Of a stretch of 64,000 nucleotides of DNA, positions 1-64,000 are shown piece by piece. This stretch comes from Sulfuricurvum sp. Lineage in GTDB: Bacteria > Campylobacterota > Campylobacteria > Campylobacterales > Sulfurimonadaceae. Made by a program: the position numbers and the translations under genes. Location: NCBI RefSeq assembly GCF_028713855.1, contig NZ_JAQTNN010000006.1, positions 108,835 to 172,834 of the forward strand. Direction: 5' to 3'. Each line of letters begins with the position of its first letter. The stretch's first letter is position 1. The notes under the pieces are model-generated. The model ran no database searches and was not told the origin of the DNA. It saw only the letters and a program-made list of their open reading frames with translations.

Positions 1-933
1 AGCATGTCCCACAACCAGATCATTGCGGTGAATCAATTCCCGAATCTGTGGAATAAACAAAATATTTCCTTCGATATCCACAAAGACAAACGCAATGATC
101 GAGAAAAACAGATATGGGTTATACTCGAATTTCAAAGCGCCATCATGCCACCATCGCCAAAGAAGCGGAAGATACAGCAGGGTCAGATACTGAAAAAACC
201 ACTCTTCATTATAAGTGAGAGGATGAATGAAATTACGAATGTACAACGAGATAATGTATCCGCTCAGCGGAACGATCCACAAAATATGCCAACGAGGGGC
301 AAACGGCTCTTTTGAAACCAGTTTTACCAATAAATAGTAAAGCGGAAGAAGTGCGAAACTCATCCCCAATGTATTATCTCCATGCGGACCTACTAGGGTT
401 TGCTCCACCTGACCGTATTGAGGATTCATTAAAATCACCAATACGATCGGCGCGGCGACAACAGTGATAAGCGATACATTCACCCACAGTGGGCGCTTTT
501 CGTAACGGCGCAATGCGTCAATGAGCGCTAGAAGGTAAAACAGACCGCTAAAGGCGAGGAGAAAATTGAGCTGATAAGGAAAATCATAAAAAGGGAGCCC
601 TCGCATATTTCCAAACAACAGTGCCATGCTCATAAAAAGTAAAAAGAGGTTCCACACAACAAAATAACGGCGTAAATGCGCTATTGCATTCACTGATAAT
701 ACCCCCTCTTTTTCAAACAGAGCAAAAGGTAAAAGTGACAACAACAAAGGGAAAAAACCGTACAGCATCAAAGAAATATGCAATGATCGGGCGCGTTCAG
801 GGGAAAACAATGTCTGTGAGCCGTCTAATCCCAATATCTCCAGCGAATAGACGAGTCCCGCAATCAATCCGAATATGAGCCAGACAAGGGCGAGAGGAAG
901 TTCATCGTTTAAAAATGTCTTTAACAATGCCAT
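1..933 (-). CDS. Haem-copper oxidase subunit I-like membrane protein (3' end off window)
   Basis: Not in the ORF track because it runs off the left edge. Reading the minus strand from ATG at 933 gives 311 open codons starting MALLKTFLNDELPLALVW. The product is a multi-pass membrane protein with at least eight hydrophobic segments. Two segments resemble haem-copper oxidase subunit I: an early helix with RSLHISLMLYG, where the His could be a low-spin haem ligand, and the window-edge sequence RNDLVVGHA, like the VVGHAH helix of CcoN. A purine-rich GGAGG lies just before the ATG, and the start overlaps the ABC ATPase gene by 32 bases, so it is the last seen gene of that operon. The copper and haem ligands further on are outside the window, so oxidase activity cannot be judged. 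It may be a non-catalytic relative. Confidence 0.6.
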   Translation of the reverse strand, partial: MALLKTFLNDELPLALVWLIFGLIAGLVYSLEILGLDGSQTLFSPERARSLHISLMLYGFFPLLLSLLPFALFEKEGVLSVNAIAHLRRYFVVWNLFLLFMSMALLFGNMRGLPFYDFPYQLNFLLAFSGLFYLLALIDALRRYEKRPLWVNVSLITVVAAPIVLVILMNPQYGQVEQTLVGPHGDNTLGMSFALLPLYYLLVKLVSKEPFAPRWHILWIVPLSGYIISLYIRNFIHPLTYNEEWFFQYLTLLYLPLLWRWWHDGALKFEYNPYLFFSIIAFVFVDIEGNILFIPQIRELIHRNDLVVGHA

Positions 934-1543
934 CCTCCATTTCGATAATCGTATCGGCAAAATCAGCGATTTTTTTGTCATGGGACGCAACGACAAACGT
1001 CGTATCATTGCGTGAAAACTCCCGAAAAAGTTCATACACTCCTAACGCATTTTTCGTATCCAGATTCCCCGTCGGCTCATCGGCGAATACCACTGACGGA
1101 CGGTTGATCAGAGCACGGGCAATAGCGGCACGCTGACGCTCCCCTCCGGAGACCTCATCACTGTAGCGTTGTGCAAAACGTTCAATCCCAAGCCGTGCCA
1201 TTAGAGGATCAATATCCTCTTGAAATTCAGGGAGTGCGGCAAGGGCAATATTTTCACGCAGCGTCAGATACGAAATCAGATAATGAAACTGAAAAACGAA
1301 TCCGATATGACGGCGTCGGAACAGGTCTATACTTCCCCATTCCGAAAGGGCTTTGGCATCATACGTCACATGGCCGCTCGAAGGGCGCAGCAACGTTGAG
1401 AGGATGGAGAGCACTGTCGTCTTTCCGCTTCCGCTCTCTCCAATGATGGCTGTAAAGCTTCCCGGTTCAATACTCAGATCAATCCCGCGTAAAACGTGCT
1501 CGTGGACGTAATAATGTTCTAAAGCTTCCGCAACGATCTTCAC
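902..1543 (-). CDS. ABC transporter ATP-binding protein, LolD/MacB type
   Basis: The 213-residue single-domain ATPase shows Walker A GESGSGKTT (residues 35-43), a Q-loop near residue 85, the signature VSGGERQ (131-137), Walker B VVFADEP (151-157) and an H-loop in VVASHDKK. This size and sequence style belong to the LolD/MacB/FtsE group, whose partners are FtsX-type permeases working on periplasmic or membrane-anchored substrates. The permease gene directly upstream overlaps it by 4 bases (1540-1543), so the two are almost certainly translated together. The substrate is not evident; the neighbouring oxidase-like protein suggests a role in assembly or cofactor delivery, which is inference. Confidence 0.92.
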   Translation of the reverse strand: MKIVAEALEHYYVHEHVLRGIDLSIEPGSFTAIIGESGSGKTTVLSILSTLLRPSSGHVTYDAKALSEWGSIDLFRRRHIGFVFQFHYLISYLTLRENIALAALPEFQEDIDPLMARLGIERFAQRYSDEVSGGERQRAAIARALINRPSVVFADEPTGNLDTKNALGVYELFREFSRNDTTFVVASHDKKIADFADTIIEMEDGIVKDIFKR

Positions 1544-2619
1544 GCTCCCCCCTTTTGGATCAAGCTCATCGGATCGATACGTGAAGCATAAATCGCCGGC
1601 ATCAACGTCCCAAACAGCGCCATTATCACCGATACAACAAATACTTTAATCAACAATCCAATCGTTATTTCACCGTTGATGTAGCCTTGAAATTTATCGG
1701 CGTGCTTGATCAGGTCCAATACGCCTTCGCTAACCCCCCAGGCTACCGCGAAAGCGATAACAGCAATAATCAGTGTTTCACTGAGAAGTTTAAAAATAAT
1801 CACCGACGAAGAGAGTCCGATGGAACGCATAATCCCAAATTCACTTTTTCGATCATTCACCACCATACTCATCATGCTCACGATTCCCAATATCCCCATC
1901 AAAAAGGCCATCGCGCCGATCACATCCGAGCTCGTTTTTATAATCTTGAATTGATTGTACGAATCGATGAAACTGTCGGTGGTTTTAGCTTCCAGATCGG
2001 GCTGCATCGCGTTGATCTGATTTATGATCGCAGTACTCTCCCCCAAATCAGAGAGGGTGAGGAGAAAAATCGAAGCACTTTTGTGAAATACCATCCCCGC
2101 ACTTTGCAAATCCATCACAACCCCGCCGTCTTCAAATCCGATACGGCTTTTAAACACACCGCTAACGGGAAATGCTTTTTTGGAAAGGGTTATTATTTTA
2201 GGATGTTTCAGCGTCTCGTAGATTTTAGATCCCAACATCGCTTCACCCGCGTTAGGGTATCTACCCTGCGTCAAATGATAACCCTTAAATCGTCCCTCAC
2301 TCACTCCGTAAATCCCTACAATCGGGAGCGGATCGACCGGAGCCGCCCCCAATATAAGACCGTTTACCTCTTTCACTCCATGCAGCTGTGCAATGCTATG
2401 GAGCAAAGAGCGGTTGATATCGCTGAAAAACGTATCGGCGATCCCGCGCTGAGTGACGATGATATCTCCGTCGGTTTTGAGCATCGCACTGTACATGCTC
2501 ACCACTCCGCCCGAAATCGCGCTGATAAGAAAAATAGCGGAAATCGAAACACTCATGCTGATAAAAATGAGCGCCGTTTTGAAACGGTTTTTACGAAGGG
2601 CTTTAAGCGGGGTAATCAC
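1540..2619 (-). CDS. ABC transporter permease, FtsX/MacB family
   Basis: A 359-residue permease with the FtsX-family layout: one N-terminal membrane helix (about residues 15-40), a long periplasmic domain (about 45-235), and three C-terminal helices (about 235-350). The MacB-like core is visible in FLMGILGIVSMMSMVVNDRKSEFGIMRSIG, and the C-terminal motif is PAIYASRIDPMSLI. Proteins of this type do not move substrates through the membrane; they transmit ATP-driven motion to a periplasmic domain (LolCE, MacB, FtsX). It overlaps the exported protein gene upstream by 4 bases and the ATPase gene downstream by 4 bases, a tight operon. Confidence 0.9.
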   Translation of the reverse strand: MITPLKALRKNRFKTALIFISMSVSISAIFLISAISGGVVSMYSAMLKTDGDIIVTQRGIADTFFSDINRSLLHSIAQLHGVKEVNGLILGAAPVDPLPIVGIYGVSEGRFKGYHLTQGRYPNAGEAMLGSKIYETLKHPKIITLSKKAFPVSGVFKSRIGFEDGGVVMDLQSAGMVFHKSASIFLLTLSDLGESTAIINQINAMQPDLEAKTTDSFIDSYNQFKIIKTSSDVIGAMAFLMGILGIVSMMSMVVNDRKSEFGIMRSIGLSSSVIIFKLLSETLIIAVIAFAVAWGVSEGVLDLIKHADKFQGYINGEITIGLLIKVFVVSVIMALFGTLMPAIYASRIDPMSLIQKGGA

Positions 2620-3074
2620 TGCTCAATCGCCTGTTTGAGTTCATCGGCGGTACTGACGTAATCGATGCGTTGAACGACATTCCCTTTTAGTTTCATAACG
2701 GTGATTTTCTCTTCTTGCCCCGGAAATTTCAAACCAAGTTCTTCATCATCGATCAATAAAACAATATGGGGATATTTCTGCATTTTCGGGATTGCGAACG
2801 TATTGCTGATAAAGGTAGGCATTCCACTGATATCGGCGACGAATATCGCATTATGAGCATTTAAGTACCCCTTGTCCTGCGCGGCGAGATACTCATTCAC
2901 CGTGGCACCCGTCCCCTTTTCGTAAGCCAAAAGCAACGTCTTAGGCATCTCTTTTAAAGAGTGCATTTTCCCGAACTGGTCTTTTAAATTCAGCGGCTGA
3001 ACCGATTGACCGACTTTATACGCCGCACCCCAAACACTTACAACCAGTAATAATAAAACGATAATTTTTTTCAC
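2616..3074 (-). CDS. Exported thioredoxin-fold-like protein without CXXC
   Basis: The 152-residue product begins with a clear signal peptide (MKKIIVLLLLVVSVWGAA) and continues as AYKVGQSVQPLNLKDQFGKMHSL, the opening typical of TlpA/Sco/YtfJ-like thioredoxin folds. No CXXC active site is present, so a redox role like TlpA's is unlikely; a metal or haem delivery role like Sco would normally also need cysteines. The start is GTG with AAGGG upstream. It is the first gene of the operon with the FtsX-type transporter and the oxidase-like protein, so it may supply a periplasmic partner. The family assignment is by overall pattern only. Confidence 0.6.
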   Translation of the reverse strand: MKKIIVLLLLVVSVWGAAYKVGQSVQPLNLKDQFGKMHSLKEMPKTLLLAYEKGTGATVNEYLAAQDKGYLNAHNAIFVADISGMPTFISNTFAIPKMQKYPHIVLLIDDEELGLKFPGQEEKITVMKLKGNVVQRIDYVSTADELKQAIEQ

Positions 3075-3086
3075 AAGAACCCTTTA

Positions 3087-3106
3087 TACACTTTCTCAAA
3101 AGTGTA
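3087..3106. promoter_or_regulatory. Inverted repeat before the ABC operon
   Basis: TACACTTT and AAAGTGTA form a perfect 8-bp inverted repeat with a 4-base spacer, 12 bases before the GTG start of the exported-protein gene. It may be an operator or a 5' leader hairpin close to the ribosome binding site. No poly-T tract follows, so it is not a terminator for either side. Confidence 0.4.
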
Positions 3107-3155
3107 ACCTAACAAATGTAAACAGGTTATTTTTTTTGCGAAGGTTAGCGGGTTA

Positions 3156-4280
3156 TTATGAATTTTTAATGAAGCTCTGATTTTTTATTTTCTCTTCGAG
3201 AATACGCAGTTCCGGCAGACTCAATGCAAAACTCTCATCCATTATTTTATCAAGATGATTCATTTCGGTGAGGGTAATCCCAAACGGATCTTTTTTCTCC
3301 GTCCGGGTCGTCGAACCCGTTAGGGTGATGTTGTCCAGTTTTTTAGCGCTGTGGCGGACGAAATAGGTGAGGAAATAGCCTCCGACATGGTCTTTTTCAA
3401 TCGCGACAACAACCCGTGACGCATTGCTCCCCTCAAACTTCGCATCCGGTGCAAGCGTTTTAAAATCGTCAACGCTGAGATATCCGACATACACTTTCGT
3501 GTAAATATCATGATAACGCTGCGTCGCGCTTCGATTAAAAAAATCCATATCGATAGGGGATTTTGCACGAAGCGAGCGCAACATCCACGATAAGGTACTG
3601 TAGTATTTGAATGATGCAACTTTCAGCTCTTCCGCATGGGCGATCTTAGCACTCTCAACACGGATCATCGGTGCGCGCGGAGATTTACTGCTGAGTCGAT
3701 CCAAAATATGGCGGGCGCTGTAGGGTTTTGTAAGCCATACGGAGGCATAAGGAGGCAGGTCCGATGTTCCCGTCGCACCTTCGTTGAGCACTAATAGCGC
3801 TTTCACGTTATAACGGGGAAACAGCACTTCGAGCAATGCCCGTTTTTTACGAAGTCGTTTTTTGAGATTGCTCACCGATTTGACGAGGGTCATCTCGACG
3901 AAGTAAAGCTCTTTGTCAGTGAAAAGCAATCCGTCGAACTCCCCGATTTCTTTGTGCCGGGCACGATAAATGATCTGCCCTTTCCAGCTTACCGATAATG
4001 CGTCACTTTGGGCACGGGTACGGTGCTTATGGGGGCCTTTAATAATAAAACTTTTAATCTTTGGTTCATTAGTGGCAAAACGGAGTAGCTTTTCGTAAAT
4101 ATAGTTTTCATACACTTCTCCCTCAAACGAGCGAAACGCACTGATGTACCCCTCATCTTCCATCGTAAGCCCTTTGGCTTCCAACGAGAGAAGGTGATCA
4201 ATATTGTAATCGTAATAGAGAAGATTATCGCCGAGTTCCGTATCGCCATCAGGGATAACCGTTTCATTTATCGTGAGCAT
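3156..4280 (-). CDS. Conserved hypothetical protein, possible PD-(D/E)XK nuclease-like domain
   Basis: I do not recognise a named family for this 374-residue protein. Around residues 105-145 the pattern EIGEFDGLLFTDKELYFVEMT followed by a basic helix (KKRLRKKRA) resembles the core of PD-(D/E)XK nuclease folds: an acidic residue, a hydrophobic strand with D, then a strand ending in E-x-x, here VEMT, with no lysine in the usual position. The rest is mixed alpha/beta with no membrane helices or signal. It stands alone, about 80 bases upstream of the ABC operon and divergent from the gene at 4387. A nuclease function is only a suggestion. Confidence 0.6.
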   Translation of the reverse strand: MLTINETVIPDGDTELGDNLLYYDYNIDHLLSLEAKGLTMEDEGYISAFRSFEGEVYENYIYEKLLRFATNEPKIKSFIIKGPHKHRTRAQSDALSVSWKGQIIYRARHKEIGEFDGLLFTDKELYFVEMTLVKSVSNLKKRLRKKRALLEVLFPRYNVKALLVLNEGATGTSDLPPYASVWLTKPYSARHILDRLSSKSPRAPMIRVESAKIAHAEELKVASFKYYSTLSWMLRSLRAKSPIDMDFFNRSATQRYHDIYTKVYVGYLSVDDFKTLAPDAKFEGSNASRVVVAIEKDHVGGYFLTYFVRHSAKKLDNITLTGSTTRTEKKDPFGITLTEMNHLDKIMDESFALSLPELRILEEKIKNQSFIKNS

Positions 4281-4370
4281 AAAACTCTTTTAGTGCAAAT
4301 TTAAGGTATTTTGCAAACACCCGTCATTATTTTACCTTATTTTTACCCTAACACTTCTCTAAAGATCATC

Positions 4371-4387
4371 GTGATATACTTTATCTA
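4371..4387 (+). promoter_or_regulatory. Extended -10 promoter giving a probable leaderless mRNA
   Basis: TGA-TATACT is an extended -10 element at 4372-4380. The expected start point, about seven bases downstream, coincides with the ATG at 4387. There is no Shine-Dalgarno sequence before that ATG. Both points fit a leaderless transcript. Confidence 0.45.
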
Positions 4388-4992
4388 TGCAAAACAGACC
4401 AACTGAAGATCAAATCCGCACTCAATTCGTCACATCTTTGATGAATTATTTTAAAATTGAGGAAGACGTTTTTTTACGTAGTCATATCGATGAACTGATC
4501 CGTCCTATCGGTACCAATCGGTACAGTAGTTTTCTAAATCGGCTATCATCACGTGATATGCCCTATAAAACTGCCTTCGAAAAAATTGCCTTAATCGCTT
4601 CGGAATTTGAAGATGAAGCCCTCTCACCTATAGATCTGGAAGCTCACGATAGAACGCAAAAACTTTATGCATTGATGTATGATATCCGCCGTGATGTGAG
4701 TTCGATACGAGATGGTGAAAAAAGTGCTCTTGAGCGGTTTGAAGCGATCCGTTTCACCTCTATCAAACGTGCTGGTGAAGAAAAAGCTCTGCTGGATGAA
4801 ACGGATATCAATGTCGTCAAAGCCCTCACCAAACAATGGATTTATGACTACATTTCACTGGATCGAAGTCTCTTTGAAACACGGGTGGTTCACGAATACC
4901 GTAATGAAATCTTGCGTCGTGAACGTTCTAAAAACGATATCCTTGCTGCACCGCTTAAAGCAAAATTCATCTCTTCGGTCAAACGTTCATGA
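4387..4992 (+). CDS. Conserved hypothetical protein, 201 aa
   Basis: An unrecognised, soluble, mostly helical and highly charged protein. It has no signal peptide or membrane segment. Motifs that stand out are RPIGTNRYSSFLNRLSSRDMPYKTAFEKIA near the N-terminus, which looks like a helical scaffold, and a basic C-terminus (LRRERSKNDILAAPLKAKFISSVKRS). It overlaps the next gene by 4 bases (ATGA), so the pair is translationally coupled. A DNA-related role is possible because the partner starts with a winged-helix-like region, but no function can be assigned. Confidence 0.7.
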   Translation: MQNRPTEDQIRTQFVTSLMNYFKIEEDVFLRSHIDELIRPIGTNRYSSFLNRLSSRDMPYKTAFEKIALIASEFEDEALSPIDLEAHDRTQKLYALMYDIRRDVSSIRDGEKSALERFEAIRFTSIKRAGEEKALLDETDINVVKALTKQWIYDYISLDRSLFETRVVHEYRNEILRRERSKNDILAAPLKAKFISSVKRS

Positions 4993-5870
4993 TTACCCTT
5001 CCTACTGTTCTGATCGATCGGGAGGATTTAAGTCTTATGGAGCGCGCCATAATTCCCCTTATCGCCCGTCATACCCAGCAATGGGGAGATAAACCGAGCG
5101 ATGTCGATGCCTCTACGTTAGCTCAGGTTCTCCGTCACAGCCCGCGAGAAGTGATAGAAGCTCTCGATAGCCTCGTCAAAAAAAACATTCTAAAGACACT
5201 CCGCCGCAAAACGGAACAAGGGGTAATGATCTATTACACCTTTGTCCCGATCGCTACACTATCCGCTTCGAATGTAGCACTTACAGCAACGCAATACAGT
5301 GACAGCAACTATTACCTGAACCTCTCAAATGAAACATACTCACAGATGCACGCTTTTGCCCTGGAATTATGTGATCGCGAGGGACTTCGACGAGAGCTTT
5401 TTGATGATTTCAACCTATACCAGCGGAGTCAAAACCGCCGTTCTTTTGACTGGTGTGCCGAATTTGAGCGATGGGTGCGGCGTGAGATAAGTTCAAATGC
5501 TCCGGTATTAGCCTCAACTCAAGAGCTTGCCGAAGCCAAACCGACCATGGAAGAGTTTGAAATGGCGCAATACTTCATCCGACATCTCGCCTCGATCGAT
5601 CCACAGTTCGAAGTGCCAGAAAATGTTCAAAGCTGGGCGAAGCAGATTAAAGTTCTTCTTGATACAGAGGGATACACTCTGCTTGATGTCAAGGCGGTTA
5701 TTGACTGGCTATTCAGTGCCAAAGGGGATTGGTTCCGTCCGAATGTTCCCGATGCCTACCATCTGCGTAAACATTTCAAGCGGCTTATATCCAATACCCG
5801 TTCCTTCCGTGACAGCAAACCCCGTCTGCCTGAGGGTGTTAATATCTTCGATATTATCGGGCGAGAATAA
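4989..5870 (+). CDS. Hypothetical protein with N-terminal winged-helix-like domain
   Basis: A 293-residue soluble protein. Residues about 15-90 read as a winged helix: a first helix (SLMERAIIPLIARHTQ), a second ending ASTLAQVLRHSPREVIEALDSLVKKNIL that fits helix-turn-helix and recognition helices, then a beta wing (KTEQGVMIYYTFVPI). The C-terminal half is helical (KAVIDWLFSAKGDWFRPNVPDAYHLRKHFKRL), a pattern reminiscent of DnaD/replication-accessory helical domains. It is coupled to the preceding gene by a 4-base overlap and converges on the OmpA-like gene with a 17-base overlap. It may bind DNA; a mobile-element origin cannot be shown. Confidence 0.7.
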   Translation: MITLPTVLIDREDLSLMERAIIPLIARHTQQWGDKPSDVDASTLAQVLRHSPREVIEALDSLVKKNILKTLRRKTEQGVMIYYTFVPIATLSASNVALTATQYSDSNYYLNLSNETYSQMHAFALELCDREGLRRELFDDFNLYQRSQNRRSFDWCAEFERWVRREISSNAPVLASTQELAEAKPTMEEFEMAQYFIRHLASIDPQFEVPENVQSWAKQIKVLLDTEGYTLLDVKAVIDWLFSAKGDWFRPNVPDAYHLRKHFKRLISNTRSFRDSKPRLPEGVNIFDIIGRE

Positions 5871-7179
5871 ACTCTACACGGCGGTTTTTTGATCGTCCCT
5901 CTTCGGTCTCGTTCGGAGCAATCGGATCGGCATCTCCCATCCCGTTGACCGTAATAATTTTTGGGTCAATTCCCTGAGTCACCAAGAACTCCGCCACCAT
6001 TTTACCCCGCGCTTCTGAGAGAATCTCATTTGTTGCATATAGAGCTTTTAACCGTTGCGGCGGAATATTATCGGTATACGAGTTAATAATGATTGTTTTA
6101 TATCCGCTTGATTTAAAGAGCTTCGCCCATTCGCGCAAACGATCTTTCCCATCCTCGTTCAACGCTACGATACGACTCTGAAAGAGCTGAAAATTTCGGA
6201 AATACGGTGCAAGCTCAGGGGTGGAAGGTCTTTCAACCACAGGCTTAGGAGCAACCGCCGATTGAGCCGGTAAATCAATTTTAGGGGCAATCAGTTTTGT
6301 CACCGGTGCAGCAGAGGCAATCGGTTTTAAAACAGGAGCTGCCGGTGCTTTCGCTATCGGAGTTGCAAACACTGAAGTCTCGGCTTCAGGGGATTTAACC
6401 ATTGGAGCAGTTGCTACAACAATATCCGCTGCTGCTGCTTTGACTATCGGAGCCGTTACGGCAGGAACCGGCGCCTCAGCCATTACAACGGTTACAGGTT
6501 CCGGTACATTCACGATCGGCGAGGGATCAGGCACTTTTAACACAGCGACCGCAGCAGAGGGCTGAGGAATGATCGGATTGGTAACGGCAACCGGAGTAAC
6601 AACCTGCCCCGGCTTAAGTTTTTCAAGCTCCATCATCACACACGCCCCTTTGACATCGCGTGCGGTCATAGTGAATACATTCCCTTTAATTTGCCATTTA
6701 GAATTTTTAAGCGGCTTGAGATCCTGATCCAGCCCTTCGTATTTGCGGACTCCAAACCCTTTTGGAACATTCACGGTGAGAATATTCTCCGCCGTAACAC
6801 AATCCGGACTCCCCTTGCAATCACCGCCGCTGAGGAGAATTTTATAGACACCGTTATTTTCGGAAACCAAAAAATCGTCTTTGAATGCCCGTTGGATATA
6901 CGAATAGCGGTCGGTATTGGCAAAAGAGAGCTTGACCGTTCCATCTTTCAGCTTTTCAATCGTATTATTATCAGGACGGACATAAACGAGCCGTGTAGGA
7001 TCAAATCCACGGTCAAACATGAATCCGTAATTTTTATTTTTGCTACCTTGATAGTTAAAATGGAGTATGCCTTCCGAAAAATCGGATTGGGGATAAAAAA
7101 TCATCTCTGATACATCTGCGAAAAGAGAACCCCAGCCTAACACTATACTGATCAATCCTATAACTATTTTTCGTTGCAT
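5854..7179 (-). CDS. OmpA-family peptidoglycan-binding protein with long Ala/Pro linker
   Basis: After a signal peptide (MQRKIVIGLISIVLGWGSLFA) comes an N-terminal domain of about 180 residues with no obvious family. A low-complexity Ala/Pro/Val linker follows at about 195-320, with repeated units such as APIVKAAA, APMVKSPEA and APVLKP. The C-terminal OmpA domain (about 330-441) has the peptidoglycan-binding pattern NSYTDNIPP...LSEARGKMVAEFLVTQGI...GMGDADPIAPNETEEGRSKNRRVEF. The start at 7179 is preferred over the ORF-track start two codons earlier because AGAGG lies five bases before it. The protein probably tethers the cell wall to a partner in the envelope. It is transcribed alone, divergent from the next gene. 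Confidence 0.85.
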   Translation of the reverse strand: MQRKIVIGLISIVLGWGSLFADVSEMIFYPQSDFSEGILHFNYQGSKNKNYGFMFDRGFDPTRLVYVRPDNNTIEKLKDGTVKLSFANTDRYSYIQRAFKDDFLVSENNGVYKILLSGGDCKGSPDCVTAENILTVNVPKGFGVRKYEGLDQDLKPLKNSKWQIKGNVFTMTARDVKGACVMMELEKLKPGQVVTPVAVTNPIIPQPSAAVAVLKVPDPSPIVNVPEPVTVVMAEAPVPAVTAPIVKAAAADIVVATAPMVKSPEAETSVFATPIAKAPAAPVLKPIASAAPVTKLIAPKIDLPAQSAVAPKPVVERPSTPELAPYFRNFQLFQSRIVALNEDGKDRLREWAKLFKSSGYKTIIINSYTDNIPPQRLKALYATNEILSEARGKMVAEFLVTQGIDPKIITVNGMGDADPIAPNETEEGRSKNRRVEFILAR

Positions 7180-7245
7180 TATCACCTCTTTGTAATCAAC
7201 GAATGATACACTATGGGAAACAAAACTTCGGTTAAAAGGAGATAT

Positions 7246-8013
7246 ATGAACCTGTTATCCCTCAATCTAAACCGCAATTTGACCAAAACAACCATCGAGT
7301 ATTCTTTGGATGCTGTAATGAATAAAGGGGTTGAGAACGGCTATTTCGGGCAAAACAATACTCTACATATCGCGTTATCCCCGTTTGGAGTCCTTACCCT
7401 TATTGCCGAAGAGAAAAAAACGATTCTAAATGCGCTCTCGGTGCTGGGTATTTCGATGGAAGATGATGAACTCATTACCCAAGATTATCCGATACACATT
7501 GACCCATCATCAGCAGAATCTTTTGTTGTCACGAACGAAGCGATCATTTTACGTGAAGTTTCGACCTTAAATCTGAACGTCATTGCACTTGCTGTCTCCC
7601 AAAGTGTCGGATTAGAGCGTTATGAAAAACGGCTCGATACCCTCTTTAGCCAAAGTCGCCGAATCGTTGAATCCATCCGCACGTTTTCGATCATGCGCAG
7701 AGGTCATCTGATGCAATTTGCCAAACGCCTCGCCCTTACCCGTCATGATATGGTAAGCAACCTGCTGCTTCTCGACAAACCCAATATTCTTTGGGACAAT
7801 GAAGAAGCCGAATCGCTCTACAACCGTCTGGCTTTTATCCTTGAACTCTATGATCGGCATGAAATCGCCCTCTCTAAACTCGCCCAGATCAAAGAAGACG
7901 TCATGCTGGTCATGGATTTGATCAATCATAAAAAAAGCGAGTTTTTAGAGTGGATTATTATTGTTTTGATCGGGGTCGAGATTGTAATGGGGATTATGCA
8001 GATGGTAAAGTAA
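7246..8013 (+). CDS. RMD1/YagE (DUF155) family membrane protein
   Basis: The 255-residue product carries the RMD1/Sif2/YagE pattern: a divergent N-terminal alpha/beta part, then the conserved helical region with LLDKPNILWDNEEAESLYNRL, HEIALSKLAQIKEDVMLVMDLIN and a C-terminal membrane anchor EFLEWIIIVLIGVEIVMGIM. Mitochondrial relatives (RMND1) affect translation; the bacterial role is unknown. I place the start at ATG 7246, where AAGGAG lies four bases upstream, rather than at 7213, which lacks a ribosome site. It is probably monocistronic and precedes the cytochrome c gene by about 40 bases. Confidence 0.82.
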   Translation: MNLLSLNLNRNLTKTTIEYSLDAVMNKGVENGYFGQNNTLHIALSPFGVLTLIAEEKKTILNALSVLGISMEDDELITQDYPIHIDPSSAESFVVTNEAIILREVSTLNLNVIALAVSQSVGLERYEKRLDTLFSQSRRIVESIRTFSIMRRGHLMQFAKRLALTRHDMVSNLLLLDKPNILWDNEEAESLYNRLAFILELYDRHEIALSKLAQIKEDVMLVMDLINHKKSEFLEWIIIVLIGVEIVMGIMQMVK

Positions 8014-8017
8014 ATGT

Positions 8018-8028
8018 GTTACAATAAA
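8018..8028 (+). promoter_or_regulatory. Probable promoter of the cytochrome c gene
   Basis: TGT-TACAAT fits an extended -10 element between the DUF155 stop and the cytochrome c ribosome site (GAAGGA, seven bases before ATG 8053). No clear -35 is visible. Start point and strength are untested. Confidence 0.35.
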
Positions 8029-8052
8029 CAAATATGACCCGAAGGATATAAC

Positions 8053-8340
8053 ATGAAAAAAGCGTTTGTTCTCTTAGTACTCGGTATATCAGCCATTATG
8101 GCGGCAGACAGTGCCAAACTTTACGGTGCCAAATGCGCGGAATGTCATGGTATGGACGGCAAAGACACCTCCGTCGCCGGCAAAGCGATCGCAGGCGGCA
8201 GCGGAGCATTGGCAAAACTAACCGGTTATAAAAATGGAACCTTCGGCGGCGATCAAAAAGTGATCATGGAAGGCAATGTTGCCACTCTCAGCGATGCGGA
8301 CATGAAAGCCATTGCCAGCTATGTTGACACGCTAAAATAA
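8053..8340 (+). CDS. Small periplasmic class I cytochrome c
   Basis: A 95-residue monohaem cytochrome. Residues 1-18 form a signal peptide (MKKAFVLLVLGISAIMAA). The haem site is CAECH followed by GMDGKD, and the distal Met ligand is probably in KVIMEGN. The C-terminal helix MKAIASYVDTLK is typical for the fold. It resembles the small cytochrome c-553-type carriers of Campylobacterota that shuttle electrons between the bc1 complex and periplasmic oxidases or reductases. It has its own terminator immediately downstream, so it is a single-gene transcript. Confidence 0.92.
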   Translation: MKKAFVLLVLGISAIMAADSAKLYGAKCAECHGMDGKDTSVAGKAIAGGSGALAKLTGYKNGTFGGDQKVIMEGNVATLSDADMKAIASYVDTLK

Positions 8341-8350
8341 CCTTTATCCT

Positions 8351-8373
8351 AGGAGTTTTTAAAACTCCTTTTT
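8351..8373 (+). terminator. Rho-independent terminator after cytochrome c
   Basis: AGGAGTTTT-T-AAAACTCCT is a perfect 9-bp inverted repeat followed by a run of Ts, 10 bases after the cytochrome c stop codon. The top of the stem would open to form the loop. Confidence 0.75.
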
Positions 8374-8446
8374 CAAACAATTATTAAATTTCATAATTTA
8401 TTGTTATACTTTCTGCATAACTGTTATATGAGAAGGGTAGATTAAG

Positions 8447-9727
8447 ATGCATATAATCTCTCAGTATTTTCCTGATATTCAAAAATGTGTAGACGATTTT
8501 AGTATCAATGTGGAGAGTATACAATTTAACCCCGCAAACGATTTTCTCTACACCCATGTAATCGCCGAACAGAAAAAACTCCTTTTGGCACTCCTCCTTT
8601 CGAACTCGAAAGAGGAAATCGATCAAAATACCAAAATACTCGTATATTATACGATCGAAAACGACATCTCTTATCTGTTTCTCTACAGTGAACTTATTAC
8701 GATCGTCCGTAAGCTCCTCGGTATTCTTGTCGAAAAACAAAAGTTGCAACACATTGATTCAATCAATCGCTATTTTTCGGAGCATGAAGATCGGATTACC
8801 TCGTTGTATCTACAGAGATTTTTAAATCAGCTCACCCTTAAAAATACTCTTCGCCTCTCCCATATCGCCCTGATGCCGGAAAAGAAGTTCATGGTTCATT
8901 ATGAAAGTCACATCCAATGGATACTTAATCTCATTATCTATATACAAAAAAACGAATTTAATAACCCTCCTCCTGAACTCAATCCAAACCTCTGTGAATT
9001 CGGACGATGGATGAACAGTTCGACAACCTCATACCTTCTCTCAACCTCCCATTTCAAAGTGATCGAACAGCTCCATGTCAATCTTCATGATTTGGCTGCG
9101 AATGTTATCAATTACTGCAAGAATAAATTGGCACGTCCGGCAACCCTTATCCATCTGATGCAGCGGATTGATTATTATTCACTCGAAATAGGAAATGAAA
9201 TTGCCTTTCTCAATGAAATCGAAGAGAGCGCCAAAGATCCTCTTACCCATTTATTGACCCGTCGGCTATTCAATAAAATCATGCTGAATAAGTTGGATAT
9301 CTCCAAAGCAACGGGAAGAGAATTTACGCTCATGATGTGTGACTTGGACCATTTCAAAGCGATCAATGATACCTATGGTCATGCGGTAGGGGATATAGTG
9401 CTCAAACATTTTTCAGGTATTTTGGAACAAACGCTTCGAAAATCCGACTATATTTTCCGCTTTGGCGGAGAAGAGTTTATGATTTTACTTCCCACAACAA
9501 ACAAAGAAGATGCTATTGCTCTGGCTAAAAAAGTGTGTGATGCAACGGCGTCTAGCGACCTTATTGTTGAGAATCTATCCCTCCGATATACCGTCAGTAT
9601 CGGAACAGTTGTGGTTTTAATAGATAATACCATACCCATAAATCAGGCAACAATTGATCAGTATATTGCTCAAGTTGACGAAAAACTCTATCTGGCTAAA
9701 GAGAGAGGCCGAAACCGCGTCGAGTAG
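8447..9727 (+). CDS. Diguanylate cyclase with CZB-like zinc-sensing domain
   Basis: A 426-residue cytoplasmic protein. An N-terminal helical region (1-140) of unknown type is followed by a CZB-like segment at about 145-230 (HIQWILNLIIYI, then CEFGRWM, then HFKVIEQLHVNLHD), matching the His/Cys pattern of zinc-binding CZB domains as in E. coli DgcZ. The GGDEF domain (about 265-425) has DPLTHLLTRRLF, DLDHFKAINDTYGHAVGD and the active-site motif GGEEF, so it should make c-di-GMP. No RxxD inhibitory site is evident before GGEEF. It is the first of a run of four c-di-GMP genes. Confidence 0.9.
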   Translation: MHIISQYFPDIQKCVDDFSINVESIQFNPANDFLYTHVIAEQKKLLLALLLSNSKEEIDQNTKILVYYTIENDISYLFLYSELITIVRKLLGILVEKQKLQHIDSINRYFSEHEDRITSLYLQRFLNQLTLKNTLRLSHIALMPEKKFMVHYESHIQWILNLIIYIQKNEFNNPPPELNPNLCEFGRWMNSSTTSYLLSTSHFKVIEQLHVNLHDLAANVINYCKNKLARPATLIHLMQRIDYYSLEIGNEIAFLNEIEESAKDPLTHLLTRRLFNKIMLNKLDISKATGREFTLMMCDLDHFKAINDTYGHAVGDIVLKHFSGILEQTLRKSDYIFRFGGEEFMILLPTTNKEDAIALAKKVCDATASSDLIVENLSLRYTVSIGTVVVLIDNTIPINQATIDQYIAQVDEKLYLAKERGRNRVE

Positions 9728-9736
9728 CACTCCCTT

Positions 9737-12661
9737 TTATCCAAGGAGTTTCTCAAACTCCTCAGCACGTACCGGCGGGCTTTTGAAATACCCTTGGTAC
9801 ATCGTACACCCTTTCTCTTTGAGAAAGTCAATTTGCTCAATTCGCTCCGTCCCCTCAGCCAATACCTGAAATCCTAACGCCTGTCCCATCGCAATAATTG
9901 CCGTAACAATCGCCATATCATCGGTTTCAAACGGGATATCATCCACGAAACTTTTATCAATTTTTAACACATCGATAGGGAACCGCTTCAAATACGCAAG
10001 AGAGGAATACCCCGTACCAAAATCATCGATAGCGAGCCGTATTCCGTACGCCCGAAGTGCATGAAGCATTGCCACCGCTTCCTCTTCACGCTGCATCAAT
10101 GCGCTCTCTGTGAGTTCCAGTTCCAACCGATCGGCTGGATAGCCGCTTTTTTCAAGTGCAGCCTCAACCATTTCCGGAATATTTTGATGACGCACCTGAT
10201 GAGCCGAAAGATTCACCGCCAATGTCAACCTATGCCCCTCATCGAGCCAGATTTTTCCCTGTCTGCACGTCTCATTCAACACCCATTCGCCTATCTCGCC
10301 GATCAGTCCCGTTTCCTCGGCAATCGGGATAAATTCCAACGGAGAAATCAATCCTCTCAACGGATCATTCCACCGTATCAGCGCTTCGGCTCCCACAATC
10401 CGCCCGGTTGCAATATGAACCTGAGGCTGATAATAGACTTCAAACTCCTGATTGATGATAGCTCGGCGAAGACGTGTCTCACACTCGATCCGCTTGCGTG
10501 CCGAATCGGTTAGCTCATCCGTGTAATACCGGTAAACTCCGCGCCCCTCCGATTTGGCTTTATACAACGCCGCATCCGCATTCTGAAGAAGGCTAGCCGA
10601 ATCCTTTCCGTTATCCGGGAAAACGGCAATACCGACACTTGAGCCGATATGGATTACTTCCCCTCCTGAAAGCCGATATTCCTGTGCCAATGCACCGATC
10701 ATCTCCTCAGCCAGCTTTCCGGCATCTTCAGGACGGACGGTATTTTCAATAACTACCGCAAATTCATCTCCGCCTAAACGGGAAATCATATCCCCCTCAC
10801 GAAGCCTTTCCAAAAAACGTTGTGAGACCATCTGAAGCAACTCGTCTCCCGCACCATGACCATAACTGTCATTGATATCTTTGAATCGGTCCAAATCGAA
10901 CATCAATAATGAAATCTCACTCTGATGCCGTTTCGCTTTTTCGATCGAATTATGCAGATGAGACTGAAAGAGAGCACGATTTGCAAGACCGGTCAGAGGA
11001 TCATAATTAGCCAATGTCTCGAGACGCTCTTCATAAAGTTTACGCTCAGTAATATTGCGTGCTATTCCTAGCAACCCGTTTATAGCACCTGAAGCATCTC
11101 GTATCGGGGCTTTTGTTACCTCGAACGTCCCCTCATAACTCCCATCGGCAAACTTCAAATACTCTTCATTATTTCGAGGCCTCCCTGCACTGATTGTCGC
11201 TTTATCATTGTCACGAAAAAACTCTGCTAATGCCGAATCAACAAAATCAAAATCGGTTTTACCGATAATTTCAGACTCTTTTGCTCCAAAAAATCGCTCA
11301 AACGTAGTATTACAGGCCATATAAACACCGTCTAGATCTTTCGAAAAAATAAGATCCGGAATATTGTCTAAAAGGGTACGCAAAAACGTCTTTTGTTGTG
11401 ATAGTGCAATCTGCTGATCCCGCAGATCCTGTTCCGCTCGCTTTTGATCGGAAATGTCTCGATACACGGCAATCATATGCGGAATATCCGAAAGACTAAT
11501 CGCAACGACATTCACCCTTACATCATACAAACTTCCATCTTTTCTGCGATGGATGGTCTCAAAGCTGTCTCGTCCATCACGTGCTATGGCCGCAATATGG
11601 CTACGTGTTTCTTCCGGTGTTTCAATTGCACAGTAATCAGGTATATACAATTCAGCAAACTCATCAGCCGTATATCCCAATTGGGTGTAAGCCGCTTCAT
11701 TAAACTCTATCGCCTCCATCGTAACGTTGTCCAAAAGAACGATACCATCTGGAAGTGCTTCCAACAGTTTACGCAGTTTCAATGCATTTTTTTCAATAGA
11801 CTTTTTTTCATCCTGAAGCTGATGCTTGCGTTCATCCATCTGGCTAATCGTATTATTCTTTTGATCGATCACCCGCATCAAAAATTCAAAATAAGCACCG
11901 TGAACGGCATGCAGTACATCATGGCGACTCAACAATCCGACAAGATTTCCCCTCTCATCCTCTACGATCAGTTCATGAACACCGTGTTCTTCCATCAGCG
12001 CCGCAGCTTCCGGCAAAGGGATATCTTTTCGTATAATCTGAAAATCACGATGAATGAGTTTTGCAACGGTTACATCGCACGATTCTTTTTCGTGAGCGCA
12101 CCAATGGGCAATATCACGCTCGGTTATAAGCCCTACCGGATGATTCCCGTCCAATACCACCGCATAATCGCATTTACGTTCTTTCATCGATCCCGCTGCT
12201 TCGACAAGTGAAGTATCAAGCCGAACCATAAGCGGCGATTCGCTCATTGCTTCAGAAACCGTTTTAAACTTACTCAGCTGTTCAAATCCAATATGGCGGA
12301 GGAAATCCCCCTCACTTACAACCCCGGTAAATCTACCGTTGGAATCAATAACAACCAAATGACGATATTTTTTTTCTTCCATCATCGTATAAGCATCATG
12401 CAAATAGAGGCTCTCATCGACGCATAAAGGCTTCGCTGTCATTACCGCAAACAAAGGACTCTGCAAATCGATTGCCTCGGCAACCACACGAAGCGCATCA
12501 TGTTCGGTAAAAATTCCGATCGGACAGTTTTCATCATTGACGATGACAATGGAGCTGATTGCGTGTTCTGCCATAATCTCGAGCGCTTTGGCAATGGTTT
12601 GGGTGGATTGTAACGTAAACGCTGTATCCGATACAATCGATTTTAGAGTAATAAACTTCAT
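9737..12661 (-). CDS. CBS-PAS-GGDEF-EAL dual c-di-GMP protein
   Basis: At 974 residues this is the largest protein in the window. Four CBS repeats fill about 1-255 (each ending with patterns like GIFTEHDALR, GVVSEGDFLR, GLITERDIA, GLLSRHDVL). A coiled linker at about 265-295 leads to two PAS domains (about 295-410 and 425-535). The GGDEF domain (540-705) keeps an intact RLGGDEF and the EAL domain (715-970) keeps EALIRW, ELTESALM and DDFGTGYSSLAYL, so both cyclase and phosphodiesterase sites look complete. CBS repeats usually bind adenine nucleotides, so it may link energy charge to c-di-GMP. Its start touches the stop of the next upstream gene, making a two-gene operon. Confidence 0.93.
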   Translation of the reverse strand: MKFITLKSIVSDTAFTLQSTQTIAKALEIMAEHAISSIVIVNDENCPIGIFTEHDALRVVAEAIDLQSPLFAVMTAKPLCVDESLYLHDAYTMMEEKKYRHLVVIDSNGRFTGVVSEGDFLRHIGFEQLSKFKTVSEAMSESPLMVRLDTSLVEAAGSMKERKCDYAVVLDGNHPVGLITERDIAHWCAHEKESCDVTVAKLIHRDFQIIRKDIPLPEAAALMEEHGVHELIVEDERGNLVGLLSRHDVLHAVHGAYFEFLMRVIDQKNNTISQMDERKHQLQDEKKSIEKNALKLRKLLEALPDGIVLLDNVTMEAIEFNEAAYTQLGYTADEFAELYIPDYCAIETPEETRSHIAAIARDGRDSFETIHRRKDGSLYDVRVNVVAISLSDIPHMIAVYRDISDQKRAEQDLRDQQIALSQQKTFLRTLLDNIPDLIFSKDLDGVYMACNTTFERFFGAKESEIIGKTDFDFVDSALAEFFRDNDKATISAGRPRNNEEYLKFADGSYEGTFEVTKAPIRDASGAINGLLGIARNITERKLYEERLETLANYDPLTGLANRALFQSHLHNSIEKAKRHQSEISLLMFDLDRFKDINDSYGHGAGDELLQMVSQRFLERLREGDMISRLGGDEFAVVIENTVRPEDAGKLAEEMIGALAQEYRLSGGEVIHIGSSVGIAVFPDNGKDSASLLQNADAALYKAKSEGRGVYRYYTDELTDSARKRIECETRLRRAIINQEFEVYYQPQVHIATGRIVGAEALIRWNDPLRGLISPLEFIPIAEETGLIGEIGEWVLNETCRQGKIWLDEGHRLTLAVNLSAHQVRHQNIPEMVEAALEKSGYPADRLELELTESALMQREEEAVAMLHALRAYGIRLAIDDFGTGYSSLAYLKRFPIDVLKIDKSFVDDIPFETDDMAIVTAIIAMGQALGFQVLAEGTERIEQIDFLKEKGCTMYQGYFKSPPVRAEEFEKLLG

Positions 12662-13995
12662 TAGCGCGCTTCACACGCTATCGTACAATTTCGTCCCGCA
12701 TCTTTGGCCGCATACATCGCACTATCCGCCCGTTCAATGGCGCTTTGAATCGTATCGTCTGCAGCCACTTCGGTGATGCCGATACTGCACGTCACCCGCC
12801 CGGCGCCATCAAACGCTTGCGTCTCAATAAGTGAGCGAATTTTTTCACCGACGCCGAATGCTTCATCGCACCCTGCATTTCGTAACAACAAAACAAACTC
12901 CTCGCCGCCCCAGCGAGCGAACATATCAGCTTCACGTACCGTAGAGCTGACCAAAGCGGCAAAATGCTTAAGGACAAAATCGCCGATATTGTGACCGTAG
13001 GTATCATTAACCTGTTTAAAATGATCCAAATCTATCATCACCAATGCGAGTTTTGTCGCATGACGTTTCACCATAGAGATCTCTTTCACAAATAATTCGG
13101 TAAACATATGGCGATTATGGACATCGGTAAGAGAATCTTTGGTCGCAAGTTCGGACAAATGACGATTGCGCTGTTGAAGAATCTGAGTAATCTCTTCAAA
13201 CTGCCGAAAATGGTCCTGCATCAACTGCGACCATCGGAGATAGGTACGTGAGATCAAATCTTGCTGGGTCACAATTCCAACCACATGCTGATCGTCATTG
13301 GTGACAACAATCCGTTTAAAAGAGCGCTTGCGCAGGTATTCAAGCCCTTCGTTGATGGAAGATTTATCGCTGAGGGTCTCAACCGGAGAAGACATCACTT
13401 CCGATACACGCATCTCTTCATTTTTGGCTTCTCCGATAAATTTCAGAATATCTTTGGAAGTGAGAATTCCGACCGCATTGTTCCCTTCCTGAATAATCAC
13501 GCAATCGCTGAGAGCGTCTTTCATGTAATCCAATATTTCCGCCATCGATGCATCGGGAGTGAAACTTTTAAACCCATATTTTTTCTCGAATATGGTCGAA
13601 AGCTGGAGTGAATCCAAAATAACTTGAGGATCAACACTCGCGACAATATCGCTGTTGGTAACCAGTCCGTAAAGACTCCCGTCTTGGTTGCACACACAAA
13701 TATGTTCGTCAACATCATCGGTGAGATTAAGGGCGTTGATGATATTACTATCTTTCTCAATCACGGGAAGAGAGCGTAACGGTACTTGAGACAGAGGGGT
13801 TGAGAAAGGAGTTCCATCCCGTTTTAACCGAATAATATCTTTCGTTGAAAGGATATAATAAACCGTTTTATTTACCACCACGATACTGCGATGATTATGT
13901 TCATGCATTTTATTCAGGGCATCTTGAATGGTGTTTTGAATCGTTACCGTTATGACATTCGTGCTTGCAATTAGCCCAAGTGTGGGGAAAAACAT
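12661..13995 (-). CDS. CBS-GGDEF diguanylate cyclase
   Basis: A 444-residue protein with four CBS-like repeats (about 5-265), the last ones clear in GILTSKDILKFIG and VGIVTQQDLISR. A short coiled linker and a GGDEF domain (285-440) follow, with DSLTDVHNRHMF, DLDHFKQVNDTYGHNIGDFVL and active motif RWGGEEF. It directly precedes the larger CBS-PAS-GGDEF-EAL gene, and the two share one base at 12661. The paired CBS input suggests that the two proteins answer the same ligand, or form heteromers. The N-terminus MFFPTLGL has no signal peptide. Confidence 0.93.
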   Translation of the reverse strand: MFFPTLGLIASTNVITVTIQNTIQDALNKMHEHNHRSIVVVNKTVYYILSTKDIIRLKRDGTPFSTPLSQVPLRSLPVIEKDSNIINALNLTDDVDEHICVCNQDGSLYGLVTNSDIVASVDPQVILDSLQLSTIFEKKYGFKSFTPDASMAEILDYMKDALSDCVIIQEGNNAVGILTSKDILKFIGEAKNEEMRVSEVMSSPVETLSDKSSINEGLEYLRKRSFKRIVVTNDDQHVVGIVTQQDLISRTYLRWSQLMQDHFRQFEEITQILQQRNRHLSELATKDSLTDVHNRHMFTELFVKEISMVKRHATKLALVMIDLDHFKQVNDTYGHNIGDFVLKHFAALVSSTVREADMFARWGGEEFVLLLRNAGCDEAFGVGEKIRSLIETQAFDGAGRVTCSIGITEVAADDTIQSAIERADSAMYAAKDAGRNCTIACEAR

Positions 13996-14221
13996 CCTCT
14001 CTCCTCTTCTTTAATCTCTTTATTATACCGCTTGATATCTCAAAAGTTAGCGAAAATATCAAAAGTCGCTTAATGTCCAAATAATATACAACGTAATATA
14101 ATCCATAAAATTAATCAAGGATATCGCCTGTTCCCATGAGTTCCCGCATGTTCTTTGCCCTTTATATCGGTTGCATTGTCCCATTGCCGTACCCCGGTTC
14201 TCATTCCAATACCCCTGTTTG

Positions 14222-15550
14222 ATGGAATTTTTAGCAATCCCGTCTCTCGTTTTTGTTTTAGCCCTATGGGTTGCCCACTCACTTATTCTCAATCGCCGTC
14301 TCATTCAAAATCAAAAACGGTATCATCAATTTTTCAATGACTCTCCCGTAGCGCTTATCGTCATTGATCAAGAGTATCGTATTATCGAATGGAATCAGAC
14401 TGCCGAAGCAATTTTCGGTTGGGAAAGCGGCGAAGGATTAGGGGAAGAGATTCTGGAGCTTATCGTCCCCAATTTTGATAAAGCCCATGTTACAAATATC
14501 CTCCAAAAAGCTGCTTCCGAGGGGATCAGTTACTCCAAAAATTACAATATTACCAAACACGGCAATGAAATTTTTTGCGAATGGCGCAACCGGCTGCTCG
14601 AAGGAGGACAAGGGGAAATTCTATGTATGGCTCAAGATATCACCGTCTCCCAAAAAACCCTTGATGAGCTTAATAAACGCTCCACTGCATTAGAGAGTGC
14701 CGGGGATGCGATCTTCTATACCGACGATAAAGGGCTTATTGAATTTGCCAACCGGAGCTTTTTCGCCCTCGCGCTTAACGATCAAAATCAATTATACGGA
14801 ACCCACATCGGTAAATATCTCTTCAAAGAGCGGCTCGCGTTTAACACTATCCTCTCTTCCTTCGATCCCGACCATACATGGAGAGGTACCCTCTCTAAAC
14901 CTTCCGGTTCCGACGATAAAATACTAAGTGTCACTATCACCGCGATCTACCATCGCAATCGTCTTGTCAGCTATGTTGCTAACCTCCATGATATTACCAA
15001 AATCACTTCTCATCTGGATGTACTGAACCATCGTGTACAACACGATCCCCTTACGGGTGCAGTAAACCGCTCCGCGATGAACGATCGGCTTCACCATGCC
15101 ATTTCACGTGCCCGACGGACGCAGCAAAAAATAGCCCTCTTTTTTGTCGACATGAATGATTTCAAACGGGTCAATGACTGTTACGGTCACGAAGCAGGAG
15201 ACCGGTTATTACAAAATGTCTCGAAAAATCTCCTCTCCTGCCTGCGCAACAGTGATACGGTGTGCCGCTATGGAGGGGATGAGTTTATCGTTATGATCGA
15301 AGAGATTAAAAGCGAGGAGCATTTGCAAACGATCCGGGACACGATCAATGCAGCTATTAGCGAACCGATTCTTCTGGATGCATCAACAACGCTCCGGGCA
15401 CGTGCCAGTATCGGAATGGCACTCTATCCGGATCATGCTACTGACAGCGACACACTGATCAAAGCTGCGGATATGGCGATGTATGAAGAAAAAAAGAAGA
15501 AAATCAGCGAACAGGCACCAATACTTTGCGCTGACAATCACAATCACTAA
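14222..15550 (+). CDS. Membrane-anchored PAS-PAS-GGDEF protein
   Basis: The preferred start is ATG 14222, giving 442 residues: a single N-terminal membrane helix (FLAIPSLVFVLALWVAHSLI), PAS 1 (about 35-145, AEAIFGWESGEGLGEEILELIVP), PAS 2 (about 160-270) and a GGDEF domain (about 275-435) with DPLTGAVNRSAM, DMNDFKRVNDCYGHEAGD and RYGGDEF. The ORF track uses TTG 14171, adding 17 residues that interrupt nothing but look unnatural. A 28-codon ORF (14136-14222) ends in TGATG over this start and may be a coupling leader, although it has no good ribosome site. The 3' end overlaps the convergent gene by 47 bases. Confidence 0.88.
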   Translation: MEFLAIPSLVFVLALWVAHSLILNRRLIQNQKRYHQFFNDSPVALIVIDQEYRIIEWNQTAEAIFGWESGEGLGEEILELIVPNFDKAHVTNILQKAASEGISYSKNYNITKHGNEIFCEWRNRLLEGGQGEILCMAQDITVSQKTLDELNKRSTALESAGDAIFYTDDKGLIEFANRSFFALALNDQNQLYGTHIGKYLFKERLAFNTILSSFDPDHTWRGTLSKPSGSDDKILSVTITAIYHRNRLVSYVANLHDITKITSHLDVLNHRVQHDPLTGAVNRSAMNDRLHHAISRARRTQQKIALFFVDMNDFKRVNDCYGHEAGDRLLQNVSKNLLSCLRNSDTVCRYGGDEFIVMIEEIKSEEHLQTIRDTINAAISEPILLDASTTLRARASIGMALYPDHATDSDTLIKAADMAMYEEKKKKISEQAPILCADNHNH

Positions 15551-15860
15551 AATAGACCCATCGTTCCTCATAAACCGGTTGTGGAGCATAAATTACGGGA
15601 GCCGGAGTCGAAACGCTCTGAACATAAGTCACATTCTCTCGGTTTGGCTCAGAAAGCACGTACCCTAACATCCCTCCGATCACGAGGGGGACAACCCAGT
15701 TCCCACCGTTGTGATGGTAATTTCCACGATTGTCATGACTATAATGCTGGATTGGAACATACCGTCCTCCTCGGTCATTATCATGACGATCAGCATATGC
15801 CGAAACCGATAAAATCATAACCGCACTTAAAACAGCGCTGATAGAACGTAATGCTTTCAT
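15504..15860 (-). CDS. Small exported Gly/His-rich protein
   Basis: A 118-residue protein with a signal peptide (MKALRSISAVLSAVMILSVSAYA) and a His/Asn/Gly-rich stretch (DRHDNDRGGRYVPIQHYSHD). A hydrophobic glycine-zipper-like segment follows (VVPLVIGGMLGYVLS), and the tail ends in WVYFSDCDCQRKVLVPV. It resembles small envelope proteins with a glycine zipper; no function is known to me. AGGAGT precedes the ATG. The coding region overlaps the convergent PAS-GGDEF gene by 47 bases. Confidence 0.7.
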   Translation of the reverse strand: MKALRSISAVLSAVMILSVSAYADRHDNDRGGRYVPIQHYSHDNRGNYHHNGGNWVVPLVIGGMLGYVLSEPNRENVTYVQSVSTPAPVIYAPQPVYEERWVYFSDCDCQRKVLVPVR

Positions 15861-15982
15861 AGGATACTCCTATTGTTTAGATAGCGTTATCATGACATAT
15901 AAGTGTGAATCGATTGTGAAGATACAAAAATAGAGTGATTTGTTTATTATTCGATAAAATATGATCCATAATAGGAGTATAT

Positions 15983-16747
15983 ATGCGATCTTTTACTATT
16001 CTAACCGCTTCGGCTTTGCTTTTTTCTCTCTCTTGGGCTAATCCGCAATGTTACCTCGAAGGTTACCCCAACCTTGTCGCATCAGCAGATGAGAATGCGA
16101 TTGTTCTCAAAGACGGAACCCGTTTTTCCTACCATACAAAAGATTCAAAATCATCATGGGATGAAAAAATAAACCATGCTGACCTTGCGACACAAGTAGA
16201 GCAACACTACGATGCAGGTGGTTATGATACACCGCCGTCATACCTTTTTGATCCGGGACGTCTGCGCTACCAACCTTTTTTTCAAGCACTCTACGGCAAA
16301 GATCAAAAAGCCATTGAAAAGAATCTTGTCCACATTAACTGGCCGACATTAAAAGGAACCCTCAACCTCCCCGTGAACAAAGTGGGCGGAGTGGATAAAA
16401 AACTCTATGCAATCGGTCAAGAGATCTCAAAACTCCCTAAAAGTGACCGTATCTGGGCAGAAGGAGCAACAACCTACTGTTATCGGGTGATCCAAGATAC
16501 CGATCGGCTCTCTATGCACAGCTACGGTATCGCCATCGACCTCGCCCCGACCAAAACCCAATACTGGAAGGACGAAGCTCCATCAGAGACTGCTCACATC
16601 GGCTATCGCAACACAATGCCCGTATCTATCGTACGCATTTTTGAAAAATACGGTTTCATCTGGGGCGGACGATGGTATCACTATGATACGATGCATTTCG
16701 AGTATCGTCCTGAGCTCCTAGCACCGTCATGTGTAGCCAAAAATTGA
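15983..16747 (+). CDS. Periplasmic M15 family peptidase (VanY/CwlK-like)
   Basis: The 254-residue product starts with a signal peptide (MRSFTILTASALLFSLSWA). Its catalytic domain (about 150-250) has the M15 zinc-binding pattern: SMHSYGIAIDLAP (His and Asp ligands) and WYHYDTMHFEYRPE (catalytic Glu region and last His). Such enzymes cut peptide bonds in peptidoglycan side chains, as D-Ala-D-Ala or L-Ala-D-Glu peptidases; the exact bond cannot be told. AGGAG lies before the start. The deaminase gene begins at its stop codon. Confidence 0.85.
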   Translation: MRSFTILTASALLFSLSWANPQCYLEGYPNLVASADENAIVLKDGTRFSYHTKDSKSSWDEKINHADLATQVEQHYDAGGYDTPPSYLFDPGRLRYQPFFQALYGKDQKAIEKNLVHINWPTLKGTLNLPVNKVGGVDKKLYAIGQEISKLPKSDRIWAEGATTYCYRVIQDTDRLSMHSYGIAIDLAPTKTQYWKDEAPSETAHIGYRNTMPVSIVRIFEKYGFIWGGRWYHYDTMHFEYRPELLAPSCVAKN

Positions 16748-17205
16748 TGAATCACGGGATGCAAATCGCTTACGATGAAGCGATCAACGGTATGCACAAC
16801 AATGACGGAGGTCCTTTCGGAGCTGCCATTATCCACAACGGAGAAGTTGTCGCTTCCGCCCACAACGAAGTGCTACGAACCAACGATCCTACTGCCCATG
16901 CGGAGATCAATGCTATCCGCAAAGCCTCTCAGATTTTAGGACGCTTTGATCTTTCCGACTGTATCCTCTACACCACCTGCTATCCCTGTCCCATGTGTAT
17001 GGGCGCAATTCTCTGGGCACGGATTCCCGCTGTATACTATGGAGCTTCGAAGGCCGATGCCGCACGAGGCGGATTCGACGATAATCAGTTTTATACTCTT
17101 TTACAGCATCCGGATACCGCTCTCGATCTTCATCCTGTTGATACGGAAAAGACAAAAAAACTCTTCGATCTTTGGCTGGCTAAAAAGGATCGGATTCTCT
17201 ACTGA
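16747..17205 (+). CDS. guaD: Guanine deaminase (cytidine deaminase fold)
   Basis: A 152-residue enzyme of the CDA fold. Zinc ligands and catalytic Glu are in TAHAEINAIRKA and CYPCPMCMGAI. The sequence after them, VYYGASKADAARGGFDDNQFY, is characteristic of the small GuaD type, which hydrolyses guanine to xanthine, rather than of tRNA adenosine deaminase TadA. The ATG at 16747 overlaps the last base of the M15 gene stop, so I prefer it to the ORF-track start at 16729. A related nucleoside deaminase activity is possible. Confidence 0.82.
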   Translation: MNHGMQIAYDEAINGMHNNDGGPFGAAIIHNGEVVASAHNEVLRTNDPTAHAEINAIRKASQILGRFDLSDCILYTTCYPCPMCMGAILWARIPAVYYGASKADAARGGFDDNQFYTLLQHPDTALDLHPVDTEKTKKLFDLWLAKKDRILY

Positions 17206-17216
17206 TCGTTAATGTG

Positions 17217-17240
17217 ACCTTATTGTAACCATAAGGTTTT
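17217..17240 (+). terminator. Weak terminator-like hairpin
   Basis: ACCTTAT, a 7-base loop, then ATAAGGT and four Ts, just after the deaminase gene. The stem is AT-rich, so termination may be partial. Confidence 0.4.
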
Positions 17241-17273
17241 ACACTTCCGCACTTTTTAAAAAAGGTGCACCCT

Positions 17274-18917
17274 ATGGTTGCTAGGACCTCATTATCCTTA
17301 TTTTCACGTCTCTCCATACGACAAAAAATCACCCTTATTGTCGTTATGGCTCAACTCTTTGCCCTTTTAGCTATTAGTATCGGGGTCATCGGCATATTTT
17401 TATCCAACACCTCTTTAAAGACCATTCACACACAAAGTCTCCAACCGCTGCAAAATCTCCGTTCTTGTAAAAATGCCCTCGACAAAGAGATACTGCAAAG
17501 TGCGACAAACCTCTCAGAAGGGGTCGGAGATTTCGAATCAACTCTAATCTCTGTTCAAAAATCGCATCAACATTTCAATGAACAATGGAGTGCCTATAGC
17601 AAAGGTTCCAAAACTCCCGAAGAAATAAAACAGCTTCCAAAGGCAAAAGAGACCATCGATCGGGCAGATCGTTCGATCGTTTTGCTCGAAAAAGCGATAA
17701 AAGCAAAAGAGCTTATGAGTATTCTCGACCTCCTCCAAAGTGATTTTCCCTACAGTATCACTCCCGCGAGTGCAGAGCTTGATGGCCTGATTGAACTCCA
17801 AATCACGAATGCAAACAATCTCTATCTTGTTGCACAGGAAGAGTTCAAAAACATCCTGATCCTCATTGCCGTCATTTTTCCGCTCGGAATGGTGATTGTC
17901 TATTTTGTACTCCATTTTATCACCAAATATTTGCTCAAGAAAATTGCTAATTTGACTAAAATTGCCCAACATCTTCGATCAGGGGATTTACTGGAACGGA
18001 TTGATTCTAACGGAGATGATGAACTCTCAACTGCGGCAAAAGATATGAACGATTCAATGGAAGAGCTTCAAAAAATGGTTAACGGGATAAAATCTTCTTC
18101 CCAAAATAGCATCTCTTCCTCCGAAGAACTGAATAAAGTATGCACAATTATCAAAGGGCGACTCGAAGCGAGCGCAACGGACATATCTCAGACCCACACA
18201 CAAATCGTCACCCTGCAAGATATTGTGCAGCGCACTTCAAGTGCATCGGATGACACAAATATCAAAATTGATGAGGCCTCAACTCACCTCTCAAAAGCCA
18301 GCGGACAGATTTCACAGATGAATAATGATATTCAAGCCGTTGCCCAAACGCAACAAACCCTCTCTGAGGATCTTAAAACTCTCTCGACACAGGCTCAAGA
18401 GGTCAAAGGGGTTCTTGAAATCATAGGTGACATTGCCGATCAAACCAATCTTTTGGCCCTCAATGCCGCGATTGAAGCAGCACGGGCAGGTGAACACGGG
18501 CGTGGATTTGCCGTTGTCGCGGATGAAGTGCGTAAACTGGCGGAACGGACTCAAGAGAGTCTATCAAAAATCAATCACACCATCCGTACAATTGTAGAAG
18601 CCATTGTTAATACCAGCCAAAAAATGGACAAATCTGCCGAAGCAATTCTCATCGTCTCCAAAGACTCAAGTTCCGTTCAAATCATGATTAAAACCTCATC
18701 TTCTTTGATGAATATTGCAACCACAAGCGTTCATACTTCCAACATAGGACTCGCAAATATCAAAGAGGGGATGAATTTAATTTCATCGAAAATAGATTCG
18801 ATTAATGCAATCGCCTGCTCCAATACCACGAGTATCAGTTCCATAACCACGGTAGCCAACGGTATCGGAGAAAATACGGCGGAACTTAGTCATAAGCTTC
18901 AAAAATTTAGAACCTAA
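17274..18917 (+). CDS. Methyl-accepting chemotaxis protein
   Basis: A transmembrane chemoreceptor of 547 residues. The first membrane helix is at about 20-45 ([25 protein letters not shown]). A helical periplasmic domain of about 140 residues (four-helix-bundle type) precedes the second helix at about 190-215. A HAMP domain follows, then the signalling domain. The highly conserved tip is [42 protein letters not shown] in several motifs. Methylation sites cannot be placed reliably. I choose ATG 17274, with AAAGG nine bases upstream, over GTG 17265. There is no C-terminal CheR-tethering pentapeptide. Confidence 0.92.
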
Positions 18918-19255
18918 GCTAAAAAATCGATCACTTTTTCCACAGGACGACCGATCACAGCTTGGTTTCCATCGATCAGAATCGGACGTTCGATCAGTTT
19001 TGGATGCTCTGCCAATGCATCGATCAGTTTTGCTTCATCCGTAATTTTTGCAAGTCCCAACTCTTTGTACAAATCCTCTTTAGTACGCATTAGCTCTCGT
19101 GCAGAAATCCCCAATTTTTGCAAAAGATCAACAATCTCTTCCCGTGATGGCGGAGTATCGAGATATTTGAACACTTCGGCACTCCCACCTTTTTCTTCTA
19201 ATAATTTTAATGCTTCACGCGATTTTGAACATTTCGGGTTATGCCAAATAATCAT
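18914..19255 (-). CDS. ArsC-family reductase
   Basis: A 113-residue glutaredoxin-fold protein of the ArsC/Spx/YffB family. The catalytic Cys is in [11 protein letters not shown], and the late motifs RPILIDGN and VIGRPVEKV match the arginine-containing arsenate-binding face of classical ArsC. This points to a glutathione/glutaredoxin-type arsenate reductase. No ars transporter or regulator gene lies nearby, so the role in arsenic resistance is unproven. It overlaps the end of the convergent chemoreceptor gene by 4 bases. Confidence 0.85.
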
Positions 19256-19275
19256 AGAATCTCTCCGATTTTTTT

Positions 19276-19291
19276 TGCTATTATACCCTTA
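19276..19291 (+). promoter_or_regulatory. Extended -10 promoter, probable leaderless mRNA
   Basis: TGC-TATTAT at 19276-19284 places the expected transcription start at or next to the ATG at 19291. No ribosome binding site precedes the ATG (ATACCCTT). It is the second such case in the window, after 4387. Confidence 0.4.
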
Positions 19292-19722
19292 TGACATACA
19301 CTAAATGGTTCCACAGCCACGCTGACAAACACAAAAATATAGTCGCTAAACTCTCAGCACGTAACTATACTCCTGAACAAATCATCAACTATTTTGAGTT
19401 TGACAACATGGTGCGCACTGAAAACGATTTTTGTCTTCTCTACGCGATGAAGACCAAATGCCACGATATTCCCCATCTCAACTGCTACTGGTGTGCCTGT
19501 CCCTATTTCCGCTTTAACGATAATGCCACAGCCGATAATGAGGGGAACACTCTATTTAGCTACTGCGCGATCAATGCACCTCAGGGAAAATCTTTTCAGC
19601 ATGAAAACAAAGTTCATCATGACTGCTCTGATTGCACGGTTTCTCATGACACCAAAACCATTCTCAAAAACTTTTCGACGGATTGGAAAGAGACGATGAA
19701 AGCGTGTAATTTAACCTTCTAA
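19291..19722 (+). CDS. Cys/His-rich conserved hypothetical protein
   Basis: A 143-residue soluble protein with likely metal-binding clusters: CHDIPHLNCYWCACPYF in the middle and HHDCSDCTVSH near the C-terminus. The spacing of four cysteines plus histidines suggests a zinc or Fe-S site. I recognise the style from Campylobacterota hypothetical proteins but not a function. It ends just upstream of the oxidase control region and is probably transcribed separately. Confidence 0.72.
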   Translation: MTYTKWFHSHADKHKNIVAKLSARNYTPEQIINYFEFDNMVRTENDFCLLYAMKTKCHDIPHLNCYWCACPYFRFNDNATADNEGNTLFSYCAINAPQGKSFQHENKVHHDCSDCTVSHDTKTILKNFSTDWKETMKACNLTF

Positions 19723-19748
19723 TTTTTTTAAAAAAAAATTCTAATTGC

Positions 19749-19780
19749 TTAACACAAAATTAACACTAACTGTTCATAAT
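19749..19780 (+). promoter_or_regulatory. Activator-type promoter: TAACAC direct repeat plus -10
   Basis: TTAACAC occurs at 19749-19755 and 19760-19766, an 11-base repeat period, with CATAAT at 19775-19780, eight bases after the second repeat. There is no -35 element; the repeats occupy its place. This is the geometry of PhoB/OmpR-family activated promoters. The same spacing recurs twice at 30891-30968. Confidence 0.65.
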
Positions 19781-19810
19781 CTTATCTACGGAAATTACTA
19801 TTTAGGAGAA

Positions 19811-19944
19811 ACGAAGGAGAAAAACAGAAAAAAGCCAACCAACGATCCGTCTGCTCTATGAATTGCAGCTCTCAAGCAGACGGAAAAACGTATTGCATTG
19901 CAACGCCCAAATTATAGCGTTTTTTTCTGCTATTTCTCCGACGT
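19811..19944 (+). promoter_or_regulatory. Candidate structured leader RNA (three-way junction)
   Basis: The outer stem pairs ACG/CGT, GGAGAAA with TTTCTCC, and CAGAAAAAA with TTTTTTCTG across small internal loops (19811-19833 with 19921-19944). Inside is a 10-bp perfect hairpin, TCCGTCTGCT with AGCAGACGGA (19846-19855 with 19875-19884). An alternative stem AAAAACG/CGTTTTT (19884-19890 with 19918-19924) would compete with the outer stem, a switch-like feature. No known riboswitch class is recognised. Confidence 0.5.
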
Positions 19945-19981
19945 TGTCGTGCGTACAGACCTATTTAAAAACAGGAAATGT

Positions 19982-20023
19982 ATGTTCGATATTCTCTCGC
20001 AACACCTACATCCCCTCTTTTAA
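19982..20023 (+). CDS. Possible 13-residue leader peptide
   Basis: ATG preceded by AGGA at five bases opens a 13-codon frame (MFDILSQHLHPLF) ending 34 bases before the oxidase start. It lies downstream of the structured leader. Its translation could influence the oxidase ribosome site, but there is no direct support. Confidence 0.25.
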   Translation: MFDILSQHLHPLF

Positions 20024-20057
20024 ATACCTAAACACTTAAATCTCACAGGAGGATTTT

Positions 20058-21398
20058 ATGGATATGTTAGGATTGTATCCCTTATTTTATGTTCCCCATT
20101 TTGGCTCGGCATGGCTAATGGGGCTGACAGGTGCTATTCATATTATGGCATCTCACACATCTGTAGGTGCAGCGCTTTTGTTCGCATTTTTGGCTCACAA
20201 GGCGCAAAAAGAGAACCGCACCGATTTGTATGATTATATGAAACGCTATGGAATGTTTTTGCTGATCTTCTCATACGTTATCGGCTCCATCACAGGACCG
20301 GGTATTTGGTATACGGCAACGGCGGCAAGTCCCAGAGGAATCAGTGCCCTCATCCACAACTTTGTATGGGTATGGGCTACGGAATGGGTATTTTTCGTCT
20401 ACGAAGTACTTGGTGTTTTTGCTCTCATCTATTTTATGGATAAAGTAGATCGAAAAACCCACCTGAAACTCACCTATACTTTTGCGATTGCTTCGGTCGG
20501 AACCCTCGCATTGATCATCGGTATTATCAGCTTTATGATGTGGCCGGGGACAGAAGCGTATTACACGACAGGTTCTGCCAGCGATGCGTTTTTCGGTATT
20601 AACACCTTCCCTCATATGTTTTTACGTATCGGATTCATGATTATGATGTCAGGGATCATCGGGATGATTATCTCTTCCGCCATGCGCAAAGAGAATAAAG
20701 CTCTTTCTGAAGAATTGACGCAAAAGATGGGATGGGTCAGCTTACTGGGTGGTTTCGTCACCGTCTTTTTCTTTATGTGGTATGTTAATACCCTTCCACT
20801 TAATGCGCACACATTGCTCGGAATGCAAAAAGATGCGATCGTTATGAACCGTATTATTCTTGCTGTTTTGTTCTCGATCTATTTCTCTATCGCGATTATC
20901 AAACCGCAATGGGTCACTCGCACACTTGCCATCACGATGATGTTTGTGATCGGTATTGTGGGCGTATGGCCGGGTGAAAAATTGCGTGAAAGTATGCGTA
21001 AACCATGGGTAGCGGGGCAATACGTCTACAGTGATCAAATCATCGGAAGAGATGTCCCCGGCAAAGGGATCAAAGATGAAACAGGGCGATTGTCCGAAAA
21101 AGGGTTGTTAAAACTTGACCTTTGGATTCCTGAACGTCTGCGCACTATTACCCCTGAAAACAAACTCGAAGTGGGAAAACTGCTAACGCGTATTGCCTGT
21201 TCAAACTGTCACTCTCTCGAAAAAGATGGTGTTTACCGACCACTTATACCATTAGCAGGGCCTATGGGTGAAGCAGGGATTAAAGACTACATGAAGAATG
21301 TCATCGGTACGGGCTCAGTCGCCTATATGCCAAAAATTTCTCTTCCGGACGAAGAGTATGATGCGATGGCCGCCTATATTGCCTCGCAAGCCAAATAA
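20058..21398 (+). CDS. Cytochrome bd-type oxidase subunit I with C-terminal cytochrome c domain
   Basis: The 446-residue protein starts with the CydA-like membrane part: nine or so helices, early His in GAIHIMASHTSVGAALLF, GSITGPGIWYTATAASP, and WVWATEWVFFVYEVLG. It lacks the long Q-loop of classical CydA. At residues about 370-446 is a cytochrome c domain with CSNCHSLEKDG and a Met in AYMPKISLPDEEYDAM. This layout matches the OR-C group of the bd superfamily, which probably takes electrons from cytochrome c instead of quinol. AGGAGG precedes the ATG. It is co-transcribed with the next gene (12-base gap). Substrate and function remain unproven in this group. Confidence 0.8.
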   Translation: MDMLGLYPLFYVPHFGSAWLMGLTGAIHIMASHTSVGAALLFAFLAHKAQKENRTDLYDYMKRYGMFLLIFSYVIGSITGPGIWYTATAASPRGISALIHNFVWVWATEWVFFVYEVLGVFALIYFMDKVDRKTHLKLTYTFAIASVGTLALIIGIISFMMWPGTEAYYTTGSASDAFFGINTFPHMFLRIGFMIMMSGIIGMIISSAMRKENKALSEELTQKMGWVSLLGGFVTVFFFMWYVNTLPLNAHTLLGMQKDAIVMNRIILAVLFSIYFSIAIIKPQWVTRTLAITMMFVIGIVGVWPGEKLRESMRKPWVAGQYVYSDQIIGRDVPGKGIKDETGRLSEKGLLKLDLWIPERLRTITPENKLEVGKLLTRIACSNCHSLEKDGVYRPLIPLAGPMGEAGIKDYMKNVIGTGSVAYMPKISLPDEEYDAMAAYIASQAK

Positions 21399-21410
21399 AG
21401 GAGAAAAATT

Positions 21411-22604
21411 ATGGATGCAACATTCATAAATACAATGAAGGATGCTGCCGGCGTACCGTTTTACCCGGTAGTATTCCAAGGACTTTATGTCTTAACATGG
21501 GCTCTGCACGCGGCTTTTGTATTATTGGCGCTTGGCTCTATGGGACTTTCGATCTATGGAAGTACTCAACAAAAAAGTGATCCCTATTGGAAAATACTGA
21601 CACCACATCTCATTATGACCGGCAAAATCAGTATCTCGATTCTAATCGTTTTGGGAGTTGCCCCGCTGTTGTTCACTCAGGTCATTTATGATTCGGGTTG
21701 GTATGTAGCAAATACCCTCTCAGGAGCATGGGTCTTTATCTTTATTTATGCGCTTGTCATCGGATATACAATGTACTATTGGTATCAATACTCCAATAAA
21801 AAGGGCTCATCGAGTAACACCCTGATCGGAATCGTCTCGTTTGCCATCTTGGTATTTTGCGGTGTCTTGATGCACAACTTCGCGGTTGAAGCGATCTCAC
21901 CGACAAAATGGATGGATTGGTATGCACCTAATGGTGTAGTCGATAACTCCGGATGGAATATGCATCTCGATCCTCTTCGACTTGGATTTATGGTGAGCTT
22001 GATGATTCCGGTGACCGGAATTTTTATGCAAAACTACAGCCGATTTTTGAGCACACGAAAAGATTTTGAACCGAAATATCTCGAATTTGTTAAAAAATTG
22101 GGCACCAAAATGGCTATTATCGGCTTGCTCATCAGTGCGGCATTGTTCACCGTATGGATGCAAAAAGAGAATCTCCTTTTACATCCGCTTTCATTGACTA
22201 CGGTTGTTTCGGTCGTTATACTCCTATTATTAGCGATGGGCAATAAAAACAGCTACCTTACTACTGGAGTGCTTGTCATTGTTGCACTGTTGATCTCAGG
22301 TGTCAGAGAGCTTATCCGCTATAACATTATGTCCGGTATCGGATACGATTTGTACGGTTATCACATGAATCTAGAGTGGGAAACGATTGCGATGTTCTTG
22401 CTGACGTTTGCCATACTCGGATTCACAGGGATTGCCTTCATCCTGACTATGGCATGGAAGGTCGGAAAAACAGAAGGTGTCTATACGGCAACTGAAGGTT
22501 CAGCCGTATCTCGGCTCGCTAATGCTTCATTGGCATTGTTTATACTTTGGATCACTGTTTATTTCGGATGGGGAATGGTAGCTCTATTTAAAAATACGCT
22601 CTAA
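21411..22604 (+). CDS. Second membrane subunit of the bd-like oxidase
   Basis: A 397-residue integral membrane protein with about ten helices and no cofactor motif of classical CydB. The N-terminal helices (FYPVVFQGLYVLTWALHAAFVLLALGSMGL) resemble those of the subunit I partner, as expected for the CydA-derived second subunit of the OR-C/OR-N oxidase types. Conserved-looking His residues occur in ALHAAF, TPHLIMTGK and CGVLMHNF. Its gene follows subunit I by 12 bases and shares its ribosome-site style (AAAGGAG). It ends at a hairpin terminator. Confidence 0.75.
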   Translation: MDATFINTMKDAAGVPFYPVVFQGLYVLTWALHAAFVLLALGSMGLSIYGSTQQKSDPYWKILTPHLIMTGKISISILIVLGVAPLLFTQVIYDSGWYVANTLSGAWVFIFIYALVIGYTMYYWYQYSNKKGSSSNTLIGIVSFAILVFCGVLMHNFAVEAISPTKWMDWYAPNGVVDNSGWNMHLDPLRLGFMVSLMIPVTGIFMQNYSRFLSTRKDFEPKYLEFVKKLGTKMAIIGLLISAALFTVWMQKENLLLHPLSLTTVVSVVILLLLAMGNKNSYLTTGVLVIVALLISGVRELIRYNIMSGIGYDLYGYHMNLEWETIAMFLLTFAILGFTGIAFILTMAWKVGKTEGVYTATEGSAVSRLANASLALFILWITVYFGWGMVALFKNTL

Positions 22605-22615
22605 TTCCCTTTATC

Positions 22616-22649
22616 AAGAAAGTCCCCTGTGGGACTTCTTGGTGTTTTT
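22616..22649 (+). terminator. Terminator after the oxidase operon
   Basis: AAGAAAGTCCC-CTGT-GGGACTTCTT, with one bulged A, is followed by GGTGTTTTT. It is a strong stem with a short delayed T tract. Confidence 0.6.
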
Positions 22650-22653
22650 ACAC

Positions 22654-22709
22654 GAGAGTCTTACTTGCAAAATCGACCTCCTTAAAGATTCATACCATCT
22701 AAGGCTCTC
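22654..22709. repeat. Imperfect inverted repeat between convergent genes
   Basis: GAGAGTCTTA and TAAGGCTCTC match in 9 of 10 pairs, 36 bases apart, between the oxidase terminator and the TonB receptor stop codon. There is no T run on either strand, so its role is unclear. Confidence 0.3.
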
Positions 22710-22726
22710 ATGTCAAAATATCGATC

Positions 22727-24802
22727 TTACCACTTCCCTTCAACCGATAAAAGAACCTGTGGTTTTGTGTGCTCTTTATCCACTTGAGTTTGGGTGATCG
22801 CTCCCCCTGCATCGTACAAACGTGACGTTGTCTCTACGGTTGAAGCAGTGATATTTTTCACGTTAAACTGCAATTTAAACGCTTTATTGAGCCGTTTATT
22901 GGCATAGAGATCGAGTGTACCGTACCCTTTTTGCGATTGGGATATGAAATACTCTTGCGGATCATCGTATCCGCCGACGTAGCGATAAGCCGCTCCATAG
23001 GTAATTTCTGACGCTTTGAGGGTATGGTCAAAACCGAGGTTACAGGTAAAACTCGGTGTTTGTAAAATCTCTCTTTTGACTCCCGTTAGAGTGTTGGTGA
23101 GCGATGAGTCTTGCAAGGTTGCATTGGCGAAAATACCGAAACCTTCCACATACTCTTTGAGCGATTTTTTAAGCTCTAGCTCGAGACCCCACAATGACCC
23201 CTCTCCTGCATTTTCAGGGGTTTGCTCATAGCGTCCCGATACGGAGTTAAAACGGATCGCATTTTCGATTTTATCATTGATGGTTCGATAAAACCCGCCG
23301 ATACTCGCCAAGCCTTTATCCTCAAAAAAGTGTTCATACCGAAGCTCATAACTCAGTGCTTTTTCTTCGTTCAAATTCGGGTTTCCGATCACATCGGGAC
23401 GATGGATGCTGTTTTCATCGAGGGTGCTGTTGGTACTCGCCGATAGTTGGCTGAGTCTGGGGAGACGGACGGTTTTAGCGACACTCGCACGGATATTGTC
23501 TTTTGATGTCACCTGAAACAGTGTGTGCAGAGATGGCGCGAAGTAACCCAGATTTAACGTCGCACCATAGTCTCTATTTAATGTCTCATAGCGGAGTCCT
23601 GGGGTAATGACGATCCCCTCATTCAATGTATATTCGTCTTGGATATAGAGCGAGAGTTTGTCCTCTTTCATCTGGATTTTATCGTTCACCGAGGTGACAT
23701 CTACCCCGTTTAAAATCCTTGTGGTTTCATCGATCTGATCGCTTCTTTTGAGTTCAAATCCGCCTTTCATGAAATGATCATCTCGAAGTGCCGTATAATC
23801 CCCCTGAAGACCGTAAAACCGACTCAATACATAATCGTGCTCTTTACGATTGGTAGCAGAAGGGGTCGATAATGACTCTAAATCACCGCGCTCTTCGAAC
23901 GAGTGGATTTTTGCTTTCCACTCAAAAATATCATCTCCGAATCGGTGCTCTGCCCCCAATGCTGACCAAAGCATCGTGTTGGTCGCATCGTCATGACTTC
24001 GGTAACGGCTCGTTGGAGTAGCTGAGCCCTCGGTCATAGTCGTCGAAGTGATCGTGTCACTATCATGATTAAACGTCACCGACCCGTCATAGAGTATTTT
24101 AAGGCGTGAGGAGGGGGAGTAGTTGAGCTTTGCACGCACACCCACGGAGCGATTTTTGCTCCTATCATCACGCTCTTCATTGGTATCCAATGCTGTTTTA
24201 TCGGTAACAATATCCGTCCGATCTTCTTTAATATTATTAGACGCATTCAGATTTACCAAATACGAAACTTTATCGAGTTTCCCTTCTCGTTGCACATACG
24301 CGGTTTCGCTCAAATCCTCACCGTAAGCACCGAGTGTCACTTTTGCAGAGGTTCGCCCCTCCGATTTTGGTTTTTTGAGAACAACGTTGACGATCCCCCC
24401 CATCGATTCGGCAGTGTACTCCGCCGAACCGTTCGTCATCACCTCGATCCGCTCAATCATATCGGGTGAAATCTGCTCCAGAGGACTAGAGCGTTTACTG
24501 GTTCCGGTCGAGGTTGCTTCACCGTCGATCATCACCACCGTATATCCCTTACCCGGAGCACTAGCGGGGCCTTTACCATTTGGGATCGTTACTCCGGGGG
24601 TGCGTCGGAGAATCTCTAACGCATTCGAATCACCGTATTGTGTTAATTCCTCTGCGTTGATAATCCGTTTTGCGATGGAATTGTCCCGTCGCTCATCGAT
24701 AGCGGTATACACCTGGGCAATTTGGATTTTATCGAGGGTAATAATCTCTTGCGCACAAACACTCGAACCTAAAATGATAAAATTTAAAAGATGATGATTC
24801 AC
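22727..24802 (-). CDS. TonB-dependent outer-membrane receptor (operon A, second receptor)
   Basis: A 691-residue receptor. GTG 24802 is chosen because AAGGG lies seven bases upstream and a signal peptide starts there (VNHHLLNFIILGSSVCA). The 40 residues before it in the ORF track lie inside the activator gene. The plug domain (about 25-140) shows SNALEILRRTPGVTIPNGKG, YTVVMIDGEATSTGT and IERIEVMTNGSAEYTAESMGGIVNVVLKK. The barrel fills the rest and ends in VLLSVEGKW. The plug resembles the FecA-like/OMP_b-brl_3 type more than BtuB. It is the last gene of the six-gene leftward operon, one base after the activator stop. The ligand is unknown. Confidence 0.88.
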   Translation of the reverse strand: MNHHLLNFIILGSSVCAQEIITLDKIQIAQVYTAIDERRDNSIAKRIINAEELTQYGDSNALEILRRTPGVTIPNGKGPASAPGKGYTVVMIDGEATSTGTSKRSSPLEQISPDMIERIEVMTNGSAEYTAESMGGIVNVVLKKPKSEGRTSAKVTLGAYGEDLSETAYVQREGKLDKVSYLVNLNASNNIKEDRTDIVTDKTALDTNEERDDRSKNRSVGVRAKLNYSPSSRLKILYDGSVTFNHDSDTITSTTMTEGSATPTSRYRSHDDATNTMLWSALGAEHRFGDDIFEWKAKIHSFEERGDLESLSTPSATNRKEHDYVLSRFYGLQGDYTALRDDHFMKGGFELKRSDQIDETTRILNGVDVTSVNDKIQMKEDKLSLYIQDEYTLNEGIVITPGLRYETLNRDYGATLNLGYFAPSLHTLFQVTSKDNIRASVAKTVRLPRLSQLSASTNSTLDENSIHRPDVIGNPNLNEEKALSYELRYEHFFEDKGLASIGGFYRTINDKIENAIRFNSVSGRYEQTPENAGEGSLWGLELELKKSLKEYVEGFGIFANATLQDSSLTNTLTGVKREILQTPSFTCNLGFDHTLKASEITYGAAYRYVGGYDDPQEYFISQSQKGYGTLDLYANKRLNKAFKLQFNVKNITASTVETTSRLYDAGGAITQTQVDKEHTKPQVLLSVEGKW

Positions 24803-24803
24803 T

Positions 24804-25622
24804 CTATTTCCCTTCTTCGCTTTGCATATTACACATAAACGCATCACACGCCAACACTGCCGCACCGTAGGATGTCGTGATTTGCGGATACTCAGGGACA
24901 AAAATTTTATGCCCCAGCTCATTTTCGATAGCGTTCACCAACCCATCATTGAGAGCAGGTCCTCCGTCGAAATAGACGTTCTCTTTAACCCCTACCCGTT
25001 TCACCAGTTTTACGATCCGTTTGGCGATAGAGTAATGCACTCCCGAGACGATGTCTTCGACGCTGTGGTTATTGCCTAGCAATCCGATAATCTCCGATTC
25101 GGCAAATACGGCGCACGTACTACTGATCGAGAGCGGTGTCCCCACTGATTTAAAATGATAATCACTCAGCTCATCCACCCCAATTTCCAGATTCATCGCT
25201 ACGACATCGAGAAATTTTCCCGTCCCCGCCGCGCAACGGTCATTCATAGCAAAATTGACCACATTCCCCTCGGCATCGAGTGAAATCGCCTTGCTGTCTT
25301 GTCCGCCGATGTTGATGATCGTTTTGATATTTCCGTAGCTTTTGGCGGCTTGTTGCGCTCCGATGGCATTGGCAGTAATCTCGCTGATATTTTCATCCGC
25401 CTCTTTAAACAGCTTACGACCATATCCGGTGGCTACCGTATAGACCACCTCGCTCTCATCAATACTTAACTCTTTTAGCAGCTCTGCCAACGCCTCTTGG
25501 GCGTATTTGTAAAACATACTCCCGCTTGCGCTGATTTTATGCCCGATTAGATTTTTATTCTCATCCGCGACACTGATTTTGATCGCGGTAGAGCCGATAT
25601 CTATTCCTACAAAATATCTCAT
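24804..25622 (-). CDS. ATP-dependent activator of a 2-hydroxyacyl-CoA dehydratase-type enzyme (BadF/HgdC family)
   Basis: A 272-residue ASKHA-fold ATPase. Phosphate-binding motifs are GIDIGSTAIKI near the N-terminus, NIGGQDSKAI at about 105-115 and FDGGPALNDGL near 225. The two cysteines that hold the dimer-bridging [4Fe-4S] cluster are in MNDRCAAGTGKF and ISSTCAVFAESE. Such activators push low-potential electrons into their partner at the cost of ATP. The partner gene overlaps it by 4 bases upstream. The pair resembles E. coli YjiL/YjiM and the characterised double-cubane cluster protein system, not a complete two-subunit dehydratase. Confidence 0.9.
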   Translation of the reverse strand: MRYFVGIDIGSTAIKISVADENKNLIGHKISASGSMFYKYAQEALAELLKELSIDESEVVYTVATGYGRKLFKEADENISEITANAIGAQQAAKSYGNIKTIINIGGQDSKAISLDAEGNVVNFAMNDRCAAGTGKFLDVVAMNLEIGVDELSDYHFKSVGTPLSISSTCAVFAESEIIGLLGNNHSVEDIVSGVHYSIAKRIVKLVKRVGVKENVYFDGGPALNDGLVNAIENELGHKIFVPEYPQITTSYGAAVLACDAFMCNMQSEEGK

Positions 25623-26890
25623 TTTTTCATTCTCTTTCGATTTTTTAATGACTCGATAAACGCTTCAACCCGCGTCGTAAGCTGTCCGTGTTGTGAGGGG
25701 CTGTAATCGCTCTCGATATAAAGAATCGGGATACCCTCACGCTCCATTGCCGCCAAGACACTGCGTTGTTCCATCTCATACACCTGACACCCCGCAAACG
25801 CCTGATAGATCACCCCATCACCGCTGTAACTGCGCACCAGTTGGATGATTCTGCGGATTCGGTCGTCATTTTGAGTGAATATCGGGCAAGTACACGCTTT
25901 GAGATATTTATCCGAAACCGAATCGATCATGTCATAGAGATTCCACTCATCCACTGCCACCATATCGTTAAACATACGATTCGAACTGCACGTCTCATCG
26001 GCGACGATGATTGCATCGCTCTGTTCGATAATGAGTGGGATTTTATAGTTGGGGAAAATCGGCGGTGAACCGGTATAGACGATACGCGGACTCGCTTTTC
26101 CAGCCACGTTGATACTATCACTCGCCCGTTGTTCCAACTCTGAAACCAGTTTTTCGACCGCACTTATCCACTCATCTATTTTGTCAAAGAAAAAAGCGTT
26201 CGTGACCAAAAACATATCGACACCCAAAATCGGAACTGCTTTGTTTTTTCGAAACTCGGTGAGCTTATGATAGAGCGATTGTGCATACCCCACCTTTTTA
26301 ATCGCACTCTCCAGATTGGATCTTGTCAGCTTTTTCCCCTGAAATTTAGAGAGTTTCACGGCGAAACTTTTGACACTCTCGCGCCAATAGTGACGACTCT
26401 CTTCACTCTCTTTGGTACGAGGAAATCCGACATCGATTACGGTATGTCCGAAACTCTCGATGATGGCTCCCGCTTTGGTCTTTTGGTCGCATGTCGTCGG
26501 AGAAAAAGTGATGTCGGGCTTATCGGAAAAATTATCCGAAGCGAACCACCCCACTGTTGCTTTGACCAGCGGGCACGACTTTTGAGGCAACAGATCACCA
26601 CCGATCTCATCGTCGGTATAAAACCCGTTACAGAGTCGGATCGGTACAGCGTCCAGTGCATAGATGATTTCCGAGGGGATTTGGATACACATCGTCCCGA
26701 TTTTCGCTTTCCCCTCGTGGAGCGGATGGTGATGACAATAGACTTTTTCAAACAAATCGTAAAAATAGCCCATGCTCTGGATTGGGGATTTAAAATCCTC
26801 CCGAAGTGCATTGAGGACGCTTATCGCCTCCATCGCTTTATGGCGGTTTTGACGCTCTGCCGATGTCTCAATCGTGTGTTCAGTGTGCAT
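25619..26890 (-). CDS. Double-cubane-type 2-hydroxyacyl-CoA dehydratase homologue (HgdB/BcrC family)
   Basis: The start at 26890 is set by AAGGAG five bases upstream; the 40 extra residues of the ORF track lie in the ferredoxin gene. The 423-residue protein has the HgdB/BcrC two-domain layout with family cysteine motifs KIGTMCIQIPSE, QKSCPLVKAT, SPTTCDQKT and FAGCQVYEME. A single-subunit homologue with its own activator fits the double-cubane cluster protein family, which reduces small molecules with ATP-driven electrons and whose natural substrate is unknown. The setting between TonB receptors and a polyferredoxin is unusual. Fermentative amino-acid dehydration is unlikely because no CoA-transferase gene is nearby. 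Confidence 0.85.
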   Translation of the reverse strand: MHTEHTIETSAERQNRHKAMEAISVLNALREDFKSPIQSMGYFYDLFEKVYCHHHPLHEGKAKIGTMCIQIPSEIIYALDAVPIRLCNGFYTDDEIGGDLLPQKSCPLVKATVGWFASDNFSDKPDITFSPTTCDQKTKAGAIIESFGHTVIDVGFPRTKESEESRHYWRESVKSFAVKLSKFQGKKLTRSNLESAIKKVGYAQSLYHKLTEFRKNKAVPILGVDMFLVTNAFFFDKIDEWISAVEKLVSELEQRASDSINVAGKASPRIVYTGSPPIFPNYKIPLIIEQSDAIIVADETCSSNRMFNDMVAVDEWNLYDMIDSVSDKYLKACTCPIFTQNDDRIRRIIQLVRSYSGDGVIYQAFAGCQVYEMEQRSVLAAMEREGIPILYIESDYSPSQHGQLTTRVEAFIESLKNRKRMKK

Positions 26891-27893
26891 GATTCTCCTT
26901 GATCTGATCCATCGCCATCCGTACGAGAAAGCCCTCTTTGGTCGATTCGAAAATAGTGGCTCCCATAAAATTAGCCTCCAAACACCCATTCTCAGGACAC
27001 GCCGCGACACATTTGAGACAGAGGGTACAATCTTCGGTGACTAGATTTTTGCTCGTCACGTCATCGGCGATCTCTAAAATATCCATATCGCACGCGCGGT
27101 AACAATCGCCGCATTTGGTACATTTTGAACCGTCTTTATAGAGTTTGAGCAGTGCGGGTTTCGAGAAAATGTACTGCAACGCCGCCATCGGACAAAAATA
27201 ACAAAAGAACCGCTTTTTAACGAATGATCCGACCAAAAACAGCCCGACGATTATCATCCCCAACGTCGTCATCACCAAATCCGTTTTCGACGAAAAGTCG
27301 ATATAGAACTGATTAAAATGACCCGTAAATGCCGGAATCATCATCCGTCCGGGACAAATATCACAAAACGGCATCGAGAGACCGTTGGGGAGTTTCGGAA
27401 GTCCGAACACCGAGTTGGCGATCATCACAGGAAGAAGTAACAACAAGATCAACAAGATGTATTTAATACTTTTGATCTTCCCGCGATTTGCCCATGAATA
27501 TTCACTGTAACGAATTTTGGTTTTTTCACGCACCATCGTGAGCCAGTCTTGCATTGTCCCCAGAGGGCAGACGAAACCGCACCACCCTTTATTCAATGCC
27601 CAAAACCACACCGCAAACATCCCCAAAGAGATGAGAAACGCATACCCCGCAAACCCGACGAATCCCTCAAGCGGATGTTTTAAATCATGTTGAAGCTCTC
27701 CGACATAACATTTGCCTCCTGTCCCCTCTCCGTTAAACACACACGCAAATGTCGGAAGTTTATCGCCTAAATCAAGCCCGATATATCCCCCGTAAACGAC
27801 CAAAACAAACGCGACAATCTGAAACCAAAACCGAAACCGTACGAGATTCATATTATTCACCGCACGGCGGAGACTAAACTTATTCTTCGTCAA
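26880..27893 (-). CDS. NapH/NosR-like membrane polyferredoxin (operon A)
   Basis: A 337-residue membrane iron-sulfur protein. Four to five helices are interrupted by CGFVCPLGTMQDW, CDICPGRMM and CYFCPMAALQ, the CxxxCP motifs of the NapH/NosR/RdxA family. Two [4Fe-4S] ferredoxin sites are at the C-terminus: CTKCGDCYRACDMDILE and CTLCLKCVAACPENGC. Relatives pass electrons between quinol, cytoplasm and periplasm. The TTG start is supported by AAGGAG seven bases upstream; it overlaps the previous gene by 14 bases. It could feed the double-cubane enzyme, or reduce a periplasmic metal or chelate; context does not decide. Confidence 0.88.
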   Translation of the reverse strand: MTKNKFSLRRAVNNMNLVRFRFWFQIVAFVLVVYGGYIGLDLGDKLPTFACVFNGEGTGGKCYVGELQHDLKHPLEGFVGFAGYAFLISLGMFAVWFWALNKGWCGFVCPLGTMQDWLTMVREKTKIRYSEYSWANRGKIKSIKYILLILLLLLPVMIANSVFGLPKLPNGLSMPFCDICPGRMMIPAFTGHFNQFYIDFSSKTDLVMTTLGMIIVGLFLVGSFVKKRFFCYFCPMAALQYIFSKPALLKLYKDGSKCTKCGDCYRACDMDILEIADDVTSKNLVTEDCTLCLKCVAACPENGCLEANFMGATIFESTKEGFLVRMAMDQIKENHAH

Positions 27894-28833
27894 AATAAAT
27901 CTCCTTGGGCGTTTTGCGTTTGCGCCGTCGGTTGTAATACAGCCCCAGAGAAAAGACCAACATCACCCCGATAGCGGTTGCAAACCCTAATACTTGTGAT
28001 TCGTATTCAAGCGGCGATGCACCAAACGAGAGGGGTAAACTCATCACATATCGGACACCATGATAGGCTTCGCCCTTGTACACCCCCGATTCGTTCACAT
28101 CATACGACGCTTCAACAATCATTTTTTCAGAACGTTTTTTCTCTTTTTCGGTAGTCGCATAGGTACTGCGCGGAATTTCGAAGGAGAGCACCCCCTCATC
28201 ATCGGGTTGGATCGTAGCGTTCCAACCGCTCTCCATACTCACCCGCAATGACACGTCTTTTTGCACTTTCCCTTTGTAATACACCGTGAAAGGGGCAATA
28301 TCACCTGAGTAAAGACAGCAGTTAATATGGTGTTTACGAATCGGTCTCTCCATCACCAACTCAAAAGGAAGCTGCGCGAGAGGTTTCTGATCATAATGCG
28401 AATCGTTCGTTTTCCCTCGAACCTCTTTGAGTAGCGTTTGAGAAATATTCCCCTCTTTGTTGTGAATTCTCATCGATGAAAGGTTGACGTGAAGAACACC
28501 CTCTTGAACTGATTTTTGTTCAAAATAGAGACGATAACCCCCTTTGTGTATCGGGGTAAAAGCGATTTTCCCGCCCGTCACATTCAGCTCGCTAACCGCA
28601 TGATCCATATCACGAACATAGACGACGGCATTTTTAAAATCGTGCTCTTTTTTATTCTCCTGAAGTGTCCCTTTTTTAATGACAAATTCTTTGATATTCG
28701 GCGCTTTTTCGCCGCCGCTACAACACGATTTTTTCTTGGATTCATCGAGCCATAGTGAATCTTGTGCAAAAAGAGAGACACACATACACATCGATATAAC
28801 CGCTATCTTCAATTTAAACGTGAACATTCTCAC
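27880..28833 (-). CDS. Periplasmic Cys-rich protein with C-terminal membrane anchor (DUF4198-like)
   Basis: Signal peptide (about 1-23), then SKKKSCCSGGEKAP and later HHINCCLYSGDIAPFTVYYKGK: two adjacent-Cys pairs that could bind a soft metal. The middle (about 170-250) reads like the DUF4198/Ig-type fold found in periplasmic metal-uptake proteins (NATIQPDDEGVLSFEIPRS). A single C-terminal helix (LGFATAIGVMLVFSLGLYY) and a basic tail anchor it inside out. Operon B has a positional equivalent at 33214 with His in place of the Cys pairs. Start GTG 28833 (GGAG at six bases) or ATG 28827 are both possible. The metal role is inferred. Confidence 0.7.
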   Translation of the reverse strand: MRMFTFKLKIAVISMCMCVSLFAQDSLWLDESKKKSCCSGGEKAPNIKEFVIKKGTLQENKKEHDFKNAVVYVRDMDHAVSELNVTGGKIAFTPIHKGGYRLYFEQKSVQEGVLHVNLSSMRIHNKEGNISQTLLKEVRGKTNDSHYDQKPLAQLPFELVMERPIRKHHINCCLYSGDIAPFTVYYKGKVQKDVSLRVSMESGWNATIQPDDEGVLSFEIPRSTYATTEKEKKRSEKMIVEASYDVNESGVYKGEAYHGVRYVMSLPLSFGASPLEYESQVLGFATAIGVMLVFSLGLYYNRRRKRKTPKEIYFDEE

Positions 28834-28851
28834 CTACGTCTCCTTTTTTTT

Positions 28852-30861
28852 TCAGAATGTCACTTTTAACGTACCGAAAACAATCCGCCCCGGAGAAACA
28901 TAGTATTCGGTATAGCTTTTATCAAATAGATCATCGACAGAAACGCTCGCTTCAACATTGCTTCCGAATTTGCGAGAAAGTTTTAGATCCAACGTCGTAT
29001 AACTCTCATATTCAGCCGTATTAGCATCATTGCTGTAGCGATCACCGACATATCGTGCAGAAATTTTGCTATCTACCAGATTCGGGTTTGCGTACAACAG
29101 ACTGAGTGTCCCTTTATGCTTTGGAACTTCAATCAGATATTTACCCTCCAGCGCTATATTTTCTGTATACTCTTCAATCTTGGAGATGTTATAGGTATAG
29201 TTCGCAAGCACATGGAGTTGCTCAGAAATCGGATAAGATGCATCAACTTCAAGTCCCTGTATTTTTACTTTCCCGACATTCGTTTTGGTTTGTGCGGCTG
29301 TGTATCCTCCGCTCGGTGCAGTAGTGATGTAATAGAAAAAATCTTTGGCATCATTTTGATACGCTGTTAAACTAATTTTTCCGTCATTTAAAATCGTTTG
29401 ATCCACCCCTACTTCGTAGGAGACAACACTTTCTGGTTTTAGATCGGGGTTTCCGTACCAAATTTTCGATCCGGATACAAACGTATTGTATAAATCTGAT
29501 AGGGTAGGGGCTCGATAAGCACTACCCGCAGAAACTCGGAAGGATGTATTATCATTTAAATGGTATACCGCACCGATTTTTGGGCTAAACCCGTTGGTCG
29601 ATGTCCTGTCATAATACGTATCCGTTGTAGCCAAAGAGCTGTCATACCCATGACCGTCATAATTCGTCCATGAATCGTATCTTCCCCCTAGATTGATGAT
29701 CCAGTCTTGCCCTAAAAATATCTCATCTTGGAAAAAAAGACCTAGGTACTTTTGCTTTCCTTCAACTTTGATATTTTTTCCGCTCCCGTCAATATAATGG
29801 TTAAACCGATCGATACTCCCCTGACGAAAATCAACACCGGTGACAAACGTACTGGTTCCGAATAAAGGATCATCCGTATAGGGTGCCGTCCATTGAATCA
29901 TCCCTCCTCGATCAATATTGGTACTGGAACTCTCATATTGAACAGCCGTTTTAGCCGTATTGGCAGAGTCATAGTCGCTGTATTCATCTTTGATAAAGGC
30001 TTTTACCATTAACTCGGTTTCATTACCGAATGTTTTCGTATAACCGGTCGTATACGTTTTTTGTTCCTGAGTATAAGGGTTAAACTCATTGATAGGAAGT
30101 GTCCCCGTTGTCTGATTATCATAATACGATCCCGAAAGAAATACCGAAGATCTCTTATCCAAATCATACGTTACTTTACCGTTGAGATTATTTCGCTCCG
30201 TCCCTTTGTCACGTGTATATGATTTAGTATTTACAGAAGTTTCAGGATTATAGCCATCACTGGTTGTTCTATCTCCAGAGAGAACATACCCTACTTTGCC
30301 CACTTTTCCCATCGTTGAAAGCGAGGCAATTTTAGTATTCATACTCCCATAACTGAGTGTTACATCACTTTTGGATTCGCTGGTTGGATTTTTTGTAATG
30401 ATATTAATAACCCCACCCATAGCACCCGAACCATACAATGCCGATGTTGCCCCTTTTACTATTTCAATTCTTTGGATCGTTGAGACAGGGATTCTATTCC
30501 ATTCAATATCTCCACCATAAAGATCATTCATCGGTACACCGTCTATAAGCAGTAATACGCGTCCCTCAGTCGTCCCCCCGAATCCACGCATAACTACCTT
30601 GTTAGACGTTCCGCTCGTCACTGCACCCATGCTGTGCTTTAAATCCAGACCAGACACTTCTTTGAGCAATTCATCCGCACTTTGGGCAACAGAGTTCTTG
30701 ATCTCTTGTTGTGTAATTACTTCTATACTCGCAGGGACATCGATAACTTTACGTTCCGTACGCGTTGCTGTAACCGACACATCTCCTAAATCAACAACTT
30801 CACTCGCATAGGCACTACTGCAAATTATAATCGCTGCCATTGATAACTTAATTGGATTCAT
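28852..30861 (-). CDS. TonB-dependent outer-membrane receptor, BtuB/CirA-like (operon A, first gene)
   Basis: A 669-residue receptor beginning at ATG 30861 (AAGGA seven bases upstream), nine codons inside the ORF-track start. After the signal peptide comes VVDLGDVSVTATRTERKVIDVPASIEVITQQEI, a TonB box and plug start of BtuB/CirA style. Plug motifs are LLKEVSGLDLKHS, VLLLIDGVPMNDLYGG and IQRIEIVKGATSALYGSGAMGGVINIITK. The barrel ends with IVFGTLKVTF, a good terminal Phe. First gene of the leftward operon, driven by the left half of the shared operator. Its ligand is unknown; a metal chelate is one option. Confidence 0.92.
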   Translation of the reverse strand: MNPIKLSMAAIIICSSAYASEVVDLGDVSVTATRTERKVIDVPASIEVITQQEIKNSVAQSADELLKEVSGLDLKHSMGAVTSGTSNKVVMRGFGGTTEGRVLLLIDGVPMNDLYGGDIEWNRIPVSTIQRIEIVKGATSALYGSGAMGGVINIITKNPTSESKSDVTLSYGSMNTKIASLSTMGKVGKVGYVLSGDRTTSDGYNPETSVNTKSYTRDKGTERNNLNGKVTYDLDKRSSVFLSGSYYDNQTTGTLPINEFNPYTQEQKTYTTGYTKTFGNETELMVKAFIKDEYSDYDSANTAKTAVQYESSSTNIDRGGMIQWTAPYTDDPLFGTSTFVTGVDFRQGSIDRFNHYIDGSGKNIKVEGKQKYLGLFFQDEIFLGQDWIINLGGRYDSWTNYDGHGYDSSLATTDTYYDRTSTNGFSPKIGAVYHLNDNTSFRVSAGSAYRAPTLSDLYNTFVSGSKIWYGNPDLKPESVVSYEVGVDQTILNDGKISLTAYQNDAKDFFYYITTAPSGGYTAAQTKTNVGKVKIQGLEVDASYPISEQLHVLANYTYNISKIEEYTENIALEGKYLIEVPKHKGTLSLLYANPNLVDSKISARYVGDRYSNDANTAEYESYTTLDLKLSRKFGSNVEASVSVDDLFDKSYTEYYVSPGRIVFGTLKVTF

Positions 30862-30890
30862 TAATATCCTTGTATTAAAAAAATTCAAGA

Positions 30891-30921
30891 ATTATTTCAA
30901 AGAAGTGTTACATTAGTGTTA
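30891..30921 (-). promoter_or_regulatory. Leftward activator-type promoter (operon A)
   Basis: On the minus strand: TAACAC-TAATG-TAACAC, eight bases, then AATAAT as -10 (30896-30891). The predicted start is about 30884, giving a leader of about 22 bases with an AAGGA ribosome site. The spacing equals that of the rightward and oxidase promoters. Confidence 0.65.
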
Positions 30922-30956
30922 ACTTAAATTAACTACTTAACACTAATGTAACACTT
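30903..30956. repeat. Palindromic operator between the divergent TonB operons
   Basis: AGTGTTACATTAGTGTTAA (30904-30922) and its exact reverse complement (30937-30955) are separated by 14 AT-rich bases; one further A/T pair extends each arm to 20. Each arm carries two copies of the TAACAC box 11 bases apart, so four sites in all face both operons. Confidence 0.85.
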
Positions 30957-30968
30957 TTATTTCATAAT
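30938..30968 (+). promoter_or_regulatory. Rightward activator-type promoter (operon B)
   Basis: TAACAC-TAATG-TAACAC (30938-30954), eight bases, then CATAAT (30963-30968). Beyond the boxes it shares TTCATAATC with the oxidase promoter. The predicted leader is about 29 bases, with AAGGA before ATG 31004. Confidence 0.65.
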
Positions 30969-31003
30969 CGCACTCTTAATAGCACAAAACTTAAGGAAAT
31001 GCG

Positions 31004-33204
31004 ATGTCCAAACCCCGCCGAATCTCTCACAGTATCCTACTGTCAACACTCCTTGCAACAACGTGTTTTGCAAGTGAAGACCTCGGAATCATCGGTATTG
31101 ATTCCACCACAATCGATGATCGGTTTCACTCTTCTCGAACCGAAGTATCACCTACTGCTACCATTGACGGTCAAAAGGTAGATGATGCCCACGTTGAAAA
31201 TATTCAACAGGTTTTGCAAAGTATTCCGGGGATGACAACCGAGGTAACCTCGGGAGACAGTATCAAAATCCATATTCGAGGAGTTGAAAATCAACGCTAT
31301 ATGGGAGAAAAACCTGGGGTTGCCGTTGTCATTGACGGAGTTCCGGTATTTGAGCGAACCGGATCAGTCAACATAGATCTCGATGATATCGCCTCTATCA
31401 AAGTAATCAAAGGGGGAGCTTCGTATCTCTTCGGGGATGACGCGCTTGCCGGAGCCGTCATCATCACGACTAAAAAGGGGACGGCAAACAAATCGACAAT
31501 TTCTACCGAGATAGGGAGTTTTGGATATCACAAACTCTTAGCCGAAACTTCCCTTTCCAAAGATTCCTACAATGCACGCATTCAGGCAAGTGAGAGAAAA
31601 AGCGACGGATATTGGGCTAATTCAGGATATACGGCGCAATACGTAGACGGTAAAATACAATATTACATTGACGACTCCAGTGACCTTACCTTCGGCGCTG
31701 AAGCTTCAAAGCGCAAAAAAGACTCCCACGGAACGGTTGGCGGTGTTATCCAAGCACTTAACGATCCCAAAAGTATCTCGACAGGAACCGATGGCGGGGG
31801 TCGTGATTATGCTAGGATGTTCGATGTCGATCTACTGAAACTCTATTTAACGTACAGCAAAGATTTTGGTAACAACTCCAATCTTCTCATTAATGCATAC
31901 CAATACGGTGACGATACGACCTTTGATTCAGGGCCCCAAAAATACAGTTCGACCGGAGCGGTTGTTATCGCAGATGATGCTTACACCACACTCAATGATT
32001 ACCACCAGATTCAACGGGGATTAAAAAGCGAATACCGCAGTTCAGGAGACTATCTCGCTTATCTTCTCGGTGCGGATCTGCGCAACAATACTTATAAAAA
32101 CAAAACGTCGTATTTGGTCGATTTCAAAACCAGTGCATTCTCTCCTACCATCTACCATGCAGGTACTATTACAGGGGATAACAAAACAACAGAAGCGGTT
32201 TATGCTCCCTATGCAGAGATCAAAGTCCCTCTAGGCGAGGCAACTACGCTGACCCTTAACGGACGTTATGACAACATCCAGCTCGACTATACCAATTACT
32301 TAAACCCTGGTGACCTCCAAAAAGATTTTAATGTCTACTCTCACCGTATCGGTGTGTCACATAACCTTACCCCGAATACGACCCTCTTTATGAGCCGTTC
32401 GACCGGATTTCGCGCCCCATCCATCGATCAGCTCTTCAACGGAACCATCACCCCGTCTTCTAAAGTGCAAAGCAACCCTGATTTGAAACCCGAGCAATCG
32501 GTCGATTACGATTTGGGAATAAGAGGAACTATTCCAACTGTCGATAATACATTAACCTACGAAGCCACCCTCTTTTGGCTCGATCGTAAAAACTATATCA
32601 TGTCCTCTATCGGACAATATGCTGCAGCTACGACAACCCATCCTGAACAGTACGAAAATATCGGCGGAATGCGTAGCAAAGGGGTAGAACTCTCTCTCTC
32701 AAAAGCGATGCCAAAAAAACTTTCTCCTTTGATCTCGCCTATACCTATCTCGATTCCTACTTTACACAGTATGAAAATTTTTACCTCGGGCTTGGGAGTC
32801 CGTATGCTCCGGGCTTTACGCAGGTACATTACAACCTGACCGGAAATGAAATTCCACGTACCTCACGCCATACTTTAAACCTGACCGGCAATATCAATGT
32901 TTCACCTCAAACACTTATCTCTACCGAACTGACCGCGAGATCAAACTACTACGCCGATGAGCTCAATCAGCTCAAAATGCCGGGTTATAGCGTCGTTAAT
33001 CTTTTGGTAAATCACACTGAAAAGTACAACGGTTACAAAGTCGATATGTTTGCCCGTGTCAATAACTTTTTTGACAAATACTATTACAACACCGTCCGAA
33101 GCAGCGGCGATCGTGACTACAACCACATCTACGATCAAGAAGACCTCTCTATCACCGTCAATCAAGGTCGTGAATTTACTGTGGGCTTGTCCGTCAAATT
33201 TTAA
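31004..33204 (+). pseudogene. TonB-dependent receptor, frameshifted in an A7 run (operon B, first gene)
   Basis: The first 570 or so codons encode a signal peptide, a plug (NIQQVLQSIPGMTTEV, VAVVIDGVPVFERTG, IKVIKGGASYLFGDDALAGAVIITTKKG) and most of a barrel. At CCAAAAAAACTT (A run 32713-32719) the frame breaks; the listed ORF then reads 40 foreign residues to 32839. In the -1 frame the barrel resumes at once (TFSFDLAYTYLDSYF) and ends properly in FTVGLSVKF at 33204. One extra A would restore a 733-residue receptor. The run is a perfect A-AAA-AAA slippery heptamer in the right phase. It may be a sequencing error, phase variation, programmed frameshifting or a real pseudogene. Confidence 0.85.
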
Positions 33205-33213
33205 AGGGATCTC

Positions 33214-34032
33214 ATGAAAAAAATACTATTGCCACTCCTGTTCACCGCTACCCTTTGGGGATACGGGGACGGAGTTATTTATTGGGCTCCACATGTTTCT
33301 CATGGAGGTGAGCATTCTCATGGTAAACACGGGGGACACGGTATGGGCGAAGCCACTATGCTTCATGCCATGAATTGTGATGGGAATAGCTCTGTTATTC
33401 TGATCAAACCAGATTTGTCCAAAGAAGATCTGAACCTCAGCGACACGACGCTCAATCTCCCTAAAACCTCTGTTGGCGGTTATTATGCCCTCGTCCTCAA
33501 TCGCCACACCGATAACCAAGTCGATAGTGCTATCCGTTACCTATCCCAACAAGGGCGTCCGAGCAAAGTCTCTCCGACAAAACTGACCGCACTCCCTAAA
33601 ACAGATTTGGAGATTGTCCCTAATCCATTGCACCGCGAACATGATCGCTATACCGCATCCAAAAAATATCGATTTCTCTTAACGTTTCAGGGCAAACCGC
33701 TCTCCAATACACCGATCACTCTGGAAACGAAAAATGCCTCTGTTGTGAACTATACCACCGATGAAACAGGCGCAGTGACGATCACTTTTCCGAACGATTT
33801 TAAAGAGGTATCAAGTGTTAAAGAAGAAAACAAGCCTTCCGAATTTCTCCTCAAAACCCGCTACCAAGATGGAGAGTTAGTCTATGTTACTACCCTCTCA
33901 ATGCCCTATTCGCTCAACCCGAATGATTACTGGCAATCCCAAAAGTACGGTGCAGGTGCCGTATTTATCGGTTTCCTAGGGGGATTGCTCCTCTATCGCC
34001 GCAGCAAAAAAACAGGAGTATCCCGTGGATAA
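33214..34032 (+). CDS. Periplasmic His-rich protein with C-terminal anchor (DUF4198-like)
   Basis: A 272-residue protein. Signal peptide at 1-16, then a His/Gly-rich metal-binding-like stretch (HVSHGGEHSHGKHGGHGMG) and AMNCDGN. The central domain includes PLHREHDRYTASKKYRFLLTFQGKPLSNTPITLET, typical of DUF4198 Ig-like domains associated with metal uptake. One C-terminal helix (GAVFIGFLGGLLLYRR) and a basic tail end the protein. It is the counterpart of the Cys-pair protein at 27880 in the opposite operon. AAAGG precedes its ATG, nine bases after the receptor stop. Function is unknown; metal binding is inferred from composition. Confidence 0.72.
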   Translation: MKKILLPLLFTATLWGYGDGVIYWAPHVSHGGEHSHGKHGGHGMGEATMLHAMNCDGNSSVILIKPDLSKEDLNLSDTTLNLPKTSVGGYYALVLNRHTDNQVDSAIRYLSQQGRPSKVSPTKLTALPKTDLEIVPNPLHREHDRYTASKKYRFLLTFQGKPLSNTPITLETKNASVVNYTTDETGAVTITFPNDFKEVSSVKEENKPSEFLLKTRYQDGELVYVTTLSMPYSLNPNDYWQSQKYGAGAVFIGFLGGLLLYRRSKKTGVSRG

Positions 34033-35026
34033 ACTATTGACCGTGACCGCCCTTCGACGGATTGTTCAACTTACCGCATTTGTTTTTTTCGTCTACGGTG
34101 CGATGATTTTTACCACGTTCTATACCGGAGACAAACTGACCCAAAGTCTCCCTGCTCTCTCATGTGCGTATGACATGAAAGGGGGAGACTTCTGTACTCT
34201 CATCCCATTACAGCATCAGATGGATCACCGCGTATCAAGCATTTTCACCCAAGGCGAAAAAGTGTTGCCGGCACTCATGGGAACCCTCATCACCCTCGGA
34301 ACCGTCGCCGTTCTCATCCTCATCCTCAACAAAGCGTTTTGCGGTTGGCTCTGTCCGCTCGGATTTTTTCAGGACGTTTTCACGATGATCGGAACCAAGC
34401 TGGGACTTATCCAACTCGGAAGCCTTTCACGTGAAACAGTGAATAAAATCCGCCCGATCAAATGGTTTGTCTTCCTCTTTTTAGTGTTGATTCTCCCTCT
34501 TTTAACGGGGATCGGCTTTCTAGGGCACGAATGGGGCAATCCTTACTGCTCTATCTGCCCTAGCCGTATTATGACGACAACCATAACCGGAGACATGTCA
34601 CAGGTTTATATCTCTCAGGCTAACTGGGGATATTTTGCCCTCTCCCTCATCGCCGATCTGATGTTCGGTTTGATGGTTGCCCTTGCCCTCTTCGTCCGTC
34701 AACCGTTTTGCCGTATCTGTCCTATGCTGCCGATGCAAACCTTGTTTAAAAAAATCGGCTTGTTACGCCTCGTCAAAAATGGCGATTCACACTGCGAATC
34801 GTGCGGTAACTGCGTCAAAGCATGCCCTATGGATATTTATGAGATTCAAGACCAAGCCGAAAACAAAAATATCACCCACGCGGATTGTACCCTCTGCGGA
34901 CGATGTGTCGAATTTTGTCCGCATGATGGAATAATGAATTTCAAATACGGTCCGTTTACCATCCTCTCTTCTTCCAAAGAAGGGTTTAAAAAACGAACTA
35001 AAATAGACAAATGGTGGAAAGCATAA
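34025..35026 (+). CDS. NapH/NosR-like membrane polyferredoxin (operon B)
   Basis: A 333-residue relative of the operon A polyferredoxin, with the same plan: membrane helices, CGWLCPLGFFQDVF, CSICPSRIMTTTITGD, CRICPMLPMQTLF, then two ferredoxin clusters CESCGNCVKACPMDIYE and CTLCGRCVEFCPHDG. GTG start with AGGAG six bases upstream; it overlaps the previous gene by 8 bases. Here no double-cubane enzyme accompanies it; a DsbD/TauE-like membrane protein follows instead, so electrons may go to the periplasm. The duplication of this gene in two facing operons argues for a shared core function. Confidence 0.88.
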   Translation: MDKLLTVTALRRIVQLTAFVFFVYGAMIFTTFYTGDKLTQSLPALSCAYDMKGGDFCTLIPLQHQMDHRVSSIFTQGEKVLPALMGTLITLGTVAVLILILNKAFCGWLCPLGFFQDVFTMIGTKLGLIQLGSLSRETVNKIRPIKWFVFLFLVLILPLLTGIGFLGHEWGNPYCSICPSRIMTTTITGDMSQVYISQANWGYFALSLIADLMFGLMVALALFVRQPFCRICPMLPMQTLFKKIGLLRLVKNGDSHCESCGNCVKACPMDIYEIQDQAENKNITHADCTLCGRCVEFCPHDGIMNFKYGPFTILSSSKEGFKKRTKIDKWWKA

Positions 35027-35030
35027 ATCG

Positions 35031-35678
35031 ATGGAAATGATGACTCTCCTTTCCCTTTTTATTGTCGCCCTCTCCTATGGGGCAACCGCTTGTATGCTCA
35101 CCTGCATGCCGTTGCTCTCACCGATTCTTTTGGCAAACAGCGCAACACGGCAGCAAAGCTTGAAAGTTCTCCTCCCGATCAGTCTGGGACGGATCAGCGG
35201 CTATATTTTCCTCTCCCTCATCGCCTATCTCGGTGCAAGCATGATTAAAACACTCATAAGCGACACGACGTTGATGGGGTATCTCCTCGGCAGTGTTACC
35301 CTTATCCTCGCCTGGCGCTTGTGGTTTTCGCTGAGAGATTCGGCGTCTTGTTGCAACACTTCACCCGATGCACCGCAAGGCAACATAGCCCTATTTATGG
35401 CGGGAATGTTCCTCTCTATGTCGATATGCGCACCGGTTGTCACCATGATGACGCTCAGCGCCACAACTACTTCTATCGGATGGGCGATTGCTTATGGATT
35501 AGCCTTTGGGTTGGGTGCGACACTGTTGTGGTTTCTCTTTTTTTCAGTGGTTCTTACTCAGGTACTCAAAGAGAGTCTGAAACATCTCTCACACTATCGA
35601 AATGTTTTACAACACTTAGCTCCCCTTCTCCTCGCAGGGGTCGGCATTGCAATTTTTAAAGGATGGATACACTTATGA
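35031..35678 (+). CDS. DsbD/CcdA- or TauE-like membrane protein
   Basis: A 215-residue protein of six helices. The N-terminal helix has GATACMLTCMPLLSPILLAN, a Cys-x(3)-Cys in a helix followed by a proline, and helix four has SMSICAPVVTMMTL, which resembles the paired cysteines of the DsbD/CcdA or UreH-like transmembrane domain. A cytoplasmic SCCN loop lies between. CcdA-type proteins carry thiol electrons across the membrane, which would suit an operon with a polyferredoxin. A metal transporter of the SafE type is the alternative. Confidence 0.75.
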   Translation: MEMMTLLSLFIVALSYGATACMLTCMPLLSPILLANSATRQQSLKVLLPISLGRISGYIFLSLIAYLGASMIKTLISDTTLMGYLLGSVTLILAWRLWFSLRDSASCCNTSPDAPQGNIALFMAGMFLSMSICAPVVTMMTLSATTTSIGWAIAYGLAFGLGATLLWFLFFSVVLTQVLKESLKHLSHYRNVLQHLAPLLLAGVGIAIFKGWIHL

Positions 35679-36358
35679 TGACAACAGCACGCAAATCGTT
35701 TCTCCTCTCACTCATGTTTCATTCCCTAATGGGATCATTGGCTTTTATGGTCTTGGTACAGATGCGTACTCCCCCACCCATGCTGAAAATTCAGCTTCAA
35801 CATATGACGCTTGTCTCCCTATCCGATTCAAAACCTATTCCGAAGCGAGCGGAAATTTCCGAACCGACACCCGCAATCACACCGCCACAACCAACCCCGA
35901 TAAAACCGTTGGTTACACAGCCGATTGTTCCCACAAAAGCCATCAATCCACAACCGATTGCCCCATCCGTTCAAGCCGCACCGACTACTCTAGCGACTCC
36001 GACACCTATCGTCACAACCGCTCCAGTAGCAGACGTTACCCCTCCCCCTAAAGCAAAAATCAATACCGCCTCTGAACTGCAATCGTTTAAGGCCTCTTTA
36101 CGAACCAAGATCAAACAAAATCTCCGTTATCCCTCAGCCGCACGACGCAGAGGGATGGAAGGGGAAGTATCGGTTCGGTTTACCGTATTTGCGGATGGTT
36201 CGATTCGTGAGATAGCAGTTCGACAGGGAGAAGATATTTTTCACAATGCGGCAAAAGCGGCAGTCGCTTCAAGCTCAGGGATTGATGTTCCTAAAAGTCT
36301 CACAGAATCTTTACCGATGGAGATGGATCTAATCTTGGAATTTAAACTAAACAGCTGA
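35675..36358 (+). CDS. tonB: Energy-transducing protein TonB
   Basis: A 227-residue TonB. N-terminal membrane anchor (SFLLSLMFHSLMGSLAFMVLV) with the usual Ser/His positions, a Pro/Thr-rich periplasmic spacer (about 65-130, PQPTPIKPLVTQPIVPTK) and a C-terminal TonB domain (about 140-225) with YPSAARRRGMEGEVSVRFTV and GSIREIAVRQG. The ATG at 35675 overlaps the previous stop by 4 bases, so I prefer it over 35663. No exbB/exbD genes are in the window, so it must use a pair encoded elsewhere. It probably energises the receptors of both operons. Confidence 0.9.
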   Translation: MMTTARKSFLLSLMFHSLMGSLAFMVLVQMRTPPPMLKIQLQHMTLVSLSDSKPIPKRAEISEPTPAITPPQPTPIKPLVTQPIVPTKAINPQPIAPSVQAAPTTLATPTPIVTTAPVADVTPPPKAKINTASELQSFKASLRTKIKQNLRYPSAARRRGMEGEVSVRFTVFADGSIREIAVRQGEDIFHNAAKAAVASSSGIDVPKSLTESLPMEMDLILEFKLNS

Positions 36359-36434
36359 AGTTCAAAGCAAATCTTATTTGAGATTATGATACGATAAAAG
36401 CAATTTAAAAAGATTCAGTCATTGAGGATTGTAT

Positions 36435-37427
36435 GTGTATCTTAGATTTTTAGCCCTCTATCTCGTAGTTTTAACCTCATCGGTCCATGCAGCCCCATAC
36501 GAATTCGGTCATGGATTTAATCTCCATGATTCTTTGACGGCAGGCGGCTATATCTCCACTGAGTTTGCATCCGATCAACAAGTTGACACCGTTACTATTG
36601 ATGATGTCGCCGTTATGGCATACGGTAATATCGGGTCCAATTTTTCATATTTGGCTGAACTCGAAGCGATCGGTTTTTATCATAAAAATATTACCGACGG
36701 TGATGAAGGAGGGAGTCAAAAATTTCATATTGAACGTTTATACGGGGATATCTGGTTATCCGACACCTTTAATTTTCGTTTGGGAAAACAAATAGCTCCG
36801 ATAGGATATTGGAATCTTGAACCGATTAATGTCTTACGAGACACCACATCCAATCCTCTTTACAGTACTATTTTATTCCCAAAATTTTTGACCGGTATCG
36901 ACATGAACGGCTACCTGCCTCAAAGCGGTACAACCCGTTATCATCTCTTCGGCCAAGCAACCCACGATATGGATGAGGAGTATATTAATATTCCCAACAC
37001 CCATTTTTACGGATTATCACTCGAGCATGAGCTCTCCATGGAGACGAGTTTCGGGGGAAGCATCGGGGAATTTATCGCATTAAAATCGGATGAAAAAACG
37101 CAGTTTTTGCAAGGAAATGCAAAATACGATAACGGTTCTCTCCTGCTAAGCGCCGAAGCCATCGCAGCTAAAACCAACTATCAAAATTCAAAAAGCGACG
37201 TTACCCTCAGCGGATATCTTCAAAGCGTCTACCATTTTTCAAACGAGCACGCTATCGTAGGGCGTTACGAGTATTACGATGATCAGCATCGCGACTATCG
37301 AGACCACATTGGCATTTTCGGCTACAGCTACCGTCCCATCTATCCTATCTCTATCAAAGGGGAATATCAGTGGCATTCTCAAGAGAATGAAAACCGCACT
37401 TTACTCTCCTTTTCGGTCTTGTTTTGA
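36435..37427 (+). CDS. Porin-like outer-membrane beta-barrel
   Basis: A 330-residue barrel protein: signal peptide YLRFLALYLVVLTSSVHAA, then alternating strands such as DSLTAGGYISTEFASDQ, NFSYLAELEAIGFYHKN and a final strand ending LLSFSVLF with terminal Phe. A segment FNFRLGKQIAPIGYWNLEPINVLRDTTSNP resembles phosphate-selective porin O/P types. GTG 36435 with GAGG seven bases upstream is preferred to the TTG at 36429. The next gene overlaps its stop by one base, forming a three-gene operon with a PstS-like protein and an HD-GYP protein. Confidence 0.75.
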   Translation: MYLRFLALYLVVLTSSVHAAPYEFGHGFNLHDSLTAGGYISTEFASDQQVDTVTIDDVAVMAYGNIGSNFSYLAELEAIGFYHKNITDGDEGGSQKFHIERLYGDIWLSDTFNFRLGKQIAPIGYWNLEPINVLRDTTSNPLYSTILFPKFLTGIDMNGYLPQSGTTRYHLFGQATHDMDEEYINIPNTHFYGLSLEHELSMETSFGGSIGEFIALKSDEKTQFLQGNAKYDNGSLLLSAEAIAAKTNYQNSKSDVTLSGYLQSVYHFSNEHAIVGRYEYYDDQHRDYRDHIGIFGYSYRPIYPISIKGEYQWHSQENENRTLLSFSVLF

Positions 37428-37828
37428 TGAAAAAATTTATACTGATTTGCTTGCTTTTCGAAAGTTTCAACGCATCTGAATTCAGTATCGTGGTCTCTAA
37501 AAAAGTCACCCTTTCGGAAATCACACCCCAGCAAATACGGGATATTTTTTTGATGAAACGCCATGCCATCGGAAATCAAAAAATCATTCCCGTTAATCTG
37601 CTCGGGCAAGATATCTCCCGTGTCACCTTTGAAAATGAAATTTTAAAAATGGATCGCGACCATTTAAATACCTATTGGGTAAAACAACATTTCCAAGGGA
37701 TCACCCCTCCGATTACCCAACCTTCTCACGAGTCCATCAAAGCATTTGTTCAAAATGTCGAAGGAGCCATCAGCTATATCCCTTCAGCCATGGTTGATTC
37801 GAATGTAAAGGTTATTTATGAGTTTTAA
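37427..37828 (+). CDS. Small periplasmic PstS-like protein
   Basis: A 133-residue exported protein (signal MKKFILICLLFESFNA) with the PBP-like half-domain pattern of PstS-related proteins: FSIVVSKKVTLSEITPQQIRDIFLMKRHAIGNQKIIPVNL and NVEGAISYIPSAMVDSNVKVI. It has only one lobe's length, so it is not a normal transport protein; such small forms often work with porins and membrane sensors. It overlaps the start of the HD-GYP gene by 11 bases. The ligand is probably an anion or unknown. Confidence 0.75.
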   Translation: MKKFILICLLFESFNASEFSIVVSKKVTLSEITPQQIRDIFLMKRHAIGNQKIIPVNLLGQDISRVTFENEILKMDRDHLNTYWVKQHFQGITPPITQPSHESIKAFVQNVEGAISYIPSAMVDSNVKVIYEF

Positions 37829-39332
37829 ACTCAAAACCATTCTTCTTTTTTTAGCTGTTAGTCTGATCCCCTACGCGCTCACCATGTTTCTCGTCGGAAA
37901 TTCGTTTCGTCAGGAACTCTACGATGCCGTTACGCAGGAGATGAACACACAGCTTCACTTGAGTGTTGAGCGAATCGATCAGCATCTGCTAACGTTGCAC
38001 AACGATATGACATTCCTGGCAAAATCGGACATCATGAACGATGTTTACACCCAAGATTTAGATCGGCGTATCAGCAATACCCTGCTCTCGAAAAAAAACG
38101 ATCTCAAAATGGAGGGGGATTTTTATCTTACCGACACTCAAGGAAAGATTATTGCCTCCAGCGATTTTAGTACGATTGGAAAGACAAACCGTTTCAAAGC
38201 TTTTTTGAGGGTTAACGTCTATTCCACATTCTCGACCCAACCGATCGGAACACTCCAAGTACGTTATCCGGTAGAAAACTTTCAACGCTTTTTTGCCAAT
38301 ACCCAACAAAGACATTATTATATTCGCCATGCCGATGGAACGACATCACTACGCCCTTCTCTTTTTCAGGATTCGCTCAAAGTCTCCAAAGCACTTAAAA
38401 ATGCTCCTCAACTCACCGTCATATTGGAAGAGCAAAAAGAATTTGCGTATCGTCTCTTATACAAATACGAACTATGGTTTATCCTCTTCTTGCTCGGCGG
38501 TGCGGTTTTTATTGCACTGGCCGCTTATTTCATTGCGACGCATTTGATCAAACCGATCATTACCCTCTCCAACACGGCTAAGAAAATTACCCGTACGCGC
38601 GACTACACCCAGCAAGTACACATCAAACGAGACGATGAAATCGGAGAGCTTTCACGATCGTTCAATACTATGATCAGCGGGATGGATCACGCCTTAAACG
38701 AAATCACCGGGCTTAACCAAGAGATTGAAGAAACCCAAAGGGAAGTTGTCTTTACGATGGGTTCTATCGGGGAAAGCCGCTCAAAAGAGACAGGAAATCA
38801 CGTCAAAAGGGTTGCCGAATATTCGAAACTCCTAGCCCTCTATTATGGGCTCAGCGACGAAGAAGCGGAAATGCTCAAACAAGCTTCTCCGATGCATGAT
38901 ATTGGAAAAGTGGCTATCCCGGATGCCGTTTTAAATAAGCCGGGACGCTTCGATGAAGAAGAACGGCGTATCATGGATACGCATGCCTCTCTCGGATACG
39001 AGATGCTCAAACACTCAAACAGAACATTGCTCCAAGCTGCAGCGATCGTCGCGTATGAACATCATGAGAAATGGAACGGAAGCGGCTATCCACGAAGACT
39101 AAGCGGTGAAGAGATCCATATTTACGGACGAATCACAGCGTTAGCCGATGTGTTCGATGCACTCGGAAGCGACCGTGTTTACAAAAAAGCGTGGGATGAT
39201 GAGCGTATTTTCACCCTCTTCAAAGAGGAACGGGCACAACACTTCGATCCCAAACTTATCGATATCTTTTTTGAGCATTTGGATGAATTTATCGCGATTC
39301 GTGAAACATTTAAAGATATTCACGAATCCTAA
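37818..39332 (+). CDS. Transmembrane HAMP-HD-GYP c-di-GMP phosphodiesterase
   Basis: A 504-residue receptor. TM1 at about 5-25, a periplasmic domain (about 30-215, Cache-like: GDFYLTDTQGKIIASSDFSTIG), TM2 at about 220-243, HAMP (about 245-295) and HD-GYP (about 310-490). Catalytic motifs are intact: HDIGKVAIPD, HHEKWNGSGYPR (GYP in SGYP) and DVFDALGSDRVYKKA. It should degrade c-di-GMP. AAAGG lies before its ATG. The operon with a porin and a PstS-like protein suggests that the periplasmic protein presents a ligand to its sensor. Confidence 0.92.
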   Translation: MSFKLKTILLFLAVSLIPYALTMFLVGNSFRQELYDAVTQEMNTQLHLSVERIDQHLLTLHNDMTFLAKSDIMNDVYTQDLDRRISNTLLSKKNDLKMEGDFYLTDTQGKIIASSDFSTIGKTNRFKAFLRVNVYSTFSTQPIGTLQVRYPVENFQRFFANTQQRHYYIRHADGTTSLRPSLFQDSLKVSKALKNAPQLTVILEEQKEFAYRLLYKYELWFILFLLGGAVFIALAAYFIATHLIKPIITLSNTAKKITRTRDYTQQVHIKRDDEIGELSRSFNTMISGMDHALNEITGLNQEIEETQREVVFTMGSIGESRSKETGNHVKRVAEYSKLLALYYGLSDEEAEMLKQASPMHDIGKVAIPDAVLNKPGRFDEEERRIMDTHASLGYEMLKHSNRTLLQAAAIVAYEHHEKWNGSGYPRRLSGEEIHIYGRITALADVFDALGSDRVYKKAWDDERIFTLFKEERAQHFDPKLIDIFFEHLDEFIAIRETFKDIHES

Positions 39333-39339
39333 AGCGATT

Positions 39340-39885
39340 TTACTTTCCGTTGATCATCCGCGAAACCAAACCGCTTTGATCTGTCTTTTCAGCCAATACA
39401 ACGCCGATAATATGAACGGCTATAAATGCAAAAAGCCCCCATCCAACATATTGATGCACCATCTCGATGTTCTCTTTGGCCCCCCCTGCAAGCTTGAGGT
39501 ACAAGATTAAACCGCTAATCGACATCCCCGCCAAGAGTACATAAACAGCCTTATAAAGGCGATATACCTTTTGCATCTGCGGATTATCATCAAATCCGAA
39601 TCCGTTTTTAAAGACCATGGCCAACCGTACCAGCAACAAAACTGCCACTGCAATTCCCAGATAAATATGCCAATCCCACATCGGTGAACGCACCGCTTTT
39701 CCAATCATAACCGCCTGTTCATCCGTAATAACGGTTCCTAGTTCAGCTACTTTGGTTTGAACAATCACCCCGATATTGTTTTTGTGCATCACACTTTCTC
39801 GTAACACAACCGTGATCAGTAATCCGAACATAGCGATTGCATTGAGCCAATGCCAAATTCTAAAAGATGGCGAAAAATTACGCAT
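39340..39885 (-). CDS. Cytochrome b561 family protein
   Basis: A 181-residue four-helix membrane protein of the bacterial cytochrome b561/hydrogenase cytochrome b group. Probable haem His ligands are in RIWHWLNAIAM, MWDWHIYLG, MVHQYVGWGLFAF and AVHIIGVVLAEK. A soluble loop (about 45-70) follows helix 1. It likely carries electrons between quinol and a periplasmic partner that is not identified nearby. The gene is alone. An AT-rich palindrome sits 36 bases upstream. Confidence 0.85.
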   Translation of the reverse strand: MRNFSPSFRIWHWLNAIAMFGLLITVVLRESVMHKNNIGVIVQTKVAELGTVITDEQAVMIGKAVRSPMWDWHIYLGIAVAVLLLVRLAMVFKNGFGFDDNPQMQKVYRLYKAVYVLLAGMSISGLILYLKLAGGAKENIEMVHQYVGWGLFAFIAVHIIGVVLAEKTDQSGLVSRMINGK

Positions 39886-39920
39886 AACTACTCCTTTTAT
39901 TTTAATACACCCATCTTACA

Positions 39921-39939
39921 GAAATATACTATATATTTC
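39921..39939. promoter_or_regulatory. Palindrome upstream of the cytochrome b561 gene
   Basis: GAAATATA-CTA-TATATTTC is a perfect 8-bp-arm inverted repeat in the expected promoter zone of the minus-strand cytochrome gene, with -10-like TATA sequence inside it. It could be a repressor site. Confidence 0.4.
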
Positions 39940-39989
39940 AAACCCCCCAATCAAAGATCAACTATATCCGAAAACGATAAGACTCACTA

Positions 39990-39998
39990 TGGTATAAT
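39990..39998 (+). promoter_or_regulatory. Promoter of leuC
   Basis: TGG-TATAAT is an excellent extended -10 element. AAAAGG and the leuC ATG (40034) follow at the right distances. No attenuator or T-box-like element is seen in the 30-base leader. Confidence 0.6.
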
Positions 39999-40033
39999 CG
40001 CGCCATTATTTAGACCCTTAAAAGGTAACTCTT

Positions 40034-41302
40034 ATGCGCCAAACCATTACTGAAAAAATCTTCTCCGAGCACGTCGGACGTACTGTTTATGCCGGTGAAA
40101 TCGTCCGTTCACCGATTGACATGGTCATCGGAAACGACATCACCACCCCGATCTCAATCAAAGCATTCGAAGACTCGGGCGCGACCTGCCTTGCCAATCC
40201 CGATGGGTTCTCGATCGTTTTGGATCACTTCATCCCTGCCAAAGATATCGCATCCGCGAACCAAGCGCGCATCAGCCGTGATTTTGCTAAAAAATATCAG
40301 ATGAAAAACTTTTTTGATGAAAAAGACATGGGGATCGAACACGCATTGCTCCCTGAAAAAGGGTTGGTCGTTCCGGGAGATGTCATCATCGGTGCTGATT
40401 CGCACACCTGTACCCATGGAGCGCTCGGAGCATTTTCTACAGGGATGGGTTCAACTGACCTCGCATTCGCGATGGTAACAGGAGGAAACTGGTTCAAAGT
40501 CCCTGAATCTATCAAAGTAGTATTGAGCGGAAAACCGGGAACTTACACCACAGGAAAAGATATTATCCTCGAAGTTATCCGTATGATCGGGGTTGACGGA
40601 GCACTTTACCGCACTCTCGAATTCGTCGGAAGCACGATCCCCTACCTCACAATGGATGATCGTTTCAGTATGTGCAACATGGCGATCGAAGCGGGAGCAA
40701 AAAGCGGTATCGTCGCGTATGATGAGATCACGGCAGAGTTCCTAGCCGATAAACCTCTCGCACGTGAGCCGAAAATCCACTATTCCGACGAGGATGCAAC
40801 CTATGTCCAAGTATTGGAAATCGATGTAGCTAACCTCGAACCGGTCATTGCTTATCCATTCTTGCCATCCAACGGGCACAGCCTAACCCAAGCGGTCAGC
40901 GATAACATCAAAATCGATCAGGCATTCATCGGAAGCTGTACAAATGGTCGTTTGAGTGATCTTAAAATCGCCGCTGAAATCCTAGAGGGCAAACGTGTCC
41001 ATCCGGACGTCCGTTTGATCGTCACTCCGGGAACACAGCGTATCGCACGTGAAGCCACCAAACTCGGATATATGGATATTATCATCGATGCGGGCGGCGT
41101 TGTCTCTAACCCGACCTGCGGTGCCTGTTTGGGCGGCTATATGGGAATATTGGGTGATAACGAAGTGGCAGTCGCGACAACCAACCGTAACTTCGTCGGA
41201 CGCATGGGTTCACGCTCATCAAAAGTCTATCTCGCCAACTCTGCCGTTGCCGCAGCTTCGGCGATTACGGGATATATTACCGATCCTGCTACGATCAAAT
41301 AA
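40034..41302 (+). CDS. leuC: 3-isopropylmalate dehydratase large subunit (short, HacA-type)
   Basis: A 422-residue aconitase-family enzyme, the shorter archaeal/HacA-like type of LeuC rather than the 465-residue enterobacterial type. It isomerises 2- and 3-isopropylmalate in leucine synthesis with the small subunit LeuD, whose gene is not in the window. The [4Fe-4S] cysteines are in AFIGSCTNGRLSD and NPTCGACLGGYMG. Other family motifs are GADSHTCTHGALGAFSTGMGSTDLA and NRNFVGRMG near the C-terminus. It has its own promoter and is followed by the convergent toxin-antitoxin pair. Confidence 0.95.
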   Translation: MRQTITEKIFSEHVGRTVYAGEIVRSPIDMVIGNDITTPISIKAFEDSGATCLANPDGFSIVLDHFIPAKDIASANQARISRDFAKKYQMKNFFDEKDMGIEHALLPEKGLVVPGDVIIGADSHTCTHGALGAFSTGMGSTDLAFAMVTGGNWFKVPESIKVVLSGKPGTYTTGKDIILEVIRMIGVDGALYRTLEFVGSTIPYLTMDDRFSMCNMAIEAGAKSGIVAYDEITAEFLADKPLAREPKIHYSDEDATYVQVLEIDVANLEPVIAYPFLPSNGHSLTQAVSDNIKIDQAFIGSCTNGRLSDLKIAAEILEGKRVHPDVRLIVTPGTQRIAREATKLGYMDIIIDAGGVVSNPTCGACLGGYMGILGDNEVAVATTNRNFVGRMGSRSSKVYLANSAVAAASAITGYITDPATIK

Positions 41303-41315
41303 CCTCTTTCTTCGG

Positions 41316-41335
41316 GGTTATACTCCCGTATTGCA
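41316..41335. repeat. Direct repeat, left copy, flanking hepT-mntA
   Basis: GGTTATACTCCCGTATTGCA matches the right copy at 42099-42118 in 18 of 20 bases. It overlaps the 3' end of hepT and encodes its last residues, CNTGV. Confidence 0.55.
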
Positions 41336-41680
41336 TTCATCCAACATACGGTTGATTTTTTCATGTAAAACCGGAAGGTGATTTCGTGTAATCATTTCAA
41401 CAAGTCCGAGATCAACCCCCATATAATCATGCGCGATAAAGTTACGTACGTCATAGCTCCCTTTTGCGTCTGTTTCCAAACCAAACTGCGCTAAAACATC
41501 GGTGTCTATTTTGTTGAGGGTTTCTCCGATTTGCAGCCATGCCATCAACATAGCGGGTCGTGCTTCGATTTCATCGGATAATGCGGCGACGATTCCATTA
41601 TGACGAACGATAATCGTTTGAATATTAGCGAGCATTTTGAGGATAAACTCCGCCTTTGCGCGAATCGAATCAACTGACAC
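41318..41680 (-). CDS. hepT: HepT-like toxin (HEPN domain)
   Basis: A 120-residue all-helical HEPN protein with the RX4-6H motif RNFIAHDYMGVDL typical of HepT RNases; the Tyr of HxY is the residue AMPylated by MntA in the studied system. Its partner gene overlaps by 11 bases upstream, as is usual for mntA-hepT. The C-terminus NRMLDECNTGV ends in the direct-repeat copy, identical to the ending of the zinc protease gene further right. That tail may have replaced the original end when the module was inserted. Confidence 0.88.
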   Translation of the reverse strand: MSVDSIRAKAEFILKMLANIQTIIVRHNGIVAALSDEIEARPAMLMAWLQIGETLNKIDTDVLAQFGLETDAKGSYDVRNFIAHDYMGVDLGLVEMITRNHLPVLHEKINRMLDECNTGV

Positions 41681-41987
41681 GTTTCATATCTCTCAAAATA
41701 TATTTTTGACCTATCTCATTTAGAGAAGTGAGTGAGATCAAATCGACGGGGAGGGCAATCTCTTTTTCAATTTCACATTTTATCTCTAAGATTTTACTAA
41801 AAGAACCGAAACCGCCGTTACGTTCGGCAAACTCGGCAGGATTTGGGATCTCATAGAGCAAATCCAAATCGCTTTTAGCTGTCTCTTCACCTCGTGCATA
41901 ACTGCCGCTTACACCGATAATGACAAACCCATCTGCACTAAAACGGGATCGAAGCTGTTGGAGTTTTGATTCTAAATCAGCGGTCAT
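41670..41987 (-). CDS. mntA: MntA-like nucleotidyltransferase antitoxin
   Basis: A 105-residue minimal nucleotidyltransferase. The active-site motif GSYARGEETAKSDLDLLYEI has the GSX10DXD form needed for AMP transfer, so it should be able to modify the HepT tyrosine and neutralise the toxin. A third Asp is likely in LPVDLISL. It is the first gene of the two-gene operon. The module is a mobile-type accessory element standing between leuC and ypfJ. Confidence 0.88.
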   Translation of the reverse strand: MTADLESKLQQLRSRFSADGFVIIGVSGSYARGEETAKSDLDLLYEIPNPAEFAERNGGFGSFSKILEIKCEIEKEIALPVDLISLTSLNEIGQKYILRDMKRVS

Positions 41988-42098
41988 TTTTTCCTCATTT
42001 CAGATTGCATTGATGGATAATTATAACACAAGAGACGCTTTAGTGATAATTCTAGGTTTTTATAAAGTTTTACTTCTCCAAAATATATATCTTTTTTT

Positions 42099-42118
42099 GG
42101 TTATACCCCCGTATTACA
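42099..42118. repeat. Direct repeat, right copy
   Basis: GGTTATACCCCCGTATTACA, 783 bases from the left copy. It overlaps the 3' end of the zinc protease gene and encodes the same C-terminal residues, CNTGV. Confidence 0.55.
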
Positions 42119-42988
42119 CGCTTCCAATGTCCCTTTATCGAATCCCCGTTTAAACCACTCCATCCGCATCGCCGATGTTCCGTGAGTAAATGCATCCGGA
42201 ACGACATACCCCTGCGCCTGCTTTTGGAGAGTGTCATCGCCGATCTGACTGGCGGCGTTGAGAGCCTCTTCGATGTCTCCCTCTTCGAGTACCGCTCTCT
42301 CTTTTTGGGTGTGGTATGCCCACACTCCGGCGTAGCAATCGGCTTGAAGTTCCACTTTTACCTGTAGGGCATTCCCTTTGGTCTTGTTTGATCTTTCTTG
42401 GGCGCTGTGTGCCTTATCGAGTATCCCGAGCTGATTTTGGATATGGTGTCCGATCTCATGGGCGATTACGTACGCTTGAGCGAAATCTCCGGGGGCATTG
42501 TGACGTTGGGCTAGCTCATCGAAAAAGCTCAGATCCAGATACACTTTTTGATCCACAGGACAGTAAAACGGTCCCACCTGAGCATCGGCATATCCGCAGC
42601 CGCTCTTTACACTTCCGCGAAACAGTACTAACTTCGGTTTGGGATACGTTAGCCCTTTTTGTTCAAACATCTTTGTCCAAACCTCTTCCGTTTGCCCTAA
42701 AACAGCGGCTACAAACTGTGCACTGCGATCATCATCCGATTGACTAACAACCGTGTTAGTCCGAGTATGGCTTTGCGTATCGAGCAAAGCGAGAGGATTG
42801 TATCCCATAAAATACGCCACAATCCCTATAACCAAAACAATCCGCCCGATAGTGGTTCCCATCAAAAAACGGATAATCGGAATGAGCAAATTCGCCCCTC
42901 TTCCGCTGCCGAGATTCATCCGTCCTCCAGACCCCTGAGAACGTAAATCTTCGACATTCGTACTTCGTTTTAAATCTTCCCATTTCAT
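42101..42988 (-). CDS. ypfJ: Neutral zinc metallopeptidase, YpfJ family
   Basis: A 295-residue membrane-anchored protein. One N-terminal helix (about 33-60, IPIIRFLMGTTIGRIVLVIGIVAYF) is followed by the catalytic domain with the zincin motif HEIGHHIQNQLG and the conserved FYCPVDQKVYLDLSFFDELAQRH and ELQADCYAGVWAYH (third ligand region). The N-terminal WEDLKRSTNVEDLRSQG and GRMNLGSGRG are characteristic of the family. Substrates are unknown. Its end coincides with the right direct repeat. Confidence 0.92.
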   Translation of the reverse strand: MKWEDLKRSTNVEDLRSQGSGGRMNLGSGRGANLLIPIIRFLMGTTIGRIVLVIGIVAYFMGYNPLALLDTQSHTRTNTVVSQSDDDRSAQFVAAVLGQTEEVWTKMFEQKGLTYPKPKLVLFRGSVKSGCGYADAQVGPFYCPVDQKVYLDLSFFDELAQRHNAPGDFAQAYVIAHEIGHHIQNQLGILDKAHSAQERSNKTKGNALQVKVELQADCYAGVWAYHTQKERAVLEEGDIEEALNAASQIGDDTLQKQAQGYVVPDAFTHGTSAMRMEWFKRGFDKGTLEACNTGV

Positions 42989-43180
42989 AATTGTGTCTCT
43001 GTCTTCTTCTTTCTTATTCCAAAATTTTACATCAGGTGCCTATTATTTTACCCGTAATGTCACCAATAACCTATAGAAAATCATACTAAATATTGCTAAT
43101 TATTAAATGTTATGCAATAATATAAACTATTATATTGAACATCGAAACCCCTATCCCCAGTATAAGTAAGGCAGAACAGA

Positions 43181-44410
43181 GTGAGTATAGAAACGGGCAA
43201 TACAACTATCGCAGCAGCACTTCCAAAGGGGCATCAGATAAAACAGCCCATCATTTTTACAGGAACGGGGACGGAATATGCCAAAATATATTTTGTCAAT
43301 CTAGCACTGAGTATCCTAACGCTGGGTATCTACTCGGCGTGGGCAAAAGTACGCAACAAACGGTACTTTTACGGCAATACAATCTTGGCGCAAAGCAGTT
43401 TCGACTACCACGCATCACCGATGCAGATCCTAAAGGGACGGCTGCTTGTTGTAGGGCTGTTTGTTCTTTACAATGTACTCTCCGGCGCTGCTCCGGCAGT
43501 AGCCGGAATACTGTTTTTGGGTATTTTTGCTGCCTTGCCTTGGCTGATTTTAAAAGCGACGCAGTTTAATATGCGAAACTCCAGTTATCGCCAGATCCGT
43601 TTCGATTTCAAAGGGGACGTTGGCGAAATGTTCGGACTGTATGTGATACTTCCCATAGCATCGATATTTACGCTTTGGCTCGCCTATCCTTATGCGGCAT
43701 ACAAACAAAAGCACTATTTTGCCAACCGTACCCGCTTCGGAAAGAGCGCTTTCTCGTTTGACGGCGGCAGCAAAGAGTTCTTTTTTACCTACTATAAGGC
43801 ATTACTCGGAGTCATCCTCTTTTTCATTCTGATAGGGTTTCTCATCGGTTCACAACATACCCGGAATTTTGTAGATGGGTTTAAAAAAGGGTTTACGGAA
43901 AAATTCGAACAACAGACACACAAACTTCACTATATCGAACCCCAGCCGCAATCGATTCAGATAGAAAATCTGCCGCAACAAGCACAGCAGCCGACACCGA
44001 CGCAGCCTAAAAGCGATGTCAAAAAAGACCCTAAAACAATAGCATTCGCGCTGGCTTTTATCGCCATAGTTTATGGTGTTATTATTCTTTTCTCACTGGT
44101 GGTTATGACCTATATCAACACCCGTTTGACCAATTACATATTTAATAACCTCAAACTCAACTATATGCGCTTTTCATCGCAGATCAGTTATTGGAAACTG
44201 ATGTGGATCTATCTCACCAATACGATTTTTATATTCCTCACCCTCGGCATTTTCATCCCTTGGGCAAAAGTGCGAGCCGTCAAATACAAACTCAGCTGTA
44301 TAAGTGTCTATGCCCTCAATCTTGACACTCATATCGCCGCACAGAGTGAGCAAGTCAAAGCCGTCGGCGAAGAGTTCAGCGACTTTTTAGATGTAGATGT
44401 CGGATTTTGA
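43181..44410 (+). CDS. YjgN/DUF898 family membrane protein
   Basis: A 409-residue membrane protein with six or more helices and the paired family motif: FVNLALSILTLGIYSAWAKVRNKRYFYGNT and, near the C-terminus, YLTNTIFIFLTLGIFIPWAKVRAVKY. A Gln/Pro-rich cytoplasmic stretch (about 255-285) lies between the two halves. The function of the family is unknown. GTG start. The M48 peptidase gene begins at its stop (TGATG), an arrangement seen for YjgN-type proteins elsewhere, so the two probably work together. Confidence 0.85.
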   Translation: MSIETGNTTIAAALPKGHQIKQPIIFTGTGTEYAKIYFVNLALSILTLGIYSAWAKVRNKRYFYGNTILAQSSFDYHASPMQILKGRLLVVGLFVLYNVLSGAAPAVAGILFLGIFAALPWLILKATQFNMRNSSYRQIRFDFKGDVGEMFGLYVILPIASIFTLWLAYPYAAYKQKHYFANRTRFGKSAFSFDGGSKEFFFTYYKALLGVILFFILIGFLIGSQHTRNFVDGFKKGFTEKFEQQTHKLHYIEPQPQSIQIENLPQQAQQPTPTQPKSDVKKDPKTIAFALAFIAIVYGVIILFSLVVMTYINTRLTNYIFNNLKLNYMRFSSQISYWKLMWIYLTNTIFIFLTLGIFIPWAKVRAVKYKLSCISVYALNLDTHIAAQSEQVKAVGEEFSDFLDVDVGF

Positions 44411-45420
44411 TGCACGCTTGGATTTACGATTCTCGCAGCTCCTCTAGATTAGAGGCGACGCTTCGCTTTGATGAGACGACGCTTTTTATCGAAAGTGAAC
44501 ACGGCAGTAATACATACGATCTCGCAGCCATCACTTTTTCGCCGCGTCTTGGAAATATGCCGCGATCGATCTACCTGCCCGACAGCCGTGTATGCGAAAC
44601 GCAAGAGAATGACACAATCGATAATCTCTTAAAACGTATGGGACGAGACCGTTCAAGTAGTCTGCTCCATTTTTTGGAGTCGAAAATACGTTATCTGTTA
44701 GCCGCCATTGCTATCACGGCACTCTTTTCCTATCTCTTTATCGTATTCGCTTTGCCTCTCCTCGCAAAAGAAACGGCACAAAAACTTCCGGCTGCTATGG
44801 TCTATCGACTCGATGCAAGTACCTTAGCCACTCTCGACAAGACCCTGCTTAAACCCTCTGCCCTTCCTCTAGCGCGGCAAAATGCCCTGCGAGATTATTT
44901 TTTACACTACGTCGATGCCACGCAGGAGTGGCCGAAGGTACATATACTCTTTCGTTCAGGTGGAAAAATAGGGGCTAACGCTTTCGCCCTTCCCGATGGT
45001 TCTATCGTTTTTACGGACGATCTGATCGCAATGGCAAAAGACGACAAAGAGCTATTGGGCATTTTCTTCCATGAACTCGGCCATGTTCAAAAGCGCCATG
45101 CCCTGCAAACCGTATTACAAGACACCGCTTTTTATCTTTTGCTCAGTTCGATTACCGGTGACGTGACGGCGGCAAGCTCCGCCTTTGCACTGTTGCCGAC
45201 CATGCTGGTAGAGAGCAGTTATTCCCGAAATATGGAACTTGAAGCGGATGATTACTCCTATGAGATGATGCAGCGCAACCATATTGAGCATAAATACTTT
45301 GCCACTATCATGACCCGTCTGATGCAAGATACAAACGAAAGCAATACAAGCGTTATGCGCTATCTCGCCGATCACCCTTTGGCTCAATATCGAATCGATC
45401 GGTTTCAAAAAGAGCACTGA
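44410..45420 (+). CDS. M48 family membrane-associated metallopeptidase
   Basis: A 336-residue protein: an N-terminal cytoplasmic domain (about 1-95), one membrane helix (about 98-120, LLAAIAITALFSYLFIVFAL) and the M48 protease domain. Zinc ligands are in FFHELGHVQKRH, with the third Glu in RNMELEADDYSYEMM. The ALPDGSIVFTDDLI element is typical of Oma1/BepA-like M48 enzymes. ATG 44410 follows the YjgN stop with a one-base overlap; the ORF-track TTG is three bases earlier. It probably degrades or clips envelope proteins. Confidence 0.88.
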   Translation: MHAWIYDSRSSSRLEATLRFDETTLFIESEHGSNTYDLAAITFSPRLGNMPRSIYLPDSRVCETQENDTIDNLLKRMGRDRSSSLLHFLESKIRYLLAAIAITALFSYLFIVFALPLLAKETAQKLPAAMVYRLDASTLATLDKTLLKPSALPLARQNALRDYFLHYVDATQEWPKVHILFRSGGKIGANAFALPDGSIVFTDDLIAMAKDDKELLGIFFHELGHVQKRHALQTVLQDTAFYLLLSSITGDVTAASSAFALLPTMLVESSYSRNMELEADDYSYEMMQRNHIEHKYFATIMTRLMQDTNESNTSVMRYLADHPLAQYRIDRFQKEH

Positions 45421-45441
45421 CAGAAGAAGCAACCGATTATT

Positions 45442-46914
45442 TTAACGATATTTATTATCAATCCCTACAAGGGTTTGATAGAGCTTTTCCCCTTCATCAT
45501 TCTCCCCTTTGGCGTACACCTTTTTACCATCATGCGCAAAAAACGTCAATTCCAAAGGGGCATTGGCACTTCCCGAAGCCATTTTGGCGATATCGTCCGG
45601 CGATATCGTAAAGCTCGTCAATACCTTCTTCGTCATAAAATCGATTTGCGGATAGGCGACATAGACGAGTTCAGAGCAAACGATTGTCTCGGTAGTGTTG
45701 ACATTGAAATCAAAGTCGTATTTTTTACCGTAATTGCTCAGTGCGAGATCGAGAGAACCGCGTATCTCATCGGGAGACAAATGACTCGGACGCAGTACTG
45801 CAACGTCATCGATATTCATAAAATGCTCAACGCTGTTAAGCACTACCCCTTCGCGAAGCGCTTCGAGGATCACTTTACCCTCTTTGATCTCATCGAGATG
45901 ACGTTTAATAAACGGCTCGTTCAATGCTCCCAGATCGCGAAGCTGTTCATACGTTCCGATGTAGAGTGCCGCATGACCGAAATGTCCCGGGATCGTCTTA
46001 TCCGTCAGAGCAAACGGTGTCTTCTCCAGTAATACGTCTCCGGGTTTGAGCTGTGCCGAAAAATCGTCGAGAAACCCTTTGTCTTCACGTAATTTTCCGT
46101 TACGCCATCGTACCATCCCCATCGTATTTCCCACTACTTTCGAAAACGTGAATTTGAGTTTTTCAACGGTTGAAAGTGGCAGTTCAGCGGTACGGGAGAC
46201 GAGTACGCCAACCTGATCGGCAATCTCTTTAAACGCATTGTCTCCGCCCAATGTCGCGCGCATCGGTGAATGGTCAATATAATCATACAGATAGCGGATC
46301 GACGGATCGCCTTGCGCGATGTAGAGTGCAATCGTTTTACGATTTTCCTCAAAAAAGCGGATGGCATCAAGCATAGTAGAGCGATAAGTGAGTGCATTTG
46401 CTCTCATTAAAGAGTCTTTATAAAAATTCTCGTTCACTCCGTATTCGGGATAGGCTTCATTGAGTTTAGCACGGAGCTCGCTTTTATCGTGAAAATGATC
46501 CTCCATAAATCGGGCATTATCATAGAGAGTGAGAGCTGCCGCCATCGAAATCACAATCGATTCGATACGGTCACGATCACCCAATGTTTCATCCGTACGG
46601 TACAGTGCATTACGGTAGCGCAAAGCATAAGGGAACAAGCTGGTTCGCACAGCATCGGCTTCGTGGATTGATTTAGCAATTTTCACCGAAAGAGTCGAAG
46701 GAAGAGCTCCCTGATGTGCATTAATCGATGTGTCGGCTTCGTCCATAAACGGGAGAATCTTTTCACGTAAATCGAGGGAACGGTGGATAAGATTTTCTAC
46801 CTCAACGGCATCGTTTTGACGTGCGGTATTGACCAGTTGTTCCAAATCTGTTTCGGCGTGTACGAGGCTAAAAGCAGTTAGGATGATTGAGAGGATGAGG
46901 ATTCTATACTTCAT
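45442..46914 (-). CDS. Exported C92/YiiX-like permuted NlpC/P60 hydrolase
   Basis: A 490-residue exported protein with signal peptide MKYRILILSIILTAFSLVHA. The N-terminal 270 residues are helical and unassigned. The C-terminal catalytic part (about 280-460) has the permuted papain-like layout of YiiX/YaeF: PGDVLLEKT, then IPGHFGHAALYIGTYE (His) and TIVCSELVYVAY (Cys). Enzymes of this group may be amidases or lipid-modifying hydrolases. The gene overlaps the LplT-like transporter by 11 bases, tying it to lipid recycling. Confidence 0.78.
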   Translation of the reverse strand: MKYRILILSIILTAFSLVHAETDLEQLVNTARQNDAVEVENLIHRSLDLREKILPFMDEADTSINAHQGALPSTLSVKIAKSIHEADAVRTSLFPYALRYRNALYRTDETLGDRDRIESIVISMAAALTLYDNARFMEDHFHDKSELRAKLNEAYPEYGVNENFYKDSLMRANALTYRSTMLDAIRFFEENRKTIALYIAQGDPSIRYLYDYIDHSPMRATLGGDNAFKEIADQVGVLVSRTAELPLSTVEKLKFTFSKVVGNTMGMVRWRNGKLREDKGFLDDFSAQLKPGDVLLEKTPFALTDKTIPGHFGHAALYIGTYEQLRDLGALNEPFIKRHLDEIKEGKVILEALREGVVLNSVEHFMNIDDVAVLRPSHLSPDEIRGSLDLALSNYGKKYDFDFNVNTTETIVCSELVYVAYPQIDFMTKKVLTSFTISPDDIAKMASGSANAPLELTFFAHDGKKVYAKGENDEGEKLYQTLVGIDNKYR

Positions 46915-48178
46915 TTTTTGCCTTTGTGTGGATTATACGTGCGATGATCCCTGCGACAAGTAAGGTTGCAACAGCAATGAGAAGAAAAATATCGGGGATT
47001 TTCCAACCATCCCCCAACAATACCATTGTCACAACCGCCCCTGCTACCATAAAAATGGCATTGAGAACATTGTTAGCGGCGATGATACGGGAGCGTGAAT
47101 AGGGGTCACTTCGTCCTTGCATCAGAGCATAGAGCGGAACACTGTAGAGTCCGCCGAACACCCCAACAAGGGTTAAATCAAAAAGGATATGAAAGAACTG
47201 AGGGTTTGTGTAAAGTGTTCCTACCGAGCTGAAGTGTTGTGCAGTGAGGGCAAAATCGATTCCAGACAGCCCCATTCCAATAGCCCCGACCACAATCAAG
47301 GAAGGGCGAATAGCGTGGTGACTTAGCCGTTCACAAAGGATAGACCCTGCCCCGATACCGACGGTAAAAAGACTCAGTAACACGGTCACCGTCGTCTCAT
47401 CTCCCATCAATACCGATTGAACGAATGAGGGAAACTGCGAGAGGAGCAACGCGCCATAAAGCCAAAACCATGATATCGCGAGGATCGCGAGGAATACCAT
47501 CCGATTTTGGTACGCCAAGCGAAGGGTATTGAGCGTTTGAGAAAAGATATTGATTGAAAAAGCCATCTCAGGAGAAAGAGAGGGAGCCGCGGGGATATAG
47601 CGGCTGAAACCGTACCCGATGATGGCTACCGCGATGGAGGCAACTCCGGCAATCACACCGCCGTTTTCTATTCCCGACAGTACCCCTCCGATTAGCGTCC
47701 CCAGTAAAATCGCGGCAAATGTCCCCGATTCGACGAGAGCGTTGGCGCTGACCAGCTCATTTTCCCCCATGTGCTGAGGAATGATCGAGTATTTGATAGG
47801 ACCAAACAGCGTCGAGTGCATCCCCATCCCAAACACGACGATCATGAGGGTGATAAACGAATGGGTTGCAAATCCCGCCGTAGCAATCACCATCAAAAAT
47901 ATTTCCCACACTTTGACGATACGCGCAAGGCGTGCTTTGTCGAATTTATCGGCCAACTCCCCTGCCAATCCCGAAAAGAGGAAAAACGGGAGGATAAATA
48001 CCGCCCCGATCAACGGAGCGAGAAGTGCTGACGAAATCGATGTCCACTCGGCGGCTTGAAAGGTCAGTAATACTGCGAGGGTATTTTTAAAGAGGTTGTC
48101 GTTAAACGCCCCTAAAAATTGCGTTCCGAACAGGGGCGCAAAGCGGTGTGTTTTAAGGAGATAGAGTGGACTGCTCAT
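46904..48178 (-). CDS. MFS transporter, lysophospholipid flippase-like (LplT type)
   Basis: A 424-residue transporter with 12 helices. The N-terminal LYLLKTHRFAPLFGTQFLGAFNDNLFKNTLAVLLTF and the loop GELADKFDKARLARIVK are typical of the LplT/YfnC branch of the MFS. The next gene upstream, overlapping by 4 bases, encodes a fused acyltransferase/acyl-ACP synthetase, as in the LplT-Aas pair of E. coli that imports and reacylates lysophospholipids. The assignment rests on sequence style and context together. Confidence 0.85.
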   Translation of the reverse strand: MSSPLYLLKTHRFAPLFGTQFLGAFNDNLFKNTLAVLLTFQAAEWTSISSALLAPLIGAVFILPFFLFSGLAGELADKFDKARLARIVKVWEIFLMVIATAGFATHSFITLMIVVFGMGMHSTLFGPIKYSIIPQHMGENELVSANALVESGTFAAILLGTLIGGVLSGIENGGVIAGVASIAVAIIGYGFSRYIPAAPSLSPEMAFSINIFSQTLNTLRLAYQNRMVFLAILAISWFWLYGALLLSQFPSFVQSVLMGDETTVTVLLSLFTVGIGAGSILCERLSHHAIRPSLIVVGAIGMGLSGIDFALTAQHFSSVGTLYTNPQFFHILFDLTLVGVFGGLYSVPLYALMQGRSDPYSRSRIIAANNVLNAIFMVAGAVVTMVLLGDGWKIPDIFLLIAVATLLVAGIIARIIHTKAKNEV

Positions 48179-50304
48179 GCCTCTGCCGCCATCGATTTTA
48201 AGGTAACATAGTCGGTTTTACCGGTACCGAGCACGGGAATCACTTCAATATAAACAATTTTTTTAGGTACGGCGATTTCGGGATACCCGCCGGAACGGGC
48301 ACTTTGTTGGAGGTTATCGCGTTTAAGCTCTTTATCAGTGGTAAAGAGGACGATCGCTTCCCCTCGACTCTCATCACTCACAGATGAAACTGCATGAAAG
48401 TGTGCGGGAGAGGTCGTAAATGCGAGCTTTTCGACCGATTCGAGCGAGATCATCTCCCCTGCAATTTTGGCAAATCGTTTTACCCGCCCCGCAATACGGA
48501 CAAACCCTTGCTCATCGATCGTGACGATATCTCCCGTATCGTACCACCCCGCTCCGGCATCAGAGACAGGTTTTTCTAAGTATCCGGGACGCTCCGAGCG
48601 CAAATAGCCGCTCATGACGTTGGCACCTTTGACGTGCAAAATTCCCCCTGCATCAATACCCGGCACAGGAATGAGTTTCGTCTCAATCCCCGGTAAAATC
48701 TGCCCCACACTGCCGCTGCGGTACGCCATCGGAGTATTGACAGCAATAACGGGAGCCGTTTCCGTCGCCCCGTACCCCTCGAAAATCCGTATCCCGAATT
48801 TCTCAAACCACAACTCTTTGACACTCTCGGAGAGTTTCTCCGCCCCTGCAACAACGTAACGTAAACGATAGAAATCGTACGGATGGGCATGTTTGGCGTA
48901 GTTATTTAAAAAGGTACTGGTTCCGAAGAGTATCGTACATGATCGGTCATACGCGATCTCAGGGATAACCCGATAGTGCAGAGGTGAAGGGTATAAAAAG
49001 AGTCGTATCCCGCCCAAAATCGGCAAAAGTGTTCCTGCCGTAAGTCCGAAGGAGTGGAAAATCGGGAGAGCGTTAAGCACCTTATCCTCGGTCGAAAAAT
49101 CGACGATGGCGCGGATTTGAGCGACGTTTGCCAAGATCGCCTCATGCGAGAGTACCACCCCTTTGGGTTTTCCCTCCGAGCCTGAGGTAAAAAGAATAAC
49201 ACACGGTGATGCAGGATCAGATTTTACCCGTACACAATTGGGAAAATAGCGTGCGTACCCCATCAACCAGAACTTATCCATGAATCCCATCTCCTCTTTG
49301 AGATCTTCGAGATAGAGGATACGGACATTTTTCAATGCACCCAATTTTAGTTCGAGTTTCGCTTGCTCCACAAACGCTTTAGAGGTGATGATTGTTTTGA
49401 TCATGGCTCCCTCACACGCGCTTTGCAATCCATCTACTCCGGCGGTAAAGTTGAGCATCGCGGGGGTTCGCCCTTGGGCACTAAGTCCTAAAATCAGGGC
49501 CAACGTCGGTACGGCAGTCGGCATCAACACTCCAATCGCCTCACCTGTAATACTGTGACGTGAGATCAATCGTCCCATCCCTAAAGTCATCGTGAGGAGC
49601 TGACGATAGGTGTATTCAATCTGTTTCGTGTCTTCGATAATTTGACGTGAAGCACCGTACACCGATACAGCATCGAGAAATGCTCCATACAGATCGTTAG
49701 GTCGGCGTGACTCGAAAAGACATTTTTGCAGCAACGACCGCATCGCTTCACCCGCTTTAGTCCGTCTCTCATGGCTACTCCCCCCTTCGCTGATACTCAA
49801 ACGTGTCGGAGTGCAATAGGTGAGGGTGATTTGCGGGAACCAGCGGGTCGGATGATCACTTCCCATACGCGATAGAGTACTGAACGTCGCTCCCTCGATA
49901 ATCACGGGGTGAATCGTCGCTTCGGTTTTGACCGTCACGAATGCCGAACCCTCATAAATCTTCATCAGGCTTCCCGTCGTGGTAATCCGCCCCTCAGGGA
50001 AAATGACGACAGGCCGACCGCTCTCGACGAGACGGATAATCTGTTTGATCGCCATCGGATTGGCAGGATCGACGACGAGATACTCGCCCAGAGAGAGGAA
50101 CATCCGTACAAGCGGACGTTTAGCGATTGCGGTATTAACCACAAATACGGGAGATATCGGGAGAAATAGCCCTAAAATCAGCCCGTCTAAAAACGACTGA
50201 TGGTTGGCGATGATAACCGTATGGTTCTCTTCGCGCCGGAACGCTCCGACCACCTTCACCCGAAATAAAAAGCGGACGATCACATATAAAATCGCTTTAA
50301 TCAT
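48175..50304 (-). CDS. Aas-like fused acyltransferase and acyl-ACP/CoA synthetase
   Basis: The 709-residue start at ATG 50304 overlaps the ArsR gene by 8 bases; the ORF-track extension lies inside that gene. Domain 1 (about 1-190) is a PlsC-type acyltransferase with NHQSFLDGL (HX4D) and FPEGRITTTG. Domain 2 (about 215-705) is an AMP-binding enzyme with LFTSGSEGKPKGVVLSHEA, GYGATETAPV and YDTGDIVTID. In E. coli Aas the two domains activate fatty acid and acylate 2-acyl-lysophospholipid. Together with the LplT-like gene it forms a lysophospholipid repair unit. Confidence 0.88.
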   Translation of the reverse strand: MIKAILYVIVRFLFRVKVVGAFRREENHTVIIANHQSFLDGLILGLFLPISPVFVVNTAIAKRPLVRMFLSLGEYLVVDPANPMAIKQIIRLVESGRPVVIFPEGRITTTGSLMKIYEGSAFVTVKTEATIHPVIIEGATFSTLSRMGSDHPTRWFPQITLTYCTPTRLSISEGGSSHERRTKAGEAMRSLLQKCLFESRRPNDLYGAFLDAVSVYGASRQIIEDTKQIEYTYRQLLTMTLGMGRLISRHSITGEAIGVLMPTAVPTLALILGLSAQGRTPAMLNFTAGVDGLQSACEGAMIKTIITSKAFVEQAKLELKLGALKNVRILYLEDLKEEMGFMDKFWLMGYARYFPNCVRVKSDPASPCVILFTSGSEGKPKGVVLSHEAILANVAQIRAIVDFSTEDKVLNALPIFHSFGLTAGTLLPILGGIRLFLYPSPLHYRVIPEIAYDRSCTILFGTSTFLNNYAKHAHPYDFYRLRYVVAGAEKLSESVKELWFEKFGIRIFEGYGATETAPVIAVNTPMAYRSGSVGQILPGIETKLIPVPGIDAGGILHVKGANVMSGYLRSERPGYLEKPVSDAGAGWYDTGDIVTIDEQGFVRIAGRVKRFAKIAGEMISLESVEKLAFTTSPAHFHAVSSVSDESRGEAIVLFTTDKELKRDNLQQSARSGGYPEIAVPKKIVYIEVIPVLGTGKTDYVTLKSMAAEA

Positions 50305-50614
50305 TAGTTTTCCCTTGCAAATAAGTGAGTACATTCCCGAACGTCTTTTCGAGTAACGGTTTATTAATCCAAAACCACACCTCTTTCCCTTTTTTCTCAC
50401 TCAACAGCACCTCAGCCTGACGTAAAATTTTTAGGTGGTGAGATACGGTTGTACGTGCGAGCGTCGAAGCATCTGAAATCTGTCCGGCAGTAAGCCGCTC
50501 ATCAGGCTCAAACAACATCAACATCCGCTGGCGGTGTTCATCCCCCAACGCGGTAAAAATATCGGACATCGGTTTCCATTCGGGTGGAAGTACATCGGTA
50601 TAATTGGTTTTCAT
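50297..50614 (-). CDS. ArsR-family transcriptional regulator
   Basis: A 105-residue winged-helix protein: FTALGDEHRQRMLMLFEPDERLTAGQISDASTLARTTVSHHLKILRQAEVL carries the ArsR helix-turn-helix, and the wing follows in SEKKGKEVWFWIN. It has no metal-binding CXC motif of ArsR/SmtB, so it probably senses something other than As or Zn. It overlaps the amidohydrolase and Aas-like genes, so it is likely an autoregulator of this lipid operon. Confidence 0.88.
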   Translation of the reverse strand: MKTNYTDVLPPEWKPMSDIFTALGDEHRQRMLMLFEPDERLTAGQISDASTLARTTVSHHLKILRQAEVLLSEKKGKEVWFWINKPLLEKTFGNVLTYLQGKTND

Positions 50615-51600
50615 GCGGCTGTTCCTAAAATCTTGGTGTAATTGGTATAAATTGGATTGCTTGCGGGGAAATACTCTAAAATCGCTTTGGCATAGCGATC
50701 AAACGGGTTCGCTTCGCGGGAGAGGATAAAACGTTTACGATAGGGGAGATCGTAGCTGTTGAACATCGTGCTAAAGGGTACGGGGAAATCGGTTCCAAAG
50801 AGGAGTTTATGATGGATGTCGCTCTGTCTGCTCAGATGGCGCAATACTTTTGCCCTCACGGGGGTGAGGAGGGCGCTGATGTCGGCATAGAGATTCGGAT
50901 AACGCTTGAGCATATCGATGAGGATGTAATACTCGTCGTTAAAATGTTTCGGATTTTTGGAGAGGGCTTTGAATATTTGGCGCGGCTCATACGTGAGTGC
51001 CATGTGGGCGCAGATCACCTGAACCCCCGCTTCGAGCGGTTGATCCAGCATCTCGATACTCTCGCACGATTTAAAAGAGTGAACACTGCTCTCACTCCCC
51101 ACATGGACGATCAGCGGCAGACCGCGCTGTGCGAGTTTGTCGAAATAGGGACGGTAACGCGCTTCGCGGGTATCGACCCCCCAGTAGTTTTGCAAAAACT
51201 TTGCTCCCGCAAATCCCGCATCGGCGTAGCGGTCGATGAGATCGAGGGCATCGGGGCGTTTGGGGTTTATGGAGAAAAAGGGGATGATGACATCCTCGTT
51301 CCCTCGGTACAACGCCGCTACGTCCTCGTTAGTCGCACACACGGTGATGTCTTTGTGAAGAATTGCTCCCTCTTCATCAACTCGTGCATCGACACCGAAG
51401 AGGACGATTTTCTCAATATGCTGTGAACCTCTGACCGATTCGACCAGCGCGCGGGTGTATTCGCCGTAGGGATCGTTCACGAGCGCTTTTGGGTTCATTC
51501 CGAACTTTTTGGCGAAAAAACGCAATGCCAATTTGTCGTAAAAACGATCAAACGCAACATCACTGCTGAGGAGGTGGGTATGGATATCGATGGTTTTCAT
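50611..51600 (-). CDS. Amidohydrolase-family metal-dependent hydrolase
   Basis: A 329-residue TIM-barrel enzyme of the amidohydrolase_2 type. Metal ligands are in the N-terminal IDIHTHLL, in LPLIVHVGSESS (His after strand 5), VICAHMAL (strand 6) and LLFGTDFPVPF (Asp after strand 8). The substrate is not known. It overlaps the ArsR gene by 4 bases, and E. coli ynb-like lipid clusters also contain a hydrolase, so a role in lipid metabolism is possible but unproven. Confidence 0.82.
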   Translation of the reverse strand: MKTIDIHTHLLSSDVAFDRFYDKLALRFFAKKFGMNPKALVNDPYGEYTRALVESVRGSQHIEKIVLFGVDARVDEEGAILHKDITVCATNEDVAALYRGNEDVIIPFFSINPKRPDALDLIDRYADAGFAGAKFLQNYWGVDTREARYRPYFDKLAQRGLPLIVHVGSESSVHSFKSCESIEMLDQPLEAGVQVICAHMALTYEPRQIFKALSKNPKHFNDEYYILIDMLKRYPNLYADISALLTPVRAKVLRHLSRQSDIHHKLLFGTDFPVPFSTMFNSYDLPYRKRFILSREANPFDRYAKAILEYFPASNPIYTNYTKILGTAA

Positions 51601-51655
51601 AACTATAATCCTAAAAACTTAAACATATAGACATATTACGGATGATTTGCTGAAA

Positions 51656-52042
51656 TTATTCTGAAATGTTTACAGGTATTTCACCATTAACTAAAAAATC
51701 TGCAACTAATGAATAATGATCATTTTCATCTATATACACAGTAATTTGCACAACACACTTTTTAGTATCTTGAACTGTTACCATTTCCAACGGAAACGCG
51801 AACTTAGTATTTTTTGGGTATATTTTTGAAAATTCCTTAAAAATATCACTTTTCACAAGAGTGGAAATAGCCTTTTCTTTTATGATATTTACATCATAAC
51901 TTGATGTGTGCGCGCATTCCATCTCTTGTCCAGGCTTTGCTTGTTCCGCCTGTATAGGCAATGGACTGATAAGTAGAAACAAAATTTTTACTATTCGGAA
52001 GTACCACAAAAAATTTCTATTTCGTGTTTTTACTGTTATCAT
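51656..52042 (-). CDS. Hypothetical exported protein, 128 aa
   Basis: An unrecognised protein with an N-terminal hydrophobic signal segment (WYFRIVKILFLLISPLPIQA) and a soluble domain of about 90 residues containing two cysteines (ECAHTSSYD and KKCVVQITVYID) that could form a disulfide. The region is visibly more AT-rich than its neighbours, a hint of separate origin. It overlaps the PlsC gene by 4 bases at its start, so it is probably transcribed with it. Confidence 0.6.
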   Translation of the reverse strand: MITVKTRNRNFLWYFRIVKILFLLISPLPIQAEQAKPGQEMECAHTSSYDVNIIKEKAISTLVKSDIFKEFSKIYPKNTKFAFPLEMVTVQDTKKCVVQITVYIDENDHYSLVADFLVNGEIPVNISE

Positions 52043-52659
52043 ACATCCCTCTCCCCCGCCTTTTTAATAACCTCTTCCAACCGCTCCGTAAACGCTTGGG
52101 TATCTTCCTCGCCGATCATCATCGGCTCATTGATATAAACATCGATGATAAAGGGGACGAGTAACGCTTCCCCTTTGGGGAGTACTTTTCCCGCACCGCC
52201 GAGATAGATCGGGACAACGCTGATATGGGGAACCATTTTAGCCAAATGGGCGACCCCCGATTTGAATTTGCTCATCTGCTCCGCTTCACCGCGACTCCCC
52301 TCGGGGAAGAGGATGATGCTATCTCCCGCTTCGAGGGCTTGACGCACTGATTCGAGGGGATGGGTGTGCGATTTCTCTACCTTTCGGCTAAGCGGGATAA
52401 TCCCGATGAACTGGGTCGAGAACCACGCGATGAGGCGGTTTTTCATAAAATAATCCGCCGCCGCGACGGGGCGGATGCGGTGGATTTTGCGTAGGGGAAA
52501 GAGGCTCATGAGGACAAGAGTATCGAGATGGCTGTTGTGGTTGGCGACGATAATGCAGGGTTTATCGTGACTGAGGTGTTCGCGTCCCCGCACGTGCACT
52601 CCAAAGATCAGCAATACCGTAGGACGGACGATGAGGGCGAAAAAGAGCCATTTTAGCAT
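52039..52659 (-). CDS. 1-acyl-sn-glycerol-3-phosphate acyltransferase-like protein (PlsC family)
   Basis: A 206-residue membrane-associated acyltransferase with N-terminal hydrophobic segment, the catalytic HX4D in VANHNSHLDTLV and the glycerol-phosphate site in LFPEGSRGEAEQM. It should acylate lysophosphatidate or a similar lysolipid. It lies between the CdsA-like gene (9-base gap) and the small exported protein, within a run of phospholipid genes, and may be a second, specialised PlsC. Confidence 0.88.
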   Translation of the reverse strand: MLKWLFFALIVRPTVLLIFGVHVRGREHLSHDKPCIIVANHNSHLDTLVLMSLFPLRKIHRIRPVAAADYFMKNRLIAWFSTQFIGIIPLSRKVEKSHTHPLESVRQALEAGDSIILFPEGSRGEAEQMSKFKSGVAHLAKMVPHISVVPIYLGGAGKVLPKGEALLVPFIIDVYINEPMMIGEEDTQAFTERLEEVIKKAGERDV

Positions 52660-52668
52660 CTCATCATC

Positions 52669-53607
52669 CTAATAGTAGAGATAGTAGGTGAAATGGAAAA
52701 AGAGCGGTGCAGTATAAGTGAGACTATCGACACGATCAAGTATCCCCCCATGCCCCGGCAATAGATGCCCCGAATCTTTTACCCCGATGTCCCGTTTGAC
52801 CATCGAGATGACGACATCGCCGACGAACCCCGCGCCGCTGATGAGCATCCCCGCCGCGAGCGCTTGAAGCGTCGTAAATGGGGTGAGAAACGAAAATGCC
52901 ACCGCGAGAGCGCTGAGGGTGATAAATGCCCCCACGAACCCCTCGACGGTTTTGTTGGGGCTTACTTTCGGGACGATTTTATGTTTGCCCAGAGCCTTGC
53001 CCCATAGATATTGTAATACATCATTGAGTTCGGTGAGTACGACGAGATAGAGCACCAGCTCTTTTCCCCCGACATCATGTCCCGCCACGGCAGGGAGCGT
53101 CATCATATAGGCGAGGTGGCTGAGACCAAAGACGAACATCATCAGCCCCCACTGCACACGGCTCGTGTTCTCTAAAAATCCCTGCGTCTCTCCGATGAGC
53201 ACCTGACGAAACGGGAGGAGCAAAAAGAGGTAAACGGGTATCCAAATGATAAACATTCCATACCATTGCGCCCCCGCGAACCAGTACTGAAACACGATGG
53301 AGAGGTAGGCGTAAAAGATAATCCGACGATCCGTCCGACGGGTCGGGATGAGGGTGAAATACTCTTTGAGGGCGAGATAGCTGATGAGGGCGAAAAAGAA
53401 CATCGCCACGGTGGTGTTGAGCATCGCGCCGAGTATAAATGCGCCGATAATGATCCACCAAGAGTAGACGCGGTCTTTGAGCTCTTGGGACGTTTTGGTA
53501 CGAAATATGACCGATACGACGAGGGTAGCAAACGCCAATATCCCTAAAATAATCAGTAAAACGATCCCGCTTTTATCCGAAAAGAGTGTTGTAATCGTCT
53601 CTATCAT
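52669..53607 (-). CDS. CdsA-like phosphatidate cytidylyltransferase (YnbB type)
   Basis: The start at ATG 53607 gives 312 residues with eight or so membrane helices. The CTP transferase signature is near the C-terminus: KVSPNKTVEGFVGAF and GDVVISMVKRDIGVKDSGHLLPGHGGILDRVDSLTYTAP. It makes CDP-diacylglycerol from phosphatidate and CTP. It overlaps the CDP-alcohol phosphotransferase gene by 4 bases. The pair looks like YnbA/YnbB of E. coli, an accessory set rather than the housekeeping copy. Confidence 0.9.
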   Translation of the reverse strand: MIETITTLFSDKSGIVLLIILGILAFATLVVSVIFRTKTSQELKDRVYSWWIIIGAFILGAMLNTTVAMFFFALISYLALKEYFTLIPTRRTDRRIIFYAYLSIVFQYWFAGAQWYGMFIIWIPVYLFLLLPFRQVLIGETQGFLENTSRVQWGLMMFVFGLSHLAYMMTLPAVAGHDVGGKELVLYLVVLTELNDVLQYLWGKALGKHKIVPKVSPNKTVEGFVGAFITLSALAVAFSFLTPFTTLQALAAGMLISGAGFVGDVVISMVKRDIGVKDSGHLLPGHGGILDRVDSLTYTAPLFFHFTYYLYY

Positions 53608-54203
53608 GATTTTAATCCCCGTACAGAGCGTCGAAGCACCGTCCACGCTCCCATTAGGGTCGCGACGATCATAATGAGATCAAACCACCCATCGGGCAAA
53701 ACTCCCAGCCCAAGAGCCAGAGAGAGGGCACCGATCACAAATGCCCGATCGCTTTTTCCCATCGGTCCATCATAGCGTCTCACTCCGCCGATGAGTGCCC
53801 CCAGTACCCCCGCCATCTCGGTGAGGATAGCTATAATGACGAACAGTACAACCCATGTGGCAGAGACTCCCGTAATCAGGGCAAAAGGGAGATAAAGCGC
53901 CGCATCCGAGAGGACATCGCTCATTTCATTCAGCATCGCCCCCCCGTCGCTTTTCATATCGTGCTCTTTGGCGAGCATCCCGTCGATCGCGTTGAGCGCC
54001 ATTCTCACAAACATCACCGCAGGGATGGAGAGCAGTGTCCAAAGTGCACCGTGGGTGAGAGCAACAGCACTTCCCGCGATAAAAGAGAGGAAGAGTGCCG
54101 CATAAGTGATTTGATTCGGAATTGCCCCTGCGTTTGCCAGAGCTCCGACTATCGGACGGAGAAAGTTTTGAAATGCGGGTTTGAGATCGTAGATAGTCGC
54201 CAT
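53604..54203 (-). CDS. CDP-alcohol phosphatidyltransferase family protein (YnbA type)
   Basis: A 199-residue membrane enzyme with the CDP-OH-P motif DGx2ARx8Gx3Dx3D in variant form: NAIDGMLAKEHDMKSDGGAMLNEMSD. The typical arginine of the AR pair is replaced here by Lys (AK), and the remaining Asp residues are kept. It joins a CDP-activated lipid to an alcohol acceptor that is unknown. It is the first gene of the lipid operon. GAGGTGA-like context is absent; the start is taken from the ORF track. Confidence 0.85.
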   Translation of the reverse strand: MATIYDLKPAFQNFLRPIVGALANAGAIPNQITYAALFLSFIAGSAVALTHGALWTLLSIPAVMFVRMALNAIDGMLAKEHDMKSDGGAMLNEMSDVLSDAALYLPFALITGVSATWVVLFVIIAILTEMAGVLGALIGGVRRYDGPMGKSDRAFVIGALSLALGLGVLPDGWFDLIMIVATLMGAWTVLRRSVRGLKS

Positions 54204-54338
54204 TCATGTTCCACTGAGAAGATAGCAGCATTTTAGTATAAAAAACTAAAATTAAGTTATTTTTGTTATTTAATAACTGTCGACATTTCTCAAATTACTA
54301 CGATTCGCCAACATTCTTATCGTAAAATAACCTAGCCT

Positions 54339-54364
54339 CAAAATATAATAACCGTTATATTTTG
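54339..54364. promoter_or_regulatory. Inverted repeat upstream of the DUF2780 gene
   Basis: CAAAATATAA-TAACCG-TTATATTTTG, perfect 10-bp arms, ends eight bases before the -10 TATACT (54373-54378). It covers the -35 zone, so it could be a repressor or activator site. The intergenic region 54204-54403 shows nothing else clear. Confidence 0.45.
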
Positions 54365-54403
54365 GATTAGCTATACTCTAACATACACTATTCGGAGATA
54401 AAT

Positions 54404-54871
54404 ATGCGTTCAATCACTCTCACAACTTTACTTTTATTCGGCTCTTTACAAACAGTAAGCGCTTTTGATTTCGGATCGGCAATGCAAACGGTGGCTCCGG
54501 TAACACAAGCCCTCACCCCGATCGTCGATGCTAAACTCACCTCAAATCCACTCATCAAAAACATCACGACAACCCTCGGTGTCACTCCGACACAAGCGGT
54601 CGGCGGAACAGCGGCGATCATCAATGATGCCAAAGCCAATATGAAACCGAGCGATTTCACAGCGCTCACCAAACAAGTACCGCAAGCCAAAACTCTTCTC
54701 GGTGCCGCACCGGCTGGATTACTCGCTACCGGTACCGTCGGATCTCAATTTTCCGCGTTAGGGATGGATGCGTCTATGGTCGATAAATTCTCTCCGCTTG
54801 TTTTGCAATACCTCCAAAACGGGGCAACTCCGAGTATGGATAAAATTCTTACAGCAGCGTTTGCTCAATAA
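54404..54871 (+). CDS. Exported DUF2780 (VcgC/VcgE) family protein
   Basis: A 155-residue protein: signal peptide MRSITLTTLLLFGSLQTVSA, then the DUF2780 pattern TTLGVTPTQAVGGTAAIINDAKANMKPSDFTALTKQVPQAKTLLGAAP and LGMDASMVDKFSPLVLQYLQ. The family is periplasmic or secreted; its function is unknown. CGGAG precedes the ATG. The stop overlaps the start of mobA (TAATG), so expression of the two is coupled. Confidence 0.85.
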   Translation: MRSITLTTLLLFGSLQTVSAFDFGSAMQTVAPVTQALTPIVDAKLTSNPLIKNITTTLGVTPTQAVGGTAAIINDAKANMKPSDFTALTKQVPQAKTLLGAAPAGLLATGTVGSQFSALGMDASMVDKFSPLVLQYLQNGATPSMDKILTAAFAQ

Positions 54872-55455
54872 TGTTCTCACTTCCGTGCATTATTTTTGCA
54901 GGTGGCAAAAGCTCTCGCATGGGAGAGGATAAATCACTCCTCCCATTCGGTGGATTCTCATCACTGAGCGAGTTTCAATACGAACGCCTTATGCCTCTTT
55001 TTCAAAGTGTCCATATCTCGACGAAATCTGCCGATAAGTTTGATTTTAATGCCAACTTCATCCTCGATCCGGCAGAGGTAGACTATGCCCCTACGGCGGG
55101 ATTTGTAAGTGCGCTAAGAATGCTGGACGAGGATCGGATTATGGTTTTGAGTGTCGATACTCCGTTTATAGATGAACGTGTATTTCAAACATTAATCGAT
55201 GCAGACAGTGGAGAGTTAGATGCAGTCATCGCCAAAACACAAACAGGAAGCCATCCGTTATGCGGAATCTATCACCGATCTCTTTTGAAAGAATTTGAGC
55301 GGATGCTGGCTGAGGGGGATCACCGACTAGGGAAACTCCTCTCTAATGCAAAGACACTTTACGTCGAATTTAGTGATGAAGAGCCGTTTGCCAATCTCAA
55401 CCATCCGCACGAGTATAAAGATGCATATGAGCGCTTCGATTCAAAAAATCGATAA
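54871..55455 (+). CDS. mobA: Molybdenum cofactor guanylyltransferase
   Basis: A 194-residue enzyme with the GTP-binding nucleotidyltransferase motif IIFAGGKSSRMGEDKSLLPFGG at the N-terminus and the Mg-binding Asp in VLSVDTPFID. It adds GMP to molybdopterin to make the guanine dinucleotide cofactor of DMSO-reductase-family enzymes. The molybdoenzyme operon at 59.5-64 kb and moaC at 57.7 kb are natural neighbours. It is coupled to the DUF2780 gene, an unusual partner. Confidence 0.9.
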   Translation: MFSLPCIIFAGGKSSRMGEDKSLLPFGGFSSLSEFQYERLMPLFQSVHISTKSADKFDFNANFILDPAEVDYAPTAGFVSALRMLDEDRIMVLSVDTPFIDERVFQTLIDADSGELDAVIAKTQTGSHPLCGIYHRSLLKEFERMLAEGDHRLGKLLSNAKTLYVEFSDEEPFANLNHPHEYKDAYERFDSKNR

Positions 55456-55485
55456 AACGTAACCTTCTTTAGTTACAATCACTTT

Positions 55486-56604
55486 ATGAGTATACAAATT
55501 TTATTTCCGCTGATCGCAACACTCTTTTTTGCGATGATTCATTATCTCACCTACACTCGAGTCGTCTGCCATTTACATATTAAACTACAAACCCGTATCG
55601 CCTTAAAATATTTCTTAATCATTAATATAATCAGCATTATCGGCTATCTCTCGAGCCGTTATCTGCTCAGTCCCCCAAAATACATCTATTTTGTCCTTTC
55701 ACTCAGTATTGGTGTCGGATTTATCTTGTTTATGAGTACGATTCTTTACGAGCTACTCCGTCTTATGCAAAGAGTTGTCCCTTTTAATCCTGAAAAGCGG
55801 GCTTTTTTTAAACGTTCCAGTGATCTTGGTTTTTTGAGTCTCGGAAGTGCCTATTTAGGAGCGGCCGTTTTGGAAGGGTCTAAAGATCCTATTGTCAATT
55901 TCGTGGATGTGAAACAAAATCGTTTCGGCGGAAAATCCTATACGATTGTTCAGATCAGCGATATGCATATCGGCGGTCTCATCGACAAAAAATTTGTTGC
56001 CGCAAGCGTTGCAGCGATCAATCATCTAAACCCTGACCTCATCGCGATAACAGGAGACTTATCCGACGCGCATATTTCCATTATCCAAGACTCTGTCGAT
56101 GAATTACGCCATCTTAAAAGCCGATTTGGAACCTATTACGTTGTCGGAAATCATGAATATTTTCATGCTATCGACGCCACGGTTGAACATGTAAAAACAC
56201 TCGGCATCCATGTATTGGAAAACAGCGCTGTTTCTATTAATAACGATTTTTACATTGCCGGAGTGAATGATCTATTTGGATTTCGTGCCGACACGTATCT
56301 CCCGGACATTACAAAAGCGATGGGAAACATTCCCCCAGAAATACCAACGCTTCTCTTGGCACATCAACCCAAATTCGTAGAATATCTGGAAGGATTTACC
56401 CCCTCTTTAATCTTGAGCGGTCACACCCATGGAGGACAAATTTGGCCGTTTCACTATCTCGTCAGCCTCACGCAGCCTTATCTCAAAGGACTTTATCCGC
56501 TAGGCTCAAATCGCCATATTTATGTCAACAGCGGTATCGGATTTTGGGGACCGCCGATGAGACTCGCAGCCCAGGCAGAAATCACCTGCATTACATGGTC
56601 ATGA
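55486..56604 (+). CDS. Membrane-anchored metallophosphoesterase (YkuE-like)
   Basis: A 372-residue protein with four N-terminal helices (about 1-95) and a cytoplasm- or periplasm-facing calcineurin-type domain. Metal ligands are in VQISDMHIGG (D..H), AITGDLSDA, VVGNHEYFH, LLAHQPKF and LSGHTHGGQIWPF. The YkuE-like group hydrolyses phosphodiesters, perhaps of lipids such as UDP-diacylglucosamine; the true substrate is unknown. Its 3' end overlaps the convergent gene by 6 bases. Confidence 0.9.
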   Translation: MSIQILFPLIATLFFAMIHYLTYTRVVCHLHIKLQTRIALKYFLIINIISIIGYLSSRYLLSPPKYIYFVLSLSIGVGFILFMSTILYELLRLMQRVVPFNPEKRAFFKRSSDLGFLSLGSAYLGAAVLEGSKDPIVNFVDVKQNRFGGKSYTIVQISDMHIGGLIDKKFVAASVAAINHLNPDLIAITGDLSDAHISIIQDSVDELRHLKSRFGTYYVVGNHEYFHAIDATVEHVKTLGIHVLENSAVSINNDFYIAGVNDLFGFRADTYLPDITKAMGNIPPEIPTLLLAHQPKFVEYLEGFTPSLILSGHTHGGQIWPFHYLVSLTQPYLKGLYPLGSNRHIYVNSGIGFWGPPMRLAAQAEITCITWS

Positions 56605-57489
56605 TACGGATTCTTCCGCACATTTTTTGCACGGGTCTTTCTCACTTTTGCGGACCAAATAAATAAAGACGGCAAACACCAATAACAAAAATGCCAATGC
56701 CGCAATGAGTGTCGATGCATACGGTAAATCTTTGTAGTTATGGATCGAAATTTTAAAGACGACTAACAATGCCTCAATCAATAGTGCGATAATAATCGAT
56801 ACCGAAAAGTTGAGCAGTGTTTTGGCATTAAACGCATCGCTTACATGCTGAGTTCGCGGTAATACTTCCTGCTCGAAAATCGTTTTCCCCAGATCGTAAA
56901 CGGCAAGTCCAAGCGTCAACGCGATAATAGGCTTGAAAACAGCATCAATGTTAAGCGGCTCTTTCGCGACTAAATACCCGCCAAAAGTATAAAAACCATA
57001 CAGCACAACAAAAATGCCAAAAAAGAGTAATCCTCCGCCGATAACCGCATACGATGAGCGATTGATCCGTTTAAATACATCATTTTTCTCAATCAGATCA
57101 AATCTCTCTAACAGACTCCTTACCCGAAAATCCAAAAATAGATAGCCATCCGAAACTGCATAAACAACCGTGATACACAAATGCCCGGTTGCAGTTGAGA
57201 TATAGGGTTCACTGACATGGTACCCTTTTTGGATAGCCACTTCATCGACCAAATAGGCACGATCGATTCCGGCGTGGTGTCCCTCTTCTCGCTCAGCATA
57301 AATATTGGGTGAATTTTGGACAAATCCCTCATCGCATTTATAGATGAGTTCCAAACTCGGAAATGTTTTATAAAGACGCTCAGCCAGCTGTACGTTAAAT
57401 GTTTTTAAACTGACTCGACCTAAAGATGTAAGGATGAATTTTTCGATCAACGGGGCATTTGCGGCGTAACTTCGTACTAAATTTTGCAT
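56599..57489 (-). CDS. PDC/Cache sensor-domain membrane protein
   Basis: A 296-residue protein with an N-terminal Cache-like domain (about 10-130: FPSLELIYKCDEGF, YLVDEVAIQKGYHVSEPYISTATGHLCITVVYAV) and then four membrane helices (about 150-285). The C-terminus has a CXXC, SEKDPCKKCAEES. There is no signalling output domain, and the N-terminal domain is placed before the first helix without a signal peptide, so it may face the cytoplasm. I recall similar Campylobacterota proteins but know no function. Confidence 0.75.
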   Translation of the reverse strand: MQNLVRSYAANAPLIEKFILTSLGRVSLKTFNVQLAERLYKTFPSLELIYKCDEGFVQNSPNIYAEREEGHHAGIDRAYLVDEVAIQKGYHVSEPYISTATGHLCITVVYAVSDGYLFLDFRVRSLLERFDLIEKNDVFKRINRSSYAVIGGGLLFFGIFVVLYGFYTFGGYLVAKEPLNIDAVFKPIIALTLGLAVYDLGKTIFEQEVLPRTQHVSDAFNAKTLLNFSVSIIIALLIEALLVVFKISIHNYKDLPYASTLIAALAFLLLVFAVFIYLVRKSEKDPCKKCAEESVS

Positions 57490-57595
57490 CTTTGTCCCCT
57501 TTCGTACTATTTAATTTGATTTTATATTTAAAAGTCTTGCCCTGCACTGTACTCATCAGCGCAGAGCAATCCTCAGGAATCTTGAAGGAGGTTTT

Positions 57596-57628
57596 ATGAG
57601 CATTCAGGAATTACATACTATCCTTTAG
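57596..57628 (+). CDS. Orphan 10-codon ORF with strong ribosome site
   Basis: AAGGAGG four bases before ATG opens MSIQELHTIL and stops. The signal is stronger than those of most real genes here. It may be a leader peptide, a remnant of a deleted gene or chance. The rest of the 263-base gap holds the moaC -10 TATAAT (57719-57724). Confidence 0.25.
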   Translation: MSIQELHTIL

Positions 57629-57752
57629 TACCACCAAAATCTCATGACAAAACTATAACCCATTTTTTATCCGTAATATGATTATTTTTTAATCAACCCC
57701 CGATTTACAACTCTAAGCTATAATAATAAAAAGAATAACAAAAGAGAACCTA

Positions 57753-58238
57753 ATGAATTTAACCCATCTCGATGAGCGTGACCGCCCGAAAATGGTTGAT
57801 GTCTCAGACAAAACAAGTACTTCACGCGTTGCCGTTGCCAGCGGGCTTATTACTATGAGCCAAAGTGCATTTGATGCGGTTATCACTCAAACAGCAAAAA
57901 AAGGACCCGTCCTCCAAACGGCCGTAATTGCAGCAATTATGGGAACCAAAAAAACCTCTGATTTGATCCCGATGTGCCATCCGCTGAACCTCAGCGGAGT
58001 ACACTGTGATATCGAAGAACTCCCTGATCTTCCGGGATTTAAACTGATCGTTACGGCAAAGCTCAGCGGACAAACGGGTGTGGAGATGGAAGCATTAACA
58101 GGTACCAGTATTGGCTTACTCACTATTTACGATATGCTAAAAGCGATTGATAAAAGCATGGTGATCGGTCCCATCCAGCTTGAAACCAAATCAGGAGGCA
58201 AAAGTGGAAATTATCAACGAACTACCCCAGAAGCTTGA
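57753..58238 (+). CDS. moaC: Cyclic pyranopterin monophosphate synthase
   Basis: A 161-residue MoaC with the conserved [30 protein letters not shown] and [23 protein letters not shown] motifs and a C-terminal SGGKSG. It converts the MoaA product to cyclic pyranopterin monophosphate in molybdenum cofactor synthesis. Its partner moaA is not in the window. A TATAAT promoter lies 29 bases upstream. The next gene starts inside its 3' end. Confidence 0.95.
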
Positions 58239-58473
58239 ACTGGAATATCCATGTAAATGGTGCTATAAAATAGTCGCCTATGAGCGAGCCGGAATTGAAA
58301 TCGCAGCGATGGAAATTTTTATGGAACGCAACTATGCTCTCAATCCGTCCAATACCAGTAAAAGTGGAAAATACATCAGCATGAACTTAGAGTTATTAGT
58401 TCATAATGAAGATGAGCGCACCTATTTTTACGAAACACTCAAAGCGCACCCGCACATTAAAATGGTGTTATAA
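58204..58473 (+). CDS. DUF493 (YbeD-like) family protein
   Basis: The GTG at 58204 with AGGAGG five bases upstream gives 89 residues, overlapping moaC by 35 bases. The ORF-track extension is not needed. [52 protein letters not shown] fits the alpha/beta regulatory-like DUF493 fold, related to ACT domains. Its function is unknown. It is coupled to moaC and precedes the coiled-coil protein gene by 9 bases. Confidence 0.82.
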
Positions 58474-58482
58474 AGGATATTT

Positions 58483-59532
58483 ATGAATTTAGAGACTCTT
58501 AAACGTGATATCAAAACCCGTTACCGTACCCTCACAAGCACCGATATTGAATCCAAAGTCGCCTCCGTAGTGGATGCGCTCAATACCGAATGGTCTATGA
58601 CCACACAAGGGCTCTCCCTTCAAGAACTTAAAACACTTGCCAGTGCTATGCTAGAAGAAGAGGGGTATGGCCTGCATGATGAACTCGAAAACCTCATCGC
58701 CCAAAAGGAGCGCATAGAGCGACAAATCGTACGTAAAAGCGAAGAGTTGCAACAGCTGAAATACTCTCTCTTTAATGCCCTTGAAAAACATATCGGAAAC
58801 TCTGATGAAATGCTCGAAAAACTGCATCAAGTCAAACTTCAATCGGTCGACCTCCTTGATATTCTCGAAGAGATCACAGAAAGTGCCATAATTACAACTC
58901 TCGAAAAAGGCTCGGACATTGAAGATACCCTGCATGAGATCATCAAAGAGATCACCTTTGAGACACTCAATGCCAATGTCCTTAATGCTGTCCGTATCCG
59001 CCGCATTTTGGCGAGTATCTTACAAAGTGCGATCAATATCGCAGAAGCAACACCTAATCAAGCAGAGAGTATTTTCAAAGGAACACTGATGGGTATCCGC
59101 AGTGCTCTGATCAAATCAATCGAAAAATTCCATCAATACCTTCTGTATGTCCCCGAAGAGGTTAAGGCTCTCTACCGCGAAGAGTACAAAACCATTGAAA
59201 CCGAACTTGATCGTATCGATACCCTCTTTACTCAGGTACTACATTCATTAAAAGGGAAGAATTCCCCTTTAATAATTGAACGTTTAGAACGAATCAGTAA
59301 CGATATTCACTTCGAATCCGATGAACTCACCAACCTCTCCAAAGAGACGGTAGAGCTATTACGCACCCGACTCTCAAAAATTAAACGGGGCGTTACGATG
59401 CAGGGTAGTAAACTGTTAAATTCCAAATCGGCTCAAGAAGCAAAAGCAATGGGTGTACGGGCATGGAGTGTTGCCAAATCGGCAATGAACGGCGCCATCA
59501 AAGGCGCTAAAGAAGCGATGGATAAGAAATAA
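58483..59532 (+). CDS. Coiled-coil helical protein (DUF6781-like)
   Basis: A 349-residue, almost wholly helical, acidic protein. There is a coiled coil at about 75-130 (ENLIAQKERIERQIVRKSEELQQL) and a central region with IRRILASILQSAINIAEATPNQAESIFKGTLMGIRSALIKSIEKF, which I connect with DUF6781. The C-terminal tail is Ala/Lys-rich amphipathic (NGAIKGAKEAMDKK), phasin-like in style. No function is known. The gene ends one base before the convergent ferredoxin gene. Confidence 0.72.
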   Translation: MNLETLKRDIKTRYRTLTSTDIESKVASVVDALNTEWSMTTQGLSLQELKTLASAMLEEEGYGLHDELENLIAQKERIERQIVRKSEELQQLKYSLFNALEKHIGNSDEMLEKLHQVKLQSVDLLDILEEITESAIITTLEKGSDIEDTLHEIIKEITFETLNANVLNAVRIRRILASILQSAINIAEATPNQAESIFKGTLMGIRSALIKSIEKFHQYLLYVPEEVKALYREEYKTIETELDRIDTLFTQVLHSLKGKNSPLIIERLERISNDIHFESDELTNLSKETVELLRTRLSKIKRGVTMQGSKLLNSKSAQEAKAMGVRAWSVAKSAMNGAIKGAKEAMDKK

Positions 59533-60618
59533 TTACAGATCTTTCGCCATCGTAAACATATTACTATATTGCTTAGTATAGCTCTCACAACGATCGCAAA
59601 TCGGCTCTCCCCCTTTATAAGGGAAAGGGCATCGGCATTCATGACACGTTACCATATCATAATGAACCAGTTGCTCCGCCCTCTCGAACGCAATGCTCAC
59701 AAAATCAAATTCCTCTTTTTTACTAATCGCTTTAGGTTTACAGATATCTTCACAAATTCCGCATCCGATGCATTTGCCCTGAGCAAAATAGATCCCTTGC
59801 TTGTCCGAAGTGGGAAATAACGCATCGGTTGGGCAGAACTGCGTACAATCACCGCAGTTGGTACAGCTTTGAAAATCAATTTGTTTATTAAAAAATAGAG
59901 AACTTGGCCCTTCAAACGTTGTTTCTACCATCGCTCCTATCCGCTCTTTAAGCGAATTTTTTAGCAGTATACGTTTCAACGGCATCTTCATGTCGGGAAG
60001 TTTGTGGTGTGCAGTTGTCATCGCGATATGAGCCTGTGATTCGGTAACAATCGACTCTTTGATTTTATCAAATCCTTTGCGGAAAAGTGCCCGTCGATCG
60101 GCTTCTTCTTCTTTAACATCAATCACTTCTATACGGTGTTCAACCCCGACTTGTTCTAATAACCGGTTTGATTCTTCGATCTTAGCGCGAATGGATCCTC
60201 CTAAAATACCGTTTTCATTCAGGACACACCCTTCGCAATGGCTCACATCACATTGAACACTTTTATTCGCTCGCAATGCCATAACGGCATAATGTTCAAC
60301 ATCAAATACGCCCAAGCACGGGGTAGAAATTTTGCAAGAGAGGACCGGTTCGTTAACATGTTGATACGCGGCTGCAAAACCGTTCGGATCGAAACTTTCG
60401 ATCTCAAATGCTTCAGTAGGACAGCTTCCGATACATCCTGCACATCCGACACATTCATTCTCAAACAAGGTCAGCTTGTTACGAACGAGATGAAAAGCGC
60501 CCTTCGGACAGAGATCGATACAAATTTTGCAATCGTTATGAAAATATTCATTACGAAGGCATCGCGTCGCTGTATAGCTGAAGAGATTACTTTTCTGGAC
60601 GAAATTCATATTACCCAT
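59533..60618 (-). CDS. Multi-cluster 4Fe-4S ferredoxin of the molybdoenzyme operon
   Basis: A 361-residue soluble iron-sulfur protein; start at 60618, where AAGGAGG lies six bases upstream. Four ferredoxin motifs are seen: CKICIDLCPKGAF and CVGCAGCIGSCPTEAF near the N-terminus, CTNCGDCTQFCPTDALF and CIGCGICEDICKPKAI in the second half. There is also a zinc-ribbon-like C-terminus CHECRCPF...CDRCESY. No membrane helix. It overlaps the TorD-like gene by 8 bases. It may be an electron donor or assembly factor for the enzyme, as seen in several Campylobacterota reductase operons. Confidence 0.85.
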   Translation of the reverse strand: MGNMNFVQKSNLFSYTATRCLRNEYFHNDCKICIDLCPKGAFHLVRNKLTLFENECVGCAGCIGSCPTEAFEIESFDPNGFAAAYQHVNEPVLSCKISTPCLGVFDVEHYAVMALRANKSVQCDVSHCEGCVLNENGILGGSIRAKIEESNRLLEQVGVEHRIEVIDVKEEEADRRALFRKGFDKIKESIVTESQAHIAMTTAHHKLPDMKMPLKRILLKNSLKERIGAMVETTFEGPSSLFFNKQIDFQSCTNCGDCTQFCPTDALFPTSDKQGIYFAQGKCIGCGICEDICKPKAISKKEEFDFVSIAFERAEQLVHYDMVTCHECRCPFPYKGGEPICDRCESYTKQYSNMFTMAKDL

Positions 60619-61180
60619 TCGTCCCTCCTTGGGATAAATACTCGATATCAGCACTCAAAAATTCAACGATAAAATCACAAATATCACGATAGAACGGAGT
60701 ATCCGCCATACTTTTCATCCCCATCATATACGGAATAACCCACGGAATAAGATGTTGATCCAAAAACTCCAATTGCCCTTTTACCTCTTCACGATAAACC
60801 AACGTCTGCATAAAAGCCAGCTCTATCGAAAGATGGTCAGGCGCCATAATTTCGGTCTGATCCATATTCACTTCAAACCCGTGGTTAAAATAAAATGCCA
60901 TTACCGGATTTTGCAATCCAACCAATGTCTCATTTTTTGCATCCAGAATAAAGGATTCCATCGGCTGGGTATTCAGGATGAACATCGAGCTGAAATCGGT
61001 ATTGAGTTCATCGTAGAGCACTTCAATATCCGTTGAGCCGATCCAGGCTTTGGTCTCTTCACCGATAATCTCTAAGAGCGATTCATTACTTTTAAGATCA
61101 TGGATAAAACGACGATCAGGGATATTGCTCATTACACGGGATAAAAAGGCATAAATATAAAGACGATATTCATTATTCAT
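60611..61180 (-). CDS. TorD/DmsD-family molybdoenzyme chaperone
   Basis: A 189-residue all-helical protein of the TorD/NarJ/DmsD chaperone type: RLYIYAFLSRVMSNIPD near the N-terminus, DFSSMFIL at about 60, AFYFNHGFEV, PDHLSIELAFMQTLV (the conserved E/PDH region) and YMMGMKSMADTPFYRDICDFIVEFL. Such chaperones bind the Tat signal of the catalytic subunit and help insert the cofactor. It sits between the haem subunit and the ferredoxin gene, as in clrABDC-like operons. Confidence 0.9.
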   Translation of the reverse strand: MNNEYRLYIYAFLSRVMSNIPDRRFIHDLKSNESLLEIIGEETKAWIGSTDIEVLYDELNTDFSSMFILNTQPMESFILDAKNETLVGLQNPVMAFYFNHGFEVNMDQTEIMAPDHLSIELAFMQTLVYREEVKGQLEFLDQHLIPWVIPYMMGMKSMADTPFYRDICDFIVEFLSADIEYLSQGGTNG

Positions 61181-61256
61181 CAGTAGTTCCTAAAAAAGTT
61201 ACAGGATTGTGTCATACGAGGGCTTTGAGACAGCAAAGTTTAGGTTATTAAGAGTC

Positions 61257-61276
61257 TAACCCCGAATAGGGCTAGG
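61257..61276. other. Hairpin downstream of the small exported protein gene
   Basis: CTAACCC with GGGCTAG (one mismatch) around CGAATA, in the 102-base gap before torD. There is no T run, so it may be a stability or processing hairpin, not a terminator. Confidence 0.3.
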
Positions 61277-61282
61277 CTGGTG

Positions 61283-61687
61283 TTATAAACACCCTTTGAA
61301 AAATGATTTTTTCGGAGGTGGCGGAGCTTTAAACTCAGTCGCATGAATCGTATTGGTTTTCTCATCAAGAATACCGACGATTACAACACCGTTTTTATTC
61401 ATCCCTTCACCTAACTCAGATACTTTGAGTTTAGTGGTATCGACATTATAGACTTTACCGGTTCCGTGTTGAAAGATAGCCAAAGCAGGGTGAGTACTTT
61501 CACCCGGCTCAATCTTTTTAAAACATCCGTCCGAACCGCATGCATAGTTTTCCAAATAACAATCGGCAAAGGCTCCCTCAGCAGCACACGCCGGAGTTGT
61601 CAAAAGACCTTCAAATTCTTGTGCTTCGGGCTCAGCTGCAAACGCACTGAAAACAAGTGCAGCGCATAACAATGCTACCTTTTTCAT
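61283..61687 (-). CDS. Small exported protein of the molybdoenzyme operon
   Basis: A 134-residue exported protein (signal MKKVALLCAALVFSAFA). It has four or five cysteines (TPACAAEGAFADCYLENYACGSDGCFKK) that could form disulfides, an OB-like beta domain (IFQHGTGKVYNVDTTKLKVSELG) and a Pro/Lys tail APPPPKKSFFKGCL. Its start overlaps the haem subunit stop by one base. It has no counterpart in the classical clr, ser or ebd operons that I know, so it is an extra piece here. Confidence 0.75.
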   Translation of the reverse strand: MKKVALLCAALVFSAFAAEPEAQEFEGLLTTPACAAEGAFADCYLENYACGSDGCFKKIEPGESTHPALAIFQHGTGKVYNVDTTKLKVSELGEGMNKNGVVIVGILDEKTNTIHATEFKAPPPPKKSFFKGCL

Positions 61688-62871
61688 TATTCTACCTCCG
61701 CTTTGAGAGTTTCAAGATACGCTACGATATCATCAACGCTCTTTTTATCCAAGAAGCTATAATCCGTCATCGTTGAGACACGTTTCCCTTTTTCAATATT
61801 GTACCACGGTGTATTACTGTGTGCATTACGATTGTAACCTGGAACAATAACCGCAGACGGTTTTAAGATTGATTCACGCAAATAGGCCACAGTTGAGTAA
61901 CCACCCACATTTTTAAGGGAAGGAGCCATAACCGATTTAGGATCAGTAGCTTCGACTTGGTGACAACCGGCACAGCCGTTTGCTGCCATAGCCTCTTTAC
62001 CTTTAGCCGCATTTCCTTTTGAACCTACAGTAAGATCATTTACCAATGCGGCATTTGGTTTTTGTCCATCAAGATTTACAGCAATCCAAGAACTAAGATT
62101 TTTCAATCCGTTTCGCCCCAGTTTTGTCCCATCCCAAACAGCGATAGCGACAGGAACTGTTCCGTTTAGATTTACATATGCGTCTTTTAGAGGACGGATA
62201 AGAGTACCACTCCAACCATTGCTTCCATATGTCATCGAAGCATTTGATTTTACTGAACCGTCTTTGACTTCCGTGAGCGATCTAAATCCTTCGGCAACAA
62301 AAGTGCGTTCATAGTCTTTGTTCGCTAATGAAGCTACTTTTGCATCGTAATCAGCCAATTCTTGACCGAATACACCCGTTTGTTGACGGTTGATCTGAGT
62401 AGAAACATCTTTATTTCCATTCGGCTCATATACTTTTTCATTTGCTTTTTGTAAATGAACGACGACCGGACGGCCGGTAGAACCCATGCCGATATAAGGA
62501 AGTTCAGCGCTTTTTGAAGCACCGGCGAACTGAATCGCAAATCCGTCGCCGTAAGTTGTAGACGTATATCCTGCTTGGGTATCTTTTGTCCCATCAGCCC
62601 ATTTCACCATCAAAGCGATATTGGTGCCGTCATACAACGCACCTACTTCCGCTTTTTTACCTTTTACATTTTCATTGATCTCATTTGCTTTTTTATCATT
62701 CATCTCGATCGCAGTTTGCGGATAGAGGGTTACGCTTGAAAATTTCGCTTTAGACCATGCTGCAGCATCTGAAACATTATCAACTTTTACTGCTGTAACG
62801 GCAGAATTTGCAGCCAGAGCCGCAGATGCGGCAAACCCCAATGAAAGGATAGAAGTAAGAATCTTTTTCAT
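61687..62871 (-). CDS. Haem-binding gamma-like subunit fused to cytochrome c
   Basis: A 394-residue exported protein. After the signal peptide (1-20) comes an ethylbenzene-dehydrogenase-type haem b domain (about 25-270): AVGALYDGTNIALMVKWADGTKD, YGDGFAIQF, and Met/Lys ligands cannot be fixed by eye. A cytochrome c domain follows (about 290-394) with CAGCHQVEATDPK and a Met in MAPSLKNVGG or STMTDYSF. In SerC, ClrC and DdhC the haem b domain stands alone, so the fused cytochrome c may link the enzyme directly to the cytochrome pool. It overlaps the beta subunit stop by one base. Confidence 0.85.
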   Translation of the reverse strand: MKKILTSILSLGFAASAALAANSAVTAVKVDNVSDAAAWSKAKFSSVTLYPQTAIEMNDKKANEINENVKGKKAEVGALYDGTNIALMVKWADGTKDTQAGYTSTTYGDGFAIQFAGASKSAELPYIGMGSTGRPVVVHLQKANEKVYEPNGNKDVSTQINRQQTGVFGQELADYDAKVASLANKDYERTFVAEGFRSLTEVKDGSVKSNASMTYGSNGWSGTLIRPLKDAYVNLNGTVPVAIAVWDGTKLGRNGLKNLSSWIAVNLDGQKPNAALVNDLTVGSKGNAAKGKEAMAANGCAGCHQVEATDPKSVMAPSLKNVGGYSTVAYLRESILKPSAVIVPGYNRNAHSNTPWYNIEKGKRVSTMTDYSFLDKKSVDDIVAYLETLKAEVE

Positions 62872-63980
62872 TAGTGGTGTCCTCCAGCTTTAGTAAACTT
62901 ACCGGCAATATATCGTGTGTCTACCGGTGCCAACGGATTACGTTTGTTCTCTTTCGCTACTTGTTGATAGTAGTTGTTATCCAAACGGAACATATCCGAA
63001 TGTTGGTACGCGATAAGAAGATCCATGAGTTCACTTATACCGGTCTCTTTACGTTTTTTCATCTCTGCTTTCAATGTTTTGATTGAATCATGTACGGCTG
63101 GACCGAACAATTTTTCAAGCTCTTCAATCGGAAGACGGGTTGAACCTTCGATGATTTTACCTTCAGCATCAAACTTCGCCGGAGACTCGGTCGGAGGGAT
63201 ATAATATACGTTCGGTTGAGTACCGTAATCACTGCGTAACCCAAGTGCTACTTTATATTTGTGTACCAATTTATACACTTGTGATTCTTCATCATCCAAG
63301 AACCCTACGAAACGGATACGACCGACACATTGTTGTGCACACGCCGGCGGTAACCCCTGCTCAATACGTGGGAAACAAAGAATACATTTCTCTGATTTAG
63401 AGATTTTCGGATTGAAATAGATTTTTTTGTAAGGACATCCCGCGATACAATAGCGGTACCCTTGACAACGATCCAAGTCAACCAAAACAACACCGTCTTC
63501 TTCACGTTTGAAGATCGCATCACGAGGACACGCACTCAAACAACCCGGATTTGTACAGTGATTACAAATACGTGGAAGATAGAAGAAATAGTTGTCTTGC
63601 GGGAATGCACCCGCACCTTGGTCTTCATCCCAGTTCGGTCCCCATGTAGGAGAGACGTGAGGATGGAACCCTGCAGCACCGCTGTTGTCCAACAAACCGG
63701 TTGTGGTCAAACTATCATAGTTATAATCCCAAGGCACCCCGTAATCGGCTTCAAGATTAGGGATAATACCCGGTTGGAGATCGCCGGCAGCGTCAAATCC
63801 GCCGCCAAGCTCCATCCAGTTTTTAGGATAACCTGTACCCGGATACGTCTCAACGTTATTCCAGTACATATACTCACGACCGTTACGGTTCGTCCATTGC
63901 GTTTTACATGCTACGGTACATGTTTGGCACCCGATACATTTGTTCAGGTCCATTACCATTGCTAATTGTCGTTTAGACAT
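62871..63980 (-). CDS. Iron-sulfur beta subunit of a type II DMSO-reductase-family enzyme
   Basis: A 369-residue NarH/SerB/ClrB/EbdB-like subunit. Four cluster motifs are CIGCQTCTVACK, CNHCTNPGCLSACP, CQGYRYCIAGCPYKK and CILCFPRIEQGLPPACAQQC. The third matches NarH (CRGWRMC), the site for the [3Fe-4S] or modified cluster. MVMDLNKCIGCQTCTVACKTQWTN at the N-terminus is typical. AAGGGG lies before the ATG. The catalytic alpha subunit (molybdenum) should lie right of base 64000. The substrate (chlorate, selenate, nitrate or a sulfur compound) cannot be told from beta and gamma alone. Confidence 0.92.
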   Translation of the reverse strand: MSKRQLAMVMDLNKCIGCQTCTVACKTQWTNRNGREYMYWNNVETYPGTGYPKNWMELGGGFDAAGDLQPGIIPNLEADYGVPWDYNYDSLTTTGLLDNSGAAGFHPHVSPTWGPNWDEDQGAGAFPQDNYFFYLPRICNHCTNPGCLSACPRDAIFKREEDGVVLVDLDRCQGYRYCIAGCPYKKIYFNPKISKSEKCILCFPRIEQGLPPACAQQCVGRIRFVGFLDDEESQVYKLVHKYKVALGLRSDYGTQPNVYYIPPTESPAKFDAEGKIIEGSTRLPIEELEKLFGPAVHDSIKTLKAEMKKRKETGISELMDLLIAYQHSDMFRLDNNYYQQVAKENKRNPLAPVDTRYIAGKFTKAGGHH

Positions 63981-64000
63981 CTATTCCCCTTAGTACTGTA

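Follow-up and report, generated by a model that had tools for sequence, protein, structure and literature searches.

A sister subfamily of double-cubane cluster proteins in a conserved TonB receptor/polyferredoxin gene cluster, with a possible role in copper acquisition

The physiological role of the double-cubane cluster protein (DCCP) was stated as unknown in the literature of 2025 (PMC11971306). The window analyzed here, a stretch of 64,000 nucleotides from Sulfuricurvum sp., carries a DCCP-like reductase gene and the gene of its ATP-dependent activator amid genes encoding TonB-dependent outer-membrane receptors (Table 1), which raises the question of the process that this gene pair may serve. 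The original prediction, made from the sequence alone, had offered two answers, namely the reductive cleavage of an imported compound or a role in metal release.

Table 1. Coordinates of the features discussed, numbered from the first letter of the window
Feature	Position	Strand	Remark
Third operator copy	19749..19766	-	∼300 bases upstream of the oxidase-like genes at 20058-22604
Second TonB-dependent receptor	22727..24802	-	Last operon gene; GTG start near 24802; PF00593
ATP-dependent activator, BcrAD/BadFG type, DCCP-R-like	24804..25622	-	PF01869 BcrAD_BadFG, E 4.4e-53
DCCP-like double-cubane reductase (HGD-D)	25619..26890	-	Single gene; PF06050, E 1.7e-89
NapH/CcoG-like membrane polyferredoxin	26880..27893	-	Two 4Fe-4S motifs
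P5, periplasmic DUF4198-fold protein	27880..28833	-	C-terminal anchor; weak DUF4198 by sequence
TonB-dependent receptor	28852..30888	-	First operon gene; likely start 30861; PF00593/PF07715
Operator copy 1, GTGTTACATTAGTGTTAA	30905..30922	+	Intergenic between the divergent operons
Operator copy 2	30937..30954	-	Divergent, head-to-head with copy 1
TonB receptor of the divergent operon	31004..32839	+	Frameshifted near 3' end
His-rich DUF4198-like protein	33214..34032	+	Divergent, reductase-free operon
Second NapH-like polyferredoxin	34025..35026	+	38% identical to the first
DsbD_2 membrane protein	35031..35678	+	Four invariant cysteines in family
TonB	35663..36358	+	PF03544

Identity of the reductase and its activator

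The reductase open reading frame starts with an ATG at position 26890, encodes 423 amino acids and shares a 4-base overlap with the adjoining BcrAD_BadFG gene, which had rightly been taken for its own activator. The activator exceeds the TIGR00241 cut-off and contains the stretches NDRCAAGTG and STCAVFAESE, and its cluster-binding motifs, with the cysteines of an ASKHA activator, are kept in 72–73 of 74 copies. As the sole HGD-D gene of the genome, the HgdB/BcrC homologue is single-subunit, as had been proposed, and it is predicted to form a homodimer, no second HGD-D subunit being encoded.

The nearest solved structures are those of DCCP (7yyl/6eno, E ∼1e-64), followed by BzdN (3e-19) and HadC (6e-13), and the predicted model of the reductase, which is of moderate confidence (mean pLDDT 73), yielded TM scores of 0.80–0.82 to DCCP, 0.72 to BzdN and 0.68–0.71 to HadC. 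The [8Fe-9S] ligands of BzdN are Cys36, Cys73, Cys100, Cys263, Cys293 and Cys327 (PMC11971306). Reductase residues C69, C107, C135, C302, C336 and C369 (424-residue count from base 26893; minus 1 when counted from the ATG) align with these ligands and with DCCP 6eno, the last three BzdN ligands standing one column left of the mark because the BzdN fragment in the alignment is one residue short after C100. In line with the family cysteines claimed at the outset, all six are kept in 23 of 23 clade rows and in DCCP, and several are lost in HadC and MbdN. The reductase therefore has the cysteines of the ligand set for an [8Fe-9S] cluster, for which ATP-dependent reduction is predicted.

In a maximum-likelihood tree, the 23 window-type reductases form one clade (support 97/95), apart from a grouping of DCCP, E. 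coli YjiM and the other Campylobacterota DCCPs, with BzdN, HadC and MbdN placed outside both groups on long branches. Since the reductase scores 327 bits against the NCBI DCCP equivalog NF040772, below its cut-off of 350, it is assigned to a sister subfamily rather than to DCCP proper, and judged by its sequence the clade forms a new subfamily, placed with good support as sister to the DCCP/YjiM clade. It is true that fold and Pfam family (HGD-D) are common to this protein and to the ordinary 2-hydroxyacyl-CoA dehydratases and benzoyl-CoA reductase components; however, the single HGD-D gene of the genome, the retention of all six double-cubane cysteines and the tree position away from HadC, MbdN and BzdN make membership in either enzyme type extremely improbable and refute it as far as sequence allows.

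Both enzyme types were also considered individually. Class I benzoyl-CoA reductase (N- and O-type subunits) was ruled out by the single gene and by model scores that are too low, the reductase reaching neither the BzdN model (79.6 vs 453.8 bits) nor the BcrC model (43.4 vs 421). The same single gene, together with a tree position not with HadC, ruled out a 2-hydroxyacyl-CoA dehydratase, which has two different HGD-D subunits (HgdAB, HadBC). The assignment to the double-cubane type thus withstood the phylogeny, with true dehydratases excluded. Within one Campylobacterota genus, the YjiM-like DCCP genes of many species (nine genomes listed) contain a single in-frame stop, mostly TAG, which may reflect decay or an artefact of the match boundary.

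The gene cluster around the reductase

The minus-strand gene train of the window runs in the order receptor, P5, polyferredoxin, reductase, activator and second receptor, with gaps of at most 18 bases or overlapping genes, as expected from the suggested operon with TonB receptors and a polyferredoxin. CirA and BtuB are the solved receptors nearest to the first of the two, and other Sulfuricurvum loci retain the second, often behind exbB-exbD. In the divergent operon, the receptor gene (31004–33205) is broken near 32720, and its missing C-terminus continues in another frame; the break could be an artefact of assembly, or the gene could be a pseudogene or undergo phase variation. Elsewhere in the window, two oxidase-like membrane proteins are encoded at 20058–22604, of which the former ends in a cytochrome c domain and the latter has no Pfam match. 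Genes of a DMSO-reductase-type complex (iron-sulfur subunit, ethylbenzene-dehydrogenase-type heme subunit fused to cytochrome c, assembly chaperone and a ferredoxin protein) occupy 59533–63980 and continue past the window end.

The reductase clade was found in 17 of 298 Campylobacterota genomes, other genomes carrying a distinct DCCP group of ∼30% identity. Neighborhoods were read at 25 loci of the clade and 15 of the other DCCP group; named genomes, once scanned, contributed further loci, which belong to Sulfurimonas, Sulfurovum, Arcobacter, Hydrogenimonas, Methylococcales, Rhodocyclaceae, a Thiodiazotropha symbiont and a Bryobacterales MAG. The named relatives of 90–98% identity are Sulfuricurvum. 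The resulting cluster, which extends over Campylobacterota, Pseudomonadota and Acidobacteriota, comprises a TonB receptor, a DUF4198-fold metal-binding protein, a DsbD-like protein with four invariant cysteines (DsbD_2), a NapH/CcoG-like polyferredoxin, the DCCP and the activator. Among 59 non-redundant loci with enough flank, the polyferredoxin and DUF4198-like genes were each present in all 59 and the activator in 55; the DsbD_2 gene was found in 53 and so was the TonB receptor, confirming the anticipated co-occurrence, with ExbB–ExbD in about 24 and TonB in 21. Recurrence at 59 loci in three phyla places the gene train far beyond chance. The ordinary DCCPs of the phylum have their own activator, and in the stretches read receptor, polyferredoxin and DUF4198 neighbors occurred in none of their 15 loci. 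Taken together, we hold with high confidence that the reductase is of double-cubane type, represents a new subfamily and belongs to a fixed TonB/polyferredoxin cluster.

Several further genes were observed near the cluster. RND pump genes are neighbors in 32 of 82 loci, mostly directly after the activator; an AcrB-type gene stands directly 3' of it in seven named loci (L097, L103, L107, L113, L117, L123 and L141) and others, RND genes with partners occur in L125, L129 and L137, and MacAB-like genes in L151. Such pumps may possibly recycle a chelator. EF-hand proteins and PepSY_TM genes also recur near the cluster (among others in L137, 2733–3410; L132, 6930–7544; and L113), the former in five loci and the latter in three. 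Zinc-uptake-like genes (ZnuABC, Zur; judged by eye) were seen once beside the reductase cluster and once beside an OprC-type receptor (L143, 12172–14418; L217, 1579–3966).

Among the 298 Campylobacterota genomes, this polyferredoxin type (E below 1e-100) and the reductase clade occur in precisely the same 17, and by this strict pairing the polyferredoxin is dedicated to the reductase. It contains conserved CxxxC/CxxC motifs and two 4Fe-4S motifs, and its conserved C51, C62, H69 and C177–C180 lie in two loops read as periplasmic, the topology being inferred from sequence. NapH models were not reached (68.4 vs 234 and 67.4 vs 213 bits), suggesting a relative of NapH rather than NapH itself. A related polyferredoxin, CcoG, is a cupric reductase, and NosL is a Cu(I) chaperone (PMC7558416). 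P5, as modeled (mean pLDDT 78), is nearest to metal-bound DUF4198 structures, namely Zcp (Zn/Co/Cu) and a Ni-bound DUF4198 protein. In its place, most Campylobacterota other than Sulfuricurvum have a long protein that combines a NosR-like iron-sulfur, a NosL and a DUF4198 part; this long chain was seen in L046–L057 and L095–L149, and also without a reductase (L205/L220, L235).

The receptors are far more variable than the reductase. In L058, L060 and L061, the reductase is 91–98%, the activator 93–96% and the polyferredoxin 89–96% identical to the window proteins, whereas the receptor in the same slot reaches only 30–31%; in L059 and L062 it reaches 71–84%. Grouped at 40% identity, the 78 receptors near the reductase make up 12 groups. 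That the reductase stays constant while the receptors change would favor release of a common cargo over breakdown of one special compound. Related receptor operons without a reductase exist on the plus strand of the window (31004–36358) and in L220, so the reductase represents an added capability that is not needed for uptake as such.

These observations also bear on the possibility that the reductase acts in the cytoplasm on the chelator or on a co-imported small molecule, breaking N-N, N-O, C=S or isonitrile bonds, with the polyferredoxin as electron supplier. The constant co-occurrence of reductase and polyferredoxin would suit this reaction, a studied DCCP reduces small molecules with multiple or N-N bonds, namely acetylene, azide and hydrazine (PMC11971306), and some chalkophores contain such groups, as in diisonitriles (PMC9600254) or a diazeniumdiolate (PMC11085572). 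However, an inner-membrane importer (ABC or MFS) was not recognized in the core cluster, and the receptors are exchanged while the reductase stays constant, and we therefore regard chelator breakage as unlikely. Of the two roles first envisaged, reductive cleavage of an imported compound is accordingly less favored, on the same two grounds, and the role in metal release has gained strong support.

The shared operator and the nature of the metal

The metal concerned is most likely copper, as indicated by an operator shared with OprC-type, NosL and SCO1 genes. The 18-mer found as a head-to-head pair between the two divergent operons also precedes an OprC-type copper receptor in the window's genome, and most Campylobacterota loci have a related direct repeat with an 11-base period ahead of the cluster; this direct-repeat operator was absent before the cluster loci of Pseudomonadota and Acidobacteriota. 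Direct repeats with an 11-base period are used by OmpR-type regulators. Genes for an OmpR-type response regulator and a histidine kinase were seen near operator or reductase loci (L223, 7173–9567, directly behind an operator; L214, 10347–12105; L125, 17073–19226) and are candidates for the regulator of the operator; the response regulators themselves lie at 7737–8420 in L223 and at 11455–12105 in L214. Scans for sigma-70 promoters and terminators gave results at chance level.

Exact matches to GTGTTAnnnnnnTGTTAA numbered 31 in seven reductase-bearing genomes, where the reversed control gave 0; ten genomes free of the reductase had 22, with 3 for the control. An OprC-type receptor (plug motif GACPNRMDPP) follows one site by 45–63 bases in all seven reductase-bearing genomes, and the same receptor follows a site in five of the ten reductase-free ones. 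Elsewhere among the latter, the genes after the site encode SCO1/SenC (L228) and NosL proteins (L233, L238), and a DsbD_2 gene next to the cbb3 oxidase gene ccoN follows a site in L206/L215 and L246, these NosL, Sco1 and cbb3-oxidase associations coming from single or few genomes, with or without the reductase. In the window's genome, ccoN is preceded by two looser copies. The operator also precedes several genes without an evident copper link, such as a phosphomannomutase-type gene (L184, L190, L227) and those of L200, L230 and L244. Judged by the genes that it precedes, the operator marks a regulon of copper uptake and copper enzymes, which may respond to copper or, since cbb3 oxidase genes share the operator, to oxygen or redox.

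The receptor that follows the operator in the window's genome, a 3'-cut copy, has TIGR01778 (TonB-copper) as its best model, with 113.8 vs 472 bits and thus below the cut-off. OprC, which reads GACPNRMD at the plug motif, is the solved structure closest to this copy, and we call the operator-linked receptors (L155/L212 and others) OprC-like. OprC binds copper through a CxxxM-HxM motif (PMC7558416). CPNRM and, at the corresponding place, an HxM were found in six of six full-length OprC-type copies, HxM having been paired by eye from a weak local alignment. The reductase clusters of L117 and L118 even include an OprC-type receptor among their own genes.

The operator sites before DsbD_2–ccoN genes and, less exactly, before ccoN of the window's genome would also accommodate a reductase that helps to build or repair a copper or oxidase center, or that removes an oxidase poison (NO, cyanide, azide), with the receptors merely co-regulated. 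Nevertheless, the reductase is missing from most genomes of the class, and its tight order with receptor and DUF4198 genes in three phyla indicates uptake, making such an oxidase-related function very unlikely. The idea that the cluster serves only to supply N2O reductase with copper was rejected: NosZ is weakly associated with the reductase (8 of 17 vs 80 of 281 genomes) and absent from the window's genome.

Uptake of iron (or heme, cobalt, nickel), the common operator reflecting oxygen or redox control only, has on its side that the cluster receptors score best with siderophore, heme or B12 models, that the metal in DUF4198 proteins can be Ni, Zn, Co or Cu, and that L132 carries a PepSY_TM gene, a kind known from siderophore reduction. 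Beside the operator sites of 17 genomes (seven with and ten without the reductase), however, no feoB or fur was noticed and OprC-type, NosL and SCO1 genes recur, and the PepSY_TM protein CrpH of Bordetella is linked to copper (PMC13038864), so that we consider iron uptake quite unlikely. The Shewanella operon SO4740–4743, considered as an iron precedent, was dropped, SO_4740 being a DUF2061 protein. Since the DUF4198 and NosL proteins, the co-regulation with OprC-type receptors and the oxidase genes all indicate copper, the reductase cluster is probably part of copper acquisition, and copper would be its cargo.

A possible electron route and its relation to known systems

We tentatively propose, with somewhat less than even confidence, that the double-cubane reductase and its activator form the cytoplasmic part of a TonB-dependent system for chelated copper with an electron release route. 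Exchangeable outer-membrane receptors would carry copper complexes to the periplasm, where the DUF4198 (often also NosL-like) protein would bind them. The activator would spend ATP to drive electrons into the [8Fe-9S] reductase, which would hand them to the dedicated polyferredoxin in the inner membrane; the latter would reduce the copper complex and thereby free Cu(I) for the cbb3 oxidase and other copper enzymes. This order of electron carriers is proposed because no chelate importer was recognized, because the CcoG-like polyferredoxin is strictly paired with the reductase, and because of the precedent of Bordetella CrtA/CrpH. In its details, the route from activator to copper complex is possible but held loosely, and we infer in which direction the electrons flow as well as the step of release.

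Ordinary Cu(II) reduction does not normally require ATP-boosted electrons, and the reductase therefore appears oversized for the copper task. To account for this energetic weak point, either the complexes would be unusually hard to reduce or the reductase would attack the chelator. In methanogens, activation of MCR involves an ATP-dependent complex in which nitrogenase-like clusters serve as electron path (PMC12176620). Although the proteins differ, this precedent makes it plausible that the task of the reductase is to deliver electrons and not to turn over a small substrate. A more far-reaching version, which we consider doubtful, is that powering copper acquisition is the natural role of one double-cubane branch, the ATP-driven reductase either sending very-low-potential electrons through the membrane to a copper chelate or using them on the chelator (isonitrile, N-N or thioamide opening).

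If the mechanism is true, copper acquisition in low-oxygen, sulfidic waters runs on ATP-driven low-potential electrons. Nitrogenase, benzoyl-CoA reduction and MCR activation are known to rely on such chemistry; to our knowledge, metal uptake is not. Our literature search found nothing on the DUF4198 protein 'Zcp', nor anything that connects double-cubane proteins with TonB or copper, and we found no description of the Campylobacterota copper or oxidase regulon indicated here. As a whole double-cubane subfamily has fixed partners and an operator common to copper genes, its role becomes directly testable.

Compared with DCCP/DCCP-R of Carboxydothermus hydrogenoformans (PDB 6eno, 7yyl), the window pair is alike in fold, in the six ligand cysteines and in the arrangement of a single-gene reductase followed by its activator. 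It differs in sequence (31% identity to DCCP), in its separate clade below the NF040772 cut-off, in an additional conserved Arg86 and C-T-C-P motif, and in its fixed TonB/DUF4198/polyferredoxin cluster. E. coli YjiM/YjiL and the YjiM-like pairs of Campylobacterota likewise share the superfamily, the six cysteines and the adjoining activator, but stand on the opposite side of the tree, and the Campylobacterota pairs are without receptor, polyferredoxin and DUF4198 neighbors.

Among copper systems, the copper-starvation operon of Bordetella encodes the TonB copper receptor CrtA, which imports chelated Cu(II), and the candidate periplasmic copper reductase CrpH (PMC12914433, PMC13038864). With CrtA–CrpH and with OprC/NosA of Pseudomonas, the present cluster shares the combination of a TonB receptor with an inner-membrane reductase, sometimes with its own ExbBD–TonB; neither of them has an ATP-driven low-potential electron source, CrpH being a heme PepSY protein. 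Like the cupric reductase CcoG and like NapH, the cluster polyferredoxin has four membrane helices, CxxxCP motifs and two cytoplasmic 4Fe-4S motifs, whereas it stays far below the NapH model, carries the conserved cysteines and histidine in its predicted periplasmic loops and, unlike either of them, is linked to a double-cubane reductase.
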